Origin: Chitinophagaceae bacterium | GTDB lineage: Bacteria > Bacteroidota > Bacteroidia > Chitinophagales > Chitinophagaceae | Length of the DNA: 64,000 nucleotides | Direction: 5' to 3' | Assembly (NCBI GenBank): GCA_023957155.1 | Contig: JAMLHK010000001.1 | Span: 587,169 to 651,168 of the forward strand | In this document: positions 1-64,000 of the stretch, piece by piece | How positions within the stretch are numbered: the stretch's first letter is position 1 | How the letters are laid out: every line of letters begins with the position of its first letter | Made by a program: the position numbers and the translations under genes | Notes under the pieces: model-generated | Seen by the model: only the letters and a program-made list of their open reading frames with translations | Told to the model about the DNA's origin: nothing | Databases searched by the model: none

Positions 1-183
1 TTTTAGCCTGAGCCAGAAACCAAATGCAAATACCAGGGGAAGTCCCAAAAAAAAGGTCAATACCAGTACAAGCAGCTTACCCATGTGGTTGCGCACTTCC
101 TCGTATAGCCAGCCGAGGCTTACCACAGTTTTAGCATTGCTTAAACTGGCTTCAAAAGGCGGGTATGCGCTTGGAGCAAACAT
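1..183 (-). CDS. Membrane protein of unknown function (5' part, cut by window edge)
   Basis: An open frame starts with ATG at 183-181 and runs off the left edge, showing 61 codons without a stop. The first 36 residues are mixed polar and hydrophobic. Residues 37-57 form one strongly hydrophobic segment ending in WLRLK, so a single membrane helix follows a short leading domain, with the remainder of the protein out of view. I do not recognise the family. It may be the chromosomal gene next to the integrated element or part of it. The frame is credible because it is continuous and the next 200 bases upstream are A/T-rich and non-coding. Confidence 0.5.
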   Translation of the reverse strand, partial: MFAPSAYPPFEASLSNAKTVVSLGWLYEEVRNHMGKLLVLVLTFFLGLPLVFAFGFWLRLK

Positions 184-274
184 GGTAGTTAGGCGTTAAA
201 GTACGAGGGTTTAAATAGGAACCGGACAATTGTATAGCACAATTATAATACAAAATTGCGATTATTTACAAAAA

Positions 275-292
275 TACCGGTATATACCGGTA
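275..292. repeat. Perfect 18-bp palindrome in intergenic region 184-381
   Basis: TACCGGTATATACCGGTA is its own reverse complement. Two more ACCGG-type words lie nearby, at 211-216 and 356-361. The palindrome lies between the minus-strand partial gene (start at 183) and the end of the BRCT gene (382), so it could be an operator for the former. Nothing else is evident in this 200-base gap. Confidence 0.45.
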
Positions 293-381
293 AAATTAAC
301 TGAAAATAGTATTTTTCCCTGCACCATGTATTATAGCCCGGCCGCCGGCAAATTTACCGGTTGTCATTATTTGGCAATTTT

Positions 382-1281
382 CTATGCTGACTTTGAGATT
401 AGTGTTTCCATCACATCGTACAGGTCAAATTCATGAACAATTACTATGGGGTTTCCCGCCTTTCGCAGTTTCGTTACTTCTTCTACTTTCCTGCCATAGC
501 ATGTATATACCCAATGTTCGTTTTTGTTATCACAAACAACTAAATAATCAACTGATTTGCTTATAGAGTTAACAGCATAGCCACCATACAATTCAATCTT
601 TTCTGCAATTTCCTTTCTCTTATATTTTTTACTAATACCTGTAATGCAAAAAGTTTTTTCACAAATTGTTATATCGGGGTCAATTTGATAAAATCCATTT
701 GTAACAGATTTTAAATTGCTAACATTTTCATTTCCTGATAACTCTTTGCATAAAACCAATAGTGCACCTCTGTTGTGTTCGGATGGTTTGTTTATGAAGC
801 ATGTCACCGAATTGTATAATTCGTCATAAGGCCATTTATTTTGTAATGATGTATTTTCCTCTAACCAGTCGCTAAGATGTTCTATCTCCCTGTTGTTCAA
901 ATCATCATCTATGGTAATTCCATTAATCAGGCCCAATAATGATTGTATTTTAGGCGCTGTATCTTTATGATACTTTATTCCCTCAATCGTATTGTTGCAA
1001 AGCCATATTAAATTTTTACACTCATCCGCTGATAGATAATTATCTTCCAAAGCAGTTTCAAGGTTTTCAAATACAGATCGGTAAATAGGTTTTCCTTTAA
1101 ACTGATTGTTTTCGTTCATCCATTTGATAATGCCAGAATGTTCTAACTTATTAATGATTCCATCACATTTAACCCCTTCCAAAATTCCGGAAAGGATACG
1201 AAGATTTTTTTCAATGGTATGATTTATCATGTATTTGGTATAGCTGCCGTCATCGTATTTGTTCAATTTATTTAGGTCCAT
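382..1281 (-). CDS. BRCT-domain protein
   Basis: This is a 299-residue protein. Its C-terminal part, from about residue 205, reads as a BRCT domain of the DNA ligase (LigA) type: a first strand with CITGISKKYKRKEIAEKIE, a GGYAVNSISKSVDYLVV core, then the GRKVEEVTKLRKAGNPIVIV region. BRCT domains bind phosphopeptides or DNA ends in repair and replication proteins. The first 200 residues are mostly helical and not recognised; there is no ligase or nuclease motif. Similar BRCT-ended proteins are common near phage-like and mobile regions of Bacteroidota. The start (ATG at 1281) is the first in frame, and the gene stands alone on its strand. Confidence 0.8.
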   Translation of the reverse strand: MDLNKLNKYDDGSYTKYMINHTIEKNLRILSGILEGVKCDGIINKLEHSGIIKWMNENNQFKGKPIYRSVFENLETALEDNYLSADECKNLIWLCNNTIEGIKYHKDTAPKIQSLLGLINGITIDDDLNNREIEHLSDWLEENTSLQNKWPYDELYNSVTCFINKPSEHNRGALLVLCKELSGNENVSNLKSVTNGFYQIDPDITICEKTFCITGISKKYKRKEIAEKIELYGGYAVNSISKSVDYLVVCDNKNEHWVYTCYGRKVEEVTKLRKAGNPIVIVHEFDLYDVMETLISKSA

Positions 1282-1366
1282 CGGTGAAGTTTAATCAGTC
1301 AACGACTATAAGATTGTTGGCGTATTTTTCATCACTTCTTTTTATCAAATGGCAAAAAATAACAAA

Positions 1367-1390
1367 GCATACAATAATTAAATTGTATGC
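1367..1390 (-). terminator. Rho-independent terminator of the repressor gene
   Basis: Arms GCATACAAT (1367-1375) and ATTGTATGC (1382-1390) form a 9-bp perfect stem with a 6-base loop. On the minus strand it is followed by a T-rich run (1351-1366). It lies 40 bases past the stop of the minus-strand gene at 1430-1963. Confidence 0.7.
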
Positions 1391-1429
1391 TCACCAAACC
1401 CTTATTTGTAATGAAAAAAAATCCCTGCC

Positions 1430-1963
1430 TTACATGCCTGCGGGTGTGTCCGCTTGGAGCTGTCGCGCTACAACATCGTTCAGCGCTTTGCTTGTTTCTT
1501 CTCTCACCATTTCCAAATTCCGTTTCTGAACCGTTGCCAGTGTTTTGGCTCCCAGGTCAGTTAAAACGGTTAGCTGTGCCCGGTTCAATCGTTGCGCCAC
1601 AAGTAGCTCGGCTAAATTAGCGCTGATGATTTCATGCATCTGCTTTTGCATTTGTTCGAGCATGATGCGATCCCGCTCCAATAGTTCTATGTATTTTTTA
1701 TTATCCGATTTCTCCTGATAGTTTCCTGGTCCAATATCCTCATTTTGCGAAAATGTTCCACGTGAAACTTTTTTTAAACTTTCAGAAAATACACTATAGA
1801 ACCTTCTCAAAAAATCTTCTGTAGGCTTTCTTTTTTTATTTAGATAGCTGCTAACATTCCCTTTTGGCTCACCTGTAGCCTTTACTATAGCTGCATTCGG
1901 AAACCTGAGTTTTAGCGAAGCAACATCTTCATAAAATGCATCTATCTCATTTTGTGTAATCAT
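1430..1963 (-). CDS. XRE-like helix-turn-helix repressor
   Basis: The protein has 177 residues. Residues 17-60 look like a divergent Cro/CI-type helix-turn-helix: an ATGEPKGNVSSYL recognition region, then NKKRKPTEDFLRRFYSVF. The C-terminal half is rich in heptad-like Leu/Met/Gln (about residues 90-135), suggesting coiled-coil oligomerisation. The gene is divergent from the small-gene operon that begins at 2064. The shared 100-bp region holds a strong rightward promoter overlapped by an inverted repeat, the layout of a phage or ICE genetic switch. I infer that it represses the rightward operon and perhaps the serine recombinase. It ends at a clear terminator. Confidence 0.7.
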   Translation of the reverse strand: MITQNEIDAFYEDVASLKLRFPNAAIVKATGEPKGNVSSYLNKKRKPTEDFLRRFYSVFSESLKKVSRGTFSQNEDIGPGNYQEKSDNKKYIELLERDRIMLEQMQKQMHEIISANLAELLVAQRLNRAQLTVLTDLGAKTLATVQKRNLEMVREETSKALNDVVARQLQADTPAGM

Positions 1964-1990
1964 CCAATATTTTAAAATAAAAAAAAGTTA

Positions 1991-2005
1991 TTCAAAAGTT
2001 TTGAA
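1991..2005. promoter_or_regulatory. Candidate operator for the divergent repressor
   Basis: TTCAAAAGTTTTGAA is a perfect inverted repeat with 7-base arms and one central base. It overlaps the -33 element of the rightward promoter, so a bound repressor would block RNA polymerase. Assignment to the 1430-1963 product is inferred from position. Confidence 0.5.
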
Positions 2006-2030
2006 ATGTTCTCAAATAGTTTTATATTTG
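2000..2030 (+). promoter_or_regulatory. Bacteroidota-type promoter of the small-gene operon
   Basis: TTTG (2000-2003), 19 bases, then TATATTTG (2023-2030) match the TTTG-N19-TAnnTTTG consensus of the Bacteroidota primary sigma factor. The first gene starts 34 bases downstream. Confidence 0.65.
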
Positions 2031-2063
2031 CTTCCGTATTCGTTTTTAACTAATTCCAAATAT

Positions 2064-2309
2064 ATGAATTTAAGTGAACGTGCAATTTCTGCTATAAGGC
2101 ATAACATTAAGTGCATTGCGGCTCTTATGGTGGAATTTAACAGAGGGCAGTGGACAATACAAGACTGGTTAGATCCTGATCATAAGTTTCATTGTCAACT
2201 TGTGCAGATGACTTCATTGCGAATCATCTCGGAATATACTGGTTTGTCCAAGGATGAAATTTTGGAAGAAATTCCTTCTGATGCTGAGCGATTGCCAACA
2301 GCAGTATAA
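2064..2309 (+). CDS. Small hypothetical protein, first gene of the element's early operon
   Basis: It encodes 81 residues from ATG 2064. An upstream ATG at 2001 in the same frame is rejected because it lies within the promoter, upstream of the likely transcription start. The protein is mainly helical, with LSERAISAIRHNIKCIAALM at its start and SEYTGLSKDEILEEIPSD near its end. The latter resembles the 'sense codon-like' tails of small phage regulatory proteins, but I do not recognise a family. As the first gene behind the repressor-controlled promoter it may regulate or excise the element. Confidence 0.65.
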   Translation: MNLSERAISAIRHNIKCIAALMVEFNRGQWTIQDWLDPDHKFHCQLVQMTSLRIISEYTGLSKDEILEEIPSDAERLPTAV

Positions 2310-2380
2310 TGTCGTAAAAATACTAAGTAGATTTTCTTATTTATACACCCTATCGAATTAATTACCAAAAGTTAAACCCC

Positions 2381-2578
2381 ATGCCGCGTCCTATAACCCT
2401 TAAAACGATACAGGAGCATCATGAGTGTGTTTGCGGTCGTAACGAAGTTGAAAGCTATGAGCAATTGTTAAGATGGCAGGATTTGAAAGGATACAAGAGA
2501 AGGAAGTGTAAAACCAGCGGTTCGCGGTTTTGGTTCATCAAAATAAATTATTCAACCTGTAATTGTAACGAGATATGA
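2381..2578 (+). CDS. Small Cys-containing hypothetical protein
   Basis: It encodes 65 residues with five cysteines: CVC near residue 17, one at 44 and CNC near the end. The centre is very basic (KGYKRRKCKTSG). The cysteine spacing does not make a clear zinc ribbon. The stop overlaps the next start by ATGA (2575-2578), which suggests translational coupling and supports this as a real gene. I do not recognise the function. Confidence 0.5.
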   Translation: MPRPITLKTIQEHHECVCGRNEVESYEQLLRWQDLKGYKRRKCKTSGSRFWFIKINYSTCNCNEI

Positions 2579-2814
2579 AAACCTTCCCAGGTGCAGAAAA
2601 GTTAACGCCCGATGAATTAAAGGTGGTTGAGCGGCTTAAAGGGGTAGAGCGTAGTTCAGTTTTTGGTATCATGATCGGTAACGTAATGGCCCGGCCACAT
2701 CCGGTTATTATTCGTCAGTTGATTGCTGATATCAAATCACAGTGTGAGGATGCACCGGAAGTTGTGTGTGAAATGCTGGGCTTTAAAACATTTCTTTCCA
2801 TTGTAAAGCTGTGA
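2575..2814 (+). CDS. Small hypothetical protein
   Basis: It encodes 79 residues. An acidic start (LTPDELKVVERLKGVERSS) is followed by a hydrophobic helix and a cysteine-containing tail (CEDAPEVVCEMLGF). It is coupled to the preceding gene through a 4-base overlap and to a tiny membrane peptide gene 3 bases downstream. It belongs to the early operon of the serine-recombinase module. No family is recognised. Confidence 0.55.
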   Translation: MKTFPGAEKLTPDELKVVERLKGVERSSVFGIMIGNVMARPHPVIIRQLIADIKSQCEDAPEVVCEMLGFKTFLSIVKL

Positions 2815-2817
2815 TAC

Positions 2818-2910
2818 ATGGATTATCATCTTTTGTTAAATGTTTTACTCTGCATACTGGTTTACGTGTTTTTCAGGGTTGTTTTTTGGGAGAAAGATAA
2901 TGAGATGTAA
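2818..2910 (+). CDS. 30-residue single-helix membrane peptide
   Basis: ATG at 2818 follows the stop of the previous gene by 3 bases, and TAA is at 2908-2910. The peptide begins MDYHLLLNVLLCILVYVFF and ends with a charged tail, the typical form of a one-helix membrane microprotein. The tight spacing implies translational coupling. Small hydrophobic peptides at this place in mobile elements can be holin-like, toxin-like or regulatory; the sequence does not decide among these. Very short length keeps confidence moderate. Confidence 0.45.
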   Translation: MDYHLLLNVLLCILVYVFFRVVFWEKDNEM

Positions 2911-2996
2911 AATTTTGCATATTGAGGTATCATCAGTCCCTGGTATTCCTGCCGGGGAAATTTTAACCGCTTTTAGTCCAATTGCTTTTTTTAACG

Positions 2997-3033
2997 GGGG
3001 CGGCTTTAAATATGAATTTGGATCAGCCGCCCC
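2997..3033 (+). other. GC-rich hairpin in the gap before the repeat-protein gene
   Basis: GGGGCGGCT (2997-3005) pairs perfectly with AGCCGCCCC (3025-3033), leaving a 19-base loop. There is no U-run after it, so it is more likely an RNA-stabilising or attenuating hairpin than a terminator. The rest of 2911-3068 shows no convincing gene. Confidence 0.45.
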
Positions 3034-3068
3034 TACTTTAGACTGGAATACCCTTAAAGTTAATTTAT

Positions 3069-3779
3069 ATGGCAGAATTTAAAGATTTAAAAAAGAAAAT
3101 TACTGATAAAGCAAAAGAGCAAAATGCCTGTTCCGAACAGTATAGAGCTGCTTTAAGGTCCGGATCTATTGAGGATTTGTTATCTGTTGTTATCCGCAAT
3201 ATGGAATGGTGTGTTCGTAATAAAGTAGTTAATGGAGATATTTTAATTGAATTTGGCATTGATCTTTTACAGGCAAACGGGGTGTATGTGGGCTATAAAG
3301 GTTCAGTTAAAACAGATAAAGATGTTTGGGTTTTCAAATCTAAAATTGATGCCATAGAGGCATTGCCTAACTCCACCATAAACCGGGTAGTGAGCTGGGA
3401 GAACTCCACCATAAATGAGGTAGTGAGCAGGGATAACTCCACCATAAACCGGGTAGTGAGCAGGGATAACTCCACCATAAACCGGGTAGTGAGCAGGGAT
3501 AACTCCACCATAAACCGGGTAGTGAGCTGGGAGAACTCCACCATAAATGAGGTAGTGAGCTGGGAGAACTCCACCATAAATGAGGTAGTGAGCAGGGATA
3601 ACTCCACCATAAACCGGGTAGTGAGCGGGGATAACTCCACCATAAACCTTTCGGGAAACAATATCCCTAAAAAAATTGACGTAAACGGAAGCGGTATTGT
3701 AAGGGACTTAACTAAGCGTAAGATTTATATATATAAATCCAGGTTTGAAATTGTTGAATTATTGGATAACGAAAGCTAA
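3069..3779 (+). CDS. Tandem-repeat protein with 11-residue NSTINxVVSxx units
   Basis: The protein has 236 residues in three parts. Residues 1-100 form a helical, Lys/Glu-rich domain. Residues 101-193 are eight complete 11-residue repeats (NSTINRVVSRD and variants) plus a partial ninth. Residues 197-236 are a basic C-terminal segment. The regular spacing of small and beta-branched residues, and the single-step variation (R/E at position 6, RD/WE/GD at the end), fit a beta-solenoid stalk like those in phage and surface proteins. This is inferred, not recognised as a named family. There is no signal peptide. The DNA repeats are almost identical, so copy number could change by slippage. Confidence 0.7.
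   Translation: MAEFKDLKKKITDKAKEQNACSEQYRAALRSGSIEDLLSVVIRNMEWCVRNKVVNGDILIEFGIDLLQANGVYVGYKGSVKTDKDVWVFKSKIDAIEALPNSTINRVVSWENSTINEVVSRDNSTINRVVSRDNSTINRVVSRDNSTINRVVSWENSTINEVVSWENSTINEVVSRDNSTINRVVSGDNSTINLSGNNIPKKIDVNGSGIVRDLTKRKIYIYKSRFEIVELLDNES
3369..3647 (+). repeat. 33-bp coding minisatellite (8 full units plus a partial)
   Basis: Each unit begins AACTCCACCATAAA and continues with CCGGGTAGTGAGC or the TGAGGTAGTGAGC variant. Units abut without spacers and keep the reading frame (33 = 11 codons). Variants are mosaic: R/E at position 6 and RD, WE or GD at positions 10-11 recur in shuffled order, as expected from recombination between units. Both strands are open here because the unit length is a multiple of three. 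Confidence 0.95.
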
Positions 3780-3785
3780 AGCATT

Positions 3786-3839
3786 AATGTCCTGGGCCGG
3801 GTACCCGAGATAGGTCTAAAGCAGGCAAACCCCGACATT
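3786..3839 (+). ncRNA. Candidate structured leader before the SSB-like gene
   Basis: AATGTC (3786-3791) pairs with GACATT (3834-3839), and GGG (3794-3796) with CCC (3830-3832), giving an interrupted closing stem. Inside lies CGGGTACCCG. A second short hairpin with GGGGA/TCCCC arms follows before the start at 3912. The 132-base gap is long for this tightly packed operon, which suggests a regulatory leader. This is fold-by-eye only. Confidence 0.3.
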
Positions 3840-3911
3840 TTGAATTGAAAGCATAAGTACATATTCATTAACCGGGGAAGGCTGGTCTATCCCCTAAAAT
3901 TATACATTGAA

Positions 3912-4511
3912 ATGGGTTTTGATGATTTTCAGGAAAGGAAATATTGCGGTATAAGAAACGGTAAAATTATATATAAAGATGATGCAGGTGTTATAAATGA
4001 AAAGAGATCCGTGTCAGGGTTACTAACAAATGTTTTTGTTAAAAGAAATGGTAAGTATGGTCCTGAATTTCATATAGAGCTGTATGATAAATGCTATTAT
4101 CACCTGCAGATGTTTTTAAATAGTGGATATGCCAGGGCGTTTTTATGCATCATGAAAAACATTTCACCGGCACAAAATATAACCATTCGACCAAATGCGC
4201 AGGCAGACGAAAACGGAAAGGTGCGGCAAAGTTTAATGTTATACCAGGATGGGCAGGTATTGAAGTGGTATTATAAGAAAGATGTGAATGGCTTACCCTC
4301 CCCTGAAGCTGATATATTAAAAGACAAAAACGGGGTTGAGTATGAAGGATGGAATTATAACAGCCAGACAGAATTTTTATTGAAAGCAATGGAAGAATTT
4401 AAGGTATTGCTGATACCTAATAAGGTGCGGCAAAGAAACGAAAGTACAGCATTGATTAAGGGGGATATGCCCACTATTGATAGTGATATAGAGGATGATT
4501 TACCTTTTTAG
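3912..4511 (+). CDS. Probable single-stranded-DNA-binding protein (SSB-type acidic tail)
   Basis: The protein has 199 residues. The body (about 1-160) is rich in aromatic residues and beta-strand-like segments without a recognisable catalytic motif. The C-terminus ends DSDIEDDLPF, the acidic peptide ending in P-F by which bacterial and phage SSB proteins recruit replication and repair partners. A single tail motif is weak alone, but together with the basic/aromatic body and the location in a phage-like module it makes a single-strand-binding or annealing role likely. The stop is 2 bases from the next start, so the genes are co-translated. Confidence 0.55.
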   Translation: MGFDDFQERKYCGIRNGKIIYKDDAGVINEKRSVSGLLTNVFVKRNGKYGPEFHIELYDKCYYHLQMFLNSGYARAFLCIMKNISPAQNITIRPNAQADENGKVRQSLMLYQDGQVLKWYYKKDVNGLPSPEADILKDKNGVEYEGWNYNSQTEFLLKAMEEFKVLLIPNKVRQRNESTALIKGDMPTIDSDIEDDLPF

Positions 4512-4513
4512 AT

Positions 4514-4732
4514 ATGTTTTCGGGAGATGGAAATAACAAACCGGTTAAAGTATACGATTGCAGTTTGCCCTTGCCAGACCGAAAAGATAAGGTTAGGGAA
4601 TTTGCAAGCGTTTCCCAGGCAAGTAATTTCCTGTACGTATCCCGGAAAGTAGTACTAAGGTCTGCAAGAACGAAAACACGTGTTTTCTCTGAAACATTAG
4701 GAAAGGAATTTACAATCAGGTATAGTAATTAA
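4514..4732 (+). CDS. Small basic protein, possibly NUMOD-like DNA-binding
   Basis: It encodes 72 residues. The middle (EFASVSQASNFLYVSRKVVLRSARTKTRV) resembles NUMOD-type motifs found in phage homing and replication proteins, where '.F.S..EA...L.VS...I......' forms a small helix-turn-helix. The match is partial and I treat it as a hint. The gene begins 2 bases after the SSB-like gene and ends 10 bases before the next. Confidence 0.5.
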   Translation: MFSGDGNNKPVKVYDCSLPLPDRKDKVREFASVSQASNFLYVSRKVVLRSARTKTRVFSETLGKEFTIRYSN

Positions 4733-4742
4733 ATTTTGATAT

Positions 4743-4994
4743 ATGGAAGATTTTCATGAAGGACTTAGCAGATCAAGAAAAATTGTGATGGATGCTGTAG
4801 CAAAAAGTGAAAGCTTTATCTTTTTTAGCATAGTGGATAATGATACGGTCGTTGGGTCAACAGTTGGCAGTGACAGGGCGCATGCCAATTTATTGATATC
4901 GCTTGCAGCGCGTGATCCTGGTTTTGCAGAATTATTGATAAGGGTTGGCGCAGAAGTTGAGAAAAAGAGAGTGGTTCCATTTGGTAAAAATTAA
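4743..4994 (+). CDS. Small hypothetical protein
   Basis: It encodes 83 residues without recognised motifs. A central stretch (SFIFFSIVDNDTVVGSTVGSDRAHANLLISLAA) alternates beta and helix. The C-terminus is basic (KKRVVPFG). It sits between closely spaced genes of the element, with 9 bases to the next, so co-transcription is clear. The function is unknown. Confidence 0.5.
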   Translation: MEDFHEGLSRSRKIVMDAVAKSESFIFFSIVDNDTVVGSTVGSDRAHANLLISLAARDPGFAELLIRVGAEVEKKRVVPFGKN

Positions 4995-5003
4995 ATCAAT
5001 TAT

Positions 5004-5390
5004 ATGACAACAATAGCAACGCCGAATACTTTGGTAAGCCTTGCCACTAAAAAGAGTTCCGAAATAATTCGCCATGAGTTTACGAAGGACGAATTAATTA
5101 TGATGAAGGATACCATTACGCACAACCTGGAAGTATTGCGGAAAAAACAGCAGGAGTTAAAAAACATTAAGCAGGAATTTAAAGGGGAAATGAAGCCTTT
5201 ATATGCAGAAAACGAATTGCTGTTGGAAAATGTAATCCGTGGGTTTGCTGATACTGAAAAAATGGTGCTATTGGTTCCGGATTATGAAAATAAGATTATG
5301 GAATTGTATGATGAAGATACCGGTTTAAAGGTGGGTGAGCGCCGAATGCTCATGAGTGAATTTCAGTTAGAAATGAATTTTCCTAAATAA
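5004..5390 (+). CDS. Coiled-coil hypothetical protein
   Basis: The protein has 128 residues. Residues 30-75 are a heptad-patterned helical region rich in Lys, Glu and Leu (HNLEVLRKKQQELKNIKQEF), and the C-terminal third is mixed beta. It resembles small phage-encoded proteins of unknown function and has no enzymatic motif. It lies 9 bases after its neighbour and 7 bases before the next small gene. Confidence 0.55.
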   Translation: MTTIATPNTLVSLATKKSSEIIRHEFTKDELIMMKDTITHNLEVLRKKQQELKNIKQEFKGEMKPLYAENELLLENVIRGFADTEKMVLLVPDYENKIMELYDEDTGLKVGERRMLMSEFQLEMNFPK

Positions 5391-5397
5391 AAATTCG

Positions 5398-5547
5398 ATG
5401 AACAGTAAGCCGTGCCCGGAAAAGCCAATGCAAGCTATAAAACCTGTAAATCAGAATGTTGCGAAAGTGAAGAAAATACTATCTCCACCAGAAGAAGCAT
5501 TTTTGAAAATGCTGGCTAAGGCTTATGTGAAAAGTATTTTATCTTAA
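5398..5547 (+). CDS. 49-residue basic hypothetical peptide
   Basis: ATG at 5398 and TAA at 5545-5547, fitting exactly between its neighbours (7 bases after the one, 14 before the serine recombinase). It reads MNSKPCPEKPMQAIKPV then a basic helix ending AKAYVKSILS. The tight spacing and the lack of any other frame in the gap support it. It could be a recombination directionality factor, since these are small, basic and usually next to the recombinase, but nothing in the sequence proves this. Confidence 0.45.
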   Translation: MNSKPCPEKPMQAIKPVNQNVAKVKKILSPPEEAFLKMLAKAYVKSILS

Positions 5548-5561
5548 CCCAAATTTTAAAC

Positions 5562-7082
5562 ATGAAAAAGGCGGTAGGATACATACGGATAAGCGACAAA
5601 GATCAAAGCAACTTTTCCATTGATGCACAAAAAAAGCACATCTATGATTATGCGAATAAGCATAATACTGATATCGTTTCATTTTTTATTGATGATGGTA
5701 AAAGTGCTAAGAATTTCGACCGACCTAACTGGCGGCAGTTAGAGGAATTTATACGGCAGCATTTCCGGCAAATAGATTATCTCATTGTTGTTAAATATGA
5801 TCGTTTTTCACGCAATGCGTCCGAAGGCTTGCATAAAATCGAGATGCTTGAGCGCAGGTTTAAAATTATTATAGCTTCTGTATTTGAACAGATGTTTATA
5901 GACTATGATTCTCCTTTTTTCTTTAAGCAGCGGGCCGATATGCTTGTGAATGCAGAATTTGAGCTGCATGTTATTCGTGATCGTACCAGGTTTGGAATGC
6001 ATCATGCCTTGAGTGAGGGTAGGTATGTTAGTATGGCTCCATACGGGTATAAAAATACCCGGGACGAAAACAAGAAGCCTCTAATTGTTGTTGATGAAGC
6101 AAGGGCGATAATAGTTAAAAAAATTTTTGAGGATTATTTATCAGGTGTTCCCACCATAGAAATATATCGGCAGGCTAAAGCATTGGGGTTGTCTTTGCGT
6201 GGCCACAGTACAATTCCTGACATTTTAAAGAACCCGGTATATGCTGGAATGGTAAATGTGCCGGCATATCGAAAAGAGCCTGCAAAGATCGTAAAAGCTA
6301 TTCATGAGCCTATTGTAAGTGAAACAATGTGGTGGGAATGTCAACGCCGGTTAGGAGTTTTGAAAAATAGAACAGTATTGAATGAATCTGTGCCCTTAAG
6401 GAGCATTCTGCATTGTGAACATGGTATACCGCTTACGGCAGGAGAAAGCCGGGGAAGGTCCCATAAGTACTGGTATTATAAGTCCAATCATTGTGGGTTG
6501 AATGTGAGCGCTAAAAGAATCCATGATAAGTTTGATGAGCTTTTGAAAAACTTAAGCCTGGAAGATGAGTATATCAACTTTCTTAAAAAGGAATCTGCGG
6601 ATGAAATGGAAGTGTTGCTAAAGGAGCGTAATCGTAATTTAAAATCCTGTAAATCCGGATTATCCAAGCTTGAAAATGATATAACCCGTTTGGAAGAAAA
6701 ATTCTTTTCTGACCAAATAAACCACGATACCTATACAAAATGGAGTAAGATATACCAGTCTCAAATTGGTGCTTTACGGAATGATTTAACCCGTTTGGAA
6801 TCAGGATATGATCATTACTGGAAGCTTTACAATGCACAGTTATACAAGCTTTCAGATATTCATTACCTGTACTACAAAATGGATTTATTGGATAAGAGGC
6901 TATTTGTTAAACAGGTGTTCAACTCCACATTGTATTATTGTAACGATGTTTATCGAACCGCTTACTTATTGGATATTTTAAGACATAACGAATTGATATT
7001 AAAAGAAAAACAGTTGCTTTATATTGATGATAAAATCAATAAAAACAACTGCTTTGCAGTGGGTGCCCCGGAACGGAGTTGA
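5562..7082 (+). CDS. Large serine recombinase (site-specific integrase)
   Basis: The protein has 506 residues with the resolvase/invertase catalytic domain first. YIRIS places the catalytic serine at residue 11, and DRFSRNASEGL carries the conserved arginines. A 'Recombinase' domain follows (about 160-270, RGHSTIPDILKNPVYAGMV), then a zinc-ribbon-like region with only a few cysteines, and a coiled coil (about 350-420). It would integrate and excise the small-gene module to its left. The last codons, about 501 to the stop, lie within a tRNA-Leu fragment, so the natural C-terminus may have been altered by a later integration. Length is normal for the family (450-600). Confidence 0.92.
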   Translation: MKKAVGYIRISDKDQSNFSIDAQKKHIYDYANKHNTDIVSFFIDDGKSAKNFDRPNWRQLEEFIRQHFRQIDYLIVVKYDRFSRNASEGLHKIEMLERRFKIIIASVFEQMFIDYDSPFFFKQRADMLVNAEFELHVIRDRTRFGMHHALSEGRYVSMAPYGYKNTRDENKKPLIVVDEARAIIVKKIFEDYLSGVPTIEIYRQAKALGLSLRGHSTIPDILKNPVYAGMVNVPAYRKEPAKIVKAIHEPIVSETMWWECQRRLGVLKNRTVLNESVPLRSILHCEHGIPLTAGESRGRSHKYWYYKSNHCGLNVSAKRIHDKFDELLKNLSLEDEYINFLKKESADEMEVLLKERNRNLKSCKSGLSKLENDITRLEEKFFSDQINHDTYTKWSKIYQSQIGALRNDLTRLESGYDHYWKLYNAQLYKLSDIHYLYYKMDLLDKRLFVKQVFNSTLYYCNDVYRTAYLLDILRHNELILKEKQLLYIDDKINKNNCFAVGAPERS

Positions 7083-7117
7083 ACCGTTACGACCGTTGCG
7101 GGTCACAGGATTTTAAG
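7064..7117 (-). other. 3' part of tRNA-Leu(UAA): probable attachment site (attL) of the ICE
   Basis: On the minus strand the sequence runs from anticodon loop CTTAAAA (7117-7111) through the 3' anticodon stem TCCTG and a long class II variable arm. It then passes a T arm with stem AACGG/CCGTT and loop TTCAACT, and reaches the acceptor strand CCGGGGC plus discriminator A (7064). Upstream of the loop the 5' anticodon stem is absent, so the tRNA identity stops exactly at the anticodon loop. This is what a tyrosine integrase leaves when it integrates into a tRNA 3' end. The intact gene should be at the far end of the ICE. Confidence 0.85.
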
Positions 7118-7203
7118 TGTCCGAAAATACTTTTCTTCATTTAACTTATGTGTGCTTATTTTAACTTAATGAATTGATTTTCAATATTTTAAACTATATT
7201 TCT

Positions 7204-7211
7204 TATCTTTG
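7204..7211 (+). promoter_or_regulatory. Probable -7 element of the integrase promoter
   Basis: TATCTTTG matches the Bacteroidota TAnnTTTG -7 element, about 100 bases before the integrase start. No good TTTG is at the ideal distance, so the promoter may need an activator. Confidence 0.4.
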
Positions 7212-7227
7212 CTGAACGCAATGAATT

Positions 7228-7243
7228 GGGTGTTTAACCACCC
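7228..7243 (+). promoter_or_regulatory. Hairpin in the integrase leader
   Basis: GGGTG/CACCC arms around a 6-base loop lie just downstream of the predicted transcription start. The direct repeat TGTTTGAAAA follows. This is a possible control site for integrase expression or an arm-type binding site. Confidence 0.35.
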
Positions 7244-7313
7244 GATTGTTTGAAAACTGTTTGAAAATTTTTGTGTGTGGTTGATTTAGTGTTAATGTTT
7301 AAATTTTCAAATT

Positions 7314-8693
7314 ATGTCTGTTACATTCAGCATTTTCCTCGACAAACGGAGGATCATTTCAAAAACCGATACTTACCCGATAAAGTTAAGGGTAACTTAT
7401 CGAAGAAAAAGCAAGGAGTACGAAATCGTACACAAATTGACGGAAGAGAATTTCAATAAAATTGAAGCTCCCCGGCTCTCGGAGTCCTTGCAAAAAATAA
7501 AGGACGACCTTAAAGAGATCAAAGGCATGATGGCTGTTGCTGTCAAAAAAGTATCTCCATTTGATTTTTGGGTTTTTAATCGTGATCACATATTACCCAA
7601 CAAGCTTTTTGTACAAAAGAAAACCAAGAAACCGTTGGCTGTGTCTTCTGAAACCGGAGCGGATACTTTTGACTATTCTGAATACGAAAAGCTATTCCCC
7701 ATCATTAAAGAAAGCCATGATGAAATTGGGAGAATATCGGGTGTCTATTGTGATTATATCAAGCAGCTTATCCGGGAGAAGCGCATAGGCAGTGCTACAA
7801 AATACCGAGATAGCTACAGTGTTATCAAAAGTTTTGGTGGTAATATGTACTTTCAGCACATAACGGTTGAATGGCTTAGATCATTCGAAGGCTGGATGCT
7901 TGGTAAAGGGCGCTCACGGGCTACCGTGGGAGGAATTTTACGTCACCTGCGGTGCATATTTAATGAGGCAAATCACAAAAAAATTATCAATAAAGAAATG
8001 TGCTATCCATTTGGACGGCGCAAGTACCAAATTCCAACGGGAAAGAAGCGAAAGAGGTCATTAGAATTAGCCGACATTAAGAAATTATATTTCAGCGAAC
8101 CTTCCTGCGATTCGGAAGCCTATGCTAAGGCGCTTTGGTTCTTCATGTATTTCGGCAATGGGATGAACCCTAAAGACGTTGCCTATCTGAAATACAAAAA
8201 CATTGACGGTGAGTATTTCTCCTTTTACCGGCAGAAGACAGACCTCACTTCACGCCATGATCCGGCGCTTATCACGGTATATATAAATGAGGATATGCGT
8301 ACCACTATTGAGCGGTATGGCAATAAGGACAGAGATCCCAATAACTTTGTATTTCCGGTATTAAAAGAAGGGATGACCCCACTGGAGGAATATTTTGCAA
8401 TACCGCGCTTCACCCGTTTTATTAATGACTGGATGAAGAAAATTGGTAAGCGGCATGGCATTGAACTTGCCCCGACAACCATTGTGACAAGGCATAGTTT
8501 TTCCACAATTATGAAGCGTTCGGGCGCAAGCACCGAGTTTATCCAGGAGGCTTTGGGACACATGGATAAAAAGACAACAGAAAATTACCTGGGCAGTTTT
8601 GAGCAGCAAGTCAAAAAGGAGTTTGCACACAAATTAGAGGCGTTTAAAAATGACCGTGAGGAATTAGAAGTAGTTGATGCGGATATATTGTAG
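7314..8693 (+). CDS. int: Tyrosine recombinase (ICE integrase)
   Basis: The protein has 459 residues with the Bacteroidota ICE layout: an N-terminal arm-binding domain (MSVTFSIFLDKRR), a SAM-like core-binding domain (about 145-235) and a catalytic domain. Box II reads TRHSFST, the later histidine is in LGHMDKKTTENYLG, and the nucleophile is Tyr 425. At box I the usual arginine (G-L-R) is Asn 285 (GNGMNPKD), a substitution also tolerated in IntDOT-type enzymes. The gene starts about 200 bp inside the tRNA-Leu fragment and reads into the element, as expected for an ICE integrase. Confidence 0.93.
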   Translation: MSVTFSIFLDKRRIISKTDTYPIKLRVTYRRKSKEYEIVHKLTEENFNKIEAPRLSESLQKIKDDLKEIKGMMAVAVKKVSPFDFWVFNRDHILPNKLFVQKKTKKPLAVSSETGADTFDYSEYEKLFPIIKESHDEIGRISGVYCDYIKQLIREKRIGSATKYRDSYSVIKSFGGNMYFQHITVEWLRSFEGWMLGKGRSRATVGGILRHLRCIFNEANHKKIINKEMCYPFGRRKYQIPTGKKRKRSLELADIKKLYFSEPSCDSEAYAKALWFFMYFGNGMNPKDVAYLKYKNIDGEYFSFYRQKTDLTSRHDPALITVYINEDMRTTIERYGNKDRDPNNFVFPVLKEGMTPLEEYFAIPRFTRFINDWMKKIGKRHGIELAPTTIVTRHSFSTIMKRSGASTEFIQEALGHMDKKTTENYLGSFEQQVKKEFAHKLEAFKNDREELEVVDADIL

Positions 8694-8734
8694 GGAAAAA
8701 GCATTACCTGAAATATCAGTCGGACACGTACCGG

Positions 8735-8766
8735 ATGCCAGGTATTTTGAATGGAATACCTGACAT
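8735..8766. terminator. Bidirectional terminator between int and abiEii
   Basis: ATG-C-CAGGTATT (8735-8746) pairs with AATACCTG-A-CAT (8755-8766), a 12-position stem with one mismatch, followed by TCTGTTTT on the plus strand. It separates two converging genes. Confidence 0.6.
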
Positions 8767-8802
8767 CTGTTTTAAGCGATGGAACGCAGCACTATTTCGC
8801 TA

Positions 8803-9603
8803 TCATAATTTAAAGTGCCTTTTTGCTTTCCTGAAAACGTCGTCAAATCCGGGTAATTCAAAGACCTGATTTTTCAATTTCTTCTCCCATCCTTGTTTAA
8901 GGTTCTTTTCCTTTGCCAAAACTTTCGCTTCAAACTGCGCAGGATCGTGCTTTTTGTTTTTTGCCTTACGTTCAAATTCCGGTTTGTGATAGCGGGTATT
9001 CTTCCCTTCATATTCGGTCAGATACCAAAAGTCAAACAAGTCTCTCGGTTCCGTTCTGCCCATCAGGGCAGTCATTTTTTCAATGAGGACTTCCGATAGT
9101 GAGTAACATTGCAGATGAAAAGACTGTTTAGGTAAATCGGAATATAGAATGATTACTTTTCGCTGCTCTACCGGATATTCCAATATTTCGCCACGGGTAA
9201 TGTCAATTTTAACGTCCCGGCTACTGATATTACCCTGAAGCGGCCCCATGTAGTTGATGTAAAAGGCAAGACTTCCGCTTATATGCGTATTCGATTCGCC
9301 GAATTGCAGGGAGATATTGGCTTCCTCTTTTACAAAGGCATATACCTTTTCAAATTCCTGCAATAACTGCTCGTTGGTTAATTTTTCGTCCAGTAAGGTA
9401 AAGTCCAGGTCTTCAGAAAATCGGTATTCGGGAAAGTATATTTTCTTTAGCACCGTTCCACCTTTGAACACAAGCTGTTTTGATAATAATTCATTATTGG
9501 CAATGCCTAACAATATCCAGCTTAGAATATAATCCTTCTCGATCTGCGTATCTTTCAACTTATTTTTTGCGGCAACCGCATTGATTTCCTTAACGTGTAT
9601 CAT
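8803..9603 (-). CDS. abiEii: AbiEii-type nucleotidyltransferase toxin
   Basis: The protein has 266 residues. The nucleotidyltransferase signature is clear: FKGGTVLKK followed by RFSEDLDF (about residues 47-70), the GS/G-x-D-x-D active site of the AbiEii/AbiGii family. AbiEii toxins act with AbiEi as type IV toxin-antitoxin systems that abort phage infection; the family transfers nucleotides to cellular targets, tRNA in the MenT relatives. The gene begins 3 bases after the antitoxin stop, on the same strand, so the pair is one operon. Length is in the normal range for short AbiEii. Confidence 0.92.
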   Translation of the reverse strand: MIHVKEINAVAAKNKLKDTQIEKDYILSWILLGIANNELLSKQLVFKGGTVLKKIYFPEYRFSEDLDFTLLDEKLTNEQLLQEFEKVYAFVKEEANISLQFGESNTHISGSLAFYINYMGPLQGNISSRDVKIDITRGEILEYPVEQRKVIILYSDLPKQSFHLQCYSLSEVLIEKMTALMGRTEPRDLFDFWYLTEYEGKNTRYHKPEFERKAKNKKHDPAQFEAKVLAKEKNLKQGWEKKLKNQVFELPGFDDVFRKAKRHFKL

Positions 9604-9606
9604 ATC

Positions 9607-10434
9607 TTAAGTGAATATCGGTGAGGTAATGTCTTCCAAATCTATGTTCTGCTGGATATTCCAGCGGCTGATCATTTTTCCCTGCTTTTCGTAAGAAGGT
9701 TCTAACAGTGCGAATGACGGGCTTTTTAGCTGCTGCAAGCGTTCAATAATAGGGCTGTCTATTTGCAGCAATTCCAGTAAAAAACCCAGTCTTTTAATTA
9801 CAGTCTGAGCATTAAATTTCTTACAATACTCCAGAAGTTTTTCATAATCAATTTTGTCTTTTACCTTAAATAATGCCTTACTTATTTCGGCTATACCTCC
9901 GCCATAATCGGGCTTATACAGGCAATCAACAAACGTTTTTTCAAGGTCGCTTCCCCGCACTTTAGTAAAGCTGTCAATCCAGACGTTCTTTTCGCCGAAA
10001 AAGTGTGTTTTGTTATGGTAGATGAACTGGAATTGCCTGTTCCCAATCGCGAGAACGGAGGGCTTAATCTGCTTATCTACTACGACCTGTTCAACCATTG
10101 AAGGCTGCGTGATAAGACTGTGTAATTCCAATGCGCTGTAATAGCCTATATAGTAATTTGCATTGCCGGCAAGATAGCCCGCTACTAAATGTGCGTTGGG
10201 AAAATAATTGCTGGCTTCCTGATCATACGGAATGATCCAATAAAGTCCGTCCTTCAGCCGCAACAGCAGTCCACGATTTACCATATCTCTCATAAGTTTG
10301 CGGACGGCATCAGCCGATGAATTTTTAAGAAGGGATGTCGCTTCTGCCAGGGTAAAACCCGGCTGGTTCAGGCTTGTGAAATGCCTGATCACTTCAGCAG
10401 ATTGCGTGGATAGTGTCTTATGTCTTGTATCCAT
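9607..10434 (-). CDS. abiEi: AbiEi-type antitoxin and autorepressor
   Basis: The protein has 275 residues. The N-terminal winged helix (about 1-75, with GFTLAEATSLL, DAVRKLMRDMVNRGLLLRLKDGLYWI) is the DNA-binding domain. The rest is the AbiEi C-terminal domain that neutralises the toxin (YYIGYYSALELHSL, DLEKTFVDCLYKPDYGGGI). AbiEi proteins repress their own operon by binding inverted repeats. Two copies of a GACTTT-N-AAAGTC operator flank the promoter here, which supports autorepression directly. It is the first gene of the pair. Confidence 0.92.
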   Translation of the reverse strand: MDTRHKTLSTQSAEVIRHFTSLNQPGFTLAEATSLLKNSSADAVRKLMRDMVNRGLLLRLKDGLYWIIPYDQEASNYFPNAHLVAGYLAGNANYYIGYYSALELHSLITQPSMVEQVVVDKQIKPSVLAIGNRQFQFIYHNKTHFFGEKNVWIDSFTKVRGSDLEKTFVDCLYKPDYGGGIAEISKALFKVKDKIDYEKLLEYCKKFNAQTVIKRLGFLLELLQIDSPIIERLQQLKSPSFALLEPSYEKQGKMISRWNIQQNIDLEDITSPIFT

Positions 10435-10439
10435 TTTGA

Positions 10440-10452
10440 GACTTTTAAAGTC
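10440..10452. promoter_or_regulatory. Downstream AbiEi operator copy
   Basis: GACTTT-T-AAAGTC lies between the predicted transcription start and the abiEi ATG. It has the same core as the large palindrome centred at 10509; the centres are exactly 63 bp apart. Confidence 0.6.
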
Positions 10453-10456
10453 CTTG

Positions 10457-10488
10457 CAAAGATATGAAACCTAAAAATAATTATCAAA
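10457..10488 (-). promoter_or_regulatory. abiE operon promoter
   Basis: Read on the minus strand: TTTG (10488-10485), 20 bases, TATCTTTG (10464-10457), a good Bacteroidota promoter. It is bracketed by the two operator copies. Confidence 0.65.
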
Positions 10489-10529
10489 TATATCTAATTT
10501 GGGACTTTAAAAGTCCCAAATTAGATATA
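10489..10529. promoter_or_regulatory. 41-bp perfect palindrome, upstream AbiEi operator
   Basis: Twenty-base arms around a central A (10509) are perfectly complementary. The inner part is GGGACTTT-A-AAAGTCCC. It abuts the -33 element of the abiE promoter. Such length is far more than one repressor dimer needs and may hold two dimers or extrude a cruciform. Confidence 0.7.
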
Positions 10530-10613
10530 AAACATAGATATTGCCTTCCACCGCAGAAAGGAAGGGGTTGGTTGGCGACCCTAAGAAGTGTAATATTTTT
10601 ATGGTAAATTACT

Positions 10614-10638
10614 TTGAGGTTCCAAATTGGAACCTCAA
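10614..10638. repeat. 25-bp perfect palindrome between abiE and the small ICE genes
   Basis: TTGAGGTTCCAA and TTGGAACCTCAA flank a single A. It differs from the AbiEi operator core. It lies in the 274-bp gap between abiEi and the end of the small membrane-protein gene, and may be an operator or part of a terminator; there is no T-run beside it. Confidence 0.5.
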
Positions 10639-10708
10639 GTTCAGAAAACGGCTTTCTTACAATAAGTAATTTCCATACAACCCTGTATAGTTTTATTTCC
10701 GCACTGCT

Positions 10709-10942
10709 TTATTTAAACAGCCATCCCCACAGCCCCCACAGCATCAGAACTAATGCTGCCCACTTCAATACCCATTCGATAAAAAGCGTAATCAAGCCCA
10801 CGAAATAGTTATTGAAATGCTGCAACCCGCCTAAGCCCCTGCGGTTAAACTGTCGCATACCCACAAGTAACCTGATTGCTAATCCGACAAAAAACATTGT
10901 CGGGTAAGGCATAGCCTGTAATAGTCTGATGATTGTTTCCAT
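10709..10942 (-). CDS. Small integral membrane protein of the ICE
   Basis: It encodes 77 residues from ATG 10942 (an in-frame start further upstream at 11020 would overlap the neighbour and is not used). Two hydrophobic helices are visible, around residues 12-32 and 48-75, the latter Trp-rich (LWGLWGWLF). Database names such as 'molybdenum permease' seen for this kind of protein are not supported by the sequence. It lies downstream of small ICE genes on the same strand. The function is unknown; a role at the mating channel or in entry exclusion is possible. Confidence 0.55.
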   Translation of the reverse strand: METIIRLLQAMPYPTMFFVGLAIRLLVGMRQFNRRGLGGLQHFNNYFVGLITLFIEWVLKWAALVLMLWGLWGWLFK

Positions 10943-10968
10943 AATCTTATTTTTTATTCTGACCGTTA

Positions 10969-11157
10969 TCAACTGATTTTGCCTTGCAAGGCAATCAGCT
11001 TGTTGTATATGTCGCTCCAATAGGCTTGCTGTCTGCTATCTGCTATCGGTTGGGGTGGTATGTGATAGCAGTTCTTAAAGTATGCTGCCCGTTCTATGGC
11101 TGCGGTGAGGTCTGTAACGTCAATTTGTTCCCCGTTCAAATCCGTTATCTTCATCAC
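10969..11157 (-). CDS. Small hypothetical ICE protein
   Basis: It encodes 62 residues, with the start at ATG 11157 or the adjacent ATG 11154. The sequence begins MKITDLNGEQIDVTDL and continues with an aromatic helical part (AAYFKNCYHIP). It overlaps the preceding gene by 38 bases, which is typical of translationally coupled ICE accessory genes. No function is recognised. Confidence 0.6.
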   Translation of the reverse strand: MMKITDLNGEQIDVTDLTAAIERAAYFKNCYHIPPQPIADSRQQAYWSDIYNKLIALQGKIS

Positions 11158-11380
11158 TTTCTTTTTTTGTTTGTATGTTGTAATACTTCAGAAATAAGTC
11201 GTAGTCAAAATCAATCAGGGAATACACATCCAAAAACAGTTCATCAACCTGTTGATAGGTTAAACACGTATGTACATCTCCCATTACTATATGGATGCTT
11301 CCGTTTCGTGCCTGATAAATGTTGAAATAGCCGCCTTTCCGTCCGTTGTTTAATTCGTATCTGAAATAGTTCGTTTTCAT
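11120..11380 (-). CDS. Small hypothetical ICE protein
   Basis: It encodes 86 residues. A beta-rich first half (YFRYELNNGRKGGYFNIYQ, IHIVMGDVHTCL) is followed by a helical acidic part and a charged tail. It is the middle gene of a minus-strand cluster that also includes the 125-residue protein and the DUF932 gene. The stop lies inside the next gene. No family is recognised. Confidence 0.6.
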   Translation of the reverse strand: MKTNYFRYELNNGRKGGYFNIYQARNGSIHIVMGDVHTCLTYQQVDELFLDVYSLIDFDYDLFLKYYNIQTKKESDEDNGFERGTN

Positions 11381-11389
11381 ATCTACGCT

Positions 11390-11767
11390 TTATGGGTTAA
11401 ATAATAGGTCAATGGCTAACACAAACTTGTGGTTGCTATGCTTCCGTATGGAGGTGTACGACAACATGCAATGCACCATGTACAATGCGGTATAGCCATC
11501 AAATAACTGGTCGGCGAACAGGCGGCTTTGTGTATGTAGCCGCTTTCCGTACTTGCCTATCTTATTTCTGACTTCTTCTACAAAGGATAGCCATGCTTCA
11601 ACCGTTAGTAATCCGTTTTTCCATTGGTTGCGTATAGCCTGTTCGTCTTCCAGTATGGTTAGGCACATATTGTTTGTATATTCCAGTAAGGCGGGTATTT
11701 CCTGCGGAAACAATTCATGCAGTAACCTCGCTTTCTCTACGTTTATTAAATCTTCTAAAGGTTTCAT
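11390..11767 (-). CDS. Hypothetical helical ICE protein
   Basis: The protein has 125 residues with start ATG 11767 (MKPLEDLINVEKARLL). An earlier ATG at 11878 would run into the DUF932 gene and is rejected. It is almost entirely helical, with two conserved-looking amphipathic pieces (LLEYTNNMCLTILEDE, YGKRLHTQSRLFADQLFDGY). It sits in the small-gene cluster that accompanies DUF932 genes in ICEs of this phylum. The function is not known. Confidence 0.65.
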   Translation of the reverse strand: MKPLEDLINVEKARLLHELFPQEIPALLEYTNNMCLTILEDEQAIRNQWKNGLLTVEAWLSFVEEVRNKIGKYGKRLHTQSRLFADQLFDGYTALYMVHCMLSYTSIRKHSNHKFVLAIDLLFNP

Positions 11768-11829
11768 GATACCTGATTTTGAAAAGTGAGTAATAAGGAC
11801 AGGCAGACATTGCTGCCTGTCCCATAGTT

Positions 11830-12903
11830 TTAATTCAGGGTAAGCATATCTGCACCGTCTTTGGCAAACTGGCTGCACAGTTCAAATGCACGTTGGGCTT
11901 TAGCCTGTGCTGTACCTCCCATTACAATGGATTGCAGCTTGCTTTCATCGTCTTTGTAATTCCGCACATTCTGATAGTAACCCGTTACGGCATTGTATGC
12001 CCCGAATACAGTTCCTTTGGTTGTATTCATTTGTTGTGTGTCCGCCATCATTCCGTAAGCAATAGCATCTTCTACCGTATTTTTGAATAGCGTTGACAGT
12101 TTATCGTCTGCACCTTTTTTAAGCGCATCCAATGTTTCCTTATTCGGGCAAAGTGCCAGTTGAATAAGTTTCTTCACTTCGGTATCTGTGATACGCACCT
12201 TTGTCCAATGGTTGAAAATGTCCTCCAGTTGGGTACTTAACTGATTAGCCAAACCCATTACTTTATGAGCGTTTTCCAAACGCTGCTTTGCGCCTGATGT
12301 ATGGCGAATGCGTATTACATTAGACATATTGCCCAATGCTGCATTAAGGGTGTTTTGGCAAACGATACGCACAGGTGTAAATGCAGCGGTAATACTTCCT
12401 GTACCATCATGTGAGGTTGTCAAGAAGATGTATTTTTCGGTAACATCATCTCCGTTACCTACCCGGATGTAGTCAGGAAGTTTGGCTGTAATAAATATGC
12501 GCTCTCCGTTGCCTAATGCTCCTGCGGTTTCATACAGGATGCCATCGCTTCCACCTACAATAGCGTCAAAAAACGCAAAGGCATCTGCATTCTGTACGAT
12601 CTGGTAGTCCTTGCCCACTACGCCAAAAACCTGGTTGGTGTCGGTTCGCATGGTGGCGAAGTTGTCAGACAGTAAGATATTGCCACCTTCTTTTATTTCA
12701 CCGTCATCGCCTATGCTAACGCCTGTGCCACGGGTGTATAAAGGTGATTTGATAACCTCGAAATCAAGTCCTGCATATTTGATAGCTTCGGCGCTGGTGG
12801 GGTATTGTTCTACTATCTGCCCCAAATTGTGCCATGCTTTCTGCTGTACGCTAAAGAAGCTGTATTTACCTGTACGTGTGTTATAATTAAGATTATGTGC
12901 CAT
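11830..12903 (-). CDS. DUF932 phage/plasmid-like protein
   Basis: The protein has 357 residues and matches the DUF932 family throughout. The N-terminus has the WHNLGQIVEQYPTSAEAIKYAGLDF region, and the middle carries SDNFATMRTDTNQVFGVVGKDYQIVQN and a TSHDGTGSITAAFTPVRIVCQNTL core, ending in a helical domain. DUF932 proteins are widespread in plasmids, phages and ICEs, often beside SSB genes; their function is not established, although some are linked to DNA repair or recombination. The (truncated) ssb-like gene lies immediately upstream, as in related elements. Confidence 0.88.
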   Translation of the reverse strand: MAHNLNYNTRTGKYSFFSVQQKAWHNLGQIVEQYPTSAEAIKYAGLDFEVIKSPLYTRGTGVSIGDDGEIKEGGNILLSDNFATMRTDTNQVFGVVGKDYQIVQNADAFAFFDAIVGGSDGILYETAGALGNGERIFITAKLPDYIRVGNGDDVTEKYIFLTTSHDGTGSITAAFTPVRIVCQNTLNAALGNMSNVIRIRHTSGAKQRLENAHKVMGLANQLSTQLEDIFNHWTKVRITDTEVKKLIQLALCPNKETLDALKKGADDKLSTLFKNTVEDAIAYGMMADTQQMNTTKGTVFGAYNAVTGYYQNVRNYKDDESKLQSIVMGGTAQAKAQRAFELCSQFAKDGADMLTLN

Positions 12904-12944
12904 GATTGAAAATTTTTAAAAGTTGATAAATGAGAATTGAGTGA

Positions 12945-13097
12945 TTAGAAAGGCAAGTCTTCATTGCCATTGTTAGTAGGTACTGTGCATTTGTTCCGGT
13001 AGCTCTCGTTCTTCACTGCGGAAAAATTCACTACCTGTTTGCTGCTCGGCGAGGTACTGATGTGTGCGCCTCTCGTTGATCTTCTAATGATGTTCAT
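12945..13097 (-). pseudogene. Internally deleted single-stranded DNA-binding protein gene
   Basis: Fifty codons from ATG 13097 to TAA 12945. The first part (MNIIRRSTRG, then KQVVNFSAVKNESYRNK) matches the opening strands of ICE-type SSB proteins, which normally continue for about 80 more residues of the OB fold. Here the frame jumps after residue 37 to the acidic tail NNGNEDLPF. This is an in-frame internal deletion that leaves both ends. It cannot form an OB fold. It could still be expressed as a tail-bearing peptide that competes for SSB partners, but decay is simpler. It precedes the DUF932 gene by 41 bases. Confidence 0.75.
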
Positions 13098-13150
13098 GAT
13101 TTTTAATTTTTAATTGTGAAACCATTTTGTTTGCTTCTTTTTTTCACCCG

Positions 13151-13343
13151 CCTGCCCTAAAAGGCATTTTTCCAAAAGAAAAAACGGGAAAAAAGAAAGC
13201 AGCGACAGAGTGTAGCCGAAGGCGCGAAGAGCTATAAGTCCCGAAGGGTGCAAGCGTAGCGCAGCATTATGCGCTCGTAGCAACGAAGGCGTAACTATCT
13301 TAGCTGCCTTTTTGCCCGTTTCTTTGGAAAATGCCAAAGCAGG
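13151..13343. repeat. Long imperfect inverted repeat in a 450-bp non-coding block
   Basis: The arms 13151-13203 and 13303-13343 read similarly on opposite strands (left CCTGCC..GGCATTTTTCC..ACGGG..GCAGC; right, reversed, CCTGC..GGCATTTTCC..ACGGG..GCAGC). Between them is a hairpin AGCGCA/TGCGCT (13258-13263, 13270-13275) and several CGAAGG words. The whole stretch 13098-13507 has no convincing gene; two minus-strand frames across it have compositions driven by the repeats. It could be a structured RNA, a single-strand initiation site or a transfer origin. Confidence 0.6.
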
Positions 13344-13507
13344 CTGGTTGCCATTTCAGCTAATTCAACCTTGATGATAGCTTGAATAATGAAGCATGAG
13401 GGGGATGTAAGGCGGCGAGGAGATGAGCCGGTCACGATGCAATCGGGACGGAAGCGAAGTGTACCCTGGAATGACCCGACCCGAAGGGACATGCCTAAAA
13501 AATAAAA

Positions 13508-13531
13508 AAGCCGAAGACAGTTCTCCGGCTT
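13508..13531 (-). terminator. Rho-independent terminator of the defence operon
   Basis: Arms AAGCCG and CGGCTT, with a T-run on the minus strand (13499-13509). It lies 22 bases past the stop of the last gene of the minus-strand run that starts at 18954. Confidence 0.75.
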
Positions 13532-13553
13532 ATATACTAAAAGCTGTGTGAAG

Positions 13554-14699
13554 TTATTGATCTATGTTTTCATACAATTCTTTAATCTTCTCCCGTATTG
13601 GCTTCGGGTCTAAATGCTTATTTAATTTATCTGCCTTTTGATAGTATGGCAGAACCGCTTTAGGCAATTTCGCTTTTCTAAAATGATTTTGTTCATTTTT
13701 CCACTCGTCATATTTTTTATCTCCAAACTTTACCAATAACTCAATTAGTCTGGTCATTTCAGCATTGAGATTTCTCTGAATTATTTTGTCCTCCAGATTG
13801 AACAATTCCGCATCGCTAAGATTGATCTTATCCTTCTTTTCATATCGGGTGAGCTTGTTTTCAATTTCTATCTTTTCTTTGTCAACAGGATTTGTAGTTA
13901 TATTCCAGGCTTGCCACATATCATGCTCTTTATTATAGGTAATACTTGTATCTGCCCACTTGCCATAAAATTGTGCTGTTTTTCTTACAATAAATCCATT
14001 CAAGCCATCTTCACTTCCTTTTACTTCAATATCTCTAAGGAATGGAAAGAAGCCTTTAATGATTTTATCTTCCTTATAAGAAGCAAAACTATCTCGGTAT
14101 AGACATCTAAAAGCATCAAAAAAACTAATTACATTATTTACCGCCGGATATAGAAATGTGTTTACGTCAAAATAATACCTGCCTACTCCCTCAATTCTGA
14201 TTGGCTCCGAATCGTGCAAATTATAAGCGTCGTCATTTAAGCTATACGCTGCATGAAAAAAGGTATTTCTAATTGCTGCATGATGGTTATCGTTAAAGAA
14301 CTGAATAATGTGCTGCTTGCCGCAATCGTTCAATATTTCCACGACAAGGTTTATTTTTTCGCCTGTCCCCAATAATCTGTCTTGTTTTCTTGTTTTCCAG
14401 AAAAAATAGGATGAACCTCTATAACCAAGTGAAATATTGCAAAGGCTACCTAAGATATTATAAAAATCGCTGTTTTCAAAAAAGGTCGAGTATAATAAGC
14501 AAGCCATACGGGTTTTCTCTTTCCCAGCAAATTCGGTATAAAGTCTTTTATACATCTCTATTGCATCAAACCATTCATGAAGCGTATCTTCAATTGATGC
14601 CATACCCTTGAAGTTTATCAAGGTAAGAATAAACTCAAATTCATTTTTCGCTTTTGCTTCCTCAAATAATGATGTAAGATCTTTTATTGTATTTTTCAT
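13554..14699 (-). CDS. Unknown protein downstream of Gabija pair, with HEPN-like motif
   Basis: The protein has 381 residues from ATG 14699 (an ATG 33 bases upstream would add an unlikely MFRCSFIINCY leader). It is mostly helical. Residues 144-149 read R-N-T-F-F-H, the R-polar-xxx-H form of the HEPN ribonuclease motif, preceded by DNHHAAI and followed by AAYSLNDD. The C-terminal 120 residues are Lys/Glu-rich and helical. It is the last gene of the minus-strand run XRE-GajA-GajB-this gene, before a terminator. A gap of 104 bases to GajB leaves open whether it is co-transcribed. The HEPN reading rests on one short motif. Confidence 0.6.
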   Translation of the reverse strand: MKNTIKDLTSLFEEAKAKNEFEFILTLINFKGMASIEDTLHEWFDAIEMYKRLYTEFAGKEKTRMACLLYSTFFENSDFYNILGSLCNISLGYRGSSYFFWKTRKQDRLLGTGEKINLVVEILNDCGKQHIIQFFNDNHHAAIRNTFFHAAYSLNDDAYNLHDSEPIRIEGVGRYYFDVNTFLYPAVNNVISFFDAFRCLYRDSFASYKEDKIIKGFFPFLRDIEVKGSEDGLNGFIVRKTAQFYGKWADTSITYNKEHDMWQAWNITTNPVDKEKIEIENKLTRYEKKDKINLSDAELFNLEDKIIQRNLNAEMTRLIELLVKFGDKKYDEWKNEQNHFRKAKLPKAVLPYYQKADKLNKHLDPKPIREKIKELYENIDQ

Positions 14700-14803
14700 A
14701 TAACAATTTATTATAAAAGAACACCTGAACAAGTCGGCTGATTAAAACTAAAATCATGAATAGATAAGCCGTACTATTGGGGCAGGCTTTAAAATTTATC
14801 GGG

Positions 14804-16579
14804 TCATATTTGATCATAAGTGAATACAACGTTTTGTAATATAGGTGTGATCACAAGCGGATCACCTTTTTTTGTTTGCCTGCCAGTTTCACTAATTAAA
14901 TGAAGATTTGTTTTTGCTCGAGAGCAGATCACATATAATAACTTTTGAGAAGCCTCTGTGGCATTTCCTGAAAAAATTTCATTCCAATGAGGGATATATC
15001 CATTCAGTAAACCGTAAGCAATAACAGTTTCAAATTCTTCACCTTTTACACCAACACAAGTGTTTATTATGACACCAGTCATTTCCCTATAAAAACTCTT
15101 AAAAGTCTGTATATCACTGGAAATTGTGAATTGGGGATCATTTAATCTTTTTTCAATTGTATCAAAAAATAGTTTTCGACTTGCGACGAGATTGGGATAT
15201 TGTAAATAATTCACGCCGATAGCATTAACGAATTGATCAAAGCAATCATTTAAATAGTCTATCCCTTCATTTTCTTGTGATTTAATTGAGTTTATTAGTT
15301 TTAATAATGCCCTTTCACTTGAATACTTATCAATTAATTCACCATTAATTTCCACTCTAAAATTATCAATTAGTTCAGTAGCCCACCTATATCTTAAAGA
15401 GTAAATTTTAGGATTAGGTTGCGTAAGCAATAGCCTGGATAATTTATACCAAATGTTTTCCCGATTTCTCGACATAGGAGCCAATCCCGATGCATCAAAA
15501 TTTACATCTGGAAGTATGGCCCTTAGTTTTTTAGAAATAGTTGTTATTAACCACCATTGAGGAACAAGTACACAAATTTCATCTTCTGTTATCCCTTTAT
15601 CAAGGCTTACCTTAATCAATCGGGCAATTTCATCAACGAGCTTAGAATGAGCGATTGAACTATTAAATGTTATACAACCCATTTCTTTAGCATTACTGCC
15701 GACAGATCTAATTGCTATTTTTTGAGTTTGAAAATGACTGTAAAAATCAATAATTCTTTGGCATGTCCTATAATTGCCAGTTAAGGTTAAAGGAGTAACT
15801 GGCATATCGTCAATCTCGGCTCTCACTTCTTCAATACTTTTTGCTACACCGCCTAATGAAGCATAGATAGCTTGATCTGTATCTCCGACCAGAAAAAGAG
15901 ATGTCTTACCTTTTCCAGCTTTAACGATCAGTGAGATAATGGCATATAATAAATCCTGTGTGTCCTGATATTCATCCACACAAATCAACTTGAATAAATT
16001 TGATAAAGTAACTTGGATCTTCGGGTGAGTAATTAAAATCCTATACGAGTAGTAAAGAAGAAGGTCGAAGTCAATTAATTTTTTCTTTTTTAGAATTTCG
16101 TGATATTCTTTTAATAAATTCTTCTGAACTGATTTAGGTTCAACAAAACTGCCATCCCTATTAAAACGAAGGTTAATGGGGTCAATAGGCTTTAGTCTAT
16201 ACTTGACTTTTAGAGCGTCCAAAAGATCAGAACAGAAAGTTTCATCGGCAATAGAATATCCATTTCTTAGCTCTGGCAAATAACAAGAATGTGGCTTTAT
16301 AACCCATTCAAGGCAAAATGAATGCAACGTGCCAGACCAAATTCTATTGCTATTTATTCCCATTGCATTTAGGCGATGAAAGATTTCTTCAGATGCCCTT
16401 ACAGTGAATGTTAATGCTGCTACTCTTTTCTTATTGTGTTCAGCTAACTTTGATAACTCATAAGCAAGTTTGTGAATAATAACTCTCGTTTTCCCGCTAC
16501 CAGGACATGCTGTCAGCAGCACATGCCCATCCTGCTGAACGGCGATTTTCTGTTCATTATTTAGCTTAGCTAAAATCAC
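14804..16579 (-). CDS. gajB: UvrD/Rep-family helicase, GajB-like (Gabija defence)
   Basis: The protein has 591 residues of superfamily 1A: Walker A ACPGSGKT (24-31), motif II VDEYQDTQ, motif III VGDTDQAIYASLGG, motif IV in the NYRTCQRI region, motif V GVKGEEFETVIAYGL, motif VI YVICSRAKTNL. GajB proteins partner with an OLD-type nuclease GajA in the Gabija anti-phage system and are proposed to sense DNA ends or nucleotide loss. The ATG overlaps the gajA stop by 4 bases (ATGA, 16576-16579), so the pair is translationally coupled. It is longer than the described GajB (about 490), mostly in the C-terminal half. Confidence 0.85.
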   Translation of the reverse strand: MILAKLNNEQKIAVQQDGHVLLTACPGSGKTRVIIHKLAYELSKLAEHNKKRVAALTFTVRASEEIFHRLNAMGINSNRIWSGTLHSFCLEWVIKPHSCYLPELRNGYSIADETFCSDLLDALKVKYRLKPIDPINLRFNRDGSFVEPKSVQKNLLKEYHEILKKKKLIDFDLLLYYSYRILITHPKIQVTLSNLFKLICVDEYQDTQDLLYAIISLIVKAGKGKTSLFLVGDTDQAIYASLGGVAKSIEEVRAEIDDMPVTPLTLTGNYRTCQRIIDFYSHFQTQKIAIRSVGSNAKEMGCITFNSSIAHSKLVDEIARLIKVSLDKGITEDEICVLVPQWWLITTISKKLRAILPDVNFDASGLAPMSRNRENIWYKLSRLLLTQPNPKIYSLRYRWATELIDNFRVEINGELIDKYSSERALLKLINSIKSQENEGIDYLNDCFDQFVNAIGVNYLQYPNLVASRKLFFDTIEKRLNDPQFTISSDIQTFKSFYREMTGVIINTCVGVKGEEFETVIAYGLLNGYIPHWNEIFSGNATEASQKLLYVICSRAKTNLHLISETGRQTKKGDPLVITPILQNVVFTYDQI

Positions 16580-18690
16580 AGCAGCTTAAAAAATTTTGTT
16601 AACTGATCATCTGCAAAGTCCGTACAAAAATCATTTATTAATTGTTCCACCGATTTACCTCTTACTACAAATTTCTGGGCTATATCATAATCGGAAGCCT
16701 CTTTATGATTACGTATAGACTTTAGACGATAATTTATAGCCTTACCCTTTGAAGCAGGATTAAGATGTGACGATGCGAATGCGATTGCTTCGATGATGTA
16801 ATCGGGAATATATGTATTGTAAACAAGTTGGTCTGCTACTAATAAAGCGAGCCAGCCCTTACCATATTTATTAGCCAGCCTTAAAACTTCAACTCCGGCT
16901 ATTTCAACAGATACATCTTCCAACTTAACCTTTGATTTCTGAACGTTTGCTGGATTTTTATAAATTTTATTGAGGCAGTTTACAAACTCAAAACTATTGT
17001 CATTCATTAACAAATCAACTTCAAATGTATATTCCGCGTAAAATGGTTTCAAAAAAGGATTTGAATTGCAAAAGTCATCTAATTCAGATTTCCGTTGTTC
17101 CCCATTTTCTTGAGCGGCACGACAATGTTTTTGATAATCATTATCGTCGCCAGGGTCATCGGGTATGGTAATGATAGACTTGTCTGTGTCGGTTATGATA
17201 GCACAGTGTTTATTGATTCTATCTTCATGAAAAAGCCGAGCAACATTCTGAAAGCCTGTGCTTCCGATATTCACTAAACTTACACCGATTTCATCAAGAG
17301 ATAACCCAATCACTTTCTGAAATAATGCGGGAATAAGGATTTGTTCAGTGTCGCCCTCTACAAGTAAAATTCCTTTAGCGAAAAGGAGATTGCTTCGCAC
17401 AGCATCTAAATATCGTTCAATCCTTCCGATTTCATCGCCGTTCAATTTGTTTGACGGATAAAACACATGTGCCTCTTGTTTACCGCGACATAGAATATTA
17501 ACGCTACTAATTTTACTAACTGATGATATATGAGTTGAGTGGGTGCTAATAATAACCTGTGTCTTATTTCCTTTGAGATTGTCAAATAGAGTTTTTTGTA
17601 TGTGAGTGTGTATATGAGCTTCTGGTTCTTCAATTAGTAGAAAATTGGCAATTTTGTCAATCTTTACCCTTTCATATTCGAGTAATTTTAACGATAAATA
17701 TATCAGATTTGCACCACCTAAACTCAACTCCCATATTTTCCCTTCATATCCATCCTCATCAGGGTCGCCTACCCATAGTTTAAGCGATTGAAAAAGTTTT
17801 TCCATGTCATTGGGCAGTTCCGACTTGATATTGATATTTGGCGCATAGGTTGTGCCAACGGCTTCTTTTATACTCTTGTCAATGCCTTTTTTTATGTCCT
17901 GTACCTCGTCGAGTGTGCTTATTTGATCATTCAGTTGGTCAATGCTGTCTATTATTTCATTCTGCTTTGTGACGGAAACAGTTTTCTCCTTTCCTCTAAG
18001 TAAGTTTACCAACGGATTGTTAGCGTAAGATTTTAAATCAGCTTCGACATCCCTTAATGCTTTAATAAAGGTGCAAGAAACCTCATTGTGAATATTGATT
18101 TCTTTAGGTAGCCAAGTACCGAATATTAATTCCTCCTTTTCATCAGGATCAGGAAATTCTATCGTATCAAAATCACCAACATATCGTTTATAGATAGCGT
18201 CATCACTAAAATCAGCTACACCGCGGCTAAGGTAAACAGTTTCATAATTTTCAATGGTTATCTTATCAAGTAGAAGTTGTAGGTCTGTTTCATTCTTTCC
18301 ATCCGTTTGCGCGTAATCATAAAGCTCTTTCCTGAACTGATATTTTGGCCGAAAGAAAACCGAATAACTTCCTTTGTTATGAGTGTCCATGTGTCCGCTG
18401 GTTTGAACAGCCAAAGCCTGGGCTTCTTCACTTGAATCCAGATTATCAAATTGAAGTGAAATTATTATCCAATGTCCAGACCATTTGTTACCAAGAACCC
18501 TATTAAAATCACTCGGAAAAAATTTCACAAATCTCGGCATGGTATCATCAAGCAATATTCGCAATGCGTAAAACAAGTTAGTTTTACCAGAACCATTTTC
18601 ACCAATTATCGTGTTTATTCCATCGTGGAAGTAAAACTTTGCTTTTCTAAAATTTCTAAAATTACGAATGGCAAGAGATGAGATATACAT
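16576..18690 (-). CDS. gajA: OLD-family ATP-dependent nuclease, GajA-like (Gabija defence)
   Basis: The protein has 704 residues. An ABC-type ATPase comes first: Walker A GENGSGKT (30-37), signature LSLGGANL (322-329), Walker B LLIEEPEAH (351-359). A TOPRIM nuclease domain follows, with Glu 445 in VEGDTEQ and Asp 501/503 in TDTD. This is a class 2 OLD protein, the class found beside UvrD-like helicases, and in Gabija it cuts phage DNA when nucleotide pools fall. It exceeds the described GajA (about 580), with a long linker region (165-290) between ATPase lobes and extra C-terminal sequence. The coupled helicase confirms the system type. Confidence 0.85.
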   Translation of the reverse strand: MYISSLAIRNFRNFRKAKFYFHDGINTIIGENGSGKTNLFYALRILLDDTMPRFVKFFPSDFNRVLGNKWSGHWIIISLQFDNLDSSEEAQALAVQTSGHMDTHNKGSYSVFFRPKYQFRKELYDYAQTDGKNETDLQLLLDKITIENYETVYLSRGVADFSDDAIYKRYVGDFDTIEFPDPDEKEELIFGTWLPKEINIHNEVSCTFIKALRDVEADLKSYANNPLVNLLRGKEKTVSVTKQNEIIDSIDQLNDQISTLDEVQDIKKGIDKSIKEAVGTTYAPNINIKSELPNDMEKLFQSLKLWVGDPDEDGYEGKIWELSLGGANLIYLSLKLLEYERVKIDKIANFLLIEEPEAHIHTHIQKTLFDNLKGNKTQVIISTHSTHISSVSKISSVNILCRGKQEAHVFYPSNKLNGDEIGRIERYLDAVRSNLLFAKGILLVEGDTEQILIPALFQKVIGLSLDEIGVSLVNIGSTGFQNVARLFHEDRINKHCAIITDTDKSIITIPDDPGDDNDYQKHCRAAQENGEQRKSELDDFCNSNPFLKPFYAEYTFEVDLLMNDNSFEFVNCLNKIYKNPANVQKSKVKLEDVSVEIAGVEVLRLANKYGKGWLALLVADQLVYNTYIPDYIIEAIAFASSHLNPASKGKAINYRLKSIRNHKEASDYDIAQKFVVRGKSVEQLINDFCTDFADDQLTKFFKLL

Positions 18691-18753
18691 GTAACTTATA
18701 TGAATTGACGCATTATTTATTTGATAAAAGAGCCTTTAAGGAAACTCCCAAAA

Positions 18754-18954
18754 CTATTTTCTATCCTTAGATGACATTAACAAATCTCTTATGTCAACAT
18801 CGAGCAATTTGGCTATTAGGTTTAAGACTTCTATGCTCGGCTGCCGCCTGTTGTGAACATAGGAATTGACCATGTTATAGCTTTTTCCCAATTTTTCAGC
18901 TAACCATTTTTGTTTAATGCCCTTTTCTTCCAATACTTCTCTAATTCGGTTCAT
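18754..18954 (-). CDS. XRE-family regulator of the defence operon
   Basis: It encodes 66 residues, a complete small helix-turn-helix: IREVLEEKGIKQKWLAEKLGKSYNMVNSYVHNRRQPSIEVLNLIAKLLDV. This is the form of controller proteins that sit before restriction-modification and Gabija-type genes in Bacteroidota. It lies 63 bases upstream of gajA on the same strand. A perfect ATCGTA-AC-TACGAT repeat overlaps its own start codon, suggesting autoregulation. A TACTTTTG -7 element lies just upstream (18981-18974). Confidence 0.85.
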   Translation of the reverse strand: MNRIREVLEEKGIKQKWLAEKLGKSYNMVNSYVHNRRQPSIEVLNLIAKLLDVDIRDLLMSSKDRK

Positions 18955-18966
18955 CGTAACTACGAT
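18953..18966. promoter_or_regulatory. Candidate operator at the XRE gene start
   Basis: ATCGTA-AC-TACGAT, a perfect repeat of 6-base arms, covers the start codon of the XRE gene and lies just downstream of its -7 element (minus strand, 18981-18974). Binding there would block both transcription and entry into the operon. Confidence 0.45.
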
Positions 18967-18994
18967 ATTTAATCAAAAGTACAATTTTGAAGTC

Positions 18995-19025
18995 AAAAAA
19001 CATCTCATTTAGTGAGATGTTTTTT
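18995..19025. terminator. Bidirectional terminator after mobC
   Basis: Arms of 13 bases (AAAAAACATCTCA and TGAGATGTTTTTT) around a TTTAG loop. It lies 3 bases past the stop of mobC on the minus strand and just upstream of the XRE gene's promoter. A T-run exists on both strands, so it insulates the mobilisation block from the defence operon. Confidence 0.8.
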
Positions 19026-19028
19026 ATA

Positions 19029-21023
19029 TCAACCTTTCTTAACAACCAGGTGCGCTAACCCTGGATCGTTCAAAAGCCGTTCTATTTCCGACTGAATAAT
19101 ATCCTGAATGTCCTGTTTGATCTGGAAGTAGTTCCGTTGTATCATACTATTGTCCAGTTTGCGAATTACTTCTATTTCCTTATAGTTTTCTTCCTCTTTT
19201 TTTAATGCTGCATGGTCATTGATAATTTCACAATAAAAGGCTTTCAGGTCTATTTTGTTATCAGGATCGTCAGCTACCATGCCCACAAATTCACCGGAAC
19301 TCAATGCTGAAATTTTAGAAGGAGGCACGGCCGTTTCCAGTTGCTTGGAGCGACTGATGGAGGTATCGCCACTGTTGATAGAGTAGCTTTCCCTGTCCTG
19401 CATGATCTTGCCAATTCTTTCAGATACCTGTTTTGCGGTATCACCTGAACTTTGACCGGCAATAAGATTACCGCAAATATTGATCAGCACTTCCGCTTGC
19501 TCTCTTGAATAATCCCGTCTTACCTGCTCTATTGATTGCACCCCGATTGTGGTGGATATTAAATTACTTCTGCCGGTTGCCACCACGGTATCAAGTGGCG
19601 TATAGATCGTAGGGTACTCATCGAAAATGAGGCTGCATTTTATTTTTCCCTTCTTATTGACGAGCTTCACCAAACGATTTACATACAGGGACAGCACTGC
19701 TCCATATATCTGTATCTTCTGCGGATTATTGCCCATGCAAACGATCTTGGGATCGTCGGGATTATTGACATCGAGGTTAAAATCATTACCGGATAAGATG
19801 TAGTATAACTGCGGTGAAGACAGTCTTGCCATAGCCACTTTAGCAGATGCTATCTGACCTTCAAGCTGCTCCATAACATCATTCAGGTAGGCATTCAAAA
19901 ATGGATTGATTAATACCTCACATTCTTTGGCAGCTTCGGTTCTGAACAATGTAAACAGGCTGTCGTAGTCTGCCTGCATCAGCTCTATAACGTGGGGTAA
20001 AGTGCAAAATTCACCGTCCTTATATTTCTTCAGATACCAGATAATTGCGGTCAGGAAATTTATTGGTGATTCCACGAAAAAATCGCCCTGGCGTTTTATC
20101 CACTCCCTGTTTAATCCCATTAAAATGGTACGTGCCGATTCTGCCGCATCGGTAATATCGGTCATAGCCGATGGCTCCAGTGGATTACACCGATGGCTTC
20201 TTGTTAGATCGTCAAAATTGATGACAAAAAATCTCGGTGGCTTGCGGTATCTGTGTTTATTTTTCAGCCAGGAATTGTAGGCGATTTTGGAAAGGTCGTC
20301 GAACTTAAAATCGTACACGAACATGGTAAAGCCCTTGCGGATATGTTGGGTAATGACATGCCTAATTACGAAGTAGGATTTACCTGCTCCGGGCGTACCC
20401 AACACCATGACTGCCCTGAACGGATTGATGATGTTGATCCAGCTATTGCGTACCTTATTTTTTAGCCGGTAGCGTGCGGGAAAATTGATGGAAAACTCAT
20501 TTTCAAGCAATCGTTCTTCCTGTGGAAATGTTTCGTTTTCCTTATTGAAAATGTCTTTGTTATTGAACTTGCTTTTAATGATGCGGGAAAGCAATGTGCC
20601 CCCTGAAAGCACTAATAAAAAACCAGTTGATGTGATGCCTGTATAAACGATTGCCTTCTCCTGCGCTGGCAATCGCAGCATCATGGAAAGGTAACTGGCA
20701 AAATAAAGCAGCAAGCCTGTAATGAGGTAAGCGAAAGCCATTTTGTAGCTCAGCTTCTCATCTTTCCGGCCTTTAGCTCCGAGCAGCGAAATCGTCAAAA
20801 AGCCTAAAGCAATCAGCTTGCTTTTAACGAAGCTGCTGAATATTCCTGTACGGTAAATATTACCTAAAATGCGGTCGCTGAATGTGCTGCTCAACCCCCA
20901 CTCCTGGAACGCAGCGTAGCAGTAATAATAGAAGTGTATCACTAAAATAACGATACTGATCAACCTGGTCATGTCCAGAATTTTCCTCAGCGCCTGTTCG
21001 TTCTCACCTGTCTGTACAGCCAT
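19029..21023 (-). CDS. mobC: Type IV coupling protein MobC (TraG/VirD4 family)
   Basis: The protein has 664 residues. N-terminal membrane segments (about 15-165) start with the YWFCY-type region (HFYYYCYAAFQEWG). A P-loop ATPase follows: Walker A LGTPGAGKSY (about 206-215), FVYDFKFDDLS, and Walker B LIFDEYPTIYTP. Coupling proteins bring the relaxase-DNA complex to the mating channel. The order MobA-MobB-MobC on the minus strand, with 11 bases between mobB and mobC, is that of CTnDOT-type mobilisation blocks. Length is normal for the family. Confidence 0.92.
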   Translation of the reverse strand: MAVQTGENEQALRKILDMTRLISIVILVIHFYYYCYAAFQEWGLSSTFSDRILGNIYRTGIFSSFVKSKLIALGFLTISLLGAKGRKDEKLSYKMAFAYLITGLLLYFASYLSMMLRLPAQEKAIVYTGITSTGFLLVLSGGTLLSRIIKSKFNNKDIFNKENETFPQEERLLENEFSINFPARYRLKNKVRNSWINIINPFRAVMVLGTPGAGKSYFVIRHVITQHIRKGFTMFVYDFKFDDLSKIAYNSWLKNKHRYRKPPRFFVINFDDLTRSHRCNPLEPSAMTDITDAAESARTILMGLNREWIKRQGDFFVESPINFLTAIIWYLKKYKDGEFCTLPHVIELMQADYDSLFTLFRTEAAKECEVLINPFLNAYLNDVMEQLEGQIASAKVAMARLSSPQLYYILSGNDFNLDVNNPDDPKIVCMGNNPQKIQIYGAVLSLYVNRLVKLVNKKGKIKCSLIFDEYPTIYTPLDTVVATGRSNLISTTIGVQSIEQVRRDYSREQAEVLINICGNLIAGQSSGDTAKQVSERIGKIMQDRESYSINSGDTSISRSKQLETAVPPSKISALSSGEFVGMVADDPDNKIDLKAFYCEIINDHAALKKEEENYKEIEVIRKLDNSMIQRNYFQIKQDIQDIIQSEIERLLNDPGLAHLVVKKG

Positions 21024-21034
21024 TGTTTTACGTT

Positions 21035-22342
21035 TTATTGGTTATTGGAAATGTTCTTTCTCTTTTTCTTTTTCCTGGCCTTTTTCTTCAACTGTCGGGG
21101 TACATAATCGCTCGTGTGTTCCGGTTGCATCAGGGCATCCAATATGCCTTCACTTTCTTTGGAATTTGGTGTTGGCTGAAAGGCATTTTCATTGACTTTG
21201 GTTTCTGCCGCAGCGATAGCCTTCGGCTGTAACCCAATGCCTTGTTTTGCGGGTGGTTGCGACAGTAAATCCTGCCGCAAAACATCTTGCGGCAGACATC
21301 TTTCCTGTATGGCTTTAGCACTGTATTGCTTGCCTAATGCGCTCCCGTTGAAGACACATTTGGTTTGATGATCCACGTAGGTTATCCCGTATATCAAACC
21401 TGCATCGTTCTGACGCAGGGCTACGTAGATGCCCTTCCTTTCGAGCTGCTTCACTAACTCATCCAGGTTGGGCGTTTTGCCGATAAATAATCTGTCTATT
21501 TCGTTTTTGATACGGGCTTTGTGAGGCTGGCGTTTTGCATCATTCGGTGCATATTTTTCCTCCAGTTTTTTCAGAGTCGGCTGGTTGTAAAAGTCGCTGG
21601 CTTTTATGGGTACGCCTATGGGTTTTCCGTCTTCATCCAGTATGCGATATACCAATCCCCCGCCCTTAAAAATTCTGGAATCTTCGCTGCCGCGATCAGC
21701 CATTACATTGTACTGTTTCAGTACCGCATTCAGTTCCGGCAGGCCGGTGTAATGGTACTTATGCAGCACCGCATCGAGTACATTGGTGATAGCTCTTTTG
21801 GTTTCTGTGCGGCCGTATTGCACTTTCCTCACATCAACAGGTTTTAGCCTGAACGCTTCCCTTTTTGCATGGGCATCCGCAATCACAAGACCAAACATTT
21901 TTTCAATCTCTTTTCTTGCGGGTTCTGACTTGCGGATGCCCAGGTGATGCAGGTCAATGCGGTTACCATTGGACTTAATATTCGTAGTGACTATGTGGAT
22001 GTGCGGATGGCCTGCGTCGTGGTGCTGATAAACAAGATAGGGCTGCTCGCCAAAGCCTAATTTCTGCATATAGACTTTGGCAATGTTCATTAGCTTTTCC
22101 CTGCTCAAGTGCGTTTCCGAAGGGTCAAAATTGAGAGAGATATGTACATTCTTTCGTTCAACATCCTTGCGTAGATCTGTCCTTTTAAGCAGGTAGCCCA
22201 GCTTAATTTTCAGGCTCATTTCATCTGCATTCAGGGGAAAATTTTCTGCTCCGATACACTCCGCAACACCTTCTTTAATCTTGTTCTCATTGTAGTTGAA
22301 AATACGGTGCATAGAGTGGCCGGGCTTGATTACTGCAACCAT
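21035..22342 (-). CDS. mobB: Relaxase MobB
   Basis: The protein has 435 residues. It carries the relaxase signature in order: IFNYNENK with the probable catalytic Tyr 17, HLSREKLMNIAKVYMQKLGF, and the metal-binding histidine cluster HPHIHIV (112-118). It nicks the ICE at oriT and remains bound to the strand that is transferred. The C-terminal part (about 250-435) is basic and ends in a run of lysines. It overlaps mobA by 13 bases and precedes the coupling-protein gene, so the three are one operon. The likely nick site is upstream of mobA. Confidence 0.92.
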   Translation of the reverse strand: MVAVIKPGHSMHRIFNYNENKIKEGVAECIGAENFPLNADEMSLKIKLGYLLKRTDLRKDVERKNVHISLNFDPSETHLSREKLMNIAKVYMQKLGFGEQPYLVYQHHDAGHPHIHIVTTNIKSNGNRIDLHHLGIRKSEPARKEIEKMFGLVIADAHAKREAFRLKPVDVRKVQYGRTETKRAITNVLDAVLHKYHYTGLPELNAVLKQYNVMADRGSEDSRIFKGGGLVYRILDEDGKPIGVPIKASDFYNQPTLKKLEEKYAPNDAKRQPHKARIKNEIDRLFIGKTPNLDELVKQLERKGIYVALRQNDAGLIYGITYVDHQTKCVFNGSALGKQYSAKAIQERCLPQDVLRQDLLSQPPAKQGIGLQPKAIAAAETKVNENAFQPTPNSKESEGILDALMQPEHTSDYVPRQLKKKARKKKKRKNISNNQ

Positions 22343-22722
22343 ATTTCAAGCATTTTTTTTACGTTATTCCTGACCTGATCTACCTTATTGCTAAGGATTT
22401 TTTTCTCCACTTCATACGCAATCAGCCAGCTTCTAAACTCGGAGATTTGGTTAAGCGTATGCAGCTTTTTGACTGCCTGGTTGAAGTTGTTTCCCACCGC
22501 GTTAAGCTCGCTGCGCAGCCGGGTAAGCTCTGTCATTAAGTCATCCTGGGAACTGTTACGATAGGTCGTTACAACGGGCTTATCAAACAAGTTGTGACGC
22601 ACATAATCACTCAGCTTTCGGCAGGTAGATGCCTTCCATTTCCTTTCAATTTTTGCATACTCATCGGGCGTTAAACGCAAGCCGATGATGCGTGTTCTGT
22701 TTGAATGTTGTCCTTTCATCAC
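22330..22722 (-). CDS. mobA: Relaxosome accessory protein MobA
   Basis: The protein has 130 residues. The N-terminal half is a ribbon-helix-helix-like DNA-binding domain (RIIGLRLTPDEYAKIERKW, then KLSDYVRHNLF). The C-terminal half is helical (LTRLRSELNAVGNNFNQAVKKL), the pattern of MobC/NikA-type accessory proteins that bind oriT and help the relaxase. It is the first gene of the mob operon; a candidate oriT with two hairpins lies 70-130 bases upstream. Confidence 0.88.
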   Translation of the reverse strand: MMKGQHSNRTRIIGLRLTPDEYAKIERKWKASTCRKLSDYVRHNLFDKPVVTTYRNSSQDDLMTELTRLRSELNAVGNNFNQAVKKLHTLNQISEFRSWLIAYEVEKKILSNKVDQVRNNVKKMLEIWLQ

Positions 22723-22795
22723 TATTCATTTTCACTTTTTTAAATTCATAAATTCATTTCAGACGCCCTGCCCACGAGTTCCGAGTGATAGGCAG

Positions 22796-22851
22796 CCAGA
22801 TCCGGTTGTTTAACAACCGTTCATCTGGCCGATTGCAGGAAAGTTGCAATC
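22796..22851. other. Candidate oriT region (two hairpins upstream of mobA)
   Basis: The first hairpin has CCAGAT/ATCTGG outer arms (22796-22801, 22823-22828) and an inner CGGTTGT/ACAACCG perfect repeat. The second is GATTGCA/TGCAATC (22831-22837, 22845-22851). Hairpins next to a relaxosome gene are the usual mark of a transfer origin. I cannot identify the nick sequence. The remaining bases of the 235-bp gap show nothing else. Confidence 0.5.
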
Positions 22852-22957
22852 TTTCAGCCTTTGGAACCTCTTTAAGACATTTCAAGCTCCCAGAGTGTAG
22901 TAAGGAAAGCTAATGTGCTCAAAATGGCTAAAGCCGGTCTTACAGTGGCCGTATCGT

Positions 22958-23866
22958 TTACCACAGTTTTTGTCTTATATGCTTTCTTTCGGACTTGCCG
23001 AAATTCATAACCCAATCGTTGAAGTCTTTGTGATTTTGGTAAAGGCTACTTTCATCCTTGTATTTACTGCTAAGGGAAAGTGCGTACCGACTGCAATTTT
23101 GTCCGGTAGTATCTCTGTCCAGATAGAGCCTAATGGCTTTGTGTTTTTCCATAAAAAAGCGTGCAGTTTCAAAGAAGGATACAGAGTTCAATACCACAAA
23201 ATCAAAGCGGTCTTCGGGGTCTTGTTGATGGATGGCTTTGAAGGAAAGGAAGTCCGTAAATCCCTCAAAAACGATCACCTCGTCAGCACCATTATCAAAG
23301 CTGGTAATGCCTTTGGGTGAGCTGCTGGCTTTAAAGTAGGGATTGCGTATTTCAAAGCCGCCTAAATCATTCCTGAAGCCGATGCCATAATAGACTTTTT
23401 CATTAAGCTCGTACCGGACTTCCCGGCAATAGCGGTCGGCAATATCAACGGGTATGCGGCGTTGTTGCAAATACCTTAAAAGAGCGCTGGAAGAAAGAAC
23501 AAAATTCTCTAAGATTTTTAGCTGACTTTCCTGCTCATGTTTTGTAAATGTCTGCTGAGAAATGGGCTTGTGAAAGGAAAGATTACCGCTTAAATTCTGG
23601 AGTAATTCAGAGATGGTACAGCCGTGGTACAGGATAGCAAAATCAATAAGATTACCACCCTTGCCCAAGCCATGATCATACCAGCGATTCAGTCTGCGGT
23701 TGACTTTGAACGACGGCGTTTTTTCATCCCGCAATGGAGAGTGATACCAATAATCGTTGTTCCTGATTTTCGACGGTTCATATCCTAATCCTGCCAGGAA
23801 GGAAACCATGTCTATTTCTTTGGCTTCGCTTATAGAAAGCCGTTTGTTCCTGAAATCCATAACCAC
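22958..23866 (-). CDS. Primase-like protein with TOPRIM domain
   Basis: The protein has 302 residues. The N-terminal 95 residues follow the CHC2 (DnaG) zinc-finger fold (PLRDEKTPSFKV, RWYDHGLGKGGNLIDFAI), but the zinc cysteines are replaced, so it probably cannot bind zinc there. The C-terminal part is a TOPRIM domain: VFEGFTDFLSF supplies the glutamate and LYLDRDTTG the aspartates. Proteins like this occur beside the mob genes of Bacteroidota ICEs and are thought to prime the transferred strand. The start may be ATG 23866 or 23860. Confidence 0.85.
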   Translation of the reverse strand: MVMDFRNKRLSISEAKEIDMVSFLAGLGYEPSKIRNNDYWYHSPLRDEKTPSFKVNRRLNRWYDHGLGKGGNLIDFAILYHGCTISELLQNLSGNLSFHKPISQQTFTKHEQESQLKILENFVLSSSALLRYLQQRRIPVDIADRYCREVRYELNEKVYYGIGFRNDLGGFEIRNPYFKASSSPKGITSFDNGADEVIVFEGFTDFLSFKAIHQQDPEDRFDFVVLNSVSFFETARFFMEKHKAIRLYLDRDTTGQNCSRYALSLSSKYKDESSLYQNHKDFNDWVMNFGKSERKHIRQKLW

Positions 23867-23929
23867 ACTTTTTCAAACACACTTTTCAGTTCTTCAATGC
23901 GAAGTTAAACAGGTGATATGGGATTAACC

Positions 23930-23956
23930 TATCCTCATCATATTTTGATGAGGATA
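23930..23956. promoter_or_regulatory. Inverted repeat between divergent primase-like and 24019 genes
   Basis: TATCCTCATCA and TGATGAGGATA, 11-base perfect arms with a 5-base loop. It lies 64 bases upstream of the minus-strand gene and 62 bases upstream of the plus-strand one. A TACTTTTG -7-like element for the latter is at 23974-23981. Confidence 0.5.
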
Positions 23957-24018
23957 CAGCGCAGTCTGTTATTTACTTTTGTGTAGTGAGTATTGTTTTA
24001 AATTAAAAACCGGTAATT

Positions 24019-24306
24019 ATGCTGACAACAAATGATGTAGCCAAAGTGTATGATACTATTCTCAGTATCCCTGGCATGAGCGAGACAGTGAAGATTGATA
24101 TGAGGATCTCCCGCAAAAACGTATTGTTATTGCACAGTGTCCTGAAGCGTGGATTAATGGCTAAAGACGATGATAAATCATCTGCCTTACTGGAAAGCAT
24201 TCCACAGGAAGCCTTGCAGGAATTACATTTAATTGCAGACGATTATCTTACGAAAGCGGGTTTAACCGAACTCAGTGAAAAACTGAAAGCATTTAGCACA
24301 AAGTAG
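24019..24306 (+). CDS. Small hypothetical ICE protein
   Basis: It encodes 95 residues, all helical: VYDTILSIPGMSETVKIDMRISRKNVLLL then an acidic middle (KDDDKSSALLESIP). It reads as a soluble regulatory or toxin-antitoxin-like protein but matches no family I know. It is divergent from the primase-like gene and is followed by a strong terminator, so it forms its own transcription unit. An inverted repeat and a probable -7 element lie directly upstream. Confidence 0.65.
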   Translation: MLTTNDVAKVYDTILSIPGMSETVKIDMRISRKNVLLLHSVLKRGLMAKDDDKSSALLESIPQEALQELHLIADDYLTKAGLTELSEKLKAFSTK

Positions 24307-24318
24307 CAGGAGAACATT

Positions 24319-24380
24319 AAAGCCATTTGGAGGGAGACAAATGCTTGCGGTATAGTAACGCAAGCATTTCAAATGGCTTT
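24319..24380 (+). terminator. Nested double-hairpin terminator
   Basis: The outer stem is AAAGCCATTTG/CAAATGGCTTT. The inner stem AAATGCTTGCG/CGCAAGCATTT follows, with a T-run after it. Both stems are 11 bp and perfect. It ends the 24019 transcript 12 bases past the stop. Confidence 0.85.
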
Positions 24381-24449
24381 TTCGTTTAAAGATTTCAGGT
24401 TGCTACCATAGCCGCTTTAAGATAATGGTGTAAGGTATGGGGGAACTTG

Positions 24450-24665
24450 TTAAGTATCCTTATTAAGGACCCAATCTTTCTCGGATCTCATATTGGTTAT
24501 GTTGTTCTTTTCTAACCATTTTAAAAAAGAAGCTACATCTTTTGGGAAAAAATGAATGATGTCACCATTTTTGAGCATAATGGTAAAAAATTCGCTTGCA
24601 GCAAGAAATTTGGCCAATTGCCCGGCGGTGTACTCAAAATCCGGATAGTGATCGGATGAAGTCAT
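24450..24665 (-). CDS. Small hypothetical protein
   Basis: It encodes 71 residues from ATG 24665 (MTSSDHYPDFEYTAGQLAKFLAASEFF); an extension to 24761 would run into the structured element and is not used. A short beta piece (FTIMLKNGDIIHFFP) and a helix (VASFLKWLEKNNI) give it the look of a small ICE regulatory protein, but I recognise no family. It is the only minus-strand gene between the ICE backbone and the metal island. Confidence 0.55.
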   Translation of the reverse strand: MTSSDHYPDFEYTAGQLAKFLAASEFFTIMLKNGDIIHFFPKDVASFLKWLEKNNITNMRSEKDWVLNKDT

Positions 24666-24732
24666 ACCAGTTATTTTTAAAAGGTTTCTTTGACTTGCTG
24701 CCCGGACAAAAATTGGCGCAGGCAACAGCTCA

Positions 24733-24843
24733 CCGCACTGAGGTCTTAGGAAACCAGGCAACGATAAGTGCGCCCACGCCGTAGCATGAGCGTCCTCACT
24801 TATTGTCCCATTGCCATTTGAAAGTTCCTAAGTTTCAGTGCGG
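24733..24843. ncRNA. Candidate structured RNA or palindromic element
   Basis: The outer stem is CCGCACTGA/TCAGTGCGG (24733-24741, 24835-24843), then CTTAGGAA/TTCCTAAG (24745-24752, 24825-24832), with an inner pairing ATAAGTG/CACTTAT. These give a long interrupted hairpin of 111 bases. No gene lies in 24666-25034 other than this and the operator/promoter of the metal island. Both strands fold similarly, so the direction is unknown. Confidence 0.45.
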
Positions 24844-24962
24844 GACTCAAAGCTAAAACGCTTCAAGAATATTTTAATGCAAAGGTAATATTTCGGCCTA
24901 AATCTGCACGATTTTAAGTTGCAATATTGTGTGAAGGTATAAACCTCATATTGAGAACTAAA

Positions 24963-24979
24963 TGGCTCATTGTGAGCCA
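24963..24979. promoter_or_regulatory. Palindrome upstream of metal-island promoter
   Basis: TGGCTCA-TTG-TGAGCCA is a perfect repeat, 16 bases before the -33 element. It is a possible operator for a metal-responsive regulator, which could be the LuxR-type protein encoded at 38640-40844. Confidence 0.45.
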
Positions 24980-24994
24980 GTACAGCACTTTTGG

Positions 24995-25024
24995 TTTGTA
25001 AATAACAAAAATTTGCTACATTTG
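24995..25024 (+). promoter_or_regulatory. Promoter of the metal-resistance island
   Basis: TTTG (24995-24998), 18 bases, TACATTTG (25017-25024): a good Bacteroidota promoter directly before the first gene at 25035, so the leader is very short. Confidence 0.6.
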
Positions 25025-25034
25025 CTTAACTTTT

Positions 25035-25352
25035 ATGAAGTCGATGTCTTTCATATTGATGATCATTATCCTTGCAATGCAATTTATGCCTTGTACTGAT
25101 AACTATTTGTCAAATAAAGGAATCGCAAAGTTAGAACTTATAAAAAAGGATACTGGTCAGCACCAAAACAAGCCTGATGCTTGCTCTCCTTTTTGTACTT
25201 GTAGTTGTTGCGCAATGCATGTAATTACAAGATCATCTCTTAAAATCACATTACATCCACCTTTATATTCGCCTGAATACTCAGAATGTCCTACAGGTGG
25301 ATTTATGGATGTCAGCCTTCCTATCTGGCAACCTCCTCAATTAATTTCTTAA
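25035..25352 (+). CDS. DUF6660-like Cys-rich exported protein
   Basis: The protein has 105 residues. A signal-like hydrophobic N-terminus (residues 5-20) is followed by CTD and later a cysteine cluster CSPFCTCSCC (about residues 52-61), which could bind a soft metal ion. Proteins of this form (annotated DUF6660) are found immediately before CusA/CzcA genes in Bacteroidota. It is the first gene of the plus-strand island and likely sits in the periplasm or membrane as a metal-binding accessory. The function is inferred from context. Confidence 0.65.
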   Translation: MKSMSFILMIIILAMQFMPCTDNYLSNKGIAKLELIKKDTGQHQNKPDACSPFCTCSCCAMHVITRSSLKITLHPPLYSPEYSECPTGGFMDVSLPIWQPPQLIS

Positions 25353-25422
25353 GCCTTCTTTCTTAGTCATGCCTCCTTGTAGGCATGTAACTCCCTTTTT
25401 ATTTCATTTTATCTGATGAATC

Positions 25423-25626
25423 ATGGCAAAAAAAACCAGATCATCACGTGGTAAGCGTATGCGGGGTCATCGTCATCATCATACATATCCGTATGTGAAT
25501 ACAGATAAGTATAAAAAACCCCGTTGGATGAAAATAGTGAAGTCTATTACAATAGTAGTCCTTTCAATCATCTTAATCCTCGCTATCATCGGCATGGTCA
25601 TTCATTCGATATCTCATTACAAATAA
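25423..25626 (+). CDS. Small His/Lys-rich membrane protein
   Basis: It encodes 67 residues. The cytoplasmic part is highly basic with RGHRHHHTYPY (about 15-25), a possible metal ligand cluster. One membrane helix follows (about 42-62, IVVLSIILILAIIGMVI). It lies 3 bases before the pump gene. The gene at 37851 encodes a protein of similar design, so such small subunits or sensors recur in the island. Confidence 0.6.
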   Translation: MAKKTRSSRGKRMRGHRHHHTYPYVNTDKYKKPRWMKIVKSITIVVLSIILILAIIGMVIHSISHYK

Positions 25627-25629
25627 GAT

Positions 25630-28600
25630 ATGCTTAAAAAAATTATTGAGTTTTCAATCAAAAATAAATTAGTTGTCGGGCTATTTACTTTGGCATTGAT
25701 AGCTTGGGGGGTATATTCCCTAAAAAAGTTACCAATTGATGCAGTACCCGACATTACTAATAACCAGGTACAGGTTATTACTTTAAGCCCTTCTCTTGCA
25801 ACGCAAGAAGTAGAGCGCCTTATTTCTTTTCCTGTAGAACAAACAATGGCTACTATTCCGGAAATGGAACAGGTTCGTTCTATTTCCCGCTTTGGGCTAT
25901 CCGTTGTAACTATTGTTTTTCATGACGATGTAGATATTTATTGGGCACGTCAGCAGGTTAATGAAAAATTAGCAGAAGCTAAAAACAATATCCCTCCGGG
26001 ATTAGGTAACCCTGAAATTGCCCCCATATCCACAGGATTGGGAGAAATTTATCAATATGTAGTCCATGCTAAAAAAGGCTATGAAAATAAATACAATGCC
26101 AGGGAACTGCGTAGTATTCAGGATTGGATTATACGCAAGCAATTACTTGGTACTCCTGGCATAGCTGAAGTAAATAGCTTTGGCGGCTTATTGAAGCAAT
26201 ATGAGATAGCCTTAGACCCGGATAAACTCAGGAGCTTCAATCTTAGCATTACGGACGTTTTTGATGCGTTAGAGAAAAATAACCAAAATACTGGTGGAGC
26301 TTACATAGATAAGAAGCCCAATGCCTACTTTATTCGCAGTGAAGGATTAGTTGAAAACCTGAAAGATATTGATCGCATTGTTGTAAAGAACACGGCAAAC
26401 GGCATCCCGGTACTCATAAAGGATATTGCCACCGTAAAGATCGGGAATGCTATTCGTTACGGTGCATTGACAAGGGCAACCAAAGATGGACAGGGTGAGG
26501 CCGTCGGAGGCATTGTTATGATGCTGAAAGGCGCAAACGCTAATGAAGTTGTCAAGTCCGTTCAGCAAAAAATCAATCGCATCAGCAGCACATTACCGGA
26601 AGGGGTTACAATTGAGCCATACCTGGACAGGAGCGCTTTGGTTAACCGTGCTATTGGGACAGTAGCCAGAAACCTGATAGAAGGAGCATTAATAGTCATA
26701 TTCGTGTTGGTGCTGTTCCTCGGAAATATAAGGGCTGGCCTCGTCGTTGCCTCCGTTATTCCTTTGTCTATGCTTTTTGCTATTTCCCTAATGAAGCTAT
26801 TCGGGGTGTCGGGAAACCTTATGAGCCTGGGTGCAATAGATTTCGGCTTAATAGTAGATGGCGCTGTCATTATTGTTGAGGCGACCATGCATACACTTGC
26901 CTCCCGTGGGTTGATAAAGAAATATACGCAAAAAGAAATGGACGAAAAGGTAGAGAAATCTGCTGTGCGGATGATGAGCGCTGCCGCTTTCGGCCAAATT
27001 ATTATTCTGATTGTATATCTGCCAATACTTGCATTAGTTGGCATTGAAGGAAAGATGTTTCGTCCGATGGCACAAACAGTATCATTTGCGATTCTCGGAG
27101 CATTTATACTTTCATTGACGTATGTTCCTATGATATCCTCTTTATTGCTAAGCAAGAAGGTGTCCCATAAAAAGAATTTTTCTGACCGTATGATGGATTT
27201 CTTTCAAAGGATTTATTCACCTATCATTCACGCAGCATTGAAGAGACGTTTGCTCGTGGTAAGTACTGCTGTAGTACTGTTGGTCATAAGTTTAGTGTTG
27301 TTCACCCGTATGGGTGGAGAGTTTATTCCGACGCTTGAAGAAGGGGATTTTGCTATTGAGACACGTCTGCTGACAGGAAGTTCGCTTTCCCAATCAATTG
27401 ATAAGGTAAATCAGGCATCTAAGATTTTAGTAGATAAGTTTCCAGAAGTAAAGGAAGTAGTAGGAAAAATAGGTTCGGCGGAAATACCTACCGACCCGAT
27501 GCCAATGGAAGCAACCGATTTGACAGTTATCTTAAAAGATAAGGATGATTGGGTTAGCGCTCATAGCCGTGAGGAATTAGCTGAAAAAATGACCAAAGCA
27601 CTCGAAAATATCCCCGGCGTAACTTTTGGCGTCTCTCAACCTATTCAACTTCGATCCAATGAGCTTATTTCCGGCGTTCGTCAGGATATTGGGATTAAAA
27701 TCTTTGGAGACGATTTACAAGTCCTTACTGATCTTTCGCAAAAGATCGGTAAAATCGTCGCTACTGTCAATGGGGCAAAAGACCTGTATCTTGAGCAGGT
27801 AACCGGATTACCGCAAATTGTGGTAAAAATTGACCGGGATGCGATAGCACGTTATGGATTAAGTGTGGAAACGGTTAACCAGGCACTTAGTACAGCGTTT
27901 GCGGGACAGAGCGCAGGCCTTGTTTACGAAGGAGAACAACGGTATGATTTGGTGGTGCGCTTGTCTCAGGAGAATCGGAAGAATATACAGGATGTAAAAA
28001 ACATATATATCAGTAGCCCCAAAGGTGAACAGGTTCCTTTAGACCAACTGGCTTCTGTTCAATTCCAGGTAGGCCCCAATCAAATACAGCGAGAAGATAC
28101 CAAAAGAAGAATTATCGTAGGGCTAAATGTTAGGGGACGTGATATAGCCAGCGTTGTGAATGAGATTGAACAAAAAATCAACCAGAAGATAAAACTGCCT
28201 CCCGGATATTATATCACCTATGGAGGGCAATTTGAAAATCTTCAGGCAGCTAAGCAACGGCTTTCTGTAGCGGTTCCGGTCGCCTTGTTGTTGATCCTAC
28301 TGCTCTTATATTTTTCTTTCGGTTCTGTTAAGCAATCGCTGCTCATTTTTACTGCTATTCCTATGGCTGCAATAGGCGGAGTGTTCGCGCTGCTGATCAG
28401 AGGTATGCCTTTTAGTATTTCTGCAGGAGTAGGCTTTATAGCCTTGTTTGGCGTGGCTGTGTTAAACGGCATTGTGCTTATTACGGAGTTTAATCGGCTA
28501 AAAAAGGAAAATGTTTACGGATTAAAGGAAATAGTTATCAAAGGTACTGCCATTCGGTTGAGACCTGTTCTTATGACGGCAGCAGTAGCTTCTCTCGGAT

Positions 28601-30012
28601 TTTTCCCAATGGCTATTTCTACGGCTGCCGGTGCTGAAGTACAGAAGCCACTGGCAACGGTGGTGATTGGGGGGCTTATTACCTCCACAGTGCTTACGCT
28701 GATCGTATTGCCCATCTTATATACCTATTTTGAGACGTTTAAGGGAAAACTAAAAGCAACGGGCAAAACGGTGATCCCGATTATTATTGGTTTGTTTTTA
28801 TTCTCGCCCAAAGCTCATGCACAGGAAATTAAAGCTGGTCAGCCTTTAACAATGGAGCAAGCAATAGGACTTGCTGTAAAAAACAATCAGGCAGTAAAAA
28901 CCTCCCAACTGCTCATTGAACAACAGCGGACTTTGAAAGGCGCTTCGGTTGACCTGGGCAAAACGGATTTGGGTTTCCAGTATGGGCAATTCAATACCGG
29001 ATTTGTTAACGACAACAGTGTCAATGTGCAGCAAACTATTCCCTATCCGGGCTTGTTCGGCAGACAGCGGAATCTCAGTTTAGCAAGGATACGCGGGGCC
29101 GAAGTTAATTTGGACGTGACCCGGAATGAGTTGATTTATCAGGTCAGAAATACCTATACACAATTAAGCTATCTTCTTGCATTACGCAAATTGTATCAAA
29201 ATCAGGATACGGTTTACCAAAATTTTCAGAAAGCCGCATCCGCAAGGTACAAATCAGGAGAAACAAATCTTCTGGAGCAGACGACCGCAGAAACGCAATA
29301 CAATGAGATCCGCAATCAGATGACTAAAAACGAATCTGATATTGCTATTTATACGGCAGAACTGCAACGTTTGTTGAACATATCAGCACAGCCTGAAATT
29401 GCTGAAACAGATTTAAAAAAGGCGATTTGGGATAAGTCGGCATTAGAAAAGGCCATCGCTAATAATCCATCCCTCGCCTATCAAAAGCAGCAAATTGAAA
29501 TTGCCGACAGGGCTATTGGGGTAGAGAAAGCCAAAGCTGCGCCCGATTTTAGCATTGGATATTTTAACCAGTCTATCAAGGGCAATTATAAAGTAAATGG
29601 GCAAGATCAGTATTTCGGTGGTGGAAAAAGGTTCCAGGGTGTACAGGCTGGCATTTCTATACCCTTGTTTGCTAAACCTTATTCTGCACGAATAAAGGCC
29701 GCTAAAATAGACAGACAGGTAGCAGAAAGCCAGTATGAGCTGTATGAAACAAATTTGTCCAGACAATTTAGCCAGGCTTATCAGGATATGATTAAAGATA
29801 CCCGAAGCTTGGAATACTATGAAAAGAGTGCTCTTCCAAATGTCAACCTGATTCTTACTCAGGCACAGGTTGCATTTCAAAACGGTGAAATTACCTATGT
29901 GGAATTTTTACAGGCACTCCGTACTTACACGGACATCCGTTTCAATTACCTGGCAACAGTTAACCAATACAATCAGTCAGTTTACACATTACAATATCTA
30001 ATTGGTCAATAA
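25630..30012 (+). CDS. CzcA/CusA-family heavy-metal RND pump fused to a TolC-like channel domain
   Basis: The protein has 1460 residues. Residues 1-1040 are a complete heavy-metal-efflux RND transporter with twelve membrane helices and two periplasmic domains. The proton-relay signature DFGLIVDGAVIIVE lies near residues 404-417. After a hydrophobic link with AHAQE, residues about 1063-1460 match the outer-membrane factor (TolC) family (LTMEQAIGLAVKNN, then coiled-coil helices). The single-chain fusion is usual in Bacteroidota. The pump takes divalent cations (Zn, Co, Cd) or Cu from the periplasm across the outer membrane with the adaptor encoded next. Confidence 0.93.
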   Translation: MLKKIIEFSIKNKLVVGLFTLALIAWGVYSLKKLPIDAVPDITNNQVQVITLSPSLATQEVERLISFPVEQTMATIPEMEQVRSISRFGLSVVTIVFHDDVDIYWARQQVNEKLAEAKNNIPPGLGNPEIAPISTGLGEIYQYVVHAKKGYENKYNARELRSIQDWIIRKQLLGTPGIAEVNSFGGLLKQYEIALDPDKLRSFNLSITDVFDALEKNNQNTGGAYIDKKPNAYFIRSEGLVENLKDIDRIVVKNTANGIPVLIKDIATVKIGNAIRYGALTRATKDGQGEAVGGIVMMLKGANANEVVKSVQQKINRISSTLPEGVTIEPYLDRSALVNRAIGTVARNLIEGALIVIFVLVLFLGNIRAGLVVASVIPLSMLFAISLMKLFGVSGNLMSLGAIDFGLIVDGAVIIVEATMHTLASRGLIKKYTQKEMDEKVEKSAVRMMSAAAFGQIIILIVYLPILALVGIEGKMFRPMAQTVSFAILGAFILSLTYVPMISSLLLSKKVSHKKNFSDRMMDFFQRIYSPIIHAALKRRLLVVSTAVVLLVISLVLFTRMGGEFIPTLEEGDFAIETRLLTGSSLSQSIDKVNQASKILVDKFPEVKEVVGKIGSAEIPTDPMPMEATDLTVILKDKDDWVSAHSREELAEKMTKALENIPGVTFGVSQPIQLRSNELISGVRQDIGIKIFGDDLQVLTDLSQKIGKIVATVNGAKDLYLEQVTGLPQIVVKIDRDAIARYGLSVETVNQALSTAFAGQSAGLVYEGEQRYDLVVRLSQENRKNIQDVKNIYISSPKGEQVPLDQLASVQFQVGPNQIQREDTKRRIIVGLNVRGRDIASVVNEIEQKINQKIKLPPGYYITYGGQFENLQAAKQRLSVAVPVALLLILLLLYFSFGSVKQSLLIFTAIPMAAIGGVFALLIRGMPFSISAGVGFIALFGVAVLNGIVLITEFNRLKKENVYGLKEIVIKGTAIRLRPVLMTAAVASLGFFPMAISTAAGAEVQKPLATVVIGGLITSTVLTLIVLPILYTYFETFKGKLKATGKTVIPIIIGLFLFSPKAHAQEIKAGQPLTMEQAIGLAVKNNQAVKTSQLLIEQQRTLKGASVDLGKTDLGFQYGQFNTGFVNDNSVNVQQTIPYPGLFGRQRNLSLARIRGAEVNLDVTRNELIYQVRNTYTQLSYLLALRKLYQNQDTVYQNFQKAASARYKSGETNLLEQTTAETQYNEIRNQMTKNESDIAIYTAELQRLLNISAQPEIAETDLKKAIWDKSALEKAIANNPSLAYQKQQIEIADRAIGVEKAKAAPDFSIGYFNQSIKGNYKVNGQDQYFGGGKRFQGVQAGISIPLFAKPYSARIKAAKIDRQVAESQYELYETNLSRQFSQAYQDMIKDTRSLEYYEKSALPNVNLILTQAQVAFQNGEITYVEFLQALRTYTDIRFNYLATVNQYNQSVYTLQYLIGQ

Positions 30013-30027
30013 AACAATTTCGACAGA

Positions 30028-31257
30028 ATGAAAAAGAATATAAAAATAGGGTTTAGCGTCGTAGCAGCATTGCTCATTGCATTATTTATGGGTGCTTGTG
30101 GAAATAAACAAGCCTCAAAAGAGAACGCCAGTACAGGCCAAAATAAAGCCGACACCCAACAGGAAGATGAAAACATTGTTGAACTCACACAGGAACAGGA
30201 TCAGACAGTCGGTGTTGCATTAGGTTCCCCTGAAAAAAGGTCGCTAAGTGGCGTACTTAAAGTGAATGGATATATTGATGTTCCTCCTCAAAACCTTGTA
30301 AGTATCACTACGCAAATGGGCGGCATTGTAAGATCAACCCCATTGCTTCAGGGAAGCCAGGTTAAAAAAGGGCAGGTAATTGCTGTATTGGAAAATCAGG
30401 ACTATGTACAGTTGCAGCAGGACTACCTGGAAAGTACAAGTCAACTGGAACTTGCCGACGCAGAATATAAACGGCAGCAGGCATTAGCACAGCAAAATGT
30501 TAATTCGCAAAAGATACTGCAACAGGCGAAAGCAAATTATCAAAGCAAGCTGGCACAGGCAAATGCTCTTAAAGAGCGGCTTGAATTGATCAATATTAGT
30601 CCCAGTACATTAACGGCAACCAATATCCGCAGTCGAGTAAATATATATTCGCCAATAAGTGGCTATGTAACAAAAGTAAATGTTAATACAGGGAAATTTG
30701 TAAATCCCAATGATGTGATGTTCGAGATTGTAAATGCTTCCAATCTGCATGTAGAGCTTAATGTCTTTGAGAAGGATGCAAGTAAGATAAGGCAAGGGCA
30801 AAAAGTGAATTTCACCCTGACTAACGACACCACAAAGCGAACTGCTACCGTGCAGTTAGTTGGACGGGAAATCAATCCCGATAAGACGATTACGGTACAT
30901 TCTATTGCTAATGGTGCAAGCGGCAATTTTATTCCGGGTACTTATGTCAAGGCCTATATCGAAACCGGCGGCACAGAAGTATTGTCACTGCCGGAAGATG
31001 CTGTAGTAGATTTTGAAGGGAATCCATATATTTTCATTAGTGCAGATAGTAATGGCGCATCTGCGGACAAACAGCGCCATACAAATGCTTCAACGTCCAT
31101 TCGCCGATTTAGGATAATACCAGTAACAACCGGCATCTCTGATGCCGGATTCGTTGAAATCAACGTACCTGATAGCGTGAATGTACAGGGAAAAGTAGTG
31201 GTAAAAGGGGCTTACGACCTATTATCTAAGTTGAAGAATAGTGAAGAAGAGGAATAA
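30028..31257 (+). CDS. RND efflux periplasmic adaptor (CusB/CzcB type) lipoprotein
   Basis: The protein has 409 residues. It has a lipoprotein signal with MGAC (Cys 24) and a biotinyl-lipoyl-like domain (GGIVRSTPLLQGSQVKKGQVIAVLENQDYVQLQQDY). A helical hairpin of about 60 residues follows, then beta-barrel and membrane-proximal domains (SGYVTKVNVNTGKFVNPND, IPGTYVKAYIETG). It starts 15 bases after the pump, so they are co-translated. It clamps the pump to the outer-membrane part. The acidic tail (NSEEEE) and His-poor N-terminus give no clue to the metal. Confidence 0.92.
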   Translation: MKKNIKIGFSVVAALLIALFMGACGNKQASKENASTGQNKADTQQEDENIVELTQEQDQTVGVALGSPEKRSLSGVLKVNGYIDVPPQNLVSITTQMGGIVRSTPLLQGSQVKKGQVIAVLENQDYVQLQQDYLESTSQLELADAEYKRQQALAQQNVNSQKILQQAKANYQSKLAQANALKERLELINISPSTLTATNIRSRVNIYSPISGYVTKVNVNTGKFVNPNDVMFEIVNASNLHVELNVFEKDASKIRQGQKVNFTLTNDTTKRTATVQLVGREINPDKTITVHSIANGASGNFIPGTYVKAYIETGGTEVLSLPEDAVVDFEGNPYIFISADSNGASADKQRHTNASTSIRRFRIIPVTTGISDAGFVEINVPDSVNVQGKVVVKGAYDLLSKLKNSEEEE

Positions 31258-31277
31258 GTGCCCAATTTATTTTCATG

Positions 31278-31314
31278 AATGAGTGTACGCTAATCAAAGT
31301 AGCGTACACTCATT
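31278..31314. terminator. 15-bp perfect hairpin after the efflux genes
   Basis: AATGAGTGTACGCTA pairs with TAGCGTACACTCATT around a 7-base loop. The following sequence is AAAATA, not a T-run on the plus strand. It may slow or terminate transcription after the efflux pair, or be an operator. Confidence 0.5.
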
Positions 31315-31332
31315 AAAATATCCGAGAAAAAT

Positions 31333-31695
31333 ATGATACAGATTCTACCGGAAACTCAGGGGAAAGTGATTGCCACAAGGGCTGACGGGAAATTAACCCC
31401 ATCTGACTATTCAAAGGTGCTTCCTGTTGTCATAAACAGGCTTCAGACTTATCATAAAGTTCGTTGGTATTTTGAAATGGAGGCTTTTAAAGATTGGGAA
31501 GTGGTCGCATACCGGCAGGATGGAAAATTTGATTTTATGCACGCCAATGACTTTGAGAAAATAGCAGTTGTTGCAGACAAGGAATGGGAAGGGCTGTTGA
31601 CCAGTTTTATTGATTCATTTACCAATGCCGAAATTAAATTTTTTAACCAGAAAGAGAGGGTTATAGCATTAGACTGGATAAAAGATACTATTTAA
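31333..31695 (+). CDS. SpoIIAA-like (STAS-fold) protein
   Basis: The protein has 120 residues and matches the SpoIIAA-like family of single-domain proteins: MIQILPETQGKVIATRADGKLTPSDYSKVLP, then YFEMEAFKDWEVVAYRQDGKF. These small STAS-type domains are soluble and often sit in stress or metal operons of this phylum; the role is not known. It lies between the efflux genes and the CDF exporter, 10 bases before the latter. Confidence 0.8.
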   Translation: MIQILPETQGKVIATRADGKLTPSDYSKVLPVVINRLQTYHKVRWYFEMEAFKDWEVVAYRQDGKFDFMHANDFEKIAVVADKEWEGLLTSFIDSFTNAEIKFFNQKERVIALDWIKDTI

Positions 31696-31705
31696 ACAAT
31701 TATAC

Positions 31706-32587
31706 ATGGAAATCACATCTGCATCGTATCAAAATAAAAGAAAGCTGCAATTTGTATTGGGCTTAACGCTTACTTATCTTATTGCCGAAATCATCGGAGG
31801 GTTGATTACCAAAAGCCTCGCTTTATTAGCAGACGCTGGACACATGTTTACAGATGTGGGTGGCCTTGCACTTGCGCTCTTTGCTATAAAAGTAGCCTCC
31901 AGACCATCCTCCCCTCAAAAAACGTATGGCTATTACCGAGCGGAAATTCTGGCCTCTTTAGCGAACGCCGTTGTACTTATCGGAATTTCTATATACATCT
32001 TGTATGAGGCCTACAAAAGATTTATAAGCCCTCCGGAAGTACAAAGCCAGGCCATGCTTGTTGTCGCTGGAATAGGCTTAGTGATTAACATAATCGGCAT
32101 GATGATATTAAGAAAATCAACCAGTCAAAGCCTGAATATGAAGGGAGCTTACTTTGAGGTTCTTTCCGATATGCTTACCTCAATTGGTGTAATGATCGCA
32201 GGCATAGTTATGCTTACCACTGGCTGGTATTATGCAGATCCCCTCATTTCTGCCGCTATCGGTTTACTAATTCTTCCGCGAACATGGAGATTATTAATGG
32301 AGGCAGTAAATGTATTATTAGAAGGTACACCAAAGGATGTGAATATCGCTGACTTACAGAAAGCAATGGAACAGGTTTCTGGAGTAAAAGCAATACACGA
32401 TATGCACGTGTGGTCGCTTACATCTGGAGTGAATGCGGTGAGTGCACATGTTCGTGTGGGCTACTCCGAAGACTACAATGTTGCGCTCAAAGCATTAGCA
32501 GATAAAGTAACGACAGATTTCAAGATCAGCCATACTACTTTTCAAATAGAAACTGATGGGTACTCAGAACAGGAAAACAACTTGTAA
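31706..32587 (+). CDS. Cation diffusion facilitator (CzcD/ZitB type)
   Basis: The protein has 293 residues. Six membrane helices are visible; DAGHMFTD in helix 2 (HxxxD) and SDMLTS in helix 5 are the zinc-site residues of the CDF family. The C-terminal cytoplasmic domain has the metal-binding fold (MEQVSGVKAIHDMHVWSLTSG). A Zn2+/Co2+/Cd2+:H+ antiporter is indicated, moving metal from the cytoplasm to the periplasm, where the RND pump can take it on. The first ATG is used, 10 bases after the SpoIIAA-like gene. Confidence 0.93.
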   Translation: MEITSASYQNKRKLQFVLGLTLTYLIAEIIGGLITKSLALLADAGHMFTDVGGLALALFAIKVASRPSSPQKTYGYYRAEILASLANAVVLIGISIYILYEAYKRFISPPEVQSQAMLVVAGIGLVINIIGMMILRKSTSQSLNMKGAYFEVLSDMLTSIGVMIAGIVMLTTGWYYADPLISAAIGLLILPRTWRLLMEAVNVLLEGTPKDVNIADLQKAMEQVSGVKAIHDMHVWSLTSGVNAVSAHVRVGYSEDYNVALKALADKVTTDFKISHTTFQIETDGYSEQENNL

Positions 32588-32602
32588 TAAATCGAATGAG
32601 TT

Positions 32603-33058
32603 ATGGATATAGAATTTGAGCTTTTGCTTTCGGCCAAACTGATCATGGCAATGGTATTGGGAGCACTTATAGGTATTGAACGAGAAAGCGATCAAAAAAA
32701 TATAGGCATTCGCACTTTTGCCTCCATTTGTTTAGCGGCATGTCTTTTTACAGCAGTTTCCGCACACCTTACAGAAGACAAATCGGCGGTAGCAAGGATA
32801 ATAGCAGCAGTAGCTACAGGCTTGGGGTTTATGGGAGGTGGTATTATTTTCAGGAACAGACGAAATGTTCCGCAAGGGCTAACAACAGCAGCAAGTCTCT
32901 GGACAACATCAGCCGTGGGGATAGCCATTGCTTTAAATATGTTCGTACTGGCTATAGTTGCCACACTAACCACCTTCGCCATTCTAAGTGTCAATCGCTT
33001 TAAGTGGTATAAAAGGTTTGTAGGAGATTTCATCAATAGATCAAATCCAGATGAATAG
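32603..33058 (+). CDS. MgtC/SapB-family membrane protein
   Basis: The protein has 151 residues, the membrane half of the MgtC family: MVLGALIGIERES, RTFASICLAAC, GLGFMGGGIIFR, with four to five helices. It lacks the C-terminal ACT-like domain of longer MgtC proteins. MgtC proteins adjust ATP synthase activity under metal and acid stress. Its position in the metal cluster suggests a role in magnesium or general cation balance. It starts 15 bases after the CDF gene. Confidence 0.88.
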   Translation: MDIEFELLLSAKLIMAMVLGALIGIERESDQKNIGIRTFASICLAACLFTAVSAHLTEDKSAVARIIAAVATGLGFMGGGIIFRNRRNVPQGLTTAASLWTTSAVGIAIALNMFVLAIVATLTTFAILSVNRFKWYKRFVGDFINRSNPDE

Positions 33059-33118
33059 ATATGAATGATACTACAAGTTTGATACAAATTCAGGTTTTGA
33101 AACACTCGAATATCCATT

Positions 33119-35095
33119 ATGAAACCTTTAAAGAAAATTTTTAGTACGATTAAACGGAGTAGATTCTCCGTATTATATGCAACTTTAGGGCTATACGTAG
33201 CCTTGTCTTCACTGACAAGAATGATACTTCTCATTTGGTCTGTAAAAGATGTGGATTTTAATTTGCTTCACATTACAAAAGCCTTCTTATTAGGGTTCGT
33301 TTTTGATTTAACCACAGGATTATCTTTCCTTTTGCTGTATGCGATATATCTTCTGTTATTCCCTAAGAGATGGATAGGTTCATTGGCTGATAAGGTTTTT
33401 ACGTACTTCTATCTTTCAATAGTGTTTTTTCTCATCTATTTTGGATTAATAGCGGAGTTTCCTTTTTGGGATGAGTTTGGCGTAAGGTTCAATTTTATTG
33501 CGATAGATTACCTTATATACACGTACGAGGTAGTTTCCAACATAAATCAATCATACCCAATACCTTTAATTATTTTGTTATTGGTGGTCTTGGTCGCGCT
33601 CACATTTTTGCTGCTTTACAAAGTTGGCGCTTTTAAAAATGCTTTTTCACAGAAAAGTTCCATATATAAACGAATTGCTTATGGCTTTCCGCTTTTGCTA
33701 AGCTGTTGGGGATTATTAGTAATAATGAAGAATGAACAGGCTGAGTTTAGCAATAACCTGGTGATAAATGAATTGGGTAAAAATGGAGTATTTTCCCTTT
33801 TTGCAGCATTCAGATCAAACGAGTTAGATTATGCTACGTTTTATCCAAAAATTGATAAAAAAGAAGCATACAATGTATTAAAGAAAACGCTTTTGCAACA
33901 AAATCAATCTTATGTCTCCAGCAAGTGGGATAATATTGGCAGACTTACAAAAGGAAATAAAGAACAGTATCCCAATATTGTTCTGGTTGCAATTGAAAGC
34001 TTTAGCGGAGATTTTCTTAAAGCATTCGGAAATGCGGGTAATCTCACTCCGAAGTACGACAGCCTTATTAATCACAGTGTGTTTTTTTCTAACCTATATG
34101 CAACCGGAACCAGGACAGTAAGAGGAATGGAAGCACTCACGCTTGGTGTTCCTCCAACACCAGGAAATAGTATTGTAAGGCGTCCTGATAATGATCATAT
34201 CTTTTCTATTGCTACAATATTAAAACAGAAAAACTATCATCCATTTTTCATCTACGGTGGAGATGGCTACTTCGATAATATGAATGATTTTTTCGGCGGT
34301 CAGGGATTTGATATAATAGATAGGAATCGGGGCAACCCGCTTTCAGACCGCATTACCGTTAAGCGGTATAATATACCCGATAGTGAGGTGAGTTTTGAAA
34401 ATGCCTGGGGTGTCTGTGATGAAGACCTATACAAGCAGGCGATTAAATATGCAGATAGAAATCATGCAGAAAATTCTCCTTTTTTTCAATTTATAATGAC
34501 TACATCTAATCATAAGCCATATACATTCCCTAATGGAAAAATTGACCTGCCTCAAGGAAACCGGGAGGCAGCAGTCAAATATACAGATTATGCGCTGGGA
34601 AGATTCATTGATATTGCAAAAACGAAACCCTGGTTCAAAAATACAGTGTTTCTCATTGTCGCAGATCACTGTGCAAGCAGTGCCGGGAAATGGGAAATAG
34701 ATATTGCCAAGCATCATATCCCTGCTATCATCTATAATCTTTCAGATGAAGCGAAAGTTATAAATAGATTAACCTCACAAATTGATCTGCTGCCAACATT
34801 ATTTGGATATCTGAATTGGAGTTACAATACAGATCTGTATGGGTTGGATATTAACCAAATGCCTAACGGTGAAGGACGGGCATTCATTGGTAATTACAGA
34901 ACATTGGGAATGCTGAAAGGTGGCTTATTTACGCAGCTTGATGACCGCGGAAGAGTGAAACAATTTAGCGTTTCAAAAAAAGGCAGGGCTTTAAACGATG
35001 TCAAAGATCAAAATAATCAGATGGTCTTAGAAACTATTTCAAATTATCAAACAGCCAGTGAACGGTATAAGAATGGAAAGATGAAAGTGAATTGA
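33119..35095 (+). CDS. LTA-synthase-family membrane sulfatase
   Basis: The protein has 658 residues. Five N-terminal membrane helices (to about residue 200) are followed by an alkaline-phosphatase-type domain outside the membrane. Conserved pieces are IVLVAIESFSGDF (metal-binding Glu), GTRTVRGMEALTLG with the probable nucleophilic Thr, PFFQFIMTTSNHKPY, and VADHCASS (metal ligands). Gram-negative members transfer glycerophosphate or phosphoethanolamine groups to envelope molecules rather than making teichoic acid. In this island it could modify lipid A or surface glycans under metal stress. The substrate cannot be read from the sequence. Confidence 0.88.
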   Translation: MKPLKKIFSTIKRSRFSVLYATLGLYVALSSLTRMILLIWSVKDVDFNLLHITKAFLLGFVFDLTTGLSFLLLYAIYLLLFPKRWIGSLADKVFTYFYLSIVFFLIYFGLIAEFPFWDEFGVRFNFIAIDYLIYTYEVVSNINQSYPIPLIILLLVVLVALTFLLLYKVGAFKNAFSQKSSIYKRIAYGFPLLLSCWGLLVIMKNEQAEFSNNLVINELGKNGVFSLFAAFRSNELDYATFYPKIDKKEAYNVLKKTLLQQNQSYVSSKWDNIGRLTKGNKEQYPNIVLVAIESFSGDFLKAFGNAGNLTPKYDSLINHSVFFSNLYATGTRTVRGMEALTLGVPPTPGNSIVRRPDNDHIFSIATILKQKNYHPFFIYGGDGYFDNMNDFFGGQGFDIIDRNRGNPLSDRITVKRYNIPDSEVSFENAWGVCDEDLYKQAIKYADRNHAENSPFFQFIMTTSNHKPYTFPNGKIDLPQGNREAAVKYTDYALGRFIDIAKTKPWFKNTVFLIVADHCASSAGKWEIDIAKHHIPAIIYNLSDEAKVINRLTSQIDLLPTLFGYLNWSYNTDLYGLDINQMPNGEGRAFIGNYRTLGMLKGGLFTQLDDRGRVKQFSVSKKGRALNDVKDQNNQMVLETISNYQTASERYKNGKMKVN

Positions 35096-35124
35096 CATAT
35101 CCTCCAAATTGAGGAGTAAGCAGG

Positions 35125-37704
35125 ATGTGCAATTTCGCTATAAAAATTAGTTCCTTAATTAAATTAAATAAAATGAAAAAAACAGAAATAAACTTAGACA
35201 TCCTTCTTCCAGATGTTCCGGATGAAAGAGATTCATGTATTAAGCGAATGATTGACTTGTTAGAAGGAAGACAAGGGATTGAAAAAGTGCATTTAAAGAC
35301 AGAGGAAGGTCAGGAAAAGCCGCGATTGTGCTTTCATTACGACCCTGCAATTATTTCCCTAAACCGCGTTCAAAAGCTGGCTGCGGATGCGGGGGCAGAT
35401 TTCACTAAAAGGTATGGCCATCTTTTAATCCAACTTGAAGGTGTCCGACATCCCCGCCATGCACGAGTCATAGAAAACGGCTTGAAAAAGCTAAAGGGGC
35501 TTACAGAAGTGTCTGTTTCCGGAACGGGGGTGGTAAGCGTGGAGTTCGACAAAAACCAAACAAATGAAAAGGAAATTTTTGAAGTTATAAATGGTTTTGG
35601 CCTTAAAATCCAGGATGTAAAAAATCAACATGACCATTCTGTAAAGCAGGAGGATGAAAGCAAGGGGCATGTACATCAGGAAAATGGCGCTGACAAGGAT
35701 AGCCATCAACACGACCACAACCACGATCATGACGGTGATCATACTCATACACACGACCACAAGGGTATTTTTGGAAAAAATTCAGAACTGATTTTTAGTA
35801 TTATATGCGGAGTCTTACTCGGTACTGGTTTCGGTTTGTCATTTATTGTAGGTCTATCTGAATGGGTTCCCAAAGGACTTTATTTTGCGGCTTACTTTTT
35901 TGGTGGCTTTTATGTTACAAAAGAGGCTTATGAAGCAATCTCCAAAGGAGAATTTGAAATAGATTTTTTGATGCTTGTTGCTGCTGTTGGTGCAAGTGTT
36001 TTAGGTCAATGGGCAGAAGGAGCTTTGTTATTATTTTTGTTCAGCCTGGGCCACGCTTTAGAGCATTTTGCGATGGAAAAGGCTCGAAAGTCAATTGCGG
36101 CATTAACAGATCTCGCTCCAAAAACTGCCTTACTCAAAGTTGGTGAAGACGTTAAAGAAGTGCCTATAGAGCAATTAAAAGTGAATGATATAATCATCGT
36201 GCGGCCACATACGAAAATTGCAGCAGATGGAATAGTATTGGCAGGCAACAGCAGTGTTAACCAAGCCCCTATTACCGGGGAAAGCATTCCAGTTGATAAG
36301 TCTGCAATTGATAATCCCAATCAGGATATTGCAGATTCTAATAAGTTGGATGCCAAGTATCGGGTTTTCTCCGGCTCTATTAATGGAAATGGTTCTCTTG
36401 AAATAAAAGTCACCAAACAGGCAAGCGATTCCACAATTTCCCGGGTAATTAAAATGGTAAACGAGGCTCAGACGCAAAAATCACCTACCCAACAATTCAC
36501 TGATAAATTTGAAAAATACTTTGTTCCTTCAGTACTTATTCTTGTTGTATTGCTTTGTTTCGCTTTCCTCGTCAGAAATGAAACTTTTAATGAAAGTTTT
36601 TACCGTGCTATGGCTGTCTTAGTAGCGGCAAGCCCTTGTGCGTTGGCAATCTCTACTCCAAGCGCTGTATTAAGCGGTGTGGCACGTGCTGCACGGGCAG
36701 GAGTGTTAGTTAAGGGTGGTCGTCCGTTGGAAGATTTAGGCTCGTTGACTGCATTAGCGTTTGATAAAACGGGTACACTAACTGAAGGTAAACCGAAGCT
36801 CACACGGGTAGAGCCCCAAAATGGCGTGAATGAAGAGGAACTCTTAAAGATTACCGTTGCCGTTGAAGGTCTAAGTGACCACCCGCTGGCTAAAGCAATT
36901 GCCAGGGATGGCAAAGCACGCCTTAAAGATGCGGATATACCAGACGCTGAAAACATGGAGGCCATACTTGGTAAGGGAGTAAAAGCCACTGTTAATGGTA
37001 ACACAATATATATTGGAAATCCTGCCCTTTTTGAAGCCCTTGATGATGTTAAGCCGTCGGAGGACTTTCTTAAAACTGTTCATCAATTGGAGGAAGAAGG
37101 CAACACCACGATGATTGTCAGAAGAGATAAAGAATATATCGGGATGATAGCTGTTATGGATACACCACGGGAAGAAGCGAAGAAGACGCTTGAAGCATTG
37201 AAGCAGATAGGGATACGCAGAATGGTTATGCTTACCGGCGATAACCAAAAAGTAGCGGAGGCAGTTGCCCGGCAAATTGGTATATCGGATACGCAAGGTG
37301 GCCTGTTACCAGAACAAAAGGTTGAAACAATAAAAGAAATAAGGAGGCAGGAGAATAAGCTGGCAATGGTAGGCGATGGCGTAAACGATGCTCCGGCAAT
37401 GGCTAACAGCACTGTCGGAATTGCTATGGGGGCTGCCGGTTCTGATGTAGCATTGGAAACGGCTGACATTGCTCTTATGGGTGACAAATTGAATCTGCTC
37501 CCTTTTGCAATCGGTCTAAGCCGGAAAGCAAAAGGCATTATTAAACAGAATCTTTGTATAAGCCTGGGAGTGGTTGCCTTGCTCATTCCACTGACTATTT
37601 TGGGGATTGCTTCTATCGGCCCCGCTGTAATAGCCCATGAAGGTTCCACCCTTATTGTCGTCTTCAATGCTTTAAGGTTGCTTGCCTATAAAAAAGATAA
37701 CTAA
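35125..37704 (+). CDS. P1B-4-type heavy-metal ATPase (Co/Zn/Cd class)
   Basis: The protein has 859 residues (or 843 if ATG 35173 is used; the first ATG has GGAG upstream and is kept). Two N-terminal HMA-like ferredoxin folds lack the usual CxxC. A His-rich stretch follows (about 175-210, with DHNHDHDGDHTHTHDH), then the P-type core: ASPCALAISTPS in helix 6, DKTGTLTEG with the phosphorylated Asp (about 546), MVGDGVNDAPAM, and a final HEGST. SPC plus HEGST defines the P1B-4 class, typical of Co2+/Zn2+/Cd2+ export, rather than the CPC Zn/Cu classes. The His-rich linker probably tunes metal binding. Confidence 0.93.
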   Translation: MCNFAIKISSLIKLNKMKKTEINLDILLPDVPDERDSCIKRMIDLLEGRQGIEKVHLKTEEGQEKPRLCFHYDPAIISLNRVQKLAADAGADFTKRYGHLLIQLEGVRHPRHARVIENGLKKLKGLTEVSVSGTGVVSVEFDKNQTNEKEIFEVINGFGLKIQDVKNQHDHSVKQEDESKGHVHQENGADKDSHQHDHNHDHDGDHTHTHDHKGIFGKNSELIFSIICGVLLGTGFGLSFIVGLSEWVPKGLYFAAYFFGGFYVTKEAYEAISKGEFEIDFLMLVAAVGASVLGQWAEGALLLFLFSLGHALEHFAMEKARKSIAALTDLAPKTALLKVGEDVKEVPIEQLKVNDIIIVRPHTKIAADGIVLAGNSSVNQAPITGESIPVDKSAIDNPNQDIADSNKLDAKYRVFSGSINGNGSLEIKVTKQASDSTISRVIKMVNEAQTQKSPTQQFTDKFEKYFVPSVLILVVLLCFAFLVRNETFNESFYRAMAVLVAASPCALAISTPSAVLSGVARAARAGVLVKGGRPLEDLGSLTALAFDKTGTLTEGKPKLTRVEPQNGVNEEELLKITVAVEGLSDHPLAKAIARDGKARLKDADIPDAENMEAILGKGVKATVNGNTIYIGNPALFEALDDVKPSEDFLKTVHQLEEEGNTTMIVRRDKEYIGMIAVMDTPREEAKKTLEALKQIGIRRMVMLTGDNQKVAEAVARQIGISDTQGGLLPEQKVETIKEIRRQENKLAMVGDGVNDAPAMANSTVGIAMGAAGSDVALETADIALMGDKLNLLPFAIGLSRKAKGIIKQNLCISLGVVALLIPLTILGIASIGPAVIAHEGSTLIVVFNALRLLAYKKDN

Positions 37705-37850
37705 ATATTTACTACGATGAAATTAGAATTTACAAAACGGTGTACTTGCAGAACTAAAGAAAGACAAGAGTCAGGCTAAATTCATTTGAATGAAGGTGAC
37801 TTTCGATTGAAAATTTAGTTGGTAGCCTTATTTCTGAAAGAGCCCAATTT

Positions 37851-38036
37851 ATGAAAAAGAAAAATGTATCTCAAACAAGAAGGCGAGCCAACCCTGAAAA
37901 GTCAATAAAGCCCGCTGTCCAGAAGAGCAAAATATTACGTGTTATTGTTATCATTTTTTTGATAGTCCTCTTTGTCTTCTTATTGATAGTCATGCATATT
38001 CTATCCAATATTTCAATAAAAGCAGGACATAAATAA
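37851..38036 (+). CDS. Small basic membrane protein
   Basis: It encodes 61 residues. A Lys/Arg-rich N-terminus (MKKKNVSQTRRRANPEKS) is followed by one helix of about 20 residues (VIVIIFLIVLFVFLLIVMHI). Its design matches the protein at 25423-25626, so the island has two copies of this kind. A 146-base gap separates it from the ATPase gene. The function is unknown; it could be an accessory subunit. Confidence 0.55.
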   Translation: MKKKNVSQTRRRANPEKSIKPAVQKSKILRVIVIIFLIVLFVFLLIVMHILSNISIKAGHK

Positions 38037-38056
38037 AATTTATAAAAAGTAATCTT

Positions 38057-38632
38057 ATGAAAAAGGCAAATTTAGAAGATCGCAAATTGATAGTAGATAT
38101 ACTCACAGAGTCCTTTGATGCAAACCATAGCGTCAATTATATAATTAAACAGGATAGTAAAAGGAAAAAGAGAATACAGGCCTTGATGAATTATTCCTTT
38201 GACGTGTGTAGAGCATTTGGCGATGTGTTTTTATCTGATGACAATAAAGCATGTGCGCTCATTATCTATCCTGATAAAAAGAAGGCTACGCTGAAGTCAA
38301 CATTGTTAGATATAAAACTCATCTTTCAATCAGTAGGGTTCGGTAATATAGGAAAAACATTAAAAAGGGAGAAACTGATAAGCAGCATACAACCCCAAAT
38401 ACCAATGTCTTACCTATGGTTTATCGGGGTTGATCCTGTCGTTCAAAACGAGGGTATAGGCAGTAAATTGCTTCAGGAAATCATTGATTATAGCAATGTT
38501 AATAACCGTTCTGTTTATCTGGAGACTTCAACTATTAGAAATTTATCGTGGTATGAAAAATTCGGATTTGAAATTTATAGTGAACAGTATTTAACCTATC
38601 ACCTGTATTTCTTCAAAAAAGATTTAAAGTAG
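38057..38632 (+). CDS. GNAT-family N-acetyltransferase
   Basis: The protein has 191 residues of the GNAT fold: an opening strand-helix region, FIGVDPVVQNEGIGSKLLQEII (Q/R-x-x-G-x-G/A acetyl-CoA loop, with Q-N-E-G-I-G here) and the closing ETSTIRNLSWYEKFGFEIYSE. The substrate cannot be told. It starts 20 bases after the small membrane gene and ends 7 bases before the kinase gene, so it belongs to the island's transcript. It may modify a regulator or a small toxic molecule. Confidence 0.85.
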   Translation: MKKANLEDRKLIVDILTESFDANHSVNYIIKQDSKRKKRIQALMNYSFDVCRAFGDVFLSDDNKACALIIYPDKKKATLKSTLLDIKLIFQSVGFGNIGKTLKREKLISSIQPQIPMSYLWFIGVDPVVQNEGIGSKLLQEIIDYSNVNNRSVYLETSTIRNLSWYEKFGFEIYSEQYLTYHLYFFKKDLK

Positions 38633-38639
38633 TTTGACA

Positions 38640-40844
38640 ATGCTGGTGTTTGGGACACAAATGCACATTGTCACATTTATTTTTGTGAGCATAGAAATGG
38701 CTATCTTTTTCTATCTGGCAATATTTCGCTTAGCCCGGCCGGATGACAAGACAACTACGCTCAACTTAATCCTTATTTTTTTACTACTTATTTATAACAT
38801 TACAGGAGGTTTACTACCCGATCCCAATCTGCCAGGCTCCTATTTCATGCAGGAAGGAATAGCCTATGCAACTGGTTTTATTACGCCCTGCTATTTTCCA
38901 TATTACGTATATAAAGCGTTTGATTTAACCAAGTTAAAATTCCATGCATATAAGGGGGTCTATTTATTTTTAATTTTTCCGTACTGCATTTTTGTTCTCG
39001 TCTTTTGGATTACCGATAATTTAAAAGACGCAGAAAACCTGCTTATAATTCCTGTTTTATATGCTATTTGGGTGGTTTTCTCTTTATGGAATGCTATTCG
39101 ATATAAATACAACTACAATTTTAAGAGTGTCGAAGCCAAACAGGAAATGGCAGTATTGTTATTTAGTTTGACACCCTGGATAGGCTTGCCAATCATTACT
39201 TACTTTAATCTTGGACAGGCAGTAGAAGCAACTGTTACAAATGTGGGCTTCTTGCTTTTATTTGGCTTGCAGGTACACAGAAATGTCAGGCAATTAAGAA
39301 TAGAACATGGTAAGCTGATTGAATCAGAGCAGAGATTAATGAGCTGGAATGCAGATTTACGTGAAGAGGTGAGTAAACGTACAAAAGAATTGGAAAAAAT
39401 AAATGAACAGCGGACAAACAACTTTATTAATCTTGTTCACGAAACCAAAACTCCACTTACGTTGATTAAAAATTACCTGGACGAATATATAGCCAAGTAT
39501 GGTTCGGTTCAGGAATTGGATGTTATCAGAGGTGGAGTGGATAAATTGACTGCCGATGTCATAAATCTTTTTGATATTGAACGATTCAAAAAAGGCTTTG
39601 ATGCATATAATCACAACCATGTTTCAGATTTCAGTGCCATACTTAGAAACAGCCTCCCGTTATTTCAGCATTATTGTCACATGCAAAAGATTATGTGTTC
39701 GGTTTCGATAGAAGATAATCTTACTGTTAAGGCTGATCCCCATGCTATTAACCGGATTGTTAATAATTTGATAGAAAACGCTATCAAGTTTACCGGTGAA
39801 GATGGCGAAATAGAAATTTCCTTATATAAGAGAGAGGATAAGATAGTGTTTTCTGTGAAAGATACCGGCGATGGAATACCAGCGGAATTACAAAATAAGG
39901 TGTTCGAGCCTTATTACCAAATTGGTCATAAAAATACGGGACTTCAAGGCATGGGCTTAGGTTTGCCCATTGTAAAAAAAGTTGTTGAGAGGCTTGGAGG
40001 AATAATAACTATTGAAAGTCAAACTGAAGAAATAGGTGGAACAATGATAACGATTGTTCTACCAGCGCATATATTAAACGATGATGATGAGATTGCGCAA
40101 TCCGATAAAGGAATCAGTAAATTAACTTATGAGTTCAGTTATGACGATATTACAGATAGCGAATATATACCAGGCAGACGCACATTGCTTCTGATTGAGG
40201 ACAATATTACTATGATCAATTTTCTTTTTCAAAAGCTAAGCGCTTCCTATAACGTTTATTGCGCTCATAATGGCGTAGAAGCATTGAAAAAACTTTATGA
40301 AATGCCCATCATTCCAGACCTCATTCTTTCCGATGTTATGATGGACAAGATGGATGGCTTTTCTTTTGCCAAAAATCTTTCAGGGCAAGACAAATACTCC
40401 CATGTACCCCTGATCTTCTTAACGGCGAAATCCACTCAGCTTGACAAATTAAAAGGCCTCAAACTCGGTGCTATAGACTTTATTTCAAAACCCTTTTTCT
40501 TTGAAGAATTGAGCCAAAAAATTGAAACTGTATTGGATAACATCAGTAGGCAGCAAAAGGCCATATTAAATATGTCCATAACCAATTTACAAACTTTAAA
40601 AACCCTGGAGCAAAACGGAACCCATGCTTCCGAGCCGCGTAAGTTTGAGGAAAACTGCAAATTACTCCATTTTACGGCGAGGGAAATAGAGATAGCCCGG
40701 CTCCTCCTAAAAGGAACAACCTATAAAATGATTGCCAAAGAGCTGTTTATTTCGGAAAAGACAGTTACTAAGCACATCCAAAACCTATTTGAGAAAGCAG
40801 AAGTCAGGAACAAGATACAACTTGTTAACAGGCTGAATAAATAG
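38640..40844 (+). CDS. Hybrid histidine kinase with receiver and LuxR-type DNA-binding domain
   Basis: The protein has 735 residues from ATG 38640 (an earlier TTG at 38634 is less likely). The sensor part has six to seven membrane helices (to about residue 215), then a coiled coil. The H-box is HETKTPLTLI (His about 266), the N-box NRIVNNLIENAIKF, and the G-box GLQGMGLGLPIV. The receiver has LLIEDN and LSDVMMDKMDG (Asp about 564), and a LuxR helix-turn-helix ends the chain (about 675-735). A one-component sensor-to-DNA chain of this type is common in Bacteroidota. As the last gene of the island it may sense metal or envelope stress and drive the island promoter at 24995. Confidence 0.9.
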   Translation: MLVFGTQMHIVTFIFVSIEMAIFFYLAIFRLARPDDKTTTLNLILIFLLLIYNITGGLLPDPNLPGSYFMQEGIAYATGFITPCYFPYYVYKAFDLTKLKFHAYKGVYLFLIFPYCIFVLVFWITDNLKDAENLLIIPVLYAIWVVFSLWNAIRYKYNYNFKSVEAKQEMAVLLFSLTPWIGLPIITYFNLGQAVEATVTNVGFLLLFGLQVHRNVRQLRIEHGKLIESEQRLMSWNADLREEVSKRTKELEKINEQRTNNFINLVHETKTPLTLIKNYLDEYIAKYGSVQELDVIRGGVDKLTADVINLFDIERFKKGFDAYNHNHVSDFSAILRNSLPLFQHYCHMQKIMCSVSIEDNLTVKADPHAINRIVNNLIENAIKFTGEDGEIEISLYKREDKIVFSVKDTGDGIPAELQNKVFEPYYQIGHKNTGLQGMGLGLPIVKKVVERLGGIITIESQTEEIGGTMITIVLPAHILNDDDEIAQSDKGISKLTYEFSYDDITDSEYIPGRRTLLLIEDNITMINFLFQKLSASYNVYCAHNGVEALKKLYEMPIIPDLILSDVMMDKMDGFSFAKNLSGQDKYSHVPLIFLTAKSTQLDKLKGLKLGAIDFISKPFFFEELSQKIETVLDNISRQQKAILNMSITNLQTLKTLEQNGTHASEPRKFEENCKLLHFTAREIEIARLLLKGTTYKMIAKELFISEKTVTKHIQNLFEKAEVRNKIQLVNRLNK

Positions 40845-40921
40845 CCGCAAATCATTGATTTACTACTATTTGAGTACGGAAATAGTAGGAATTACGTATA
40901 GTGTCAAGTGGAGTACAAGCC

Positions 40922-40929
40922 TAACTTTG
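40922..40929 (+). promoter_or_regulatory. Probable -7 element before the 40966 gene
   Basis: TAACTTTG matches the -7 consensus. A good -33 TTTG is not seen at the right distance. It marks the start of a new transcript between the metal island and the tra region. Confidence 0.4.
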
Positions 40930-40965
40930 TAATGACAAATGTTGCCGCATTAAAAGGGAGGGCTT

Positions 40966-42159
40966 ATGTGTGGAGGTTATGTACTCGAATGGCTGGACAC
41001 TTTGGTTTCCGTGACCTTGAACCCCGAGAAGTCGGAGATTGGGCGAATATTACCTGAAGACGTAAACAAGTTACACAATTTAATAATACAAGAGACGGAC
41101 AAAGTACAGGGAGCAATCAAAAGCCTGGTGTTCAGTCTGAATGACGAAGCAGCGATAAGGTGCGCTATAAAAAACTACCGTTCCAGCCTGGTCAGCCTGC
41201 TTGATCAGGCGTTGGAGAATAAAGTTCGGTTTCCTGAAAATTCAATGCCCATACCGGTACTGGATAGTTCCATTACATGCCTCGAAGAATTGCTCTTTTT
41301 AATCGAAAAGCGCTTTACCAGCTATCTGGGAATTGATGAAAGAGTTCCTGCCACTTATTTTGCTCTTTTGAAAAAGGAGTTATTGAAAAGACTTACGCGG
41401 TCAGCAAGAAAATACCGCGAACAGGATTATCTTCTGCCGGTGTTTGATATAATTGTTCATGACGTTCAGATACTTTTAAATCTGCCGCCTGATAAACACA
41501 CCCATACCTTTCGGGAAATGTTCTACATAACAGACCTTTGTCTGGAACTGGAATCTTTAGAGTTTAGTAATGCTGAAACAATTTATACAACATTGGATGA
41601 AGTGCTGATCCGGCTGAATTTTAACAGCAAGGCATATATTTATAACTTCACTCAAAGAATAGCGGCGCATATTAATTCCGTGGATCAGCCTTCTGAAAAG
41701 ATGGAGCGTTTGCTGTTTGACCTAAAGTCTTTAAAGCAGCTTCCCAAAAAGCCGGAAATAGCTTTCCTAACACAAAATGTAGCCTTGCTCAAACAGCTCG
41801 ATAATTGGTTCTCTCAGGAAATATTTTATCTCGAAAAAAGGATACACCATGCCATTGTTCCATTGCAGGAAAGAAAGCGGAAGCCAGCGGATACTGAAAA
41901 GAAAAAAGATAAATTGTTATCCATATTGTCAGTTGATCAAATGGCGCTGATATTAAAGGCCGCGGATGATCTGAGAATTGTTATGGCTCGCTCATTAAAT
42001 AGTGTATTCAAAAATATAGTGCCTTATCTGTCAACCCCCTATCAGGAAAACATATCGTATGATAGCATGAGAAGCAAGTCCTACTCAGCAGAAACGAGAG
42101 ACAAAGAAATCGTAATTGAAACCCTTCAGCAGATGATTAAGAAAATAGATGAGTATTGA
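40966..42159 (+). CDS. Helical ICE protein of unknown function
   Basis: The protein has 397 residues, helical throughout, with short leucine-rich repeats of helix (LLFLIEKRFTSYLGIDE, LLKKELLKRLTRSARKYR). The last 40 residues (STPYQENISYDSMRSKSYSA and the following acidic helix) resemble the end of proteins placed near the tra genes of other ICEs of this phylum, including RteC-like regulators, but I do not claim that identity. There is no DNA-binding motif visible. It lies alone, with its own promoter-like element, facing the convergent lipoprotein gene. Confidence 0.65.
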   Translation: MCGGYVLEWLDTLVSVTLNPEKSEIGRILPEDVNKLHNLIIQETDKVQGAIKSLVFSLNDEAAIRCAIKNYRSSLVSLLDQALENKVRFPENSMPIPVLDSSITCLEELLFLIEKRFTSYLGIDERVPATYFALLKKELLKRLTRSARKYREQDYLLPVFDIIVHDVQILLNLPPDKHTHTFREMFYITDLCLELESLEFSNAETIYTTLDEVLIRLNFNSKAYIYNFTQRIAAHINSVDQPSEKMERLLFDLKSLKQLPKKPEIAFLTQNVALLKQLDNWFSQEIFYLEKRIHHAIVPLQERKRKPADTEKKKDKLLSILSVDQMALILKAADDLRIVMARSLNSVFKNIVPYLSTPYQENISYDSMRSKSYSAETRDKEIVIETLQQMIKKIDEY

Positions 42160-42235
42160 ATATAAGTTTTGCAGTTGATACTTATTCAAGCTGAAAATCC
42201 AATTTTTACTAAACTAAATTACACAGTTCAGAAAT

Positions 42236-42757
42236 TTATTGTTGCTGATCCAACTTCCATCCTGAATCGAAGTAGGACAGACTTGCACGTTGCGTTTTCT
42301 TTTCAGAAAGATCACGTTTCATCAGCTTTGCAAAGGGCGTAATATTCTTGTAGCTCACTGTATACTCTACGGTGGCGCTTTTCTTATCATCCTGTAACTG
42401 GATGCCGGTAACTTCTGCCAAATCCATATCCGCCACCTTTACCACCTGTACATTATCATACTTCTCGTCTATGCGAATAAGATAGGGCTTTGCCTTCTCC
42501 GTAAAATGGACAATGGGTTGCCCTGCATCTTTTAGCTTTTGCGTCCTATCCACAGTTACCAAGCCCTCTGTTTCCAGTCCTGCATCCAATAGTTTTTTGG
42601 CGCTCGCCGGATCAGTCATATTGATCTCATACTCGTACACTTTAGGGTAATCTTTAGCGGCACGTATAACTGATGCCGCTTCTTCTTTTTCCAGCTTGAC
42701 CTGGCTACAAGACGCCAGAAAAAGAATGGCAAGTCCTAATACACTTACTGTTTTCAT
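42236..42757 (-). CDS. Hypothetical lipoprotein
   Basis: The protein has 173 residues. A lipoprotein signal ends in LASC (Cys 17). The mature part is polar with beta-strand pattern (PYLIRIDEKYDNVQVVKVADMDLAEVTGIQLQ and YTVSYKNITPF). It resembles small lipoproteins near the tra genes of Bacteroidota ICEs, possibly surface or entry-exclusion related. It is the only minus-strand gene here and faces the 40966 gene, so the two converge across 76 bases. Confidence 0.75.
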   Translation of the reverse strand: MKTVSVLGLAILFLASCSQVKLEKEEAASVIRAAKDYPKVYEYEINMTDPASAKKLLDAGLETEGLVTVDRTQKLKDAGQPIVHFTEKAKPYLIRIDEKYDNVQVVKVADMDLAEVTGIQLQDDKKSATVEYTVSYKNITPFAKLMKRDLSEKKTQRASLSYFDSGWKLDQQQ

Positions 42758-43010
42758 AACAACAGGTTTTTAGCTATTCAACAATAACGGCCCAATAAAA
42801 TTCCCAATAACAAATTTAAAAAAAATATTTGGCTTATAGAGGCTCAGAAACACCTAATTATCAAGGGGTACAAGGGGTACAACTTGCAGTACAACATAAA
42901 ATTGGACTTGAAACGCCTTGCTCGTGTTTGTTCTTTTGCTATCGAAACAGAATACAAACGGCTTTTGAGGGAGTCGGATTAAAAAGTAAGAACGAAAAAA
43001 AAGCAAGCGT

Positions 43011-43487
43011 ATGTTAAAAAACATTTCATGGACTGACTACATCATTGCAGTTGCCATACTATTAGCCATTTATTACTTCTTTATCGGTGTCCGGTATTTT
43101 TCAGGTGATCTTAAAGATATACTTTCGGGAAAAAGAAAGCTAAAATTTAAGCCAGCCCTTTCTAACAATAAGGCTGAATATAACACTGATGACGAAGAAA
43201 GCCATCAGGAAGTCAACGGTTTTGAAAAAACGACCGATGATGATTTTACAGAAGTTGAACACTTGATTGAACGCCTGAAAGCGGTTATTGCAGATGCCTC
43301 CCGCAGAAAACTGATCCCCCAGGAGTTTAAGCAATATATCCGCATGGTGGTAAAGGAATATCCTACTGTCAGGTACTCGCCACTTCGTTCATCCATTAAT
43401 GAACTGATTATATCCGAATGTCAAAAATATGGGGTTGTTGTACTCAATGATGAGGAAGCGGAACTGTTGTGGAAAGATGTAGTGTAG
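43011..43487 (+). CDS. Conserved ICE protein upstream of traE (one membrane helix)
   Basis: The protein has 158 residues. One N-terminal helix (about 11-30, IIAVAILLAIYYFFIGVRYF) leads to a charged linker and a helical domain (DDFTEVEHLIERLKAVIADAS, MVVKEYPTVRYSPLRSSINELI). Proteins like this precede the TraE/DUF4134 gene in related ICEs, and TraD-like annotation has been used for them, but I do not assert it. It is likely part of the mating apparatus or its assembly. Confidence 0.7.
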   Translation: MLKNISWTDYIIAVAILLAIYYFFIGVRYFSGDLKDILSGKRKLKFKPALSNNKAEYNTDDEESHQEVNGFEKTTDDDFTEVEHLIERLKAVIADASRRKLIPQEFKQYIRMVVKEYPTVRYSPLRSSINELIISECQKYGVVVLNDEEAELLWKDVV

Positions 43488-43496
43488 CAGCCCCTT

Positions 43497-43583
43497 AACG
43501 GAGCGTGCTTCCCTGTCCCTCCTGGTGCGTAAGGGCAAGTGTGGTAGGAATAGCGGGTTGTGTGACGGCGAAGCCGCTCCGTT
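43497..43583 (+). ncRNA. Candidate structured leader of the tra operon
   Basis: AACGGAGCG (43497-43505) pairs with CGCTCCGTT (43575-43583), enclosing 69 bases that include the hairpin CGGC-GAA-GCCG. It lies between two tra genes and just before traE. It could set expression of the channel genes. Fold-by-eye only. Confidence 0.45.
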
Positions 43584-43626
43584 TTCTTAAAGAGTTGATT
43601 TCAAATTTTAATAAACAACGTGTGTT

Positions 43627-43965
43627 ATGGAAATGTGCAACAGGAAAACAAAAAGAAATAACCGTAAAAAGGTTATTATGATCTGTGCCGCTCTGGCACT
43701 ACTTGCCATCCACTATGGGGCATTTGCCCAGGATGGCGTTCAGGGTATCAACGAAGCCAATAACAAAGTGCGTAGCTACTTCTCCGCAGGTACAAACCTC
43801 ATGTATGCGGTGGGTGCATTACTTGGGTTGATCGGCGCCGTGAAGGTGTATCAGAAATGGAATGCAGGCGATCAGGACACGGGGAAAGTTGCCGCCGCCT
43901 GGTTTGGCAGTTGTATTTTTCTGGTAGTGGTGGCGACTGTTATTCAATCCTTCTTTGGTGTTTAA
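43627..43965 (+). CDS. traE: Conjugation protein TraE (DUF4134)
   Basis: The protein has 112 residues of the DUF4134/TraE family. A hydrophobic signal ends near FAQDGVQGINEANNKVRSYFSAG. Two further hydrophobic segments are GTNLMYAVGALLGLIGAV and AAAWFGSCIFLVVVATVIQ. TraE is a small inner-membrane or pilin-like component of the Bacteroidota mating channel, comparable to VirB2. The gene opens the tra operon after a structured leader and is 10 bases from the next start. Confidence 0.9.
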   Translation: MEMCNRKTKRNNRKKVIMICAALALLAIHYGAFAQDGVQGINEANNKVRSYFSAGTNLMYAVGALLGLIGAVKVYQKWNAGDQDTGKVAAAWFGSCIFLVVVATVIQSFFGV

Positions 43966-43975
43966 AAAGGGAAGT

Positions 43976-44404
43976 ATGCAAAGTATGCTAACGGAAAAGT
44001 TGTGGGCGTATATCGTCCACAACAATCCTGACCTCATGTTCAGCTTGCAGGAAGACCATTCAGTTACCCGCTATCTGGAAGAAAAAGTAAGCACGGTCAT
44101 GCCGATGGTAGCGCAGCTTATTGATGAAGGAAAGCCGCCTTATATCATCGAGGAACTCTGCCTTAACGCCATGACAGAAGAATTAAAGCCTTCCCGCTAC
44201 CAGTATATACGCTCAGTAATAGAAGAAGAATTTAATGCGGATTACGAGCGGATGAAAGAAAACGGAACCCTCACTTACGAAGTGGTAAACCTCATTGAAG
44301 CCTGCAAAGGCATCTTCAATGATTTTGATTTTAATAGTGAAAATGAATCGAACAGGCATTTGCGATATGCCATCATCGGGCAGGTGCATGATTACCTCGC
44401 CTAA
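43976..44404 (+). CDS. DUF1896 protein
   Basis: The protein has 142 residues from ATG 43976 (a start further upstream overlaps traE and is not used). It matches DUF1896: MLTEKLWAYIVHNNPDLMFSLQED, YLEEKVSTVMP, SRYQYIRSVIEEEFNADYERM. The family has no known function. It occurs just before the large methylase-helicase gene in ICEs of this phylum, and may regulate or protect it. There is a 36-base gap to the next gene. Confidence 0.85.
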   Translation: MQSMLTEKLWAYIVHNNPDLMFSLQEDHSVTRYLEEKVSTVMPMVAQLIDEGKPPYIIEELCLNAMTEELKPSRYQYIRSVIEEEFNADYERMKENGTLTYEVVNLIEACKGIFNDFDFNSENESNRHLRYAIIGQVHDYLA

Positions 44405-44440
44405 GCCAAAAAGAAAAGTGAAGAAAGAAAAAGTGTGGTT

Positions 44441-47400
44441 ATGGCTTATAATGTTTCCCAAAAGCTGCATGATAATCTTGCGGCTATCCATATAGCGTTG
44501 GACTATCAAAACGGCCTTCCGCTCACAGCGGATGATGTCGCCAGCCTGAAAAAGTACGCGGGCTTCGGCGGCATCAAGGCCGTTTTATATCCTTACGGCA
44601 CACAGGAGGAATGGCAGGCTAATGGTGCGACTAAGGAAGATCTGAAGCATCACACGGGAATAATACAATTACATGACCTGCTCAAAGAAAATTATGACGA
44701 TGCAGCCTATAAAGAAATCATTGCTTCTTTACGCAACAGCGTACTAACTGCTTTTTATACGCCGGAAGTCGTACCTCAAACACTGTATAATGTACTGAAA
44801 GAACAAGGCATTCAGCCTAAGAGATTGTATGAGCCTTCAGCCGGTTCCGGCGTATTCATAAGCGAAGCAGTTACTGCGTTTCCTGATTTGGATCAAATCA
44901 CAGCGGTGGAAAAGGACAGGCTTACCGGGTTAGTGCTTTCCGCAATCAACAGCACCCTTGCCGTTAAAATAGATACTCACATAGTGGGATTTGAAGAAAC
45001 ACCAGTTAATGATAATGGCAATTATGATCTTGTAGTAAGCAATATTCCGTTCGGAAATTTCTCAGTATATGATGAAGCGTTTCCCGATAAAGAAATATCC
45101 GGCAAAATACACAACTACTTTTTTGCCAAAGGACTGGATAAACTGGCTGAAGGTGGTTTGATGGCATTCATTACAACAGATGCTTTCCTGAACAGCCCGT
45201 CTAACCATGCAGCAAGAGAATACCTGTTTGAGCGGGCAGATTTTGTAAGCCTGGCAGTGATGCCCGACAACCTGATGAAAGATACCGGTAATACCGAAGC
45301 TCCGAGCCACCTATTGATCGTTCAAAAAAACACTGCAAAAGAAGACATAAGCGTGGACGAAGACTGGTTGAATATGGTATTTGAAAAGGCGAATGAGTTT
45401 GGCCGTTTTCATTGTAACCGTTATATCTCCGTACATGAAGATGATGTAATCATCGGCAATGTTAGGAAGCCCGGAAAGAACCAATATGGAAGGGCTTCAG
45501 AAGTGATATGGCAGGATGGTGATATTAATCAGATCAGGGATAGTCTTTATACCAGTCTTAACTATCAGTTTCAAAATCGCTTTAATGCCGAACTGTTTCA
45601 GAAGGCGCAAACGCTCACGTTGCCGGTTGAAGAAAATGAAAGGAAAAGGCTGACATACCTGCCGATGCCGGAAAACAAAGCGGAAACCGCACCGGTACAA
45701 TTAGGATTATTTGATACAGCCGCGGCGGAACAGATCAACCGGGCAATGGCTTATATCAACCCGCTTGATGAAACCGTCGTTCAGAAAACAACAGCACGTA
45801 TTGTCGGTACGATACGCACGACTGACAAACCGAGCCATGAAAATGTGGTATTGCTGACGGCAAAGCAGCACAAAAGCAACCGCTTTTTATACAAGCTTTA
45901 TTCTAACGTTAAAGAAGTAGATCATCTGTCTTCAAACTGGATTGATGCCCGTTTATTAGGCCACGAGCTGACGGGTATAACCAATTACCTTAAACAGTTT
46001 GACCATAGTTTCAGATATGAGGGTGATCAGACACTGGAAGGCTTCTTCCGGTTTGAACAAAAGGCTTCACTTCCATTTATCGGCCTGAAGCCGTACTACC
46101 AGGAAGGTACGTTGGTGGTACACATGGGCAATGTTGGCACAATCGGCAGCCCCGATCCTGAATACAAACAGGCAATGTTCCAGCCACTCGGACTTCAGGG
46201 AAATATTCATTTCTATGAAAATTATACCGCATTACGCGATGCTTATCTTGAATTGTCGGGTAAGGAAATAGCAGGCGAAATAATCAGCGACACCGACAGG
46301 GACAATCTCAACAGCACTTATGAAAAGTTTATTGCTGAATATGGTTTATTGAACCGCTCTGATAACCGCAGGCATATTCTGGAAGATACTGCATTCGGGG
46401 TTATTGTCTTATCCTCGCTGGAGCGCCGGGACGGCGAACGATTTGTCAAAGCGGATATACTTACACGTTCTATCCATCAGGTAAAGGAAAGATTTGTTAC
46501 CGACGATCCTATTGAAGCTCTTGCCCATAGTCTGAATGATACCGGCAAGGTAGATGTCGGCTTTATCAGTGCCGTAATGGGATTGGAAGAAAACGAAGTG
46601 ATAAGTCGCCTGGGCAATCATGTCTATCTGAACCCGCTCAGTAATGAGTGGGAGACGGCAGATCAGTATTTGAGCGGGAACGTGGTAGAGAAGCTAAGGC
46701 AGGCAGATCGCCTGTATGCCCAATTCCCCGACAACCTGCAATATAAGCGGAGCGCCGAAGCCGTAGCGAAGGTGCAGCCAGAGCGCATTCCTTTTGAATT
46801 ACTGGATTTCAATTTGGGTGAACGCTGGATACCTGTTTCTTACTACGAGCGTTTTGCGACTTCCCTGTTTGAACAGGACGCTACCATCAACTATTTCCCG
46901 TCACTGGATGCCTTCAAGGTAAGCACGGGAATGAATATAAAAGTAGCCAGGGAGTTTGCCGTTACGCCAAAAAGCGGACGCACTACTTATGGATACACGT
47001 TGATGGAACATGCGCTGGAGAACACGACGCCCTTTTTCACTTATGAAGTAAAAGGGCCAAACGATACAACCATCAGGCTGCCAGACAATGAAGCCATACA
47101 ACTGGCTCATCAAAAAATTGAGCAAATAAGGAGTGGTTTTATTACCTGGCTGAACGAATTGCCTGATACAGAAAAAAAGGATTTAGAGAATCTGTACAAT
47201 GACACCTTTAACTGTTATGTGTTACGGGAGTTTGATGGCAGTCACCTGAATTTTCCTGGGCTGGACAGGAAAGCTCTGGGTATTGAAGATTTGTATAGCA
47301 GCCAAAAAAACGCGGCATGGCGCATTATACAGAACCGGGGCGCTTTGATTGACCATGAAGTAGGATTAGGTAAAACCCTTACCATGATCGTTTCCGCTCA

Positions 47401-49978
47401 GGAAATGAAAAGATTGGGTATTGTGCATAAGCCTATGATTGCTGCACTAAAGGCTAATGTTAACCAGATTGCTGAAACTTATAAAAAAGCCTATCCCAAA
47501 GCTCGTATTCTGTTTCCCGGACAGAAAGATTTTACACCGGCACAGCGGCTACGGCTTTTTCATGAGATAAAAAATAATAATTGGGATTGCATCATACTTA
47601 CCCATGATCAGTTCTTAAAAATACCACAGTCGCCCGAAATACAAAAAGAGATCTTCCAGGCAGAACTGGATAATGTAGAACGTGACCTGGAAACCGTCAA
47701 AGAGCTTGGCGGCGAAATCTCTAAGAAAATGCTCAAAGGCTTGGAGATACGTAAGAACAACCTGGAAGGCAAACTAAAGACAATACTCAAAGACATAGAG
47801 GAAAAGAAAGATGTGGGTATTAATTTCAGGGATATGGGTATTGACCACCTTTTTGTGGACGAATCCCATAAGTATAAAAACCTCACATTTACTACCCGTC
47901 ATAACAGGGTCGCCGGACTTGGCAATATGGAAGGCAGCCAGAAGGCGCTCAATATGCTATTTGCAGTTCGGGAATTACAGAGCCGCTTCAACAGCGACTT
48001 GTGCGTAACCTTCCTTTCAGGTACGCCCATATCTAACAGCCTCACCGAAATGTATCTGCTGTTCAAATACCTGCGCCCTAAAGAAATGGAGCGTCAGCAT
48101 ATTGAAAATTTTGATGGTTGGGCATCGGTATTCGCACGCAAGACAACAGATTTTGAGTTTTCAGTAACCAATGAAATCATTGCCAAAGAACGTTTCCGAC
48201 ATTTCATTAAAGTGCCGGAACTGGCTTTGTTTTATAATGAAATTACCGATTACAAGACGGCAAAACACATCAACCTTGATAAGCCGGATTTGAATGAAAC
48301 GCTGGTAAACATAAAACCAACACCTGAACAAACTGAGTTCATCAAAAACCTGATGCAGTTCGCCAAAACCGGCAACGGTGAACTGATTGGGCGTGGCAAA
48401 CTAACGCCTGAAGAAGACAAAGGGCGAATGTTGATTGCCACCAATTATGCAAAGAAGATGGCTGCGGACATGCGGCTCATCAACGAATGGAAGTATAGCG
48501 ATCACCCGGATAACAAGGTAAACGTCAGTGCCCGCAAGATTGCGGAAATCTATAAAGAAAGTATGCAGCATAAGGGTACGCAGATCGTGTTCTCAGATAT
48601 TGGCACACCCAAACCAAATGAGTTCAATATCTACGATGCCCTTAAAGAAAAGCTGATCCGTGATTTTGCTATTCCTGAACGGGAGATCACTTTCATACAC
48701 GACTGGACGGATACTAAGAAGCCTGAACTGTTCCGCAAAATGAACCGGGGCGAAATACGCATTCTATTAGGCAGTACTGAAAAAGCCGGAACCGGTTTGA
48801 ACGTGCAGCAACGTGTAGTGGCCATGCACCACCTTGATATACCGTGGAAACCTTCAGAACTGGAGCAACGAAACGGACGTGGCGCACGCCAGGGTAACCT
48901 TATTGCTAAAGAACATTACGAAAATAAAGTACGAAACTATGTATATGCCGTAGAGCAGTCGCTTGATAATTACAAATTCAATCTTCTGAAAAACAAGCAG
49001 ACGTTCATTTCGCAAATGAAAAACTGTGAGCTGAATGTACGCACGATTGACGAAGGCGCTATTGATGAAAAAAGCGGGATGAATTTCTCTGAATACATCG
49101 CTATACTTTCCGGCGATACATCGCTGCTGGAAAAATCCAAGCTGGAAAAAAAGATTGCGGTAATGGAAAGCCTGAAAGTATCTCATTTCAGGGAAATCTC
49201 ACGTAATAAATACCAGTTGGAAAATCTGCAAAATGAGCATGCTTCTACGGTTAAGACGCTCAGTAAATTGGCGGCAGACGAAAAAGTATATAAAGCCAGC
49301 CTTCTATTAGACAAAGACGGTATAAAGATAAATCCTATAAAACTGAACGAGGTCAGTTCAACAGATAGTGAAACAATAGGCAGACATATTATCAAGCTAT
49401 ACCAGGACTGGAAACCAGCCGCCGCAGGGGAACATACGGCACAGATTGGTACTTTGTACGACTTCAACCTGTATATCCGTAGGAAGCAGGAGGCCTTTGA
49501 AGAAAACGGTGTTTTTGAATACCGCTATTCCAATAGCTTTTATGCGCAACGGGCTGATGGCATTAAGTACACGTATAATAACGGGCTTCCCAATACCGAT
49601 AATCCCAAGCTGGCTGCAAGGCATTTCCTCAACGCCATTGACCGGGTTGAGAGCCTGAAAGAAAAGTATGAGCATACCTTATCTGACTTGAATGCAGCTA
49701 TCCCTAAACTGGAACAACTTACCACGAAGTCTTTTACACAGGAAGCTGAATTACTGCAAATGAAAAATGAGCTGGCAAATCTTGAAAGGCAGATTGCTAT
49801 TAAAATACAGGAAAATCAGTTGAAGCAGCAACAGGCAACAGAAAGCCAGCCGGAAGAAGTTGCGGAAATACCAGTTATTCAAATGAATGAAAAAGTAAAT
49901 GGGCATTCCGTTCCGAAGGAAGTGCTACTTGCCTCACAACAAGTTGCAGAACGTCCGCGAAGCAGGATGAGATTATAA
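44441..49978 (+). CDS. DNA methylase-helicase fusion (DarB-like, possible anti-restriction factor)
   Basis: The protein has 1845 residues from ATG 44441. First is an N6-adenine methylase: motif I PSAGSGVF (about 131) and motif IV SNIPFGNF (about 199). An unknown central domain follows, then an SNF2/helicase part: Walker A EVGLGKT (about 974), DESHKYKN (about 1140), SGTPISNSL, and RNGRGARQGN near residue 1490. The end is a coiled coil. The layout matches phage P1 DarB, which protects incoming DNA from restriction. In this ICE it would shield the transferred DNA in the recipient. It sits within the tra genes, which supports that role. Confidence 0.85.
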   Translation: MAYNVSQKLHDNLAAIHIALDYQNGLPLTADDVASLKKYAGFGGIKAVLYPYGTQEEWQANGATKEDLKHHTGIIQLHDLLKENYDDAAYKEIIASLRNSVLTAFYTPEVVPQTLYNVLKEQGIQPKRLYEPSAGSGVFISEAVTAFPDLDQITAVEKDRLTGLVLSAINSTLAVKIDTHIVGFEETPVNDNGNYDLVVSNIPFGNFSVYDEAFPDKEISGKIHNYFFAKGLDKLAEGGLMAFITTDAFLNSPSNHAAREYLFERADFVSLAVMPDNLMKDTGNTEAPSHLLIVQKNTAKEDISVDEDWLNMVFEKANEFGRFHCNRYISVHEDDVIIGNVRKPGKNQYGRASEVIWQDGDINQIRDSLYTSLNYQFQNRFNAELFQKAQTLTLPVEENERKRLTYLPMPENKAETAPVQLGLFDTAAAEQINRAMAYINPLDETVVQKTTARIVGTIRTTDKPSHENVVLLTAKQHKSNRFLYKLYSNVKEVDHLSSNWIDARLLGHELTGITNYLKQFDHSFRYEGDQTLEGFFRFEQKASLPFIGLKPYYQEGTLVVHMGNVGTIGSPDPEYKQAMFQPLGLQGNIHFYENYTALRDAYLELSGKEIAGEIISDTDRDNLNSTYEKFIAEYGLLNRSDNRRHILEDTAFGVIVLSSLERRDGERFVKADILTRSIHQVKERFVTDDPIEALAHSLNDTGKVDVGFISAVMGLEENEVISRLGNHVYLNPLSNEWETADQYLSGNVVEKLRQADRLYAQFPDNLQYKRSAEAVAKVQPERIPFELLDFNLGERWIPVSYYERFATSLFEQDATINYFPSLDAFKVSTGMNIKVAREFAVTPKSGRTTYGYTLMEHALENTTPFFTYEVKGPNDTTIRLPDNEAIQLAHQKIEQIRSGFITWLNELPDTEKKDLENLYNDTFNCYVLREFDGSHLNFPGLDRKALGIEDLYSSQKNAAWRIIQNRGALIDHEVGLGKTLTMIVSAQEMKRLGIVHKPMIAALKANVNQIAETYKKAYPKARILFPGQKDFTPAQRLRLFHEIKNNNWDCIILTHDQFLKIPQSPEIQKEIFQAELDNVERDLETVKELGGEISKKMLKGLEIRKNNLEGKLKTILKDIEEKKDVGINFRDMGIDHLFVDESHKYKNLTFTTRHNRVAGLGNMEGSQKALNMLFAVRELQSRFNSDLCVTFLSGTPISNSLTEMYLLFKYLRPKEMERQHIENFDGWASVFARKTTDFEFSVTNEIIAKERFRHFIKVPELALFYNEITDYKTAKHINLDKPDLNETLVNIKPTPEQTEFIKNLMQFAKTGNGELIGRGKLTPEEDKGRMLIATNYAKKMAADMRLINEWKYSDHPDNKVNVSARKIAEIYKESMQHKGTQIVFSDIGTPKPNEFNIYDALKEKLIRDFAIPEREITFIHDWTDTKKPELFRKMNRGEIRILLGSTEKAGTGLNVQQRVVAMHHLDIPWKPSELEQRNGRGARQGNLIAKEHYENKVRNYVYAVEQSLDNYKFNLLKNKQTFISQMKNCELNVRTIDEGAIDEKSGMNFSEYIAILSGDTSLLEKSKLEKKIAVMESLKVSHFREISRNKYQLENLQNEHASTVKTLSKLAADEKVYKASLLLDKDGIKINPIKLNEVSSTDSETIGRHIIKLYQDWKPAAAGEHTAQIGTLYDFNLYIRRKQEAFEENGVFEYRYSNSFYAQRADGIKYTYNNGLPNTDNPKLAARHFLNAIDRVESLKEKYEHTLSDLNAAIPKLEQLTTKSFTQEAELLQMKNELANLERQIAIKIQENQLKQQQATESQPEEVAEIPVIQMNEKVNGHSVPKEVLLASQQVAERPRSRMRL

Positions 49979-49997
49979 AACGATTATTAAAAATATT

Positions 49998-50315
49998 ATG
50001 GCAAACAGTGTTTATCAAATTAATAAAGGAATTAACCAGAGCATAGAGTTCAAGGGGTTGAAGGCACAGTACATCTGGTATTTGGGCGGTGGTGTTGTTG
50101 CATTGCTCATCGTCTTTGCGGTGATGTATATCATCGGTTTTCCTACCTACCTGTGTATAGGAATTATCCTGGCTGCCGGAGCGACCCTTGTTATGAAGAT
50201 CTACGGCATGAGCAATAAATATGGAGAACATGGTTTGATGAAAGCCCTCGCCCGTAAGCAGGTTCCGAAGCTGATCAAATCGCGGAGCAGAAAAATATTT
50301 ATAGGAAAAAAATAA
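49998..50315 (+). CDS. traF: Conjugation protein TraF (DUF4133)
   Basis: The protein has 105 residues of the DUF4133/TraF family: MANSVYQINKGINQSIEFKG, two hydrophobic helices (YIWYLGGGVVALLIVFAVMY, LCIGIILAAGATLVM), and a basic tail. It is the VirB3-like inner-membrane component. It starts 19 bases after the methylase-helicase gene and ends 8 bases before the next. Confidence 0.92.
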   Translation: MANSVYQINKGINQSIEFKGLKAQYIWYLGGGVVALLIVFAVMYIIGFPTYLCIGIILAAGATLVMKIYGMSNKYGEHGLMKALARKQVPKLIKSRSRKIFIGKK

Positions 50316-50323
50316 AAATAATT

Positions 50324-51151
50324 ATGAAAAGGGAATTGCCGGTGTATAACATCGAAGGGACAGATTTTATAGTTGACGTTGCCAACCTTCAACTTATTGA
50401 AAAGGCAAATCCGGAGAACGTAATACCGGTATCTGATATGCGGGACGTGGATGACGGATATGTATTTGATTACAGCCCGAAAGAAAAAAATATACCGACC
50501 CTGTTCGGAGACGACACTGATGTAAGGACGGTAAAGATACCAGAGTTGGTGCAGCTCGACCCCACAGGTATGGCAGAGAAATACGGCTGTACTGTTCAGG
50601 AGTTACAGGGTAAAACGGATTTCGCATTGATGGTAGATCAGCACGCGCTCGGCAGGAGGCTAATGGGACAATTACCCACGATAGATATTGCCGGTCATAC
50701 CTTCTTTGTTGATATCCGCATGGATATGCTTCGCCCTAAAGACGATTTTCTTTCCAATGGAATCGTGTTCAGCCAAATTGATTACTGCTTCGATGATGAG
50801 CGGCATGCCTATGTGATACCATACAATCCTAAAAAGCATGAGTTTCACGAATTGGATCACGATAAGATCACTGCTATTCCTAAAGATATAATCCTTATCT
50901 CTTTTCCTCATGAAAGCATGTTAGACCCAGTTGGGTACAACAAGAAAGGGGGGTGGGATGAAACATACGGTTTAAAAGAAACCAATGTTAAATCTCACTT
51001 TGAGGCAAAGACAGTGGATTGGAAGGAAACTGGCATCGAAGAGGTCATACAGGATAATCTCAAAAGACAACAGAAACAGCAACAGCAATCAAAAAAGACC
51101 GACGAAAGCCACAAGGCTGGCAAGCGGCAGCGCAAGGGGCCAAAGCTATAA
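50324..51151 (+). CDS. Hypothetical ICE protein between traF and traG
   Basis: The protein has 275 residues. Its body is soluble, with beta-rich parts and repeated aromatic and proline positions (LPVYNIEGTDFIVDVANLQL, IDIAGHTFFVDIRMDM). The tail is strongly basic and Gln-rich (QRKGPKL, QQKQQQQ). I do not recognise a family, though the placement between TraF and the VirB4 ATPase is fixed in related ICEs. The tail may bind DNA or the inner membrane. The start follows traF by 8 bases. Confidence 0.65.
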   Translation: MKRELPVYNIEGTDFIVDVANLQLIEKANPENVIPVSDMRDVDDGYVFDYSPKEKNIPTLFGDDTDVRTVKIPELVQLDPTGMAEKYGCTVQELQGKTDFALMVDQHALGRRLMGQLPTIDIAGHTFFVDIRMDMLRPKDDFLSNGIVFSQIDYCFDDERHAYVIPYNPKKHEFHELDHDKITAIPKDIILISFPHESMLDPVGYNKKGGWDETYGLKETNVKSHFEAKTVDWKETGIEEVIQDNLKRQQKQQQQSKKTDESHKAGKRQRKGPKL

Positions 51152-51205
51152 CGCAAGCCGTGCCAAAAGCGCATTTATAAGTGATAACAGGTAAAACTAA
51201 GTGAG

Positions 51206-53674
51206 ATGGAAAAAGTGTTGGATGATATTTTACCAATAATGGATGTAGAGCATGACTGCATCCTGAGCAAACAAGGTGACATGACGGTGGTTTTTAAGGC
51301 TGAACTACCGGAAATATTTACCCTTTCCGATCAGGAATATGAAGCCTTTCATCAGGCATGGATAAAGGCGATCAAGCTGCTTCCTAAATTCTGTGTGTTT
51401 CACAAACAGGATTGGTTTTTAGAGAGCGGTCATAAGCCGGATTTTTCAAAAGAAGATACCAGCTTTCTCACCCAGGCCAGTGAACGCTTCTTTAATGAAC
51501 GTCCTTTCCTTGCTCATACTTGCTACATCATGCTCACCAAAAAGCCGGAAGGACGGAAAACATCCAGCTCTATGTTTTCAAGCCTTCTGCGCAAATCCAT
51601 AGTACCGGAAGAAACATTAAAACCGCAAATGCTGCAAGATTTTCTTGATAGCGCCGGACAGTTTCAACGGATCATGGAAGATAGCGGTTTTGTCAAGTTG
51701 ACAAGATTGAGAGAGAAAGAACTGCGCAGCCACAGCCGCAAAATGGGGTTGATAGAACAGTATTGTTACCTCTCCGAGCGAAATGACAGCTTCCTGATGG
51801 CTGACATCACTTTTGATGAAGCGATGCGTATCGGTGATAAATATTGCCAATTATACACGCTGGGTGATGCGGTGGATCTACCTGCCTTGTGCGGCAGCCG
51901 CATCAATTACGATAAATACAGTACCGATAAAACAAAATTCAGTGTTGGATTTGCTTCCACTTTGGGACAGCTTTTACCCTGCAATCATATCTACAATCAA
52001 TATCTCTTTATTGAAGATGCGCAGAAAACCATCCAAAAGCTGGAAAGTAAAAGGCTAAGGCTGCAATCCCTTTCAGCGTATAGCCGTGAAAATCTTATTG
52101 CCAGAGATGCCACCAATGATTTCCTGAACGAAGCAATCAGCCAGCAGCGCCTTCCCGTAAAAGCACATTTCAATGTATTGGTGTGGTCAGATGAAAAAGA
52201 AAAGCTGAAAGACCTTAAAAATATGGTATCGTCTGCATTGGCACAGATGGATGCCGTAGCCAAACAGGAAACTATTGGCGCTCCGCAGATATTTTGGGCT
52301 GGTATTCCTGGAAACGCAGCAGATTTCCCTATGAATGACACCTTTGACACGTTCGCGGAACAAGCGACCTGTTTCCTCAATCTTGAAACCGGCTACCGTT
52401 CTTCGTTAAGTCCGGTAGGCATTCGCATGGGCGACCGGCTCACAGGAAAACCTGTTCATGTGGACATCAGTGATGAACCAATGAAAATGGGTATCTGCAC
52501 TAACAGGAACAAATTCGTACTTGGGCCTTCAGGTAGCGGTAAGTCATTTTTCACGAACCACATGGTCCGCAGTTATTATGAGCAGGGGACGCACGTCGTG
52601 CTGGTGGATGTGGGACACAGTTATAAAGGACTGTGCGATATGGTAAACGGATATTACTTCACCTATAGCGAAGATAACCCCATACAGTTCAACCCTTTTT
52701 TCATCGGTGAAGGCGATAGTCTGGACACAGAAAAAAAGGAAAGCATCAAGACTTTATTGATCGCGCTTTGGAAAAAAGATGATGAGCAATTTAAGCGAAG
52801 CGAATACGTGGCGTTATCCAATGCGATTACCGGCTATTTCCAGTTTTTAGATAAGCACAAAGATGTGTTTCCCTGCTTTAATAGCTTCTATGATTTTTTG
52901 CGTGATGATTATGTTCCTCGGCTGGAAGCTGATAAAGTAAAAGAAAAGGATTTTGATGTCGGCAACTTCCTTTACGTCCTCAAACCCTATTATGCCGGTG
53001 GCGAATTTGACTACCTGCTCAATGCAACGGAGAACCTAAACTTGTTGCAGGAACGGCTGATAATCTTTGAAATTGACGCGATAAAAGACTCACCGATCCT
53101 CTTTCCCGTCACCGTGATTATCGTGATGGAATTATTCATCAACAAGATGCGCAAGCTGAAAGGCATCCGTAAAATGATATTGATAGAAGAAGCCTGGAAG
53201 GCACTGATGACGGAAGGTTTTGCGGAATACATAAAATATTTGTTTAAGACTGTCCGGAAATTCTTCGGAGAGGCGGTAGTTGTTACGCAGGAAGTAGAGG
53301 ATATAATTTCTTCCCCCGTTGTCAAACAAGCTATCATCAACAATTCGGATTGTAAGATACTCTTAGATCAAAGCAAGTACCAGAACAAGTTTGACCAGAT
53401 ACAGGAATTGCTTGGCTTGACCGAAAAGGAAAAAGCGCTGGTACTCTCGGTTAATAAGGCCAACGATCCGACAAAGAAATACAAAGAAGTTTTTATCTCT
53501 CTGGGTGGTATGCTAAGTAAAGTATATCGTACAGAAGTAAGCCTGGAAGAATACCTCGCTTATACAACCGAGCAAACTGAAAAAGTAAAACTGATGGAAT
53601 ATGCTGCAAAGTTTGATGGGAACATACGCAAAGGCATTGCAGCGATGGCGGAAGACATAAGAAATAAAAGCTAA
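51206..53674 (+). CDS. traG: Conjugation ATPase TraG (VirB4-like)
   Basis: The protein has 822 residues. Walker A is LGPSGSGKSFFTN (about residues 438-450), Walker B is KMILIEEAWKAL (about 655), with a VTQEVEDI sensor region after it. It is the motor ATPase at the base of the mating channel, which drives pilus assembly and substrate transfer. The N-terminal 400 residues form the usual VirB4 cytosolic/membrane part. It is 54 bases from the preceding gene and ends 11 bases before the next. Confidence 0.95.
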   Translation: MEKVLDDILPIMDVEHDCILSKQGDMTVVFKAELPEIFTLSDQEYEAFHQAWIKAIKLLPKFCVFHKQDWFLESGHKPDFSKEDTSFLTQASERFFNERPFLAHTCYIMLTKKPEGRKTSSSMFSSLLRKSIVPEETLKPQMLQDFLDSAGQFQRIMEDSGFVKLTRLREKELRSHSRKMGLIEQYCYLSERNDSFLMADITFDEAMRIGDKYCQLYTLGDAVDLPALCGSRINYDKYSTDKTKFSVGFASTLGQLLPCNHIYNQYLFIEDAQKTIQKLESKRLRLQSLSAYSRENLIARDATNDFLNEAISQQRLPVKAHFNVLVWSDEKEKLKDLKNMVSSALAQMDAVAKQETIGAPQIFWAGIPGNAADFPMNDTFDTFAEQATCFLNLETGYRSSLSPVGIRMGDRLTGKPVHVDISDEPMKMGICTNRNKFVLGPSGSGKSFFTNHMVRSYYEQGTHVVLVDVGHSYKGLCDMVNGYYFTYSEDNPIQFNPFFIGEGDSLDTEKKESIKTLLIALWKKDDEQFKRSEYVALSNAITGYFQFLDKHKDVFPCFNSFYDFLRDDYVPRLEADKVKEKDFDVGNFLYVLKPYYAGGEFDYLLNATENLNLLQERLIIFEIDAIKDSPILFPVTVIIVMELFINKMRKLKGIRKMILIEEAWKALMTEGFAEYIKYLFKTVRKFFGEAVVVTQEVEDIISSPVVKQAIINNSDCKILLDQSKYQNKFDQIQELLGLTEKEKALVLSVNKANDPTKKYKEVFISLGGMLSKVYRTEVSLEEYLAYTTEQTEKVKLMEYAAKFDGNIRKGIAAMAEDIRNKS

Positions 53675-53685
53675 AAACCGGTCTG

Positions 53686-54081
53686 ATGAAACTGAATACA
53701 ATCATACACGATTTACGTTTGGCTATGAAGACCCTTTTGGTTTTCAGCAGACAACACCACGCTACCCTCTCTATGTTGGAAGGCGTATATGCAAGGCGGC
53801 CATTGCACAACGAATTGATTGCCGGGGTTGAGACTATGCTTGCAATAAAACCCTATGGCAGTTTTTATCAGGTCACCCGTACAGATTACATCAGCGACAT
53901 ACCGGAAAATGAAGAAACCTGGTTAGCAACATACGGCTGGCATTCCAACGGACATCTTATTGAAATAGGTGGAGACAGGTATTGCATTTTTGACACAGTT
54001 TCAAATTCGCTATACCTCGAAACATTAACGGAATATGGAAAGACGACGATTGAATTATTTATTAAAATCTATAAGGCATGA
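53686..54081 (+). CDS. Hypothetical tra-operon protein
   Basis: The protein has 131 residues. It reads as a small alpha/beta domain without membrane segments (MKLNTIIHDLRLAMKTLLVFSR, then GGDRYCIFDTVSNSLYLETL). Its stop overlaps the next start by 4 bases (ATGA), which confirms membership of the tra operon. No family is recognised. Confidence 0.65.
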   Translation: MKLNTIIHDLRLAMKTLLVFSRQHHATLSMLEGVYARRPLHNELIAGVETMLAIKPYGSFYQVTRTDYISDIPENEETWLATYGWHSNGHLIEIGGDRYCIFDTVSNSLYLETLTEYGKTTIELFIKIYKA

Positions 54082-54752
54082 AAAAGATATGGTTCATTAC
54101 AATGTTGGCTACTACGCTTCTGGTAGTAGCGCCTACACAGCAAAGCCACGCCGTAGTATGGGTGGTAGTGAAAGCTGCCATCAAAAAAGTAATCAAAGCG
54201 ATTGATCTGAAAATTCAGCGTTTGCAGAATAAAACAATCTGGCTACAAAATGCACAAAAGACTTTGGAAAATACCTTATCCAAATTGAAGCTGGACGAAA
54301 TCTCTGACTGGACTAAAAAACAAAAAGAGCAATACCGGAAATACTATGAGGAATTGGCGAAGGTCAAATCCATTATATCCTATTACCAGCGCATCCGGGA
54401 CATAACAAAGAAGCAATTGCGCCTTGTAGATGAGTATAACCGTGCCTGGTCGCTGATCCGGCAGGATAGTCATTTTACAGCAGAGGAAATTTTGTACATG
54501 GAAAACGTGTATTCAGGTATCCTGGATGAAAGCCTGAAGAATATTGACCAGATAAACCTCATTATTAAATCATTTACCACAAAGATGAGTGACGCCAAAA
54601 GGCTGGAGTTAATCAATAATGCAGCCGATCAGGTAGATGTCAACTATTCGGACTTAATGGAATTTAACCGGCAGAACACCCTATTGAGCCTGCAACGTGC
54701 TAAAACCAAAGCTGAAGTGCAAACCGTGAAAAAATTATATGGGCTTCCTTAA
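54078..54752 (+). CDS. Conjugation protein TraI-like, first of three paralogues
   Basis: The protein has 224 residues. A signal peptide is visible (to about residue 26, QQSHA). The body is helical and coiled-coil-rich: DLKIQRLQNKTIWLQNAQKT, YYEELAKVKSIISYYQRI, then SHFTAEEILYMENVYSGILDESL. A shared C-terminal pattern (YLENVYS..LD..L..ID, R...V..L.G) repeats in the next two genes. Such proteins are called TraI in Bacteroidota ICEs; periplasmic, perhaps VirB5-like or stalk-forming. The 4-base overlap with the previous gene shows coupling. Confidence 0.75.
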   Translation: MKKIWFITMLATTLLVVAPTQQSHAVVWVVVKAAIKKVIKAIDLKIQRLQNKTIWLQNAQKTLENTLSKLKLDEISDWTKKQKEQYRKYYEELAKVKSIISYYQRIRDITKKQLRLVDEYNRAWSLIRQDSHFTAEEILYMENVYSGILDESLKNIDQINLIIKSFTTKMSDAKRLELINNAADQVDVNYSDLMEFNRQNTLLSLQRAKTKAEVQTVKKLYGLP

Positions 54753-54762
54753 AACATGATGT

Positions 54763-55413
54763 ATGAAAAAGATACTCTTAGCATTATTGGTATGCGTATC
54801 AGCAGCAGGTAACCTGAAAGCGCAAACTTTCGCAGAATGGTTTCAGCAGAAAAAAACGCAAAAGAAATACCTGATACAGCAAATCGCAGCGCTTCAGGTA
54901 TATATCGGCTATGCCCAAAAAGGCTATAAGATAGCCAAAGAAGGGCTGAATACTATCGGTGGTTTCACCAGGGGTGAATTTAATCTGCATACCGATTACT
55001 TCAATTCTTTAAAGTCAGTCAACCCCGAAGTCAGGCGGTATGTGAAGGTGGCAGAGATCATAGCCTTACAGGTAAAAATTATTCAAAACTATAACCGCAC
55101 ATACAGGCAGCTTAACAGTAGCGATGCTTTTTCAGGGGATGAGCTGGCATACATTGGCAGGGTTTACAGCAGGCTACTTGATGATTGTGATAAAACGCTG
55201 GATGAGCTGATTACTATTACCACCGATGGAAAATTGGAAATGAAAGATGATGAGCGGATTGAACGGATTGATAAGCTGTATTTGGACATGAAGGACAAGT
55301 TCACGTTCTCACAAAGTTTTTCCAATGATGCTAAATCGCTCGCTGCCTCAAGATTAAAAGATAAATCAGACGTACAAACCAGCCGTGTATTGCAGGGCAT
55401 TAAAAATGAATAA
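54763..55413 (+). CDS. TraI/TerB-like periplasmic tra protein, second paralogue
   Basis: The protein has 216 residues with a signal peptide (MKKILLALLVCVSAAGNLKAQ). The helical body has the shared pattern YKIAKEGLNTIGGFTRGEF and SGDELAYIGRVYSRLLDDCDKTLDEL, ending SDVQTSRVLQ. Databases sometimes give it the name TerB tellurite resistance; nothing in the tra context supports tellurite and the label is weak. It starts 10 bases after the first paralogue and 2 bases before the third, so all three are co-expressed. Confidence 0.75.
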   Translation: MKKILLALLVCVSAAGNLKAQTFAEWFQQKKTQKKYLIQQIAALQVYIGYAQKGYKIAKEGLNTIGGFTRGEFNLHTDYFNSLKSVNPEVRRYVKVAEIIALQVKIIQNYNRTYRQLNSSDAFSGDELAYIGRVYSRLLDDCDKTLDELITITTDGKLEMKDDERIERIDKLYLDMKDKFTFSQSFSNDAKSLAASRLKDKSDVQTSRVLQGIKNE

Positions 55414-55415
55414 CA

Positions 55416-56054
55416 ATGAAAAAGATAATCATCATTATATCGCTATCACTCTTGGGCGTATTACCTGCCTTTCGTGCATCTGCACAAGCGGATGAGATAG
55501 CGCAGTTAATACTCAATATTGAAAAGCTGGCGCAGTTCAAGCAGATATTGAGCGATATGAAAAAGGGCTACGAAATTCTTAACGGCGGCTATAATACCAT
55601 TAAGAACATTTCCGAGGGGAATTTCAGTTTGCATAAGGCTTTTCTTGACGGCTTGATGGAAGTAAGCCCAACGGTACGCAATTACCGTCGGATGGCAGAT
55701 ATTACCAATTATCAGGTCATGCTGGTAAAAGAATATCGTAAGGCTTATGACCGGTTTAGACAGGATGACAATTTCAATCCTGATGAGCTGGCTTATTTAG
55801 GTCGTGTCTATGATAATTTATTTAAGGAGAGCTTACGCAACCTCGACGAATTGCTCACGGTGATCACAGCGGGTAAAACCCGTATGAGTGATGATGAAAG
55901 GCTACAAGCCATTGACAGAATTTATGAAGACATGCAGGACAAATTAATGTTTCTACGGCATTTTAATAACAATACAACAATACTGGCTGTGCAGAGAGCT
56001 AAGGAACGTAATGATGCGCAGACCATTCGTAAAATCTATGGGTTAAAAGACTAA
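55416..56054 (+). CDS. TraI/TerB-like periplasmic tra protein, third paralogue
   Basis: The protein has 212 residues. A signal peptide ends near ASAQA. The body repeats the same helical frame as the previous gene (YEILNGGYNTIKNISEGNF, NPDELAYLGRVYDNLFKESL, DAQTIRKIYGL). It shares more with the second copy than with the first. Three tandem copies could form a hetero-oligomer at the channel, or the set may have arisen by duplication with later change. It starts 2 bases after the second copy. Confidence 0.75.
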   Translation: MKKIIIIISLSLLGVLPAFRASAQADEIAQLILNIEKLAQFKQILSDMKKGYEILNGGYNTIKNISEGNFSLHKAFLDGLMEVSPTVRNYRRMADITNYQVMLVKEYRKAYDRFRQDDNFNPDELAYLGRVYDNLFKESLRNLDELLTVITAGKTRMSDDERLQAIDRIYEDMQDKLMFLRHFNNNTTILAVQRAKERNDAQTIRKIYGLKD

Positions 56055-56064
56055 ACAAATAAAT

Positions 56065-57273
56065 ATGGCAAAGTGTAGAAGAGCCGCCTGGCTGGTGGTA
56101 GTGGGATTGATATTGCCTTTTGTAAGCCATGCACAAAGCATAGCTGACGACATGAAGGGGCTGCACGGTGTGCTGGAGCAATTATATGATGAGATGATGC
56201 CGCTGTGCGGCCAGTTGATTGGCGTAGGTCAGGGCTTGGCGGGATTCGCTGCCATGTGGTATATCGCTTCACGGATCTGGGGGCATTTATCCAGAGCCGA
56301 ACCAATTGACTTTTATCCGCTGTTTCGTCCCTTCGTCATTGGCTTCTGCGTAATGATATTTCCGTCTGTATTAGGACTGATCAACGGCGTTATGAAGCCC
56401 ACAGTAACAGCAACTGCGGCTATGGTGGATAATTCGGATAAAGCAATTGCCGTGCTATTGCAGAAGAAAGAAGAAGCCATTAAGAAAACGGATGTATGGC
56501 AGATGTATGTTGGAGAAAGTGGTAGCGGCGACAGGGAGAAATGGTACAAATATACCCATGACAATGAAGACCCGTCAGACGAAGGGTTTTTCGAGAGTAT
56601 AGGCAACGACATCAAATTTGCTATGTCCAAAGCCTCTTACAATTTCCGCAATTCAGTAAAGGAATGGATGAGCGAAGTGCTGCGAGTGCTGTTTGAAGCG
56701 GCATCCCTGTGTATTGATACACTGCGAACGTTTCAGTTAGTTGTATTAGCCATACTTGGGCCTTTAGTATTCGGTATTGCCGTTTTCGACGGATTTCAGC
56801 ACACCCTAACGGTCTGGATAGCACGGTACATCAACATCTTTTTGTGGTTGCCCGTAGCCAACATCTTCGGAAGTATCATCGGAAAGATACAGGAGAAGAT
56901 GCTGGAGCTGGATATATCCCAGGTACAGGATTACGGCGACACGTTTTTTAGCAGAACGGATATGGCCTATCTGGTCTTTATGATCATTGGCATTGTGGGG
57001 TATTTCACAGTTCCTTCCGTGGCAAATTACATCGTTCATGCTGGCGGTGGCGGTGCATTAGGTCATAAGGTTACAAGCCTGTTCGGTAGTTCTTCCAGAA
57101 CAGTAGTGAACACAGCATCAGCCGGTGCAGGTATGGCTATGGATGCTATGGGCAGCGCAGCAAACCGGATGTCGCAAAGCATGGCAAGCAGCGGCACATC
57201 CAATCCCTATTTCGGTGAAAGCAATAGCGGCGGCTCTGGCTACATGGGTGATAAGTTGAAGGGTAATTCATAA
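56065..57273 (+). CDS. traJ: Conjugation protein TraJ (VirB6-like)
   Basis: The protein has 402 residues. A signal-like start (to about SHAQS) is followed by about five to six membrane helices, including PFVIGFCVMIFPSVLGLING, LFEAASLCIDTLRTFQLVVLAILG, and MAYLVFMIIGIVGYF. The C-terminus is Gly/Ser-rich. It is the inner-membrane channel component comparable to VirB6. It starts 10 bases after the third paralogue and the gene order is that of CTnDOT-type tra operons. Confidence 0.9.
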   Translation: MAKCRRAAWLVVVGLILPFVSHAQSIADDMKGLHGVLEQLYDEMMPLCGQLIGVGQGLAGFAAMWYIASRIWGHLSRAEPIDFYPLFRPFVIGFCVMIFPSVLGLINGVMKPTVTATAAMVDNSDKAIAVLLQKKEEAIKKTDVWQMYVGESGSGDREKWYKYTHDNEDPSDEGFFESIGNDIKFAMSKASYNFRNSVKEWMSEVLRVLFEAASLCIDTLRTFQLVVLAILGPLVFGIAVFDGFQHTLTVWIARYINIFLWLPVANIFGSIIGKIQEKMLELDISQVQDYGDTFFSRTDMAYLVFMIIGIVGYFTVPSVANYIVHAGGGGALGHKVTSLFGSSSRTVVNTASAGAGMAMDAMGSAANRMSQSMASSGTSNPYFGESNSGGSGYMGDKLKGNS

Positions 57274-57291
57274 TAATCTAAAGGAGGGTTT

Positions 57292-57915
57292 ATGTTCAAA
57301 AAAATGAAAAATATTGATACGGCGTTTAGACACATCAGAGGTTTTACCCTTGTAGTAATTATAGGGTGTGTGTTGATCTGTTGTTTTGCATTATATAACA
57401 GCTTCAGCCTTGTATCGCAGATGCAAAGCAAAATATACATTCTCGCTAACGGCAAAGCGCTGGAAGCCTATGCGTCCGACCGGAAAGATAATATACCTGT
57501 AGAGGCAAGGGATCATGTAAAGACATTTCATAAGCTGTTTTTTACGCTCGATCCTGATGACAAAGCCATTACTGCAAATATCACTAAAGCACTGTACATG
57601 GCAGATGCCAGCGCTAAACGTGCTTATGATGACCTGAAAGAGAATGGTTATTACGCCGGTCTTATTTCAGGTAATGTTAATCAAACCATCACAGTAGATA
57701 GCGTGGCTATTGACATCAATGAATATCCTTACAAATTCCGCTGCTATGCTACTCAGAGCATTATACGCCCTACCAGTATCACTACCAGGAGTCTCGTTAC
57801 GGAAGGCGGACTAAGGAATGTATCCCGCAGTGACAATAATCCACATGGTTTTCTGATCGAGCGATGGAATACCATTGATAACAGGGATATAAAAACGGTT
57901 AGCAGACGGCAATAA
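57292..57915 (+). CDS. traK: Conjugation protein TraK (VirB8-like)
   Basis: The protein has 207 residues: a short cytoplasmic N-terminus (MFKKMKNIDTAFRHIRGF), one membrane helix (about 15-38), then a periplasmic domain of the VirB8 fold (PVEARDHVKTFHKLFFTLDPDDK, KFRCYATQSIIRPTSITTRS). TraK nucleates assembly of the channel core. A GGAGG Shine-Dalgarno precedes the ATG at 57292. It is 18 bases from traJ. Confidence 0.93.
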   Translation: MFKKMKNIDTAFRHIRGFTLVVIIGCVLICCFALYNSFSLVSQMQSKIYILANGKALEAYASDRKDNIPVEARDHVKTFHKLFFTLDPDDKAITANITKALYMADASAKRAYDDLKENGYYAGLISGNVNQTITVDSVAIDINEYPYKFRCYATQSIIRPTSITTRSLVTEGGLRNVSRSDNNPHGFLIERWNTIDNRDIKTVSRRQ

Positions 57916-57926
57916 AAATTCGGATC

Positions 57927-58409
57927 ATGAAACTATTTGAAAAAAAGAAAGAAAATGATAATCAGACTAAGCCAAATGTTTTGTCCAAAGGAATACAGGC
58001 AGGGTACAAACGCGTACAAGGAGGTTGGGCAAATTGGATGATGCGGCGTACAGAGCATTTCTCTCACCGAACATGGATTGTGCTGCTTATTCTCTTTGTA
58101 CTGTCCACAAGTACCTACTGTATTTACGTGGCAGTAAATGCGATTACAAGCAAAGGGAATAATTCAATCACAATTACCCGAATTAAAAAGCCAAAGCACA
58201 CGACCGAAACAGGGGAAGCTCAGGCAGGTGTTGCCGAGATGTCGGAAGCTGAATACAATCGTATCAAAAAATTCAGGCTGTACATGGACAGTCTGGCTCA
58301 AAGCCCTTCCGGAAAAATTCTGTATGACAGCATAACGCTTGGTCGTCCGGGGCTAATGGACAGTGTACAATTAATTGAACAGCTCTATCGAGGAAAGATC
58401 AAAAAGTAA
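57927..58409 (+). CDS. traL: Conjugation protein TraL-like (DUF3989 type)
   Basis: The protein has 160 residues. A long basic cytoplasmic N-terminus (to about residue 50) precedes one helix (TWIVLLILFVLSTSTYCIYVAV), then a polar periplasmic part rich in Lys, Ser and Met (EMSEAEYNRIKKFRLYMDSLAQ). TraL-type proteins lie between TraK and TraM in Bacteroidota ICEs and are thought to link the inner-membrane complex. The name rests on position and topology more than on sequence motifs. Confidence 0.75.
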   Translation: MKLFEKKKENDNQTKPNVLSKGIQAGYKRVQGGWANWMMRRTEHFSHRTWIVLLILFVLSTSTYCIYVAVNAITSKGNNSITITRIKKPKHTTETGEAQAGVAEMSEAEYNRIKKFRLYMDSLAQSPSGKILYDSITLGRPGLMDSVQLIEQLYRGKIKK

Positions 58410-58442
58410 AGTTTATTTTTTAAACAGACCTAAAGTATATAT

Positions 58443-59246
58443 ATGACAAGTGCATTATTGAATAAAGTGTGGGAAGGAGATTGTCTGAAATTAATGCAGG
58501 AAATATCAAACCAAAGTGTTGATATGATATTATCAGACTTGCCATACGCGACTACTGCAAACAAGTGGGATAAGCCAATTGATTTACCAACGCTTTGGCA
58601 ACAATATAAGCGGATTCTTCAGCCAAAGGGAGTGATTATACTTACTTCACAAGGCAGGTTTACAGCACAGCTAATTGAAAGCAATCCCGAGTGGTTCAAA
58701 TACAAAATTGTCTGGATAAAGTCAGTAGCAACTAATTACCTGAATGCAAAAAAACAACCCTTAAGGAAACATGAAGACATTTGCGTTTTCTACAAGCAAC
58801 AGCCAATATATCATCCGCAGATGAGTGAAGGCAAACCATACATTGCAACCAGGCATCCTAAGCCTAACAACAATTATGGAATTCATACATCTACCACCAG
58901 TATAAGTTGCGGAACAAGATACCCCACAGACATATTAAGGTATAACGAAGATTATATACATATTAATTCTGCCGTAGCAGAAGGGAACGTTTTTCATCCT
59001 ACACAAAAGCCAGTTGCATTAGGCAGATACTTAATACGCACTTATACCAACCCGGGACAGATAGTACTGGACAATGCATGTGGTAGCGGTAGCTTTTTAG
59101 TTGCGTGTATCCTTGAGTACAGAAATTTTATCGGCATAGAAAAGAATAAGAATGCCACTCAGTTCAGAAAACACGTGGACTATATACAAATCTGCAATCG
59201 CCGTATTCAAGAGGCTTATGATTCAATTAAAGCCGATCATTTTTAA
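58443..59246 (+). CDS. DNA methyltransferase (beta class, orphan)
   Basis: The protein has 267 residues. The catalytic DLPYATTANKWD motif (about residues 32-43) comes before the AdoMet-binding DNACGSGSFLVA motif (about residues 214-225), an order typical of beta-class N6-adenine or N4-cytosine methyltransferases. Between them is a target-recognition region (about 95-190). No restriction gene lies near. It sits inside the tra operon between the TraL-like gene and traM, so it is probably expressed at transfer to mask the ICE's own sites in the recipient. It resembles phage Dam-type enzymes. Confidence 0.9.
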   Translation: MTSALLNKVWEGDCLKLMQEISNQSVDMILSDLPYATTANKWDKPIDLPTLWQQYKRILQPKGVIILTSQGRFTAQLIESNPEWFKYKIVWIKSVATNYLNAKKQPLRKHEDICVFYKQQPIYHPQMSEGKPYIATRHPKPNNNYGIHTSTTSISCGTRYPTDILRYNEDYIHINSAVAEGNVFHPTQKPVALGRYLIRTYTNPGQIVLDNACGSGSFLVACILEYRNFIGIEKNKNATQFRKHVDYIQICNRRIQEAYDSIKADHF

Positions 59247-59273
59247 ATTTTAAACATTTAAATATTATCTAAA

Positions 59274-60572
59274 ATGGAACAACAAGCAAAAACTTCAAAA
59301 GAAATCAGGCAGCGCAAATTCTTACTGGTATTACCACTACTCGCATTGCCTTTTATGACAATGATATTCTGGGTACTTGGCGGTGGCAAAGTCGAAAAGG
59401 CAGAAGCCCAGGCTGCAACGAAAAAGGGATTCAACATCAATTTACCCGATGCCATTTTGAAAGATGACAAGCCGATGGACAAGATGAGCTACTACAATCT
59501 GGCTCAACAGGATTCAATGAAATTTCTTGAAATGATAAAAAATGACCCGAACTATAAGAATGTATTTATGACTGATACAAATGATTATCTATCGGGGGAA
59601 GATGACACCTTTCAGCTTCCTGCCAGCTCAGGAGGCTTAAATACTTCACTTTATGGCGGTCATAGATCTAATGACCCAAATACGGATAAGATTTATCGTA
59701 AGCTGGCAGAGTTGGATAGAGAGATGAACAAACCGATACCGACTTCAACGGAAAATGATGACTATAATACGTATCAACCCGCCGTTGACGGGAATGGCAA
59801 CAACACGACGGTTAATTCTTCTGATGTTGACAGGTTGGAGCAAATGATGAACATGATGAATCAGCCCACCGGTGAAGACCCTGAAATGAAACAGATTAAT
59901 GGCATGTTGGATAAAATACTGGACGTACAATATCCGGAACGGGTACAGGAAAGGCTCAAACAGACTTCTGAAGCTAACCGGGAACAAGTGTTTGTAGTAT
60001 CATCTCAAAAGGAAGACAATGCTATTACATTGTTGGATACAGACCACCTTACAGGCAACTCTACTAACGGGTTTTATTCGCTCACCGGAACAACAGCAGT
60101 TGCAGATTCGCAAAATGCTATACAAGCCGTAGTCCACGAAACACAGACTTTAGTTGACGGCTCAACCGTCAAATTGCGGTTGGTGAATGACGTATTTATA
60201 AACGGTGTCCATATTCCCAAAGGCAACTTTCTTTACGGCATCGCCTCTCTGAAAGGAGAAAGATTAAATGTAGAGATTAACAGCATTCGGTATAACAATT
60301 CCTTGTTTCCTGTTGAGCTGTCGGTTTACGACATGGATGGTCTTGATGGGATTTACATACCTGGGGCAATAACCAGAGATGTTGCCAAACAATCTGCCGA
60401 CCGCTCTATGCAAACGCTTGGATTAACAACCCTTGATCCGTCTTGGCAGGCACAGGCTGCCGGCGCTGGTATTGAAGCCGCTAAAACTTTATTCAGCAGA
60501 AAGGTGAAGTTGGTAAAAGTGCAGGTAAAAGCGGGTTATAGGGTGTTGCTCAGAAATGACCGTGAAAAATAA
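59274..60572 (+). CDS. traM: Conjugation protein TraM (VirB10-like)
   Basis: The protein has 432 residues. Cytoplasmic N-terminus, one helix (about 17-38, LVLPLLALPFMTMIFWVLGG), then a low-complexity Asp/Asn/Ser-rich linker across the periplasm (about 60-230) and a C-terminal beta domain with the VirB10 pattern (GTTAVADSQNAIQAVVHETQTLVDG, GVHIPKGNFLYGIASL). It spans the envelope to energise the channel. It starts 27 bases after the methyltransferase gene. Confidence 0.92.
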   Translation: MEQQAKTSKEIRQRKFLLVLPLLALPFMTMIFWVLGGGKVEKAEAQAATKKGFNINLPDAILKDDKPMDKMSYYNLAQQDSMKFLEMIKNDPNYKNVFMTDTNDYLSGEDDTFQLPASSGGLNTSLYGGHRSNDPNTDKIYRKLAELDREMNKPIPTSTENDDYNTYQPAVDGNGNNTTVNSSDVDRLEQMMNMMNQPTGEDPEMKQINGMLDKILDVQYPERVQERLKQTSEANREQVFVVSSQKEDNAITLLDTDHLTGNSTNGFYSLTGTTAVADSQNAIQAVVHETQTLVDGSTVKLRLVNDVFINGVHIPKGNFLYGIASLKGERLNVEINSIRYNNSLFPVELSVYDMDGLDGIYIPGAITRDVAKQSADRSMQTLGLTTLDPSWQAQAAGAGIEAAKTLFSRKVKLVKVQVKAGYRVLLRNDREK

Positions 60573-60613
60573 AATTTATCTCACTAAATATTAATTACTA
60601 AAAATTCCAAAAG

Positions 60614-61456
60614 ATGAAAAAGATCAGTGCAGTAATGGTAATGGGATTTCTCTTTCTTATTACAATTTCAAAAACGCAAGCGCAAACAAACACAGCATGG
60701 CAAACAAAGGAAATTGAACCTTTTCATGTAGCCGTAGCATTTTCTAAAACCACCAACATCATCTTTCCTTATTCTATCGTCAGCGTAGATATTGGAAGCC
60801 GCGATGTATTGGCACAAAAGGCAAAAGGTGTTGAAAACATCTTGCAGATAAAAGCTGCAAAAGAAAGTTTTCCTCAGACCAATATCAGTATCATAACTGC
60901 TGATGGAAAGCTCATCTCTTTTTTGGTTGACTATGCCGAACAACCTTCTGTACTTAATCTTTCCCTAATGAGTGCGTCAAAGCAAAATACTATCGCTATC
61001 CCTTCTGAAACGATTAACCAGGAACGGATGGAACATTATGCTTCACTCGCATCAGTATCGAAAGAAAAAAGCAGAGGCATAAAGGATAAAGCATTTGGCA
61101 TTCGCTTTAGGTTGAACGGCTTGTTCATACATGATGACATCATGTTGCTGCGCTTCAATATTTCCAATAAAACGAACATCAATTATGACATTGATCAGTT
61201 AAGGCTATATATCCGTGATCAGAAAAGGTCAAAAAGGACGGCAGCACAGGAAATTGAAATATTACCTGTGCTTGTGCAGAACAATACCAGTAAGGTGGCA
61301 GGGCAGTTAGATAACACAATCGTATTTGTCGTACCGAAGTTTACCATTCCCGATAAAAAGTATCTCGCCGTAGAGCTTAAGGAGAAAAATGGCGGGAGGA
61401 ATCTGGAGCTGCACGTAAAAAATAAAAAGATTGTAAAGGCAGTACCGATTGATTAG
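60614..61456 (+). CDS. traN: Conjugation protein TraN (VirB9-like)
   Basis: The protein has 280 residues. A signal peptide ends at TQAQT (about 25). The body has the beta-rich VirB9 fold: AFSKTTNIIFPYSIVSVDIGSRDVLAQKAKGVENILQIKAA, and later LRFNISNKTNINYDIDQLRLYIRDQ. It forms the outer-membrane part of the channel with TraM. It starts 42 bases after traM. A Shine-Dalgarno-like AAAGATG start is typical of the operon. Confidence 0.92.
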   Translation: MKKISAVMVMGFLFLITISKTQAQTNTAWQTKEIEPFHVAVAFSKTTNIIFPYSIVSVDIGSRDVLAQKAKGVENILQIKAAKESFPQTNISIITADGKLISFLVDYAEQPSVLNLSLMSASKQNTIAIPSETINQERMEHYASLASVSKEKSRGIKDKAFGIRFRLNGLFIHDDIMLLRFNISNKTNINYDIDQLRLYIRDQKRSKRTAAQEIEILPVLVQNNTSKVAGQLDNTIVFVVPKFTIPDKKYLAVELKEKNGGRNLELHVKNKKIVKAVPID

Positions 61457-61475
61457 GGATTAAAGTCGTTGTGGA

Positions 61476-62090
61476 ATGGAAAAAGTGAGTAAGAAATACG
61501 ACATCATTTATGCAGATCCACCCTGGGAGTATCGTGTGTGGGGCAAAAAGAATGTGGGAAGAACGGCTGCTAACCACTACAACACGCAATCTCTGGGTTA
61601 TCTCGCCTGCATGGATATATCGTCAATCGCTAACGTAGATAGTGTATTGTTCATGTGGGCAACTTTTCCTTGTTTGCTCGAAGCCCTCGCGTTAGGAAAA
61701 GCATGGGGATTTGCCTACAAAACAGTGGCTTTTGTTTGGGTCAAACGCAATCAGCATAATCATGATCTTTCGGTAGGTATGGGATACTACACTCGCGCTA
61801 ACGCCGAGATTGTATTGCTTTTCACAAAAGGGAAAGCATTAAAACGTGTAAGTAAAAATGTCTCACAGGTCTTGATCAGCCCTAAAGGGAAACACTCACA
61901 AAAGCCGCCCGAAATACGCCATCGCATCGAAAAGCTGTTTGGAAATTGCTCACGCCTGGAGCTATTCGCACGGAGCCGTAACGGTTTCTTTCAAGACATT
62001 GAATATGAGGGATGGGATGTATTCGGCAATGAAGCCAATCATTCTATTCCGATTAATCTTAACCAACATTTATTTCCACTAAAAGTTTGA
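61476..62090 (+). CDS. MT-A70-family DNA methyltransferase (orphan)
   Basis: The protein has 204 residues. DPPWEY (about 13-18) is the catalytic motif of the MT-A70 class of N6-adenine methyltransferases. The remaining pieces are ISSIANVDSVLFMWATFPCLLEALALG and KPPEIRHRIEKLFGNCSRLELFAR, both typical of the family's phage forms. It is the second orphan methyltransferase of the tra region, in the same operon as the channel genes. The lack of a restriction partner points to protection of transferred DNA or to regulation. Confidence 0.9.
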   Translation: MEKVSKKYDIIYADPPWEYRVWGKKNVGRTAANHYNTQSLGYLACMDISSIANVDSVLFMWATFPCLLEALALGKAWGFAYKTVAFVWVKRNQHNHDLSVGMGYYTRANAEIVLLFTKGKALKRVSKNVSQVLISPKGKHSQKPPEIRHRIEKLFGNCSRLELFARSRNGFFQDIEYEGWDVFGNEANHSIPINLNQHLFPLKV

Positions 62091-62093
62091 ACG

Positions 62094-63266
62094 ATGAAAA
62101 TCAGGAAAGACGACTATCAGGATATTCTTGAATACCTAACAAAAAAACGTTGGGAAGGTGAAGAATTTGTCGCCTTTCTCGATGATACTTTTCCGGTCAG
62201 TAAAGAAGAACTATTTACGTTCTCAGCAGAATACGACGTTCGGGAGTTCTGCTATGAAATGTCAACCGATATAGATTTCTACAACTTTCTGTCAATAAGA
62301 TCTGCCTGTAGAGCAATGAAGGAAGCTGCGGAAAACAATGAGCTACTGATTGAAAAGAACGACATAGTTAACGTTTCGCTTATGGTTGCCGTTCGGTATG
62401 AACGATTAGAAAAAGAACAGTTTAATAACAATCAATTTAATAACAATCAAAATTCAGAAGTCATGAATCAGAAAAATTTTGAATACCTGCGTGACCAGGT
62501 GAAGTACACGGGGTTTGGTGAAGGGTTGGAAAATGACCTGAAACAAAAGATTCAGGAAGGGAATCCGGAATTTAAACTGCCCTATGAAACGAAGTATGGT
62601 AATGATACCGTAACCGCTACATTGAACTTTAGCCAATCGAAGCAAAGCGATATGTACTTTTTTAATTCCTATCAGGTTAATGTGCAAAAGGAAAACAGCT
62701 CTGACACAATGGAACAAACCTTCTATATCAATAAAGGGAATAATATCACCCTGAAAGAAGCCTATAATCTGATGGAAGGCAGGTCGGTAAATAAAGATTT
62801 AACCAACAAAGAAGGAGAAGTCTATAACGCCTGGATACAGATGGACTTTAAGCAAAGTGATGACAACGGCAATTTCAAGCTGAAGCACTATCATCAGAAC
62901 TACGGATATGATCTGGAGGCTGCTTTGTCCAAACATCCGATCCGGGAGTTAGGCAATGAAGAATACAAATCCAATCTCATGGATTCACTGAAAAAGGGGA
63001 ATCTTCAATCTGCCACCTTTCAGATTAATGGAGCAGATCAAAAGCAATATATCGAAGCTAACCCTCAATTCAAAACAATCAATATTTATGACAGCGGCAT
63101 GCAAAGGGTGGATAATCGGCAGTCAAAAAAGGAACGGCAGTCTGAAGGCGAAAGTCAGTCAGTTAAACAAGACAGTAAAAAGGAAAAGCAGACACCTGCT
63201 GAAGATGACGGCCCTGAGATACCGAAGGCATCTAAAAAAAGGAAAAAGAACCAAAGCATCAGCTAA
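62094..63266 (+). CDS. Two-domain ICE protein, probable fusion of two formerly separate genes
   Basis: The protein has 390 residues. Residues 1-110 are helical and acidic (ending in NNNQFNNNQ). A second part begins with an internal methionine (MNQKNFEYLRDQVKYTGFGEG, about residue 124) and runs to residue 340, and the tail is Lys/Glu/Ser-rich. In related ICEs this second part is a free gene starting at that Met. A TTTAATAACAATCAA repeat (15 bp, twice) just upstream looks like an untranslated leader that has become coding. The second part is also related to the next gene. It starts 3 bases after the methyltransferase. Confidence 0.7.
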   Translation: MKIRKDDYQDILEYLTKKRWEGEEFVAFLDDTFPVSKEELFTFSAEYDVREFCYEMSTDIDFYNFLSIRSACRAMKEAAENNELLIEKNDIVNVSLMVAVRYERLEKEQFNNNQFNNNQNSEVMNQKNFEYLRDQVKYTGFGEGLENDLKQKIQEGNPEFKLPYETKYGNDTVTATLNFSQSKQSDMYFFNSYQVNVQKENSSDTMEQTFYINKGNNITLKEAYNLMEGRSVNKDLTNKEGEVYNAWIQMDFKQSDDNGNFKLKHYHQNYGYDLEAALSKHPIRELGNEEYKSNLMDSLKKGNLQSATFQINGADQKQYIEANPQFKTINIYDSGMQRVDNRQSKKERQSEGESQSVKQDSKKEKQTPAEDDGPEIPKASKKRKKNQSIS

Positions 63267-63273
63267 ACATTAA

Positions 63274-63304
63274 GCAGCCCGGCTTACGGTAATAGCTGGG
63301 CTGC
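63274..63304 (+). terminator. Hairpin between two tra-region genes
   Basis: GCAGCCC (63274-63280) pairs with GGGCTGC (63298-63304). The loop side holds further GC pairing. A T-run TATTTTTTAA comes about 15 bases later, so it could terminate a part of the transcripts. Confidence 0.5.
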
Positions 63305-63339
63305 CGAAACTGTAAAAGCTATTTTTTAAAAGTAAAGTT

Positions 63340-64000
63340 ATGAATAACAGCCTTGTAAACAGAGTAGAAGCAGAATTGAACCAATGGCGTTCAAAGGAAG
63401 AACGGTTTAGCAAGCTATTCTCTTTTAGCCTTTCATCAAATAGAGCGTTGCTTAAAGAAAAGCTGAATTACTACGACCGTATATCAGCAAAGTATAAAGG
63501 TACACAGGATCTGGATGAACGATTTGCATTGAGGGTGCTGCGGCAGGAACGGAAGCGTATTGAAAAGCAGCTTTACCCCAATCTGCTGATAAGGCTGTTA
63601 CGCCGGTTACTGGTTGCGCCTTTGAAGGAGCAAATTGTAATAAGGCAGGATAACAGGAAAACAGAACAAAACAGCCAGGTACTGCACCAACAGGTGCAGC
63701 GCTCTGGCTTTCCTGACCTTTCCGCTAAAATTGATGAGCAGATCAAGCAGGGACAACAGCAGTTTTCTATTCCTGTTTCTTACTACCTCAACGATAAGGA
63801 AAGATTAGATTATCAATTATCATTTGCAAAAGACCAATCAGGACAGTATCATTTTGAAGGGTATAAAACGGCATTGTATAATGAAGCCAAACCGGATGAA
63901 AAACGGCAGCAATTCTTTAGTATGCGCCATGAGTATAATATCAATGCTACCGAAGCCTACAATCTATTGTCAGGCAGGTGTATTCAAAACCGTGGAACCT
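63340..64000 (+). CDS. Hypothetical ICE protein, 5' part (cut by window edge)
   Basis: The open frame begins at ATG 63340 and continues without stop to the window edge (220 codons). The first 110 residues are helical and highly charged (RVEAELNQWRSKEERFSKLF, LRVLRQERKRIEKQL). From about residue 120 the sequence follows the same pattern as the C-terminal part of the previous gene (QFSIPVSYYLNDKERLDYQLSFAKDQSG, NINATEAYNLLSGR). The two are paralogues fused to different N-termini. A DUF3945-like label has been used for such proteins; the function is unknown. Confidence 0.7.
   Translation, partial: MNNSLVNRVEAELNQWRSKEERFSKLFSFSLSSNRALLKEKLNYYDRISAKYKGTQDLDERFALRVLRQERKRIEKQLYPNLLIRLLRRLLVAPLKEQIVIRQDNRKTEQNSQVLHQQVQRSGFPDLSAKIDEQIKQGQQQFSIPVSYYLNDKERLDYQLSFAKDQSGQYHFEGYKTALYNEAKPDEKRQQFFSMRHEYNINATEAYNLLSGRCIQNRGT

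Follow-up and report, generated by a model that had tools for sequence, protein, structure and literature searches.

How does a serine recombinase gene come to take its last codons and its stop from half a tRNA gene, and what became of the other half? The question arises in a stretch of 64,000 nucleotides (the window), which is the final 64 kb of contig C1 in a draft assembly of 26 contigs (88% complete, 4.35% contaminated). The native tRNA-Leu(UAA) is represented in the window by its 3' half only, at 7064-7117 on the minus strand. ARAGORN found no complete tRNA in the window, and a 23-nt probe from the 3' half (up to three mismatches) had no match in 100 shuffles of the window. When 11 congeners were compared with the 3' half, identity was 100% over 55 nt in three (the tRNA-Leu(UAA) genes of G010, G003 and G005, E about 2e-22 to 3e-22) and 85-91% in seven, and one had no match to the 54-nt stretch.

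The first-pass annotation of this DNA had the tRNA identity stop at the anticodon loop, and this was confirmed: the tRNA-like part ends at 7118, in the anticodon loop, and the 5' strand of the anticodon stem is absent beyond it. The last residues and the stop of the serine recombinase had also been read from the fragment, again correctly. Codons 502-506 (7065-7079) and the TGA (7080-7082) lie inside the fragment, and since codon 501 (7062-7064) only touches it, the earlier residue numbering is right within two bases. The features of the window are as follows.

1..7063, no strand: integrase-side 7 kb of a myovirus-like prophage of 44 kb (C1 about 550,205 to 594,245)
5562..7082, plus: large serine integrase, lysogen form, 506 aa, Resolvase and Recombinase domains
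7063..7077, no strand: prophage att core GTGCCCCGGAACGGA, repeated 14/15 at C1 about 550,205-550,219
7064..7117, minus: native tRNA-Leu(UAA) 3' half on the attL side of the ICE, which displaced it; 100% identical to three congeners over 55 nt; 5' half on contig C23
7080..7082, plus: serine integrase stop codon, read from the T-loop complement of the tRNA and lying to the host side of the att core of the prophage
7104..7118, minus: ICE crossover core of 15 nt, ACTTAAAATCCTGTG, covering the anticodon loop and 3' anticodon stem; a second copy lies on C23 at the ICE right end
7118..64000, no strand: ICE from its left end to the end of C1 (right end on C23), with relaxase, T4CP, TraG and TraJ
7245..7271, minus: ICE integrase arm-type repeats; C1:594413-594439 matches right-end query 30-56 at 96%, inverted relative to the C23 repeats
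7314..8693, plus: ICE tyrosine integrase, Phage_integrase and Phage_int_SAM_5
19029..22342, minus: ICE T4SS coupling protein (19029-21023) and MobA/VirD2-type relaxase (21035-22342)
51206..57273, plus: ICE conjugation genes, TraG P-loop ATPase (51206-53674) and CTnDOT TraJ homologue (56065-57273)

The split tRNA-Leu(UAA) and the right end of the ICE

The ICE combines the gene set of a CTnDOT-type element (integrase, relaxase, coupling protein and T4SS genes, the conjugation set being CTnDOT-like) with a cargo of RND and P-type efflux genes, AbiE, and an AAA/OLD-TOPRIM plus UvrD pair. Because C1 stops at window position 64000, the right end was searched for on other contigs; an end on the same contig was thereby ruled out, and the right end is on C23. 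Core and arm repeats are thus present at both ICE ends, on two contigs with a gap between them. The order on C23 is tRNA-Gly(GCC), the 5' half of tRNA-Leu(UAA) ending at CTTAAAATCCTGTG, a 22-nt spacer, a complete second tRNA-Leu(UAA), a terminator and the repeats TTTTCAAACAATTTTCAAACA. The tails of C1 and C23 have no exact overlap, the last genes of C23 being 85% similar to part of the last kilobase of C1, and paralogous. Since these genes are similar and not identical, a second ICE in tandem is possible.

Joined on the 15-nt core, the 5' half from C23 and the 3' half from C1 give 87 nt, of which the first 86 agree with three congeners (86/86). In all nine congeners read in detail, tRNA-Gly(GCC) lies beside tRNA-Leu(UAA), and in each of them the 5' side of tRNA-Leu aligns with the C23 sequence that precedes the break. 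On the native 3' side, synteny extends to the terminator (26/28 nt with G001) and to one gene (with G003). From the two halves, the synteny and the inverted repeats it follows that one insertion, or two in tandem, parts the tRNA halves. As far as assembled contigs can tell, the junctions show that the ICE split the host tRNA-Leu(UAA) at the anticodon loop over a 15-nt core. The suggestion that the ICE integrase had used this tRNA was therefore borne out by the 5' half and the matching arm repeats at the C23 end. The accompanying background, that tyrosine integrases often rebuild their tRNA, does not hold in this case: the tRNA is rebuilt at neither junction, the 5' half being followed by the spacer and the 3' half by ICE DNA. 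Instead, by the same reading of the junctions, the ICE is shown to have replaced the tRNA with a whole, different tRNA-Leu(UAA) placed 22 nt past the core.

This second tRNA-Leu(UAA) is intact and lies 1.8 kb from the C23 end (ARAGORN, run on 12 loci around class II or odd candidates). Its stems pair completely (7/7 acceptor, 5/5 anticodon) and differ from those of the tRNA-Leu(UAA) of the nine congeners. The tRNA search of the genome gave 42 matches, and among the 150 of 231 candidates that were scored no other intact tRNA-Leu(UAA) was found in the draft. The combination named at the outset as speaking against the ICE, an intact tRNA-Leu(UAA) elsewhere with no repeat at the right end, was therefore half present: an intact copy exists, but it sits on the ICE, after the 15-nt core. 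It would be transcribed from the host tRNA-Gly/Leu promoter and would keep the cell able to read UUA.

The right-end query matched in 21 of 394 family genomes, the source genome included. In one of them, G264 from another genus (g81), a right end 94% identical follows a different 5' half, native to that host, and comes with a closely similar spacer (22-23 nt) and a nearly identical second tRNA, again tRNA-Leu(UAA). Since the same right end follows a different 5' half there, the spare tRNA gene travels with the ICE. A close ICE integrase and the 57-63 kb segment of the window were not found in G264. The 3' half of the type found on C1 pairs 7/7 and 5/5 with nine of ten host tRNA-Leu(UAA) genes tested, so the idea that most hosts need the spare tRNA found no support. 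Pairing is poor only with the tRNA-Leu(UAA) of G112 and with the G264 5' half; the latter forms 5/7 acceptor and 4/5 anticodon pairs with it, against 7/7 and 5/5 in the spare. A whole spare tRNA could thus aid entry of the element into hosts with mismatched tRNA stems, such as that 5' half.

Relatives of the ICE integrase point to a more usual arrangement. In L164 and L151 (47-48% identity), similar arms lie next to displaced 3' halves of tRNA-Met and tRNA-Asn of about 40 nt, and these halves match intact tRNA-Met and tRNA-Asn genes at right ends bearing the same arms elsewhere in the same genomes (L146, L165). By their layout these elements are of the ordinary rebuilding design; the window ICE shares only the 15-nt core with its host and, to judge from C23, supplies a whole tRNA. 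No homologues of ICE genes were found beside rebuilt congener tRNAs in the stretches read (tblastx, E 1e-20).

Papers are cited here by PMC number, and what is said of them refers to the accessible parts of each. In tRNA-dependent lysogeny, described for the mycobacteriophages Fionnbharth and Gaia, a tyrosine integrase uses a short core at the anticodon, the tRNA is not rebuilt and the element carries a tRNA of the same isotype; long-core relatives rebuild (PMC10865867). The window ICE resembles Fionnbharth and Gaia in its tyrosine integrase, its short anticodon core and its same-isotype spare tRNA (PMC10865867). It differs in being a Bacteroidota ICE whose spare lies 22 nt past the core, after the host tRNA-Gly and tRNA 5' half. 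By analogy with tRNA-dependent lysogeny, the spare tRNA would putatively be required for survival of the integrant, and tRNA-dependent integration would be extended from mycobacteriophages to a conjugative element. NBU1 also uses a Leu-tRNA gene, at its 3' end, whereas the window ICE lies at the anticodon loop and brings a whole spare tRNA (PMC10865867). A looser parallel is a Vibrio island in recA that carries a divergent recA (PMC4405046).

The prophage end and the order of insertions

The sequence to the left of the tRNA fragment belongs to the 44-kb prophage, with genes for a gpA terminase, portal, tail sheath, tape measure and baseplate (L038/L037). At its far end, about 44 kb away at C1 about 550,205, we found TCCGTTCTGGGGCAC followed by a terminator like the native congener tRNA-Leu terminator; the far end bears the displaced last 15 nt of the same tRNA-Leu, 14/15 alike. 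Both ends together show, at sequence level, a prophage inserted at the 3' end of tRNA-Leu(UAA). The recombinase had been assigned to an integrative element separate from the ICE, which this far end with its displaced tRNA end and native-type terminator supports.

Large serine integrases such as phiC31, Bxb1 and TP901-1 have a layout of Resolvase, Recombinase, zinc-ribbon and coiled-coil parts and a short att core. The prophage enzyme is like them in domain layout and short core and has the features of the class (Resolvase and Recombinase domains, the catalytic Ser and a coiled coil), with Y7, R9 and S11 invariant in alignment A1; it is unlike them in that the targets of its family are the 3' ends of tRNA and tmRNA genes. 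It gave the one Resolvase-domain match in the genome, and none of the 11 genomic PF00589 matches lies inside the prophage, the one element for which this was tested. Given the att repeats and the sole recombinase found in the prophage, we take the serine integrase to be the prophage's recombinase and infer that it would integrate the prophage by attP x attB recombination. In the elements that could be delimited, the att repeat is 5-17 nt at or around the tRNA 3' end, and therefore the prophage rebuilds just the acceptor end.

That two unrelated elements share one target also stood, with the prophage at the tRNA 3' end and the ICE at the anticodon loop. Two unrelated integrases acting at two sublocations of tRNA-Leu(UAA), the serine integrase with its attP inside its own gene, very probably account for the locus as a whole. 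Two other readings bear on the ICE and on the sequence of events. Had the ICE restored the tRNA conventionally, by supplying a 3' half of its own, then the second tRNA-Leu(UAA), that on C23, would be a native tandem copy, and some congeners do have tandem tRNA-Leu-like copies between tRNA-Gly and tRNA-Leu. The C23 5' half, however, continues into the 22-nt spacer and not into a 3' half, in g81 a closely similar spacer and second tRNA follow the 5' half native to another host, and the stems of the second tRNA differ from the tRNA-Leu(UAA) of the nine congeners; we regard a native copy as extremely improbable. As to order, the ICE may have come first and the prophage later, into the stranded 3' half, which still holds what the serine att core (7063-7077) requires, the tRNA 3' end alone. 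Nothing decisive speaks against this order, which we nevertheless think rather unlikely, as recombinases of this type are found at an unsplit, intact tRNA-Leu(UAA) gene in both L112 and L115. Because of these two loci, the plausible order of prophage first and ICE second needs no special site. They also agree with the earlier proposal that the recombinase gene already overlapped the tRNA-Leu end, an overlap that is the family rule described below.

A serine integrase family at tRNA and tmRNA genes

Homologues of the serine integrase were present in 184 of the 394 family genomes. Among 30 other loci, ARAGORN placed a tRNA at the 3' end of the recombinase in 19 and none in 8; the 3 further loci looked tmRNA-like by eye, and ARAGORN later called 2 of them. 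In order to extend this sample, genome contigs were scanned with 12 aligned integrases, and the best 80 of 105 relatives were analyzed, all from Bacteroidota, going by their record titles, except L236, a Nitrospirae MAG. A tRNA or tmRNA gene was counted when it started within -60 to +150 nt of the match end, and the expectation was derived from how densely tRNAs occur elsewhere in the loci. Of these best 80 loci, 67 have such a gene, intact, at the recombinase 3' end, where 0.17 would be expected. It was antisense in 67/67, starting -16 to +78 nt from the match end, and no tRNA was found on the upstream side of the recombinase in any of the 80. The set of named records and the set of genomes with G handles overlap, because some records are the same genomes.

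Intact tRNA genes were absent from the 3' end in 13 of the 80 (L171, L186, L196, L198, L201, L203, L225, L230, L236, L238, L242, L243 and L244); among these, three have a contig end within 150 nt, and four matches are partial. The targets in the 80 loci comprise tRNAs for Val, Ser, Asp, Arg, Met, Leu, Glu, Ala, Ile and Pro, that is 10 amino-acid isotypes (15 anticodons), and tmRNA. On a quick tree of 77 rows (the window and 76 of the 80 loci), which has long branches and an unsure deep part, the target changes at least 17 times over 68 labelled rows, and close recombinases mostly share a target. Further scans for phage forms, with single proteins and with A3, gave few extra loci, among them L325, with a tail ending FAA, and L327, which ends in an antisense tRNA near a contig end. 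Isolated phages and plasmids gave no close relatives: none of the matches listed exceeds 30% identity, and the best phage matches are at most 27% identical among the 25 listed.

On these counts, recombinase genes of this Bacteroidota serine integrase family overlap the tRNA as a rule and not by accident. Serine integrases have been stated in print, in the portions accessible, not to be known at tRNA genes, and the 67 of the best 80 relatives stand contrary to that statement. A 2018 paper has them more often in coding regions (PMC6109161), and the 2025 TIGER/Islander study places 33.8% of islands in tRNA or tmRNA genes, with no split by integrase type in its accessible part (PMC12424338). Among the tRNA-sited integrases of Sinorhizobium all but one are of the tyrosine type, and one resembles a tyrosine integrase plus a serine recombinase (PMC11476347). 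No serine integrase at a tRNA gene is named in the accessible parts of PMC12884075, PMC5704250, PMC8637289, PMC10654092 and PMC6764341, nor is a tRNA-targeting family of them in the titles and abstract openings of the open-licence papers listed. With 67/80 at tRNA or tmRNA genes, across 10 isotypes and tmRNA, the family is a source of integrase-target pairs located at conserved sites.

The C-terminal tail of phage and integrated forms

Since the gene runs into the tRNA, we compared how it ends in viral and in integrated sequences. Viral contigs gave 35 loci, 19 of them scoring >200 bits, and at the recombinase end an intact tRNA is absent from all 19. In five, the contig stops no more than 127 nt from the match, mostly in antisense tRNA or tmRNA letters, and these are read as trimmed prophages. 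The other 14 continue for at least 956 nt past the gene, and in 13 of them the ORF runs into a tail, for example IEHLTRFLELIRKIA and a stop; L256 has no tail. The tailed contigs we infer to be free-phage forms. Their last residue is Ala in 12 of 13 and Gly in one. No tail of the viral type was found in the 67 integrated loci, where the stop codon falls within the tRNA gene (49 loci), beyond it (17) or ahead of it (one). The window integrase ends in APER-S and a stop, in place of APER-ILIESHTVFFNLISKVNIA and a stop.

The missing tails were found at the far ends of the elements. In all four far ends located by the att repeat alone, a tail follows the core in the integrase frame: core then ILIESHTVFFNLISKVNIA in G000, core then FQVESLERFLQFISTIKVA in G236, core then VLEHFGDNSMQELERILLIVSEIIK in G111 (ending in Lys), and in G112 a 17-nt repeat 9.6 kb away followed by WYEHLVKFMNSILYIKKEICDLGLP, each with a stop, the G112 tail running on to end in Pro. 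The first three came from an att-repeat scan of 8 elements; G112, which a search by tail had missed, was additional. The far ends of G020 and G081 were located through the tail, with short cores then seen, and so are not independent. Where a far end was located, the tail lies 10-45 kb from the integrase. No far end was found in 10 of the 16 elements whose upstream stretch was read, to 60 kb in G060, G026 and G205 and over shorter stretches in G026b, G040, G241, G287, G396, G204 and G041. A 17-nt partial repeat in G205, with one mismatch and no tail directly after it, is unexplained.

The evidence on the tail thus comprises 13 viral contigs, of which L252, L254 and L265 are much alike in the tail, and 4 independently located far ends. 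In nine aligned phage forms, mean pairwise identity is 0.40 in the tail, against 0.41 in the catalytic part, 0.18 in the att-coded linker and 0.10 after shuffling. None of 1000 shuffles reaches the observed tail identity, a comparison tilted towards the observed value in that the alignment was optimised on these rows. A single Glu is invariant across 9/9 of these forms, and the tail of L248 is without the Glu motif. AlphaFold predicts a helix at 510-524 (block pLDDT 78-79) after a disordered linker at 497-508 (<50); its placement is uncertain because pTM is 0.41. An HMM built from 12 viral tails gave weak scores, tails being too short for significance, and those of G000, G111 and G112 were not among its matches at E<20.

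The tail being absent in integrated forms and present at far ends, the C-terminus of the integrase is changed by integration. The anatomy of these ends shows the serine integrase attP inside its own gene, as read from the sequences. Integration would join the integrase gene to the host tRNA, which would usually supply the stop (in the window the T-loop complement gives TGA), and would leave the end encoding the tail stranded at the opposite junction; on excision the tail would be regained. Such a self-edit could act as a regulatory switch, for instance by removing a degradation tag or a segment on which attP x attB recombination depends. That the exchange of a helical phage tail for an antisense-tRNA tail sets the stability or the direction of the enzyme is a tentative proposal, to which we give a little under an even chance. 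If direction is what changes, the phage form would integrate and the lysogen form would not excise without help. The mostly Ala-ending, hydrophobic tails are only a hint that the lost tail may be a proteolysis tag.

Two objections concern the recombinase itself. It might be a bystander, other integrases having placed the elements at tRNA genes or tRNA 3' flanks merely gathering phages, and tRNA and tmRNA genes are general targets of tyrosine-integrase islands (PMC4383910). Against this stand the constant orientation and spacing of the tRNA in 67/67 loci, the short att repeat of the delimited elements, the target mostly common to close recombinases and, in the one prophage tested, the lack of a PF00589 match, so that a bystander is most improbable. 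It is less far-fetched, if still unlikely, that the tail is dispensable and its exchange has no functional effect. Since integrated forms bear many different antisense-tRNA ends, the enzyme tolerates a change at its C-terminus, and the tails at the far ends of G111, G112 and G000 resemble one another only loosely. However, the tail matches the catalytic domain in conservation, unlike the preceding linker; the Glu of the tail is invariant in the aligned phage forms, and Ala is the last residue in 12/13 viral tails and 4/6 far ends versus 5/67 integrated forms.

The tentative reading of a switch set by the tail exchange has partial counterparts. In phage BPs, whose immunity depends on integration, attP lies in an ORF and the repressor loses an ssrA-like tag (PMC4557955). 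The geometry is the same here, with attP inside an ORF whose C-terminal extension in the phage form is removed by integration; the protein changed is a serine integrase, unlike the BPs repressor, which is degraded through its ssrA-like tag (PMC4557955). If the regulatory role is true, this would be an integration-dependent switch on a serine integrase, a bacterial counterpart of the archaeal suicidal integrases, and the gene layout provides a built-in, testable switch in which one recombination event alters the recombinase itself. In the archaeal integrases of the SSV type, attP lies in the integrase gene and integration cuts that gene, and the present family is like them in that integration edits the integrase gene holding attP (PMC8371274). 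It does not belong to the SSV type, which is a tyrosine recombinase left in two pieces: the enzyme is of the serine family, its catalytic and DNA-binding parts stay in one ORF, and only the tail is swapped.

Tail-like frames near prophage far ends and a partial tRNA-Ser repeat

A second reading frame resembling the tail, the element-coded C-terminus of the phage-form serine integrase, lies near the far end (the junction opposite that integrase) in two related genomes, at about 44.37 kb in the G236 element (SLEMFLQFISTIKLI*) and at about 30.97 kb in the G111 element (DLERLLLIINQIM*). Perhaps the same tRNA had been a target before, and these additional frames are leftovers of those insertions. 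At about 21.9 kb in the element of genome G205, an open reading frame contains 17 nt that partly repeat the tRNA-Ser 3' end and its flank; no tail follows immediately. This repeat cannot clearly be called a far end, nor can it clearly be put down to chance.

Degenerate tRNA-Leu copies and other tRNA-like sequences

The 5' part of tRNA-Leu recurs in degenerate copies at the following loci:

L067, 9.8-9.97 kb
L068, 9.74-9.96 kb
L072, 9.68-9.96 kb
L071, some 250 nt beyond tRNA-Leu

All of these copies carry a near-perfect hairpin in place of the anticodon arm, and the letters of its stems vary by species, with pairing kept. As seen in L068, L071 and L072, the tRNA-Leu is immediately followed by a small reading frame of GIY-YIG-like type. 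Copies and frames together possibly represent a tRNA-linked GIY-YIG element.

On contig C9 of the window's own draft genome (L039, ~8966-9386), a second element encodes an integrase 48% identical to that of the window, adjoined by a displaced tRNA-Asn-like 3' half; a GIY-YIG-like reading frame is located farther upstream. Contig C20 contains a 61-nt tRNA-like sequence (C20:382066-382126; L050, 1001-1061) with a tRNA score of 34.6 bits, for which ARAGORN makes no tRNA call. The same program called tmRNAs with an unusual long tag (DAGNCK...) at loci L173 and L174; the tag part of these calls may be wrong.

Prophage repeat and ICE cargo

Further features of the window are:

3302-3697, 33-nt tandem repeat (11-residue protein repeat) within prophage ORF 3069-3779
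8803-10434 and 14804-18690, AbiEi/AbiEii pair and AAA/OLD-TOPRIM + UvrD helicase pair, on the ICE

The helicase-containing pair resembles Gabija, and both pairs are probably defence cargo of the ICE.
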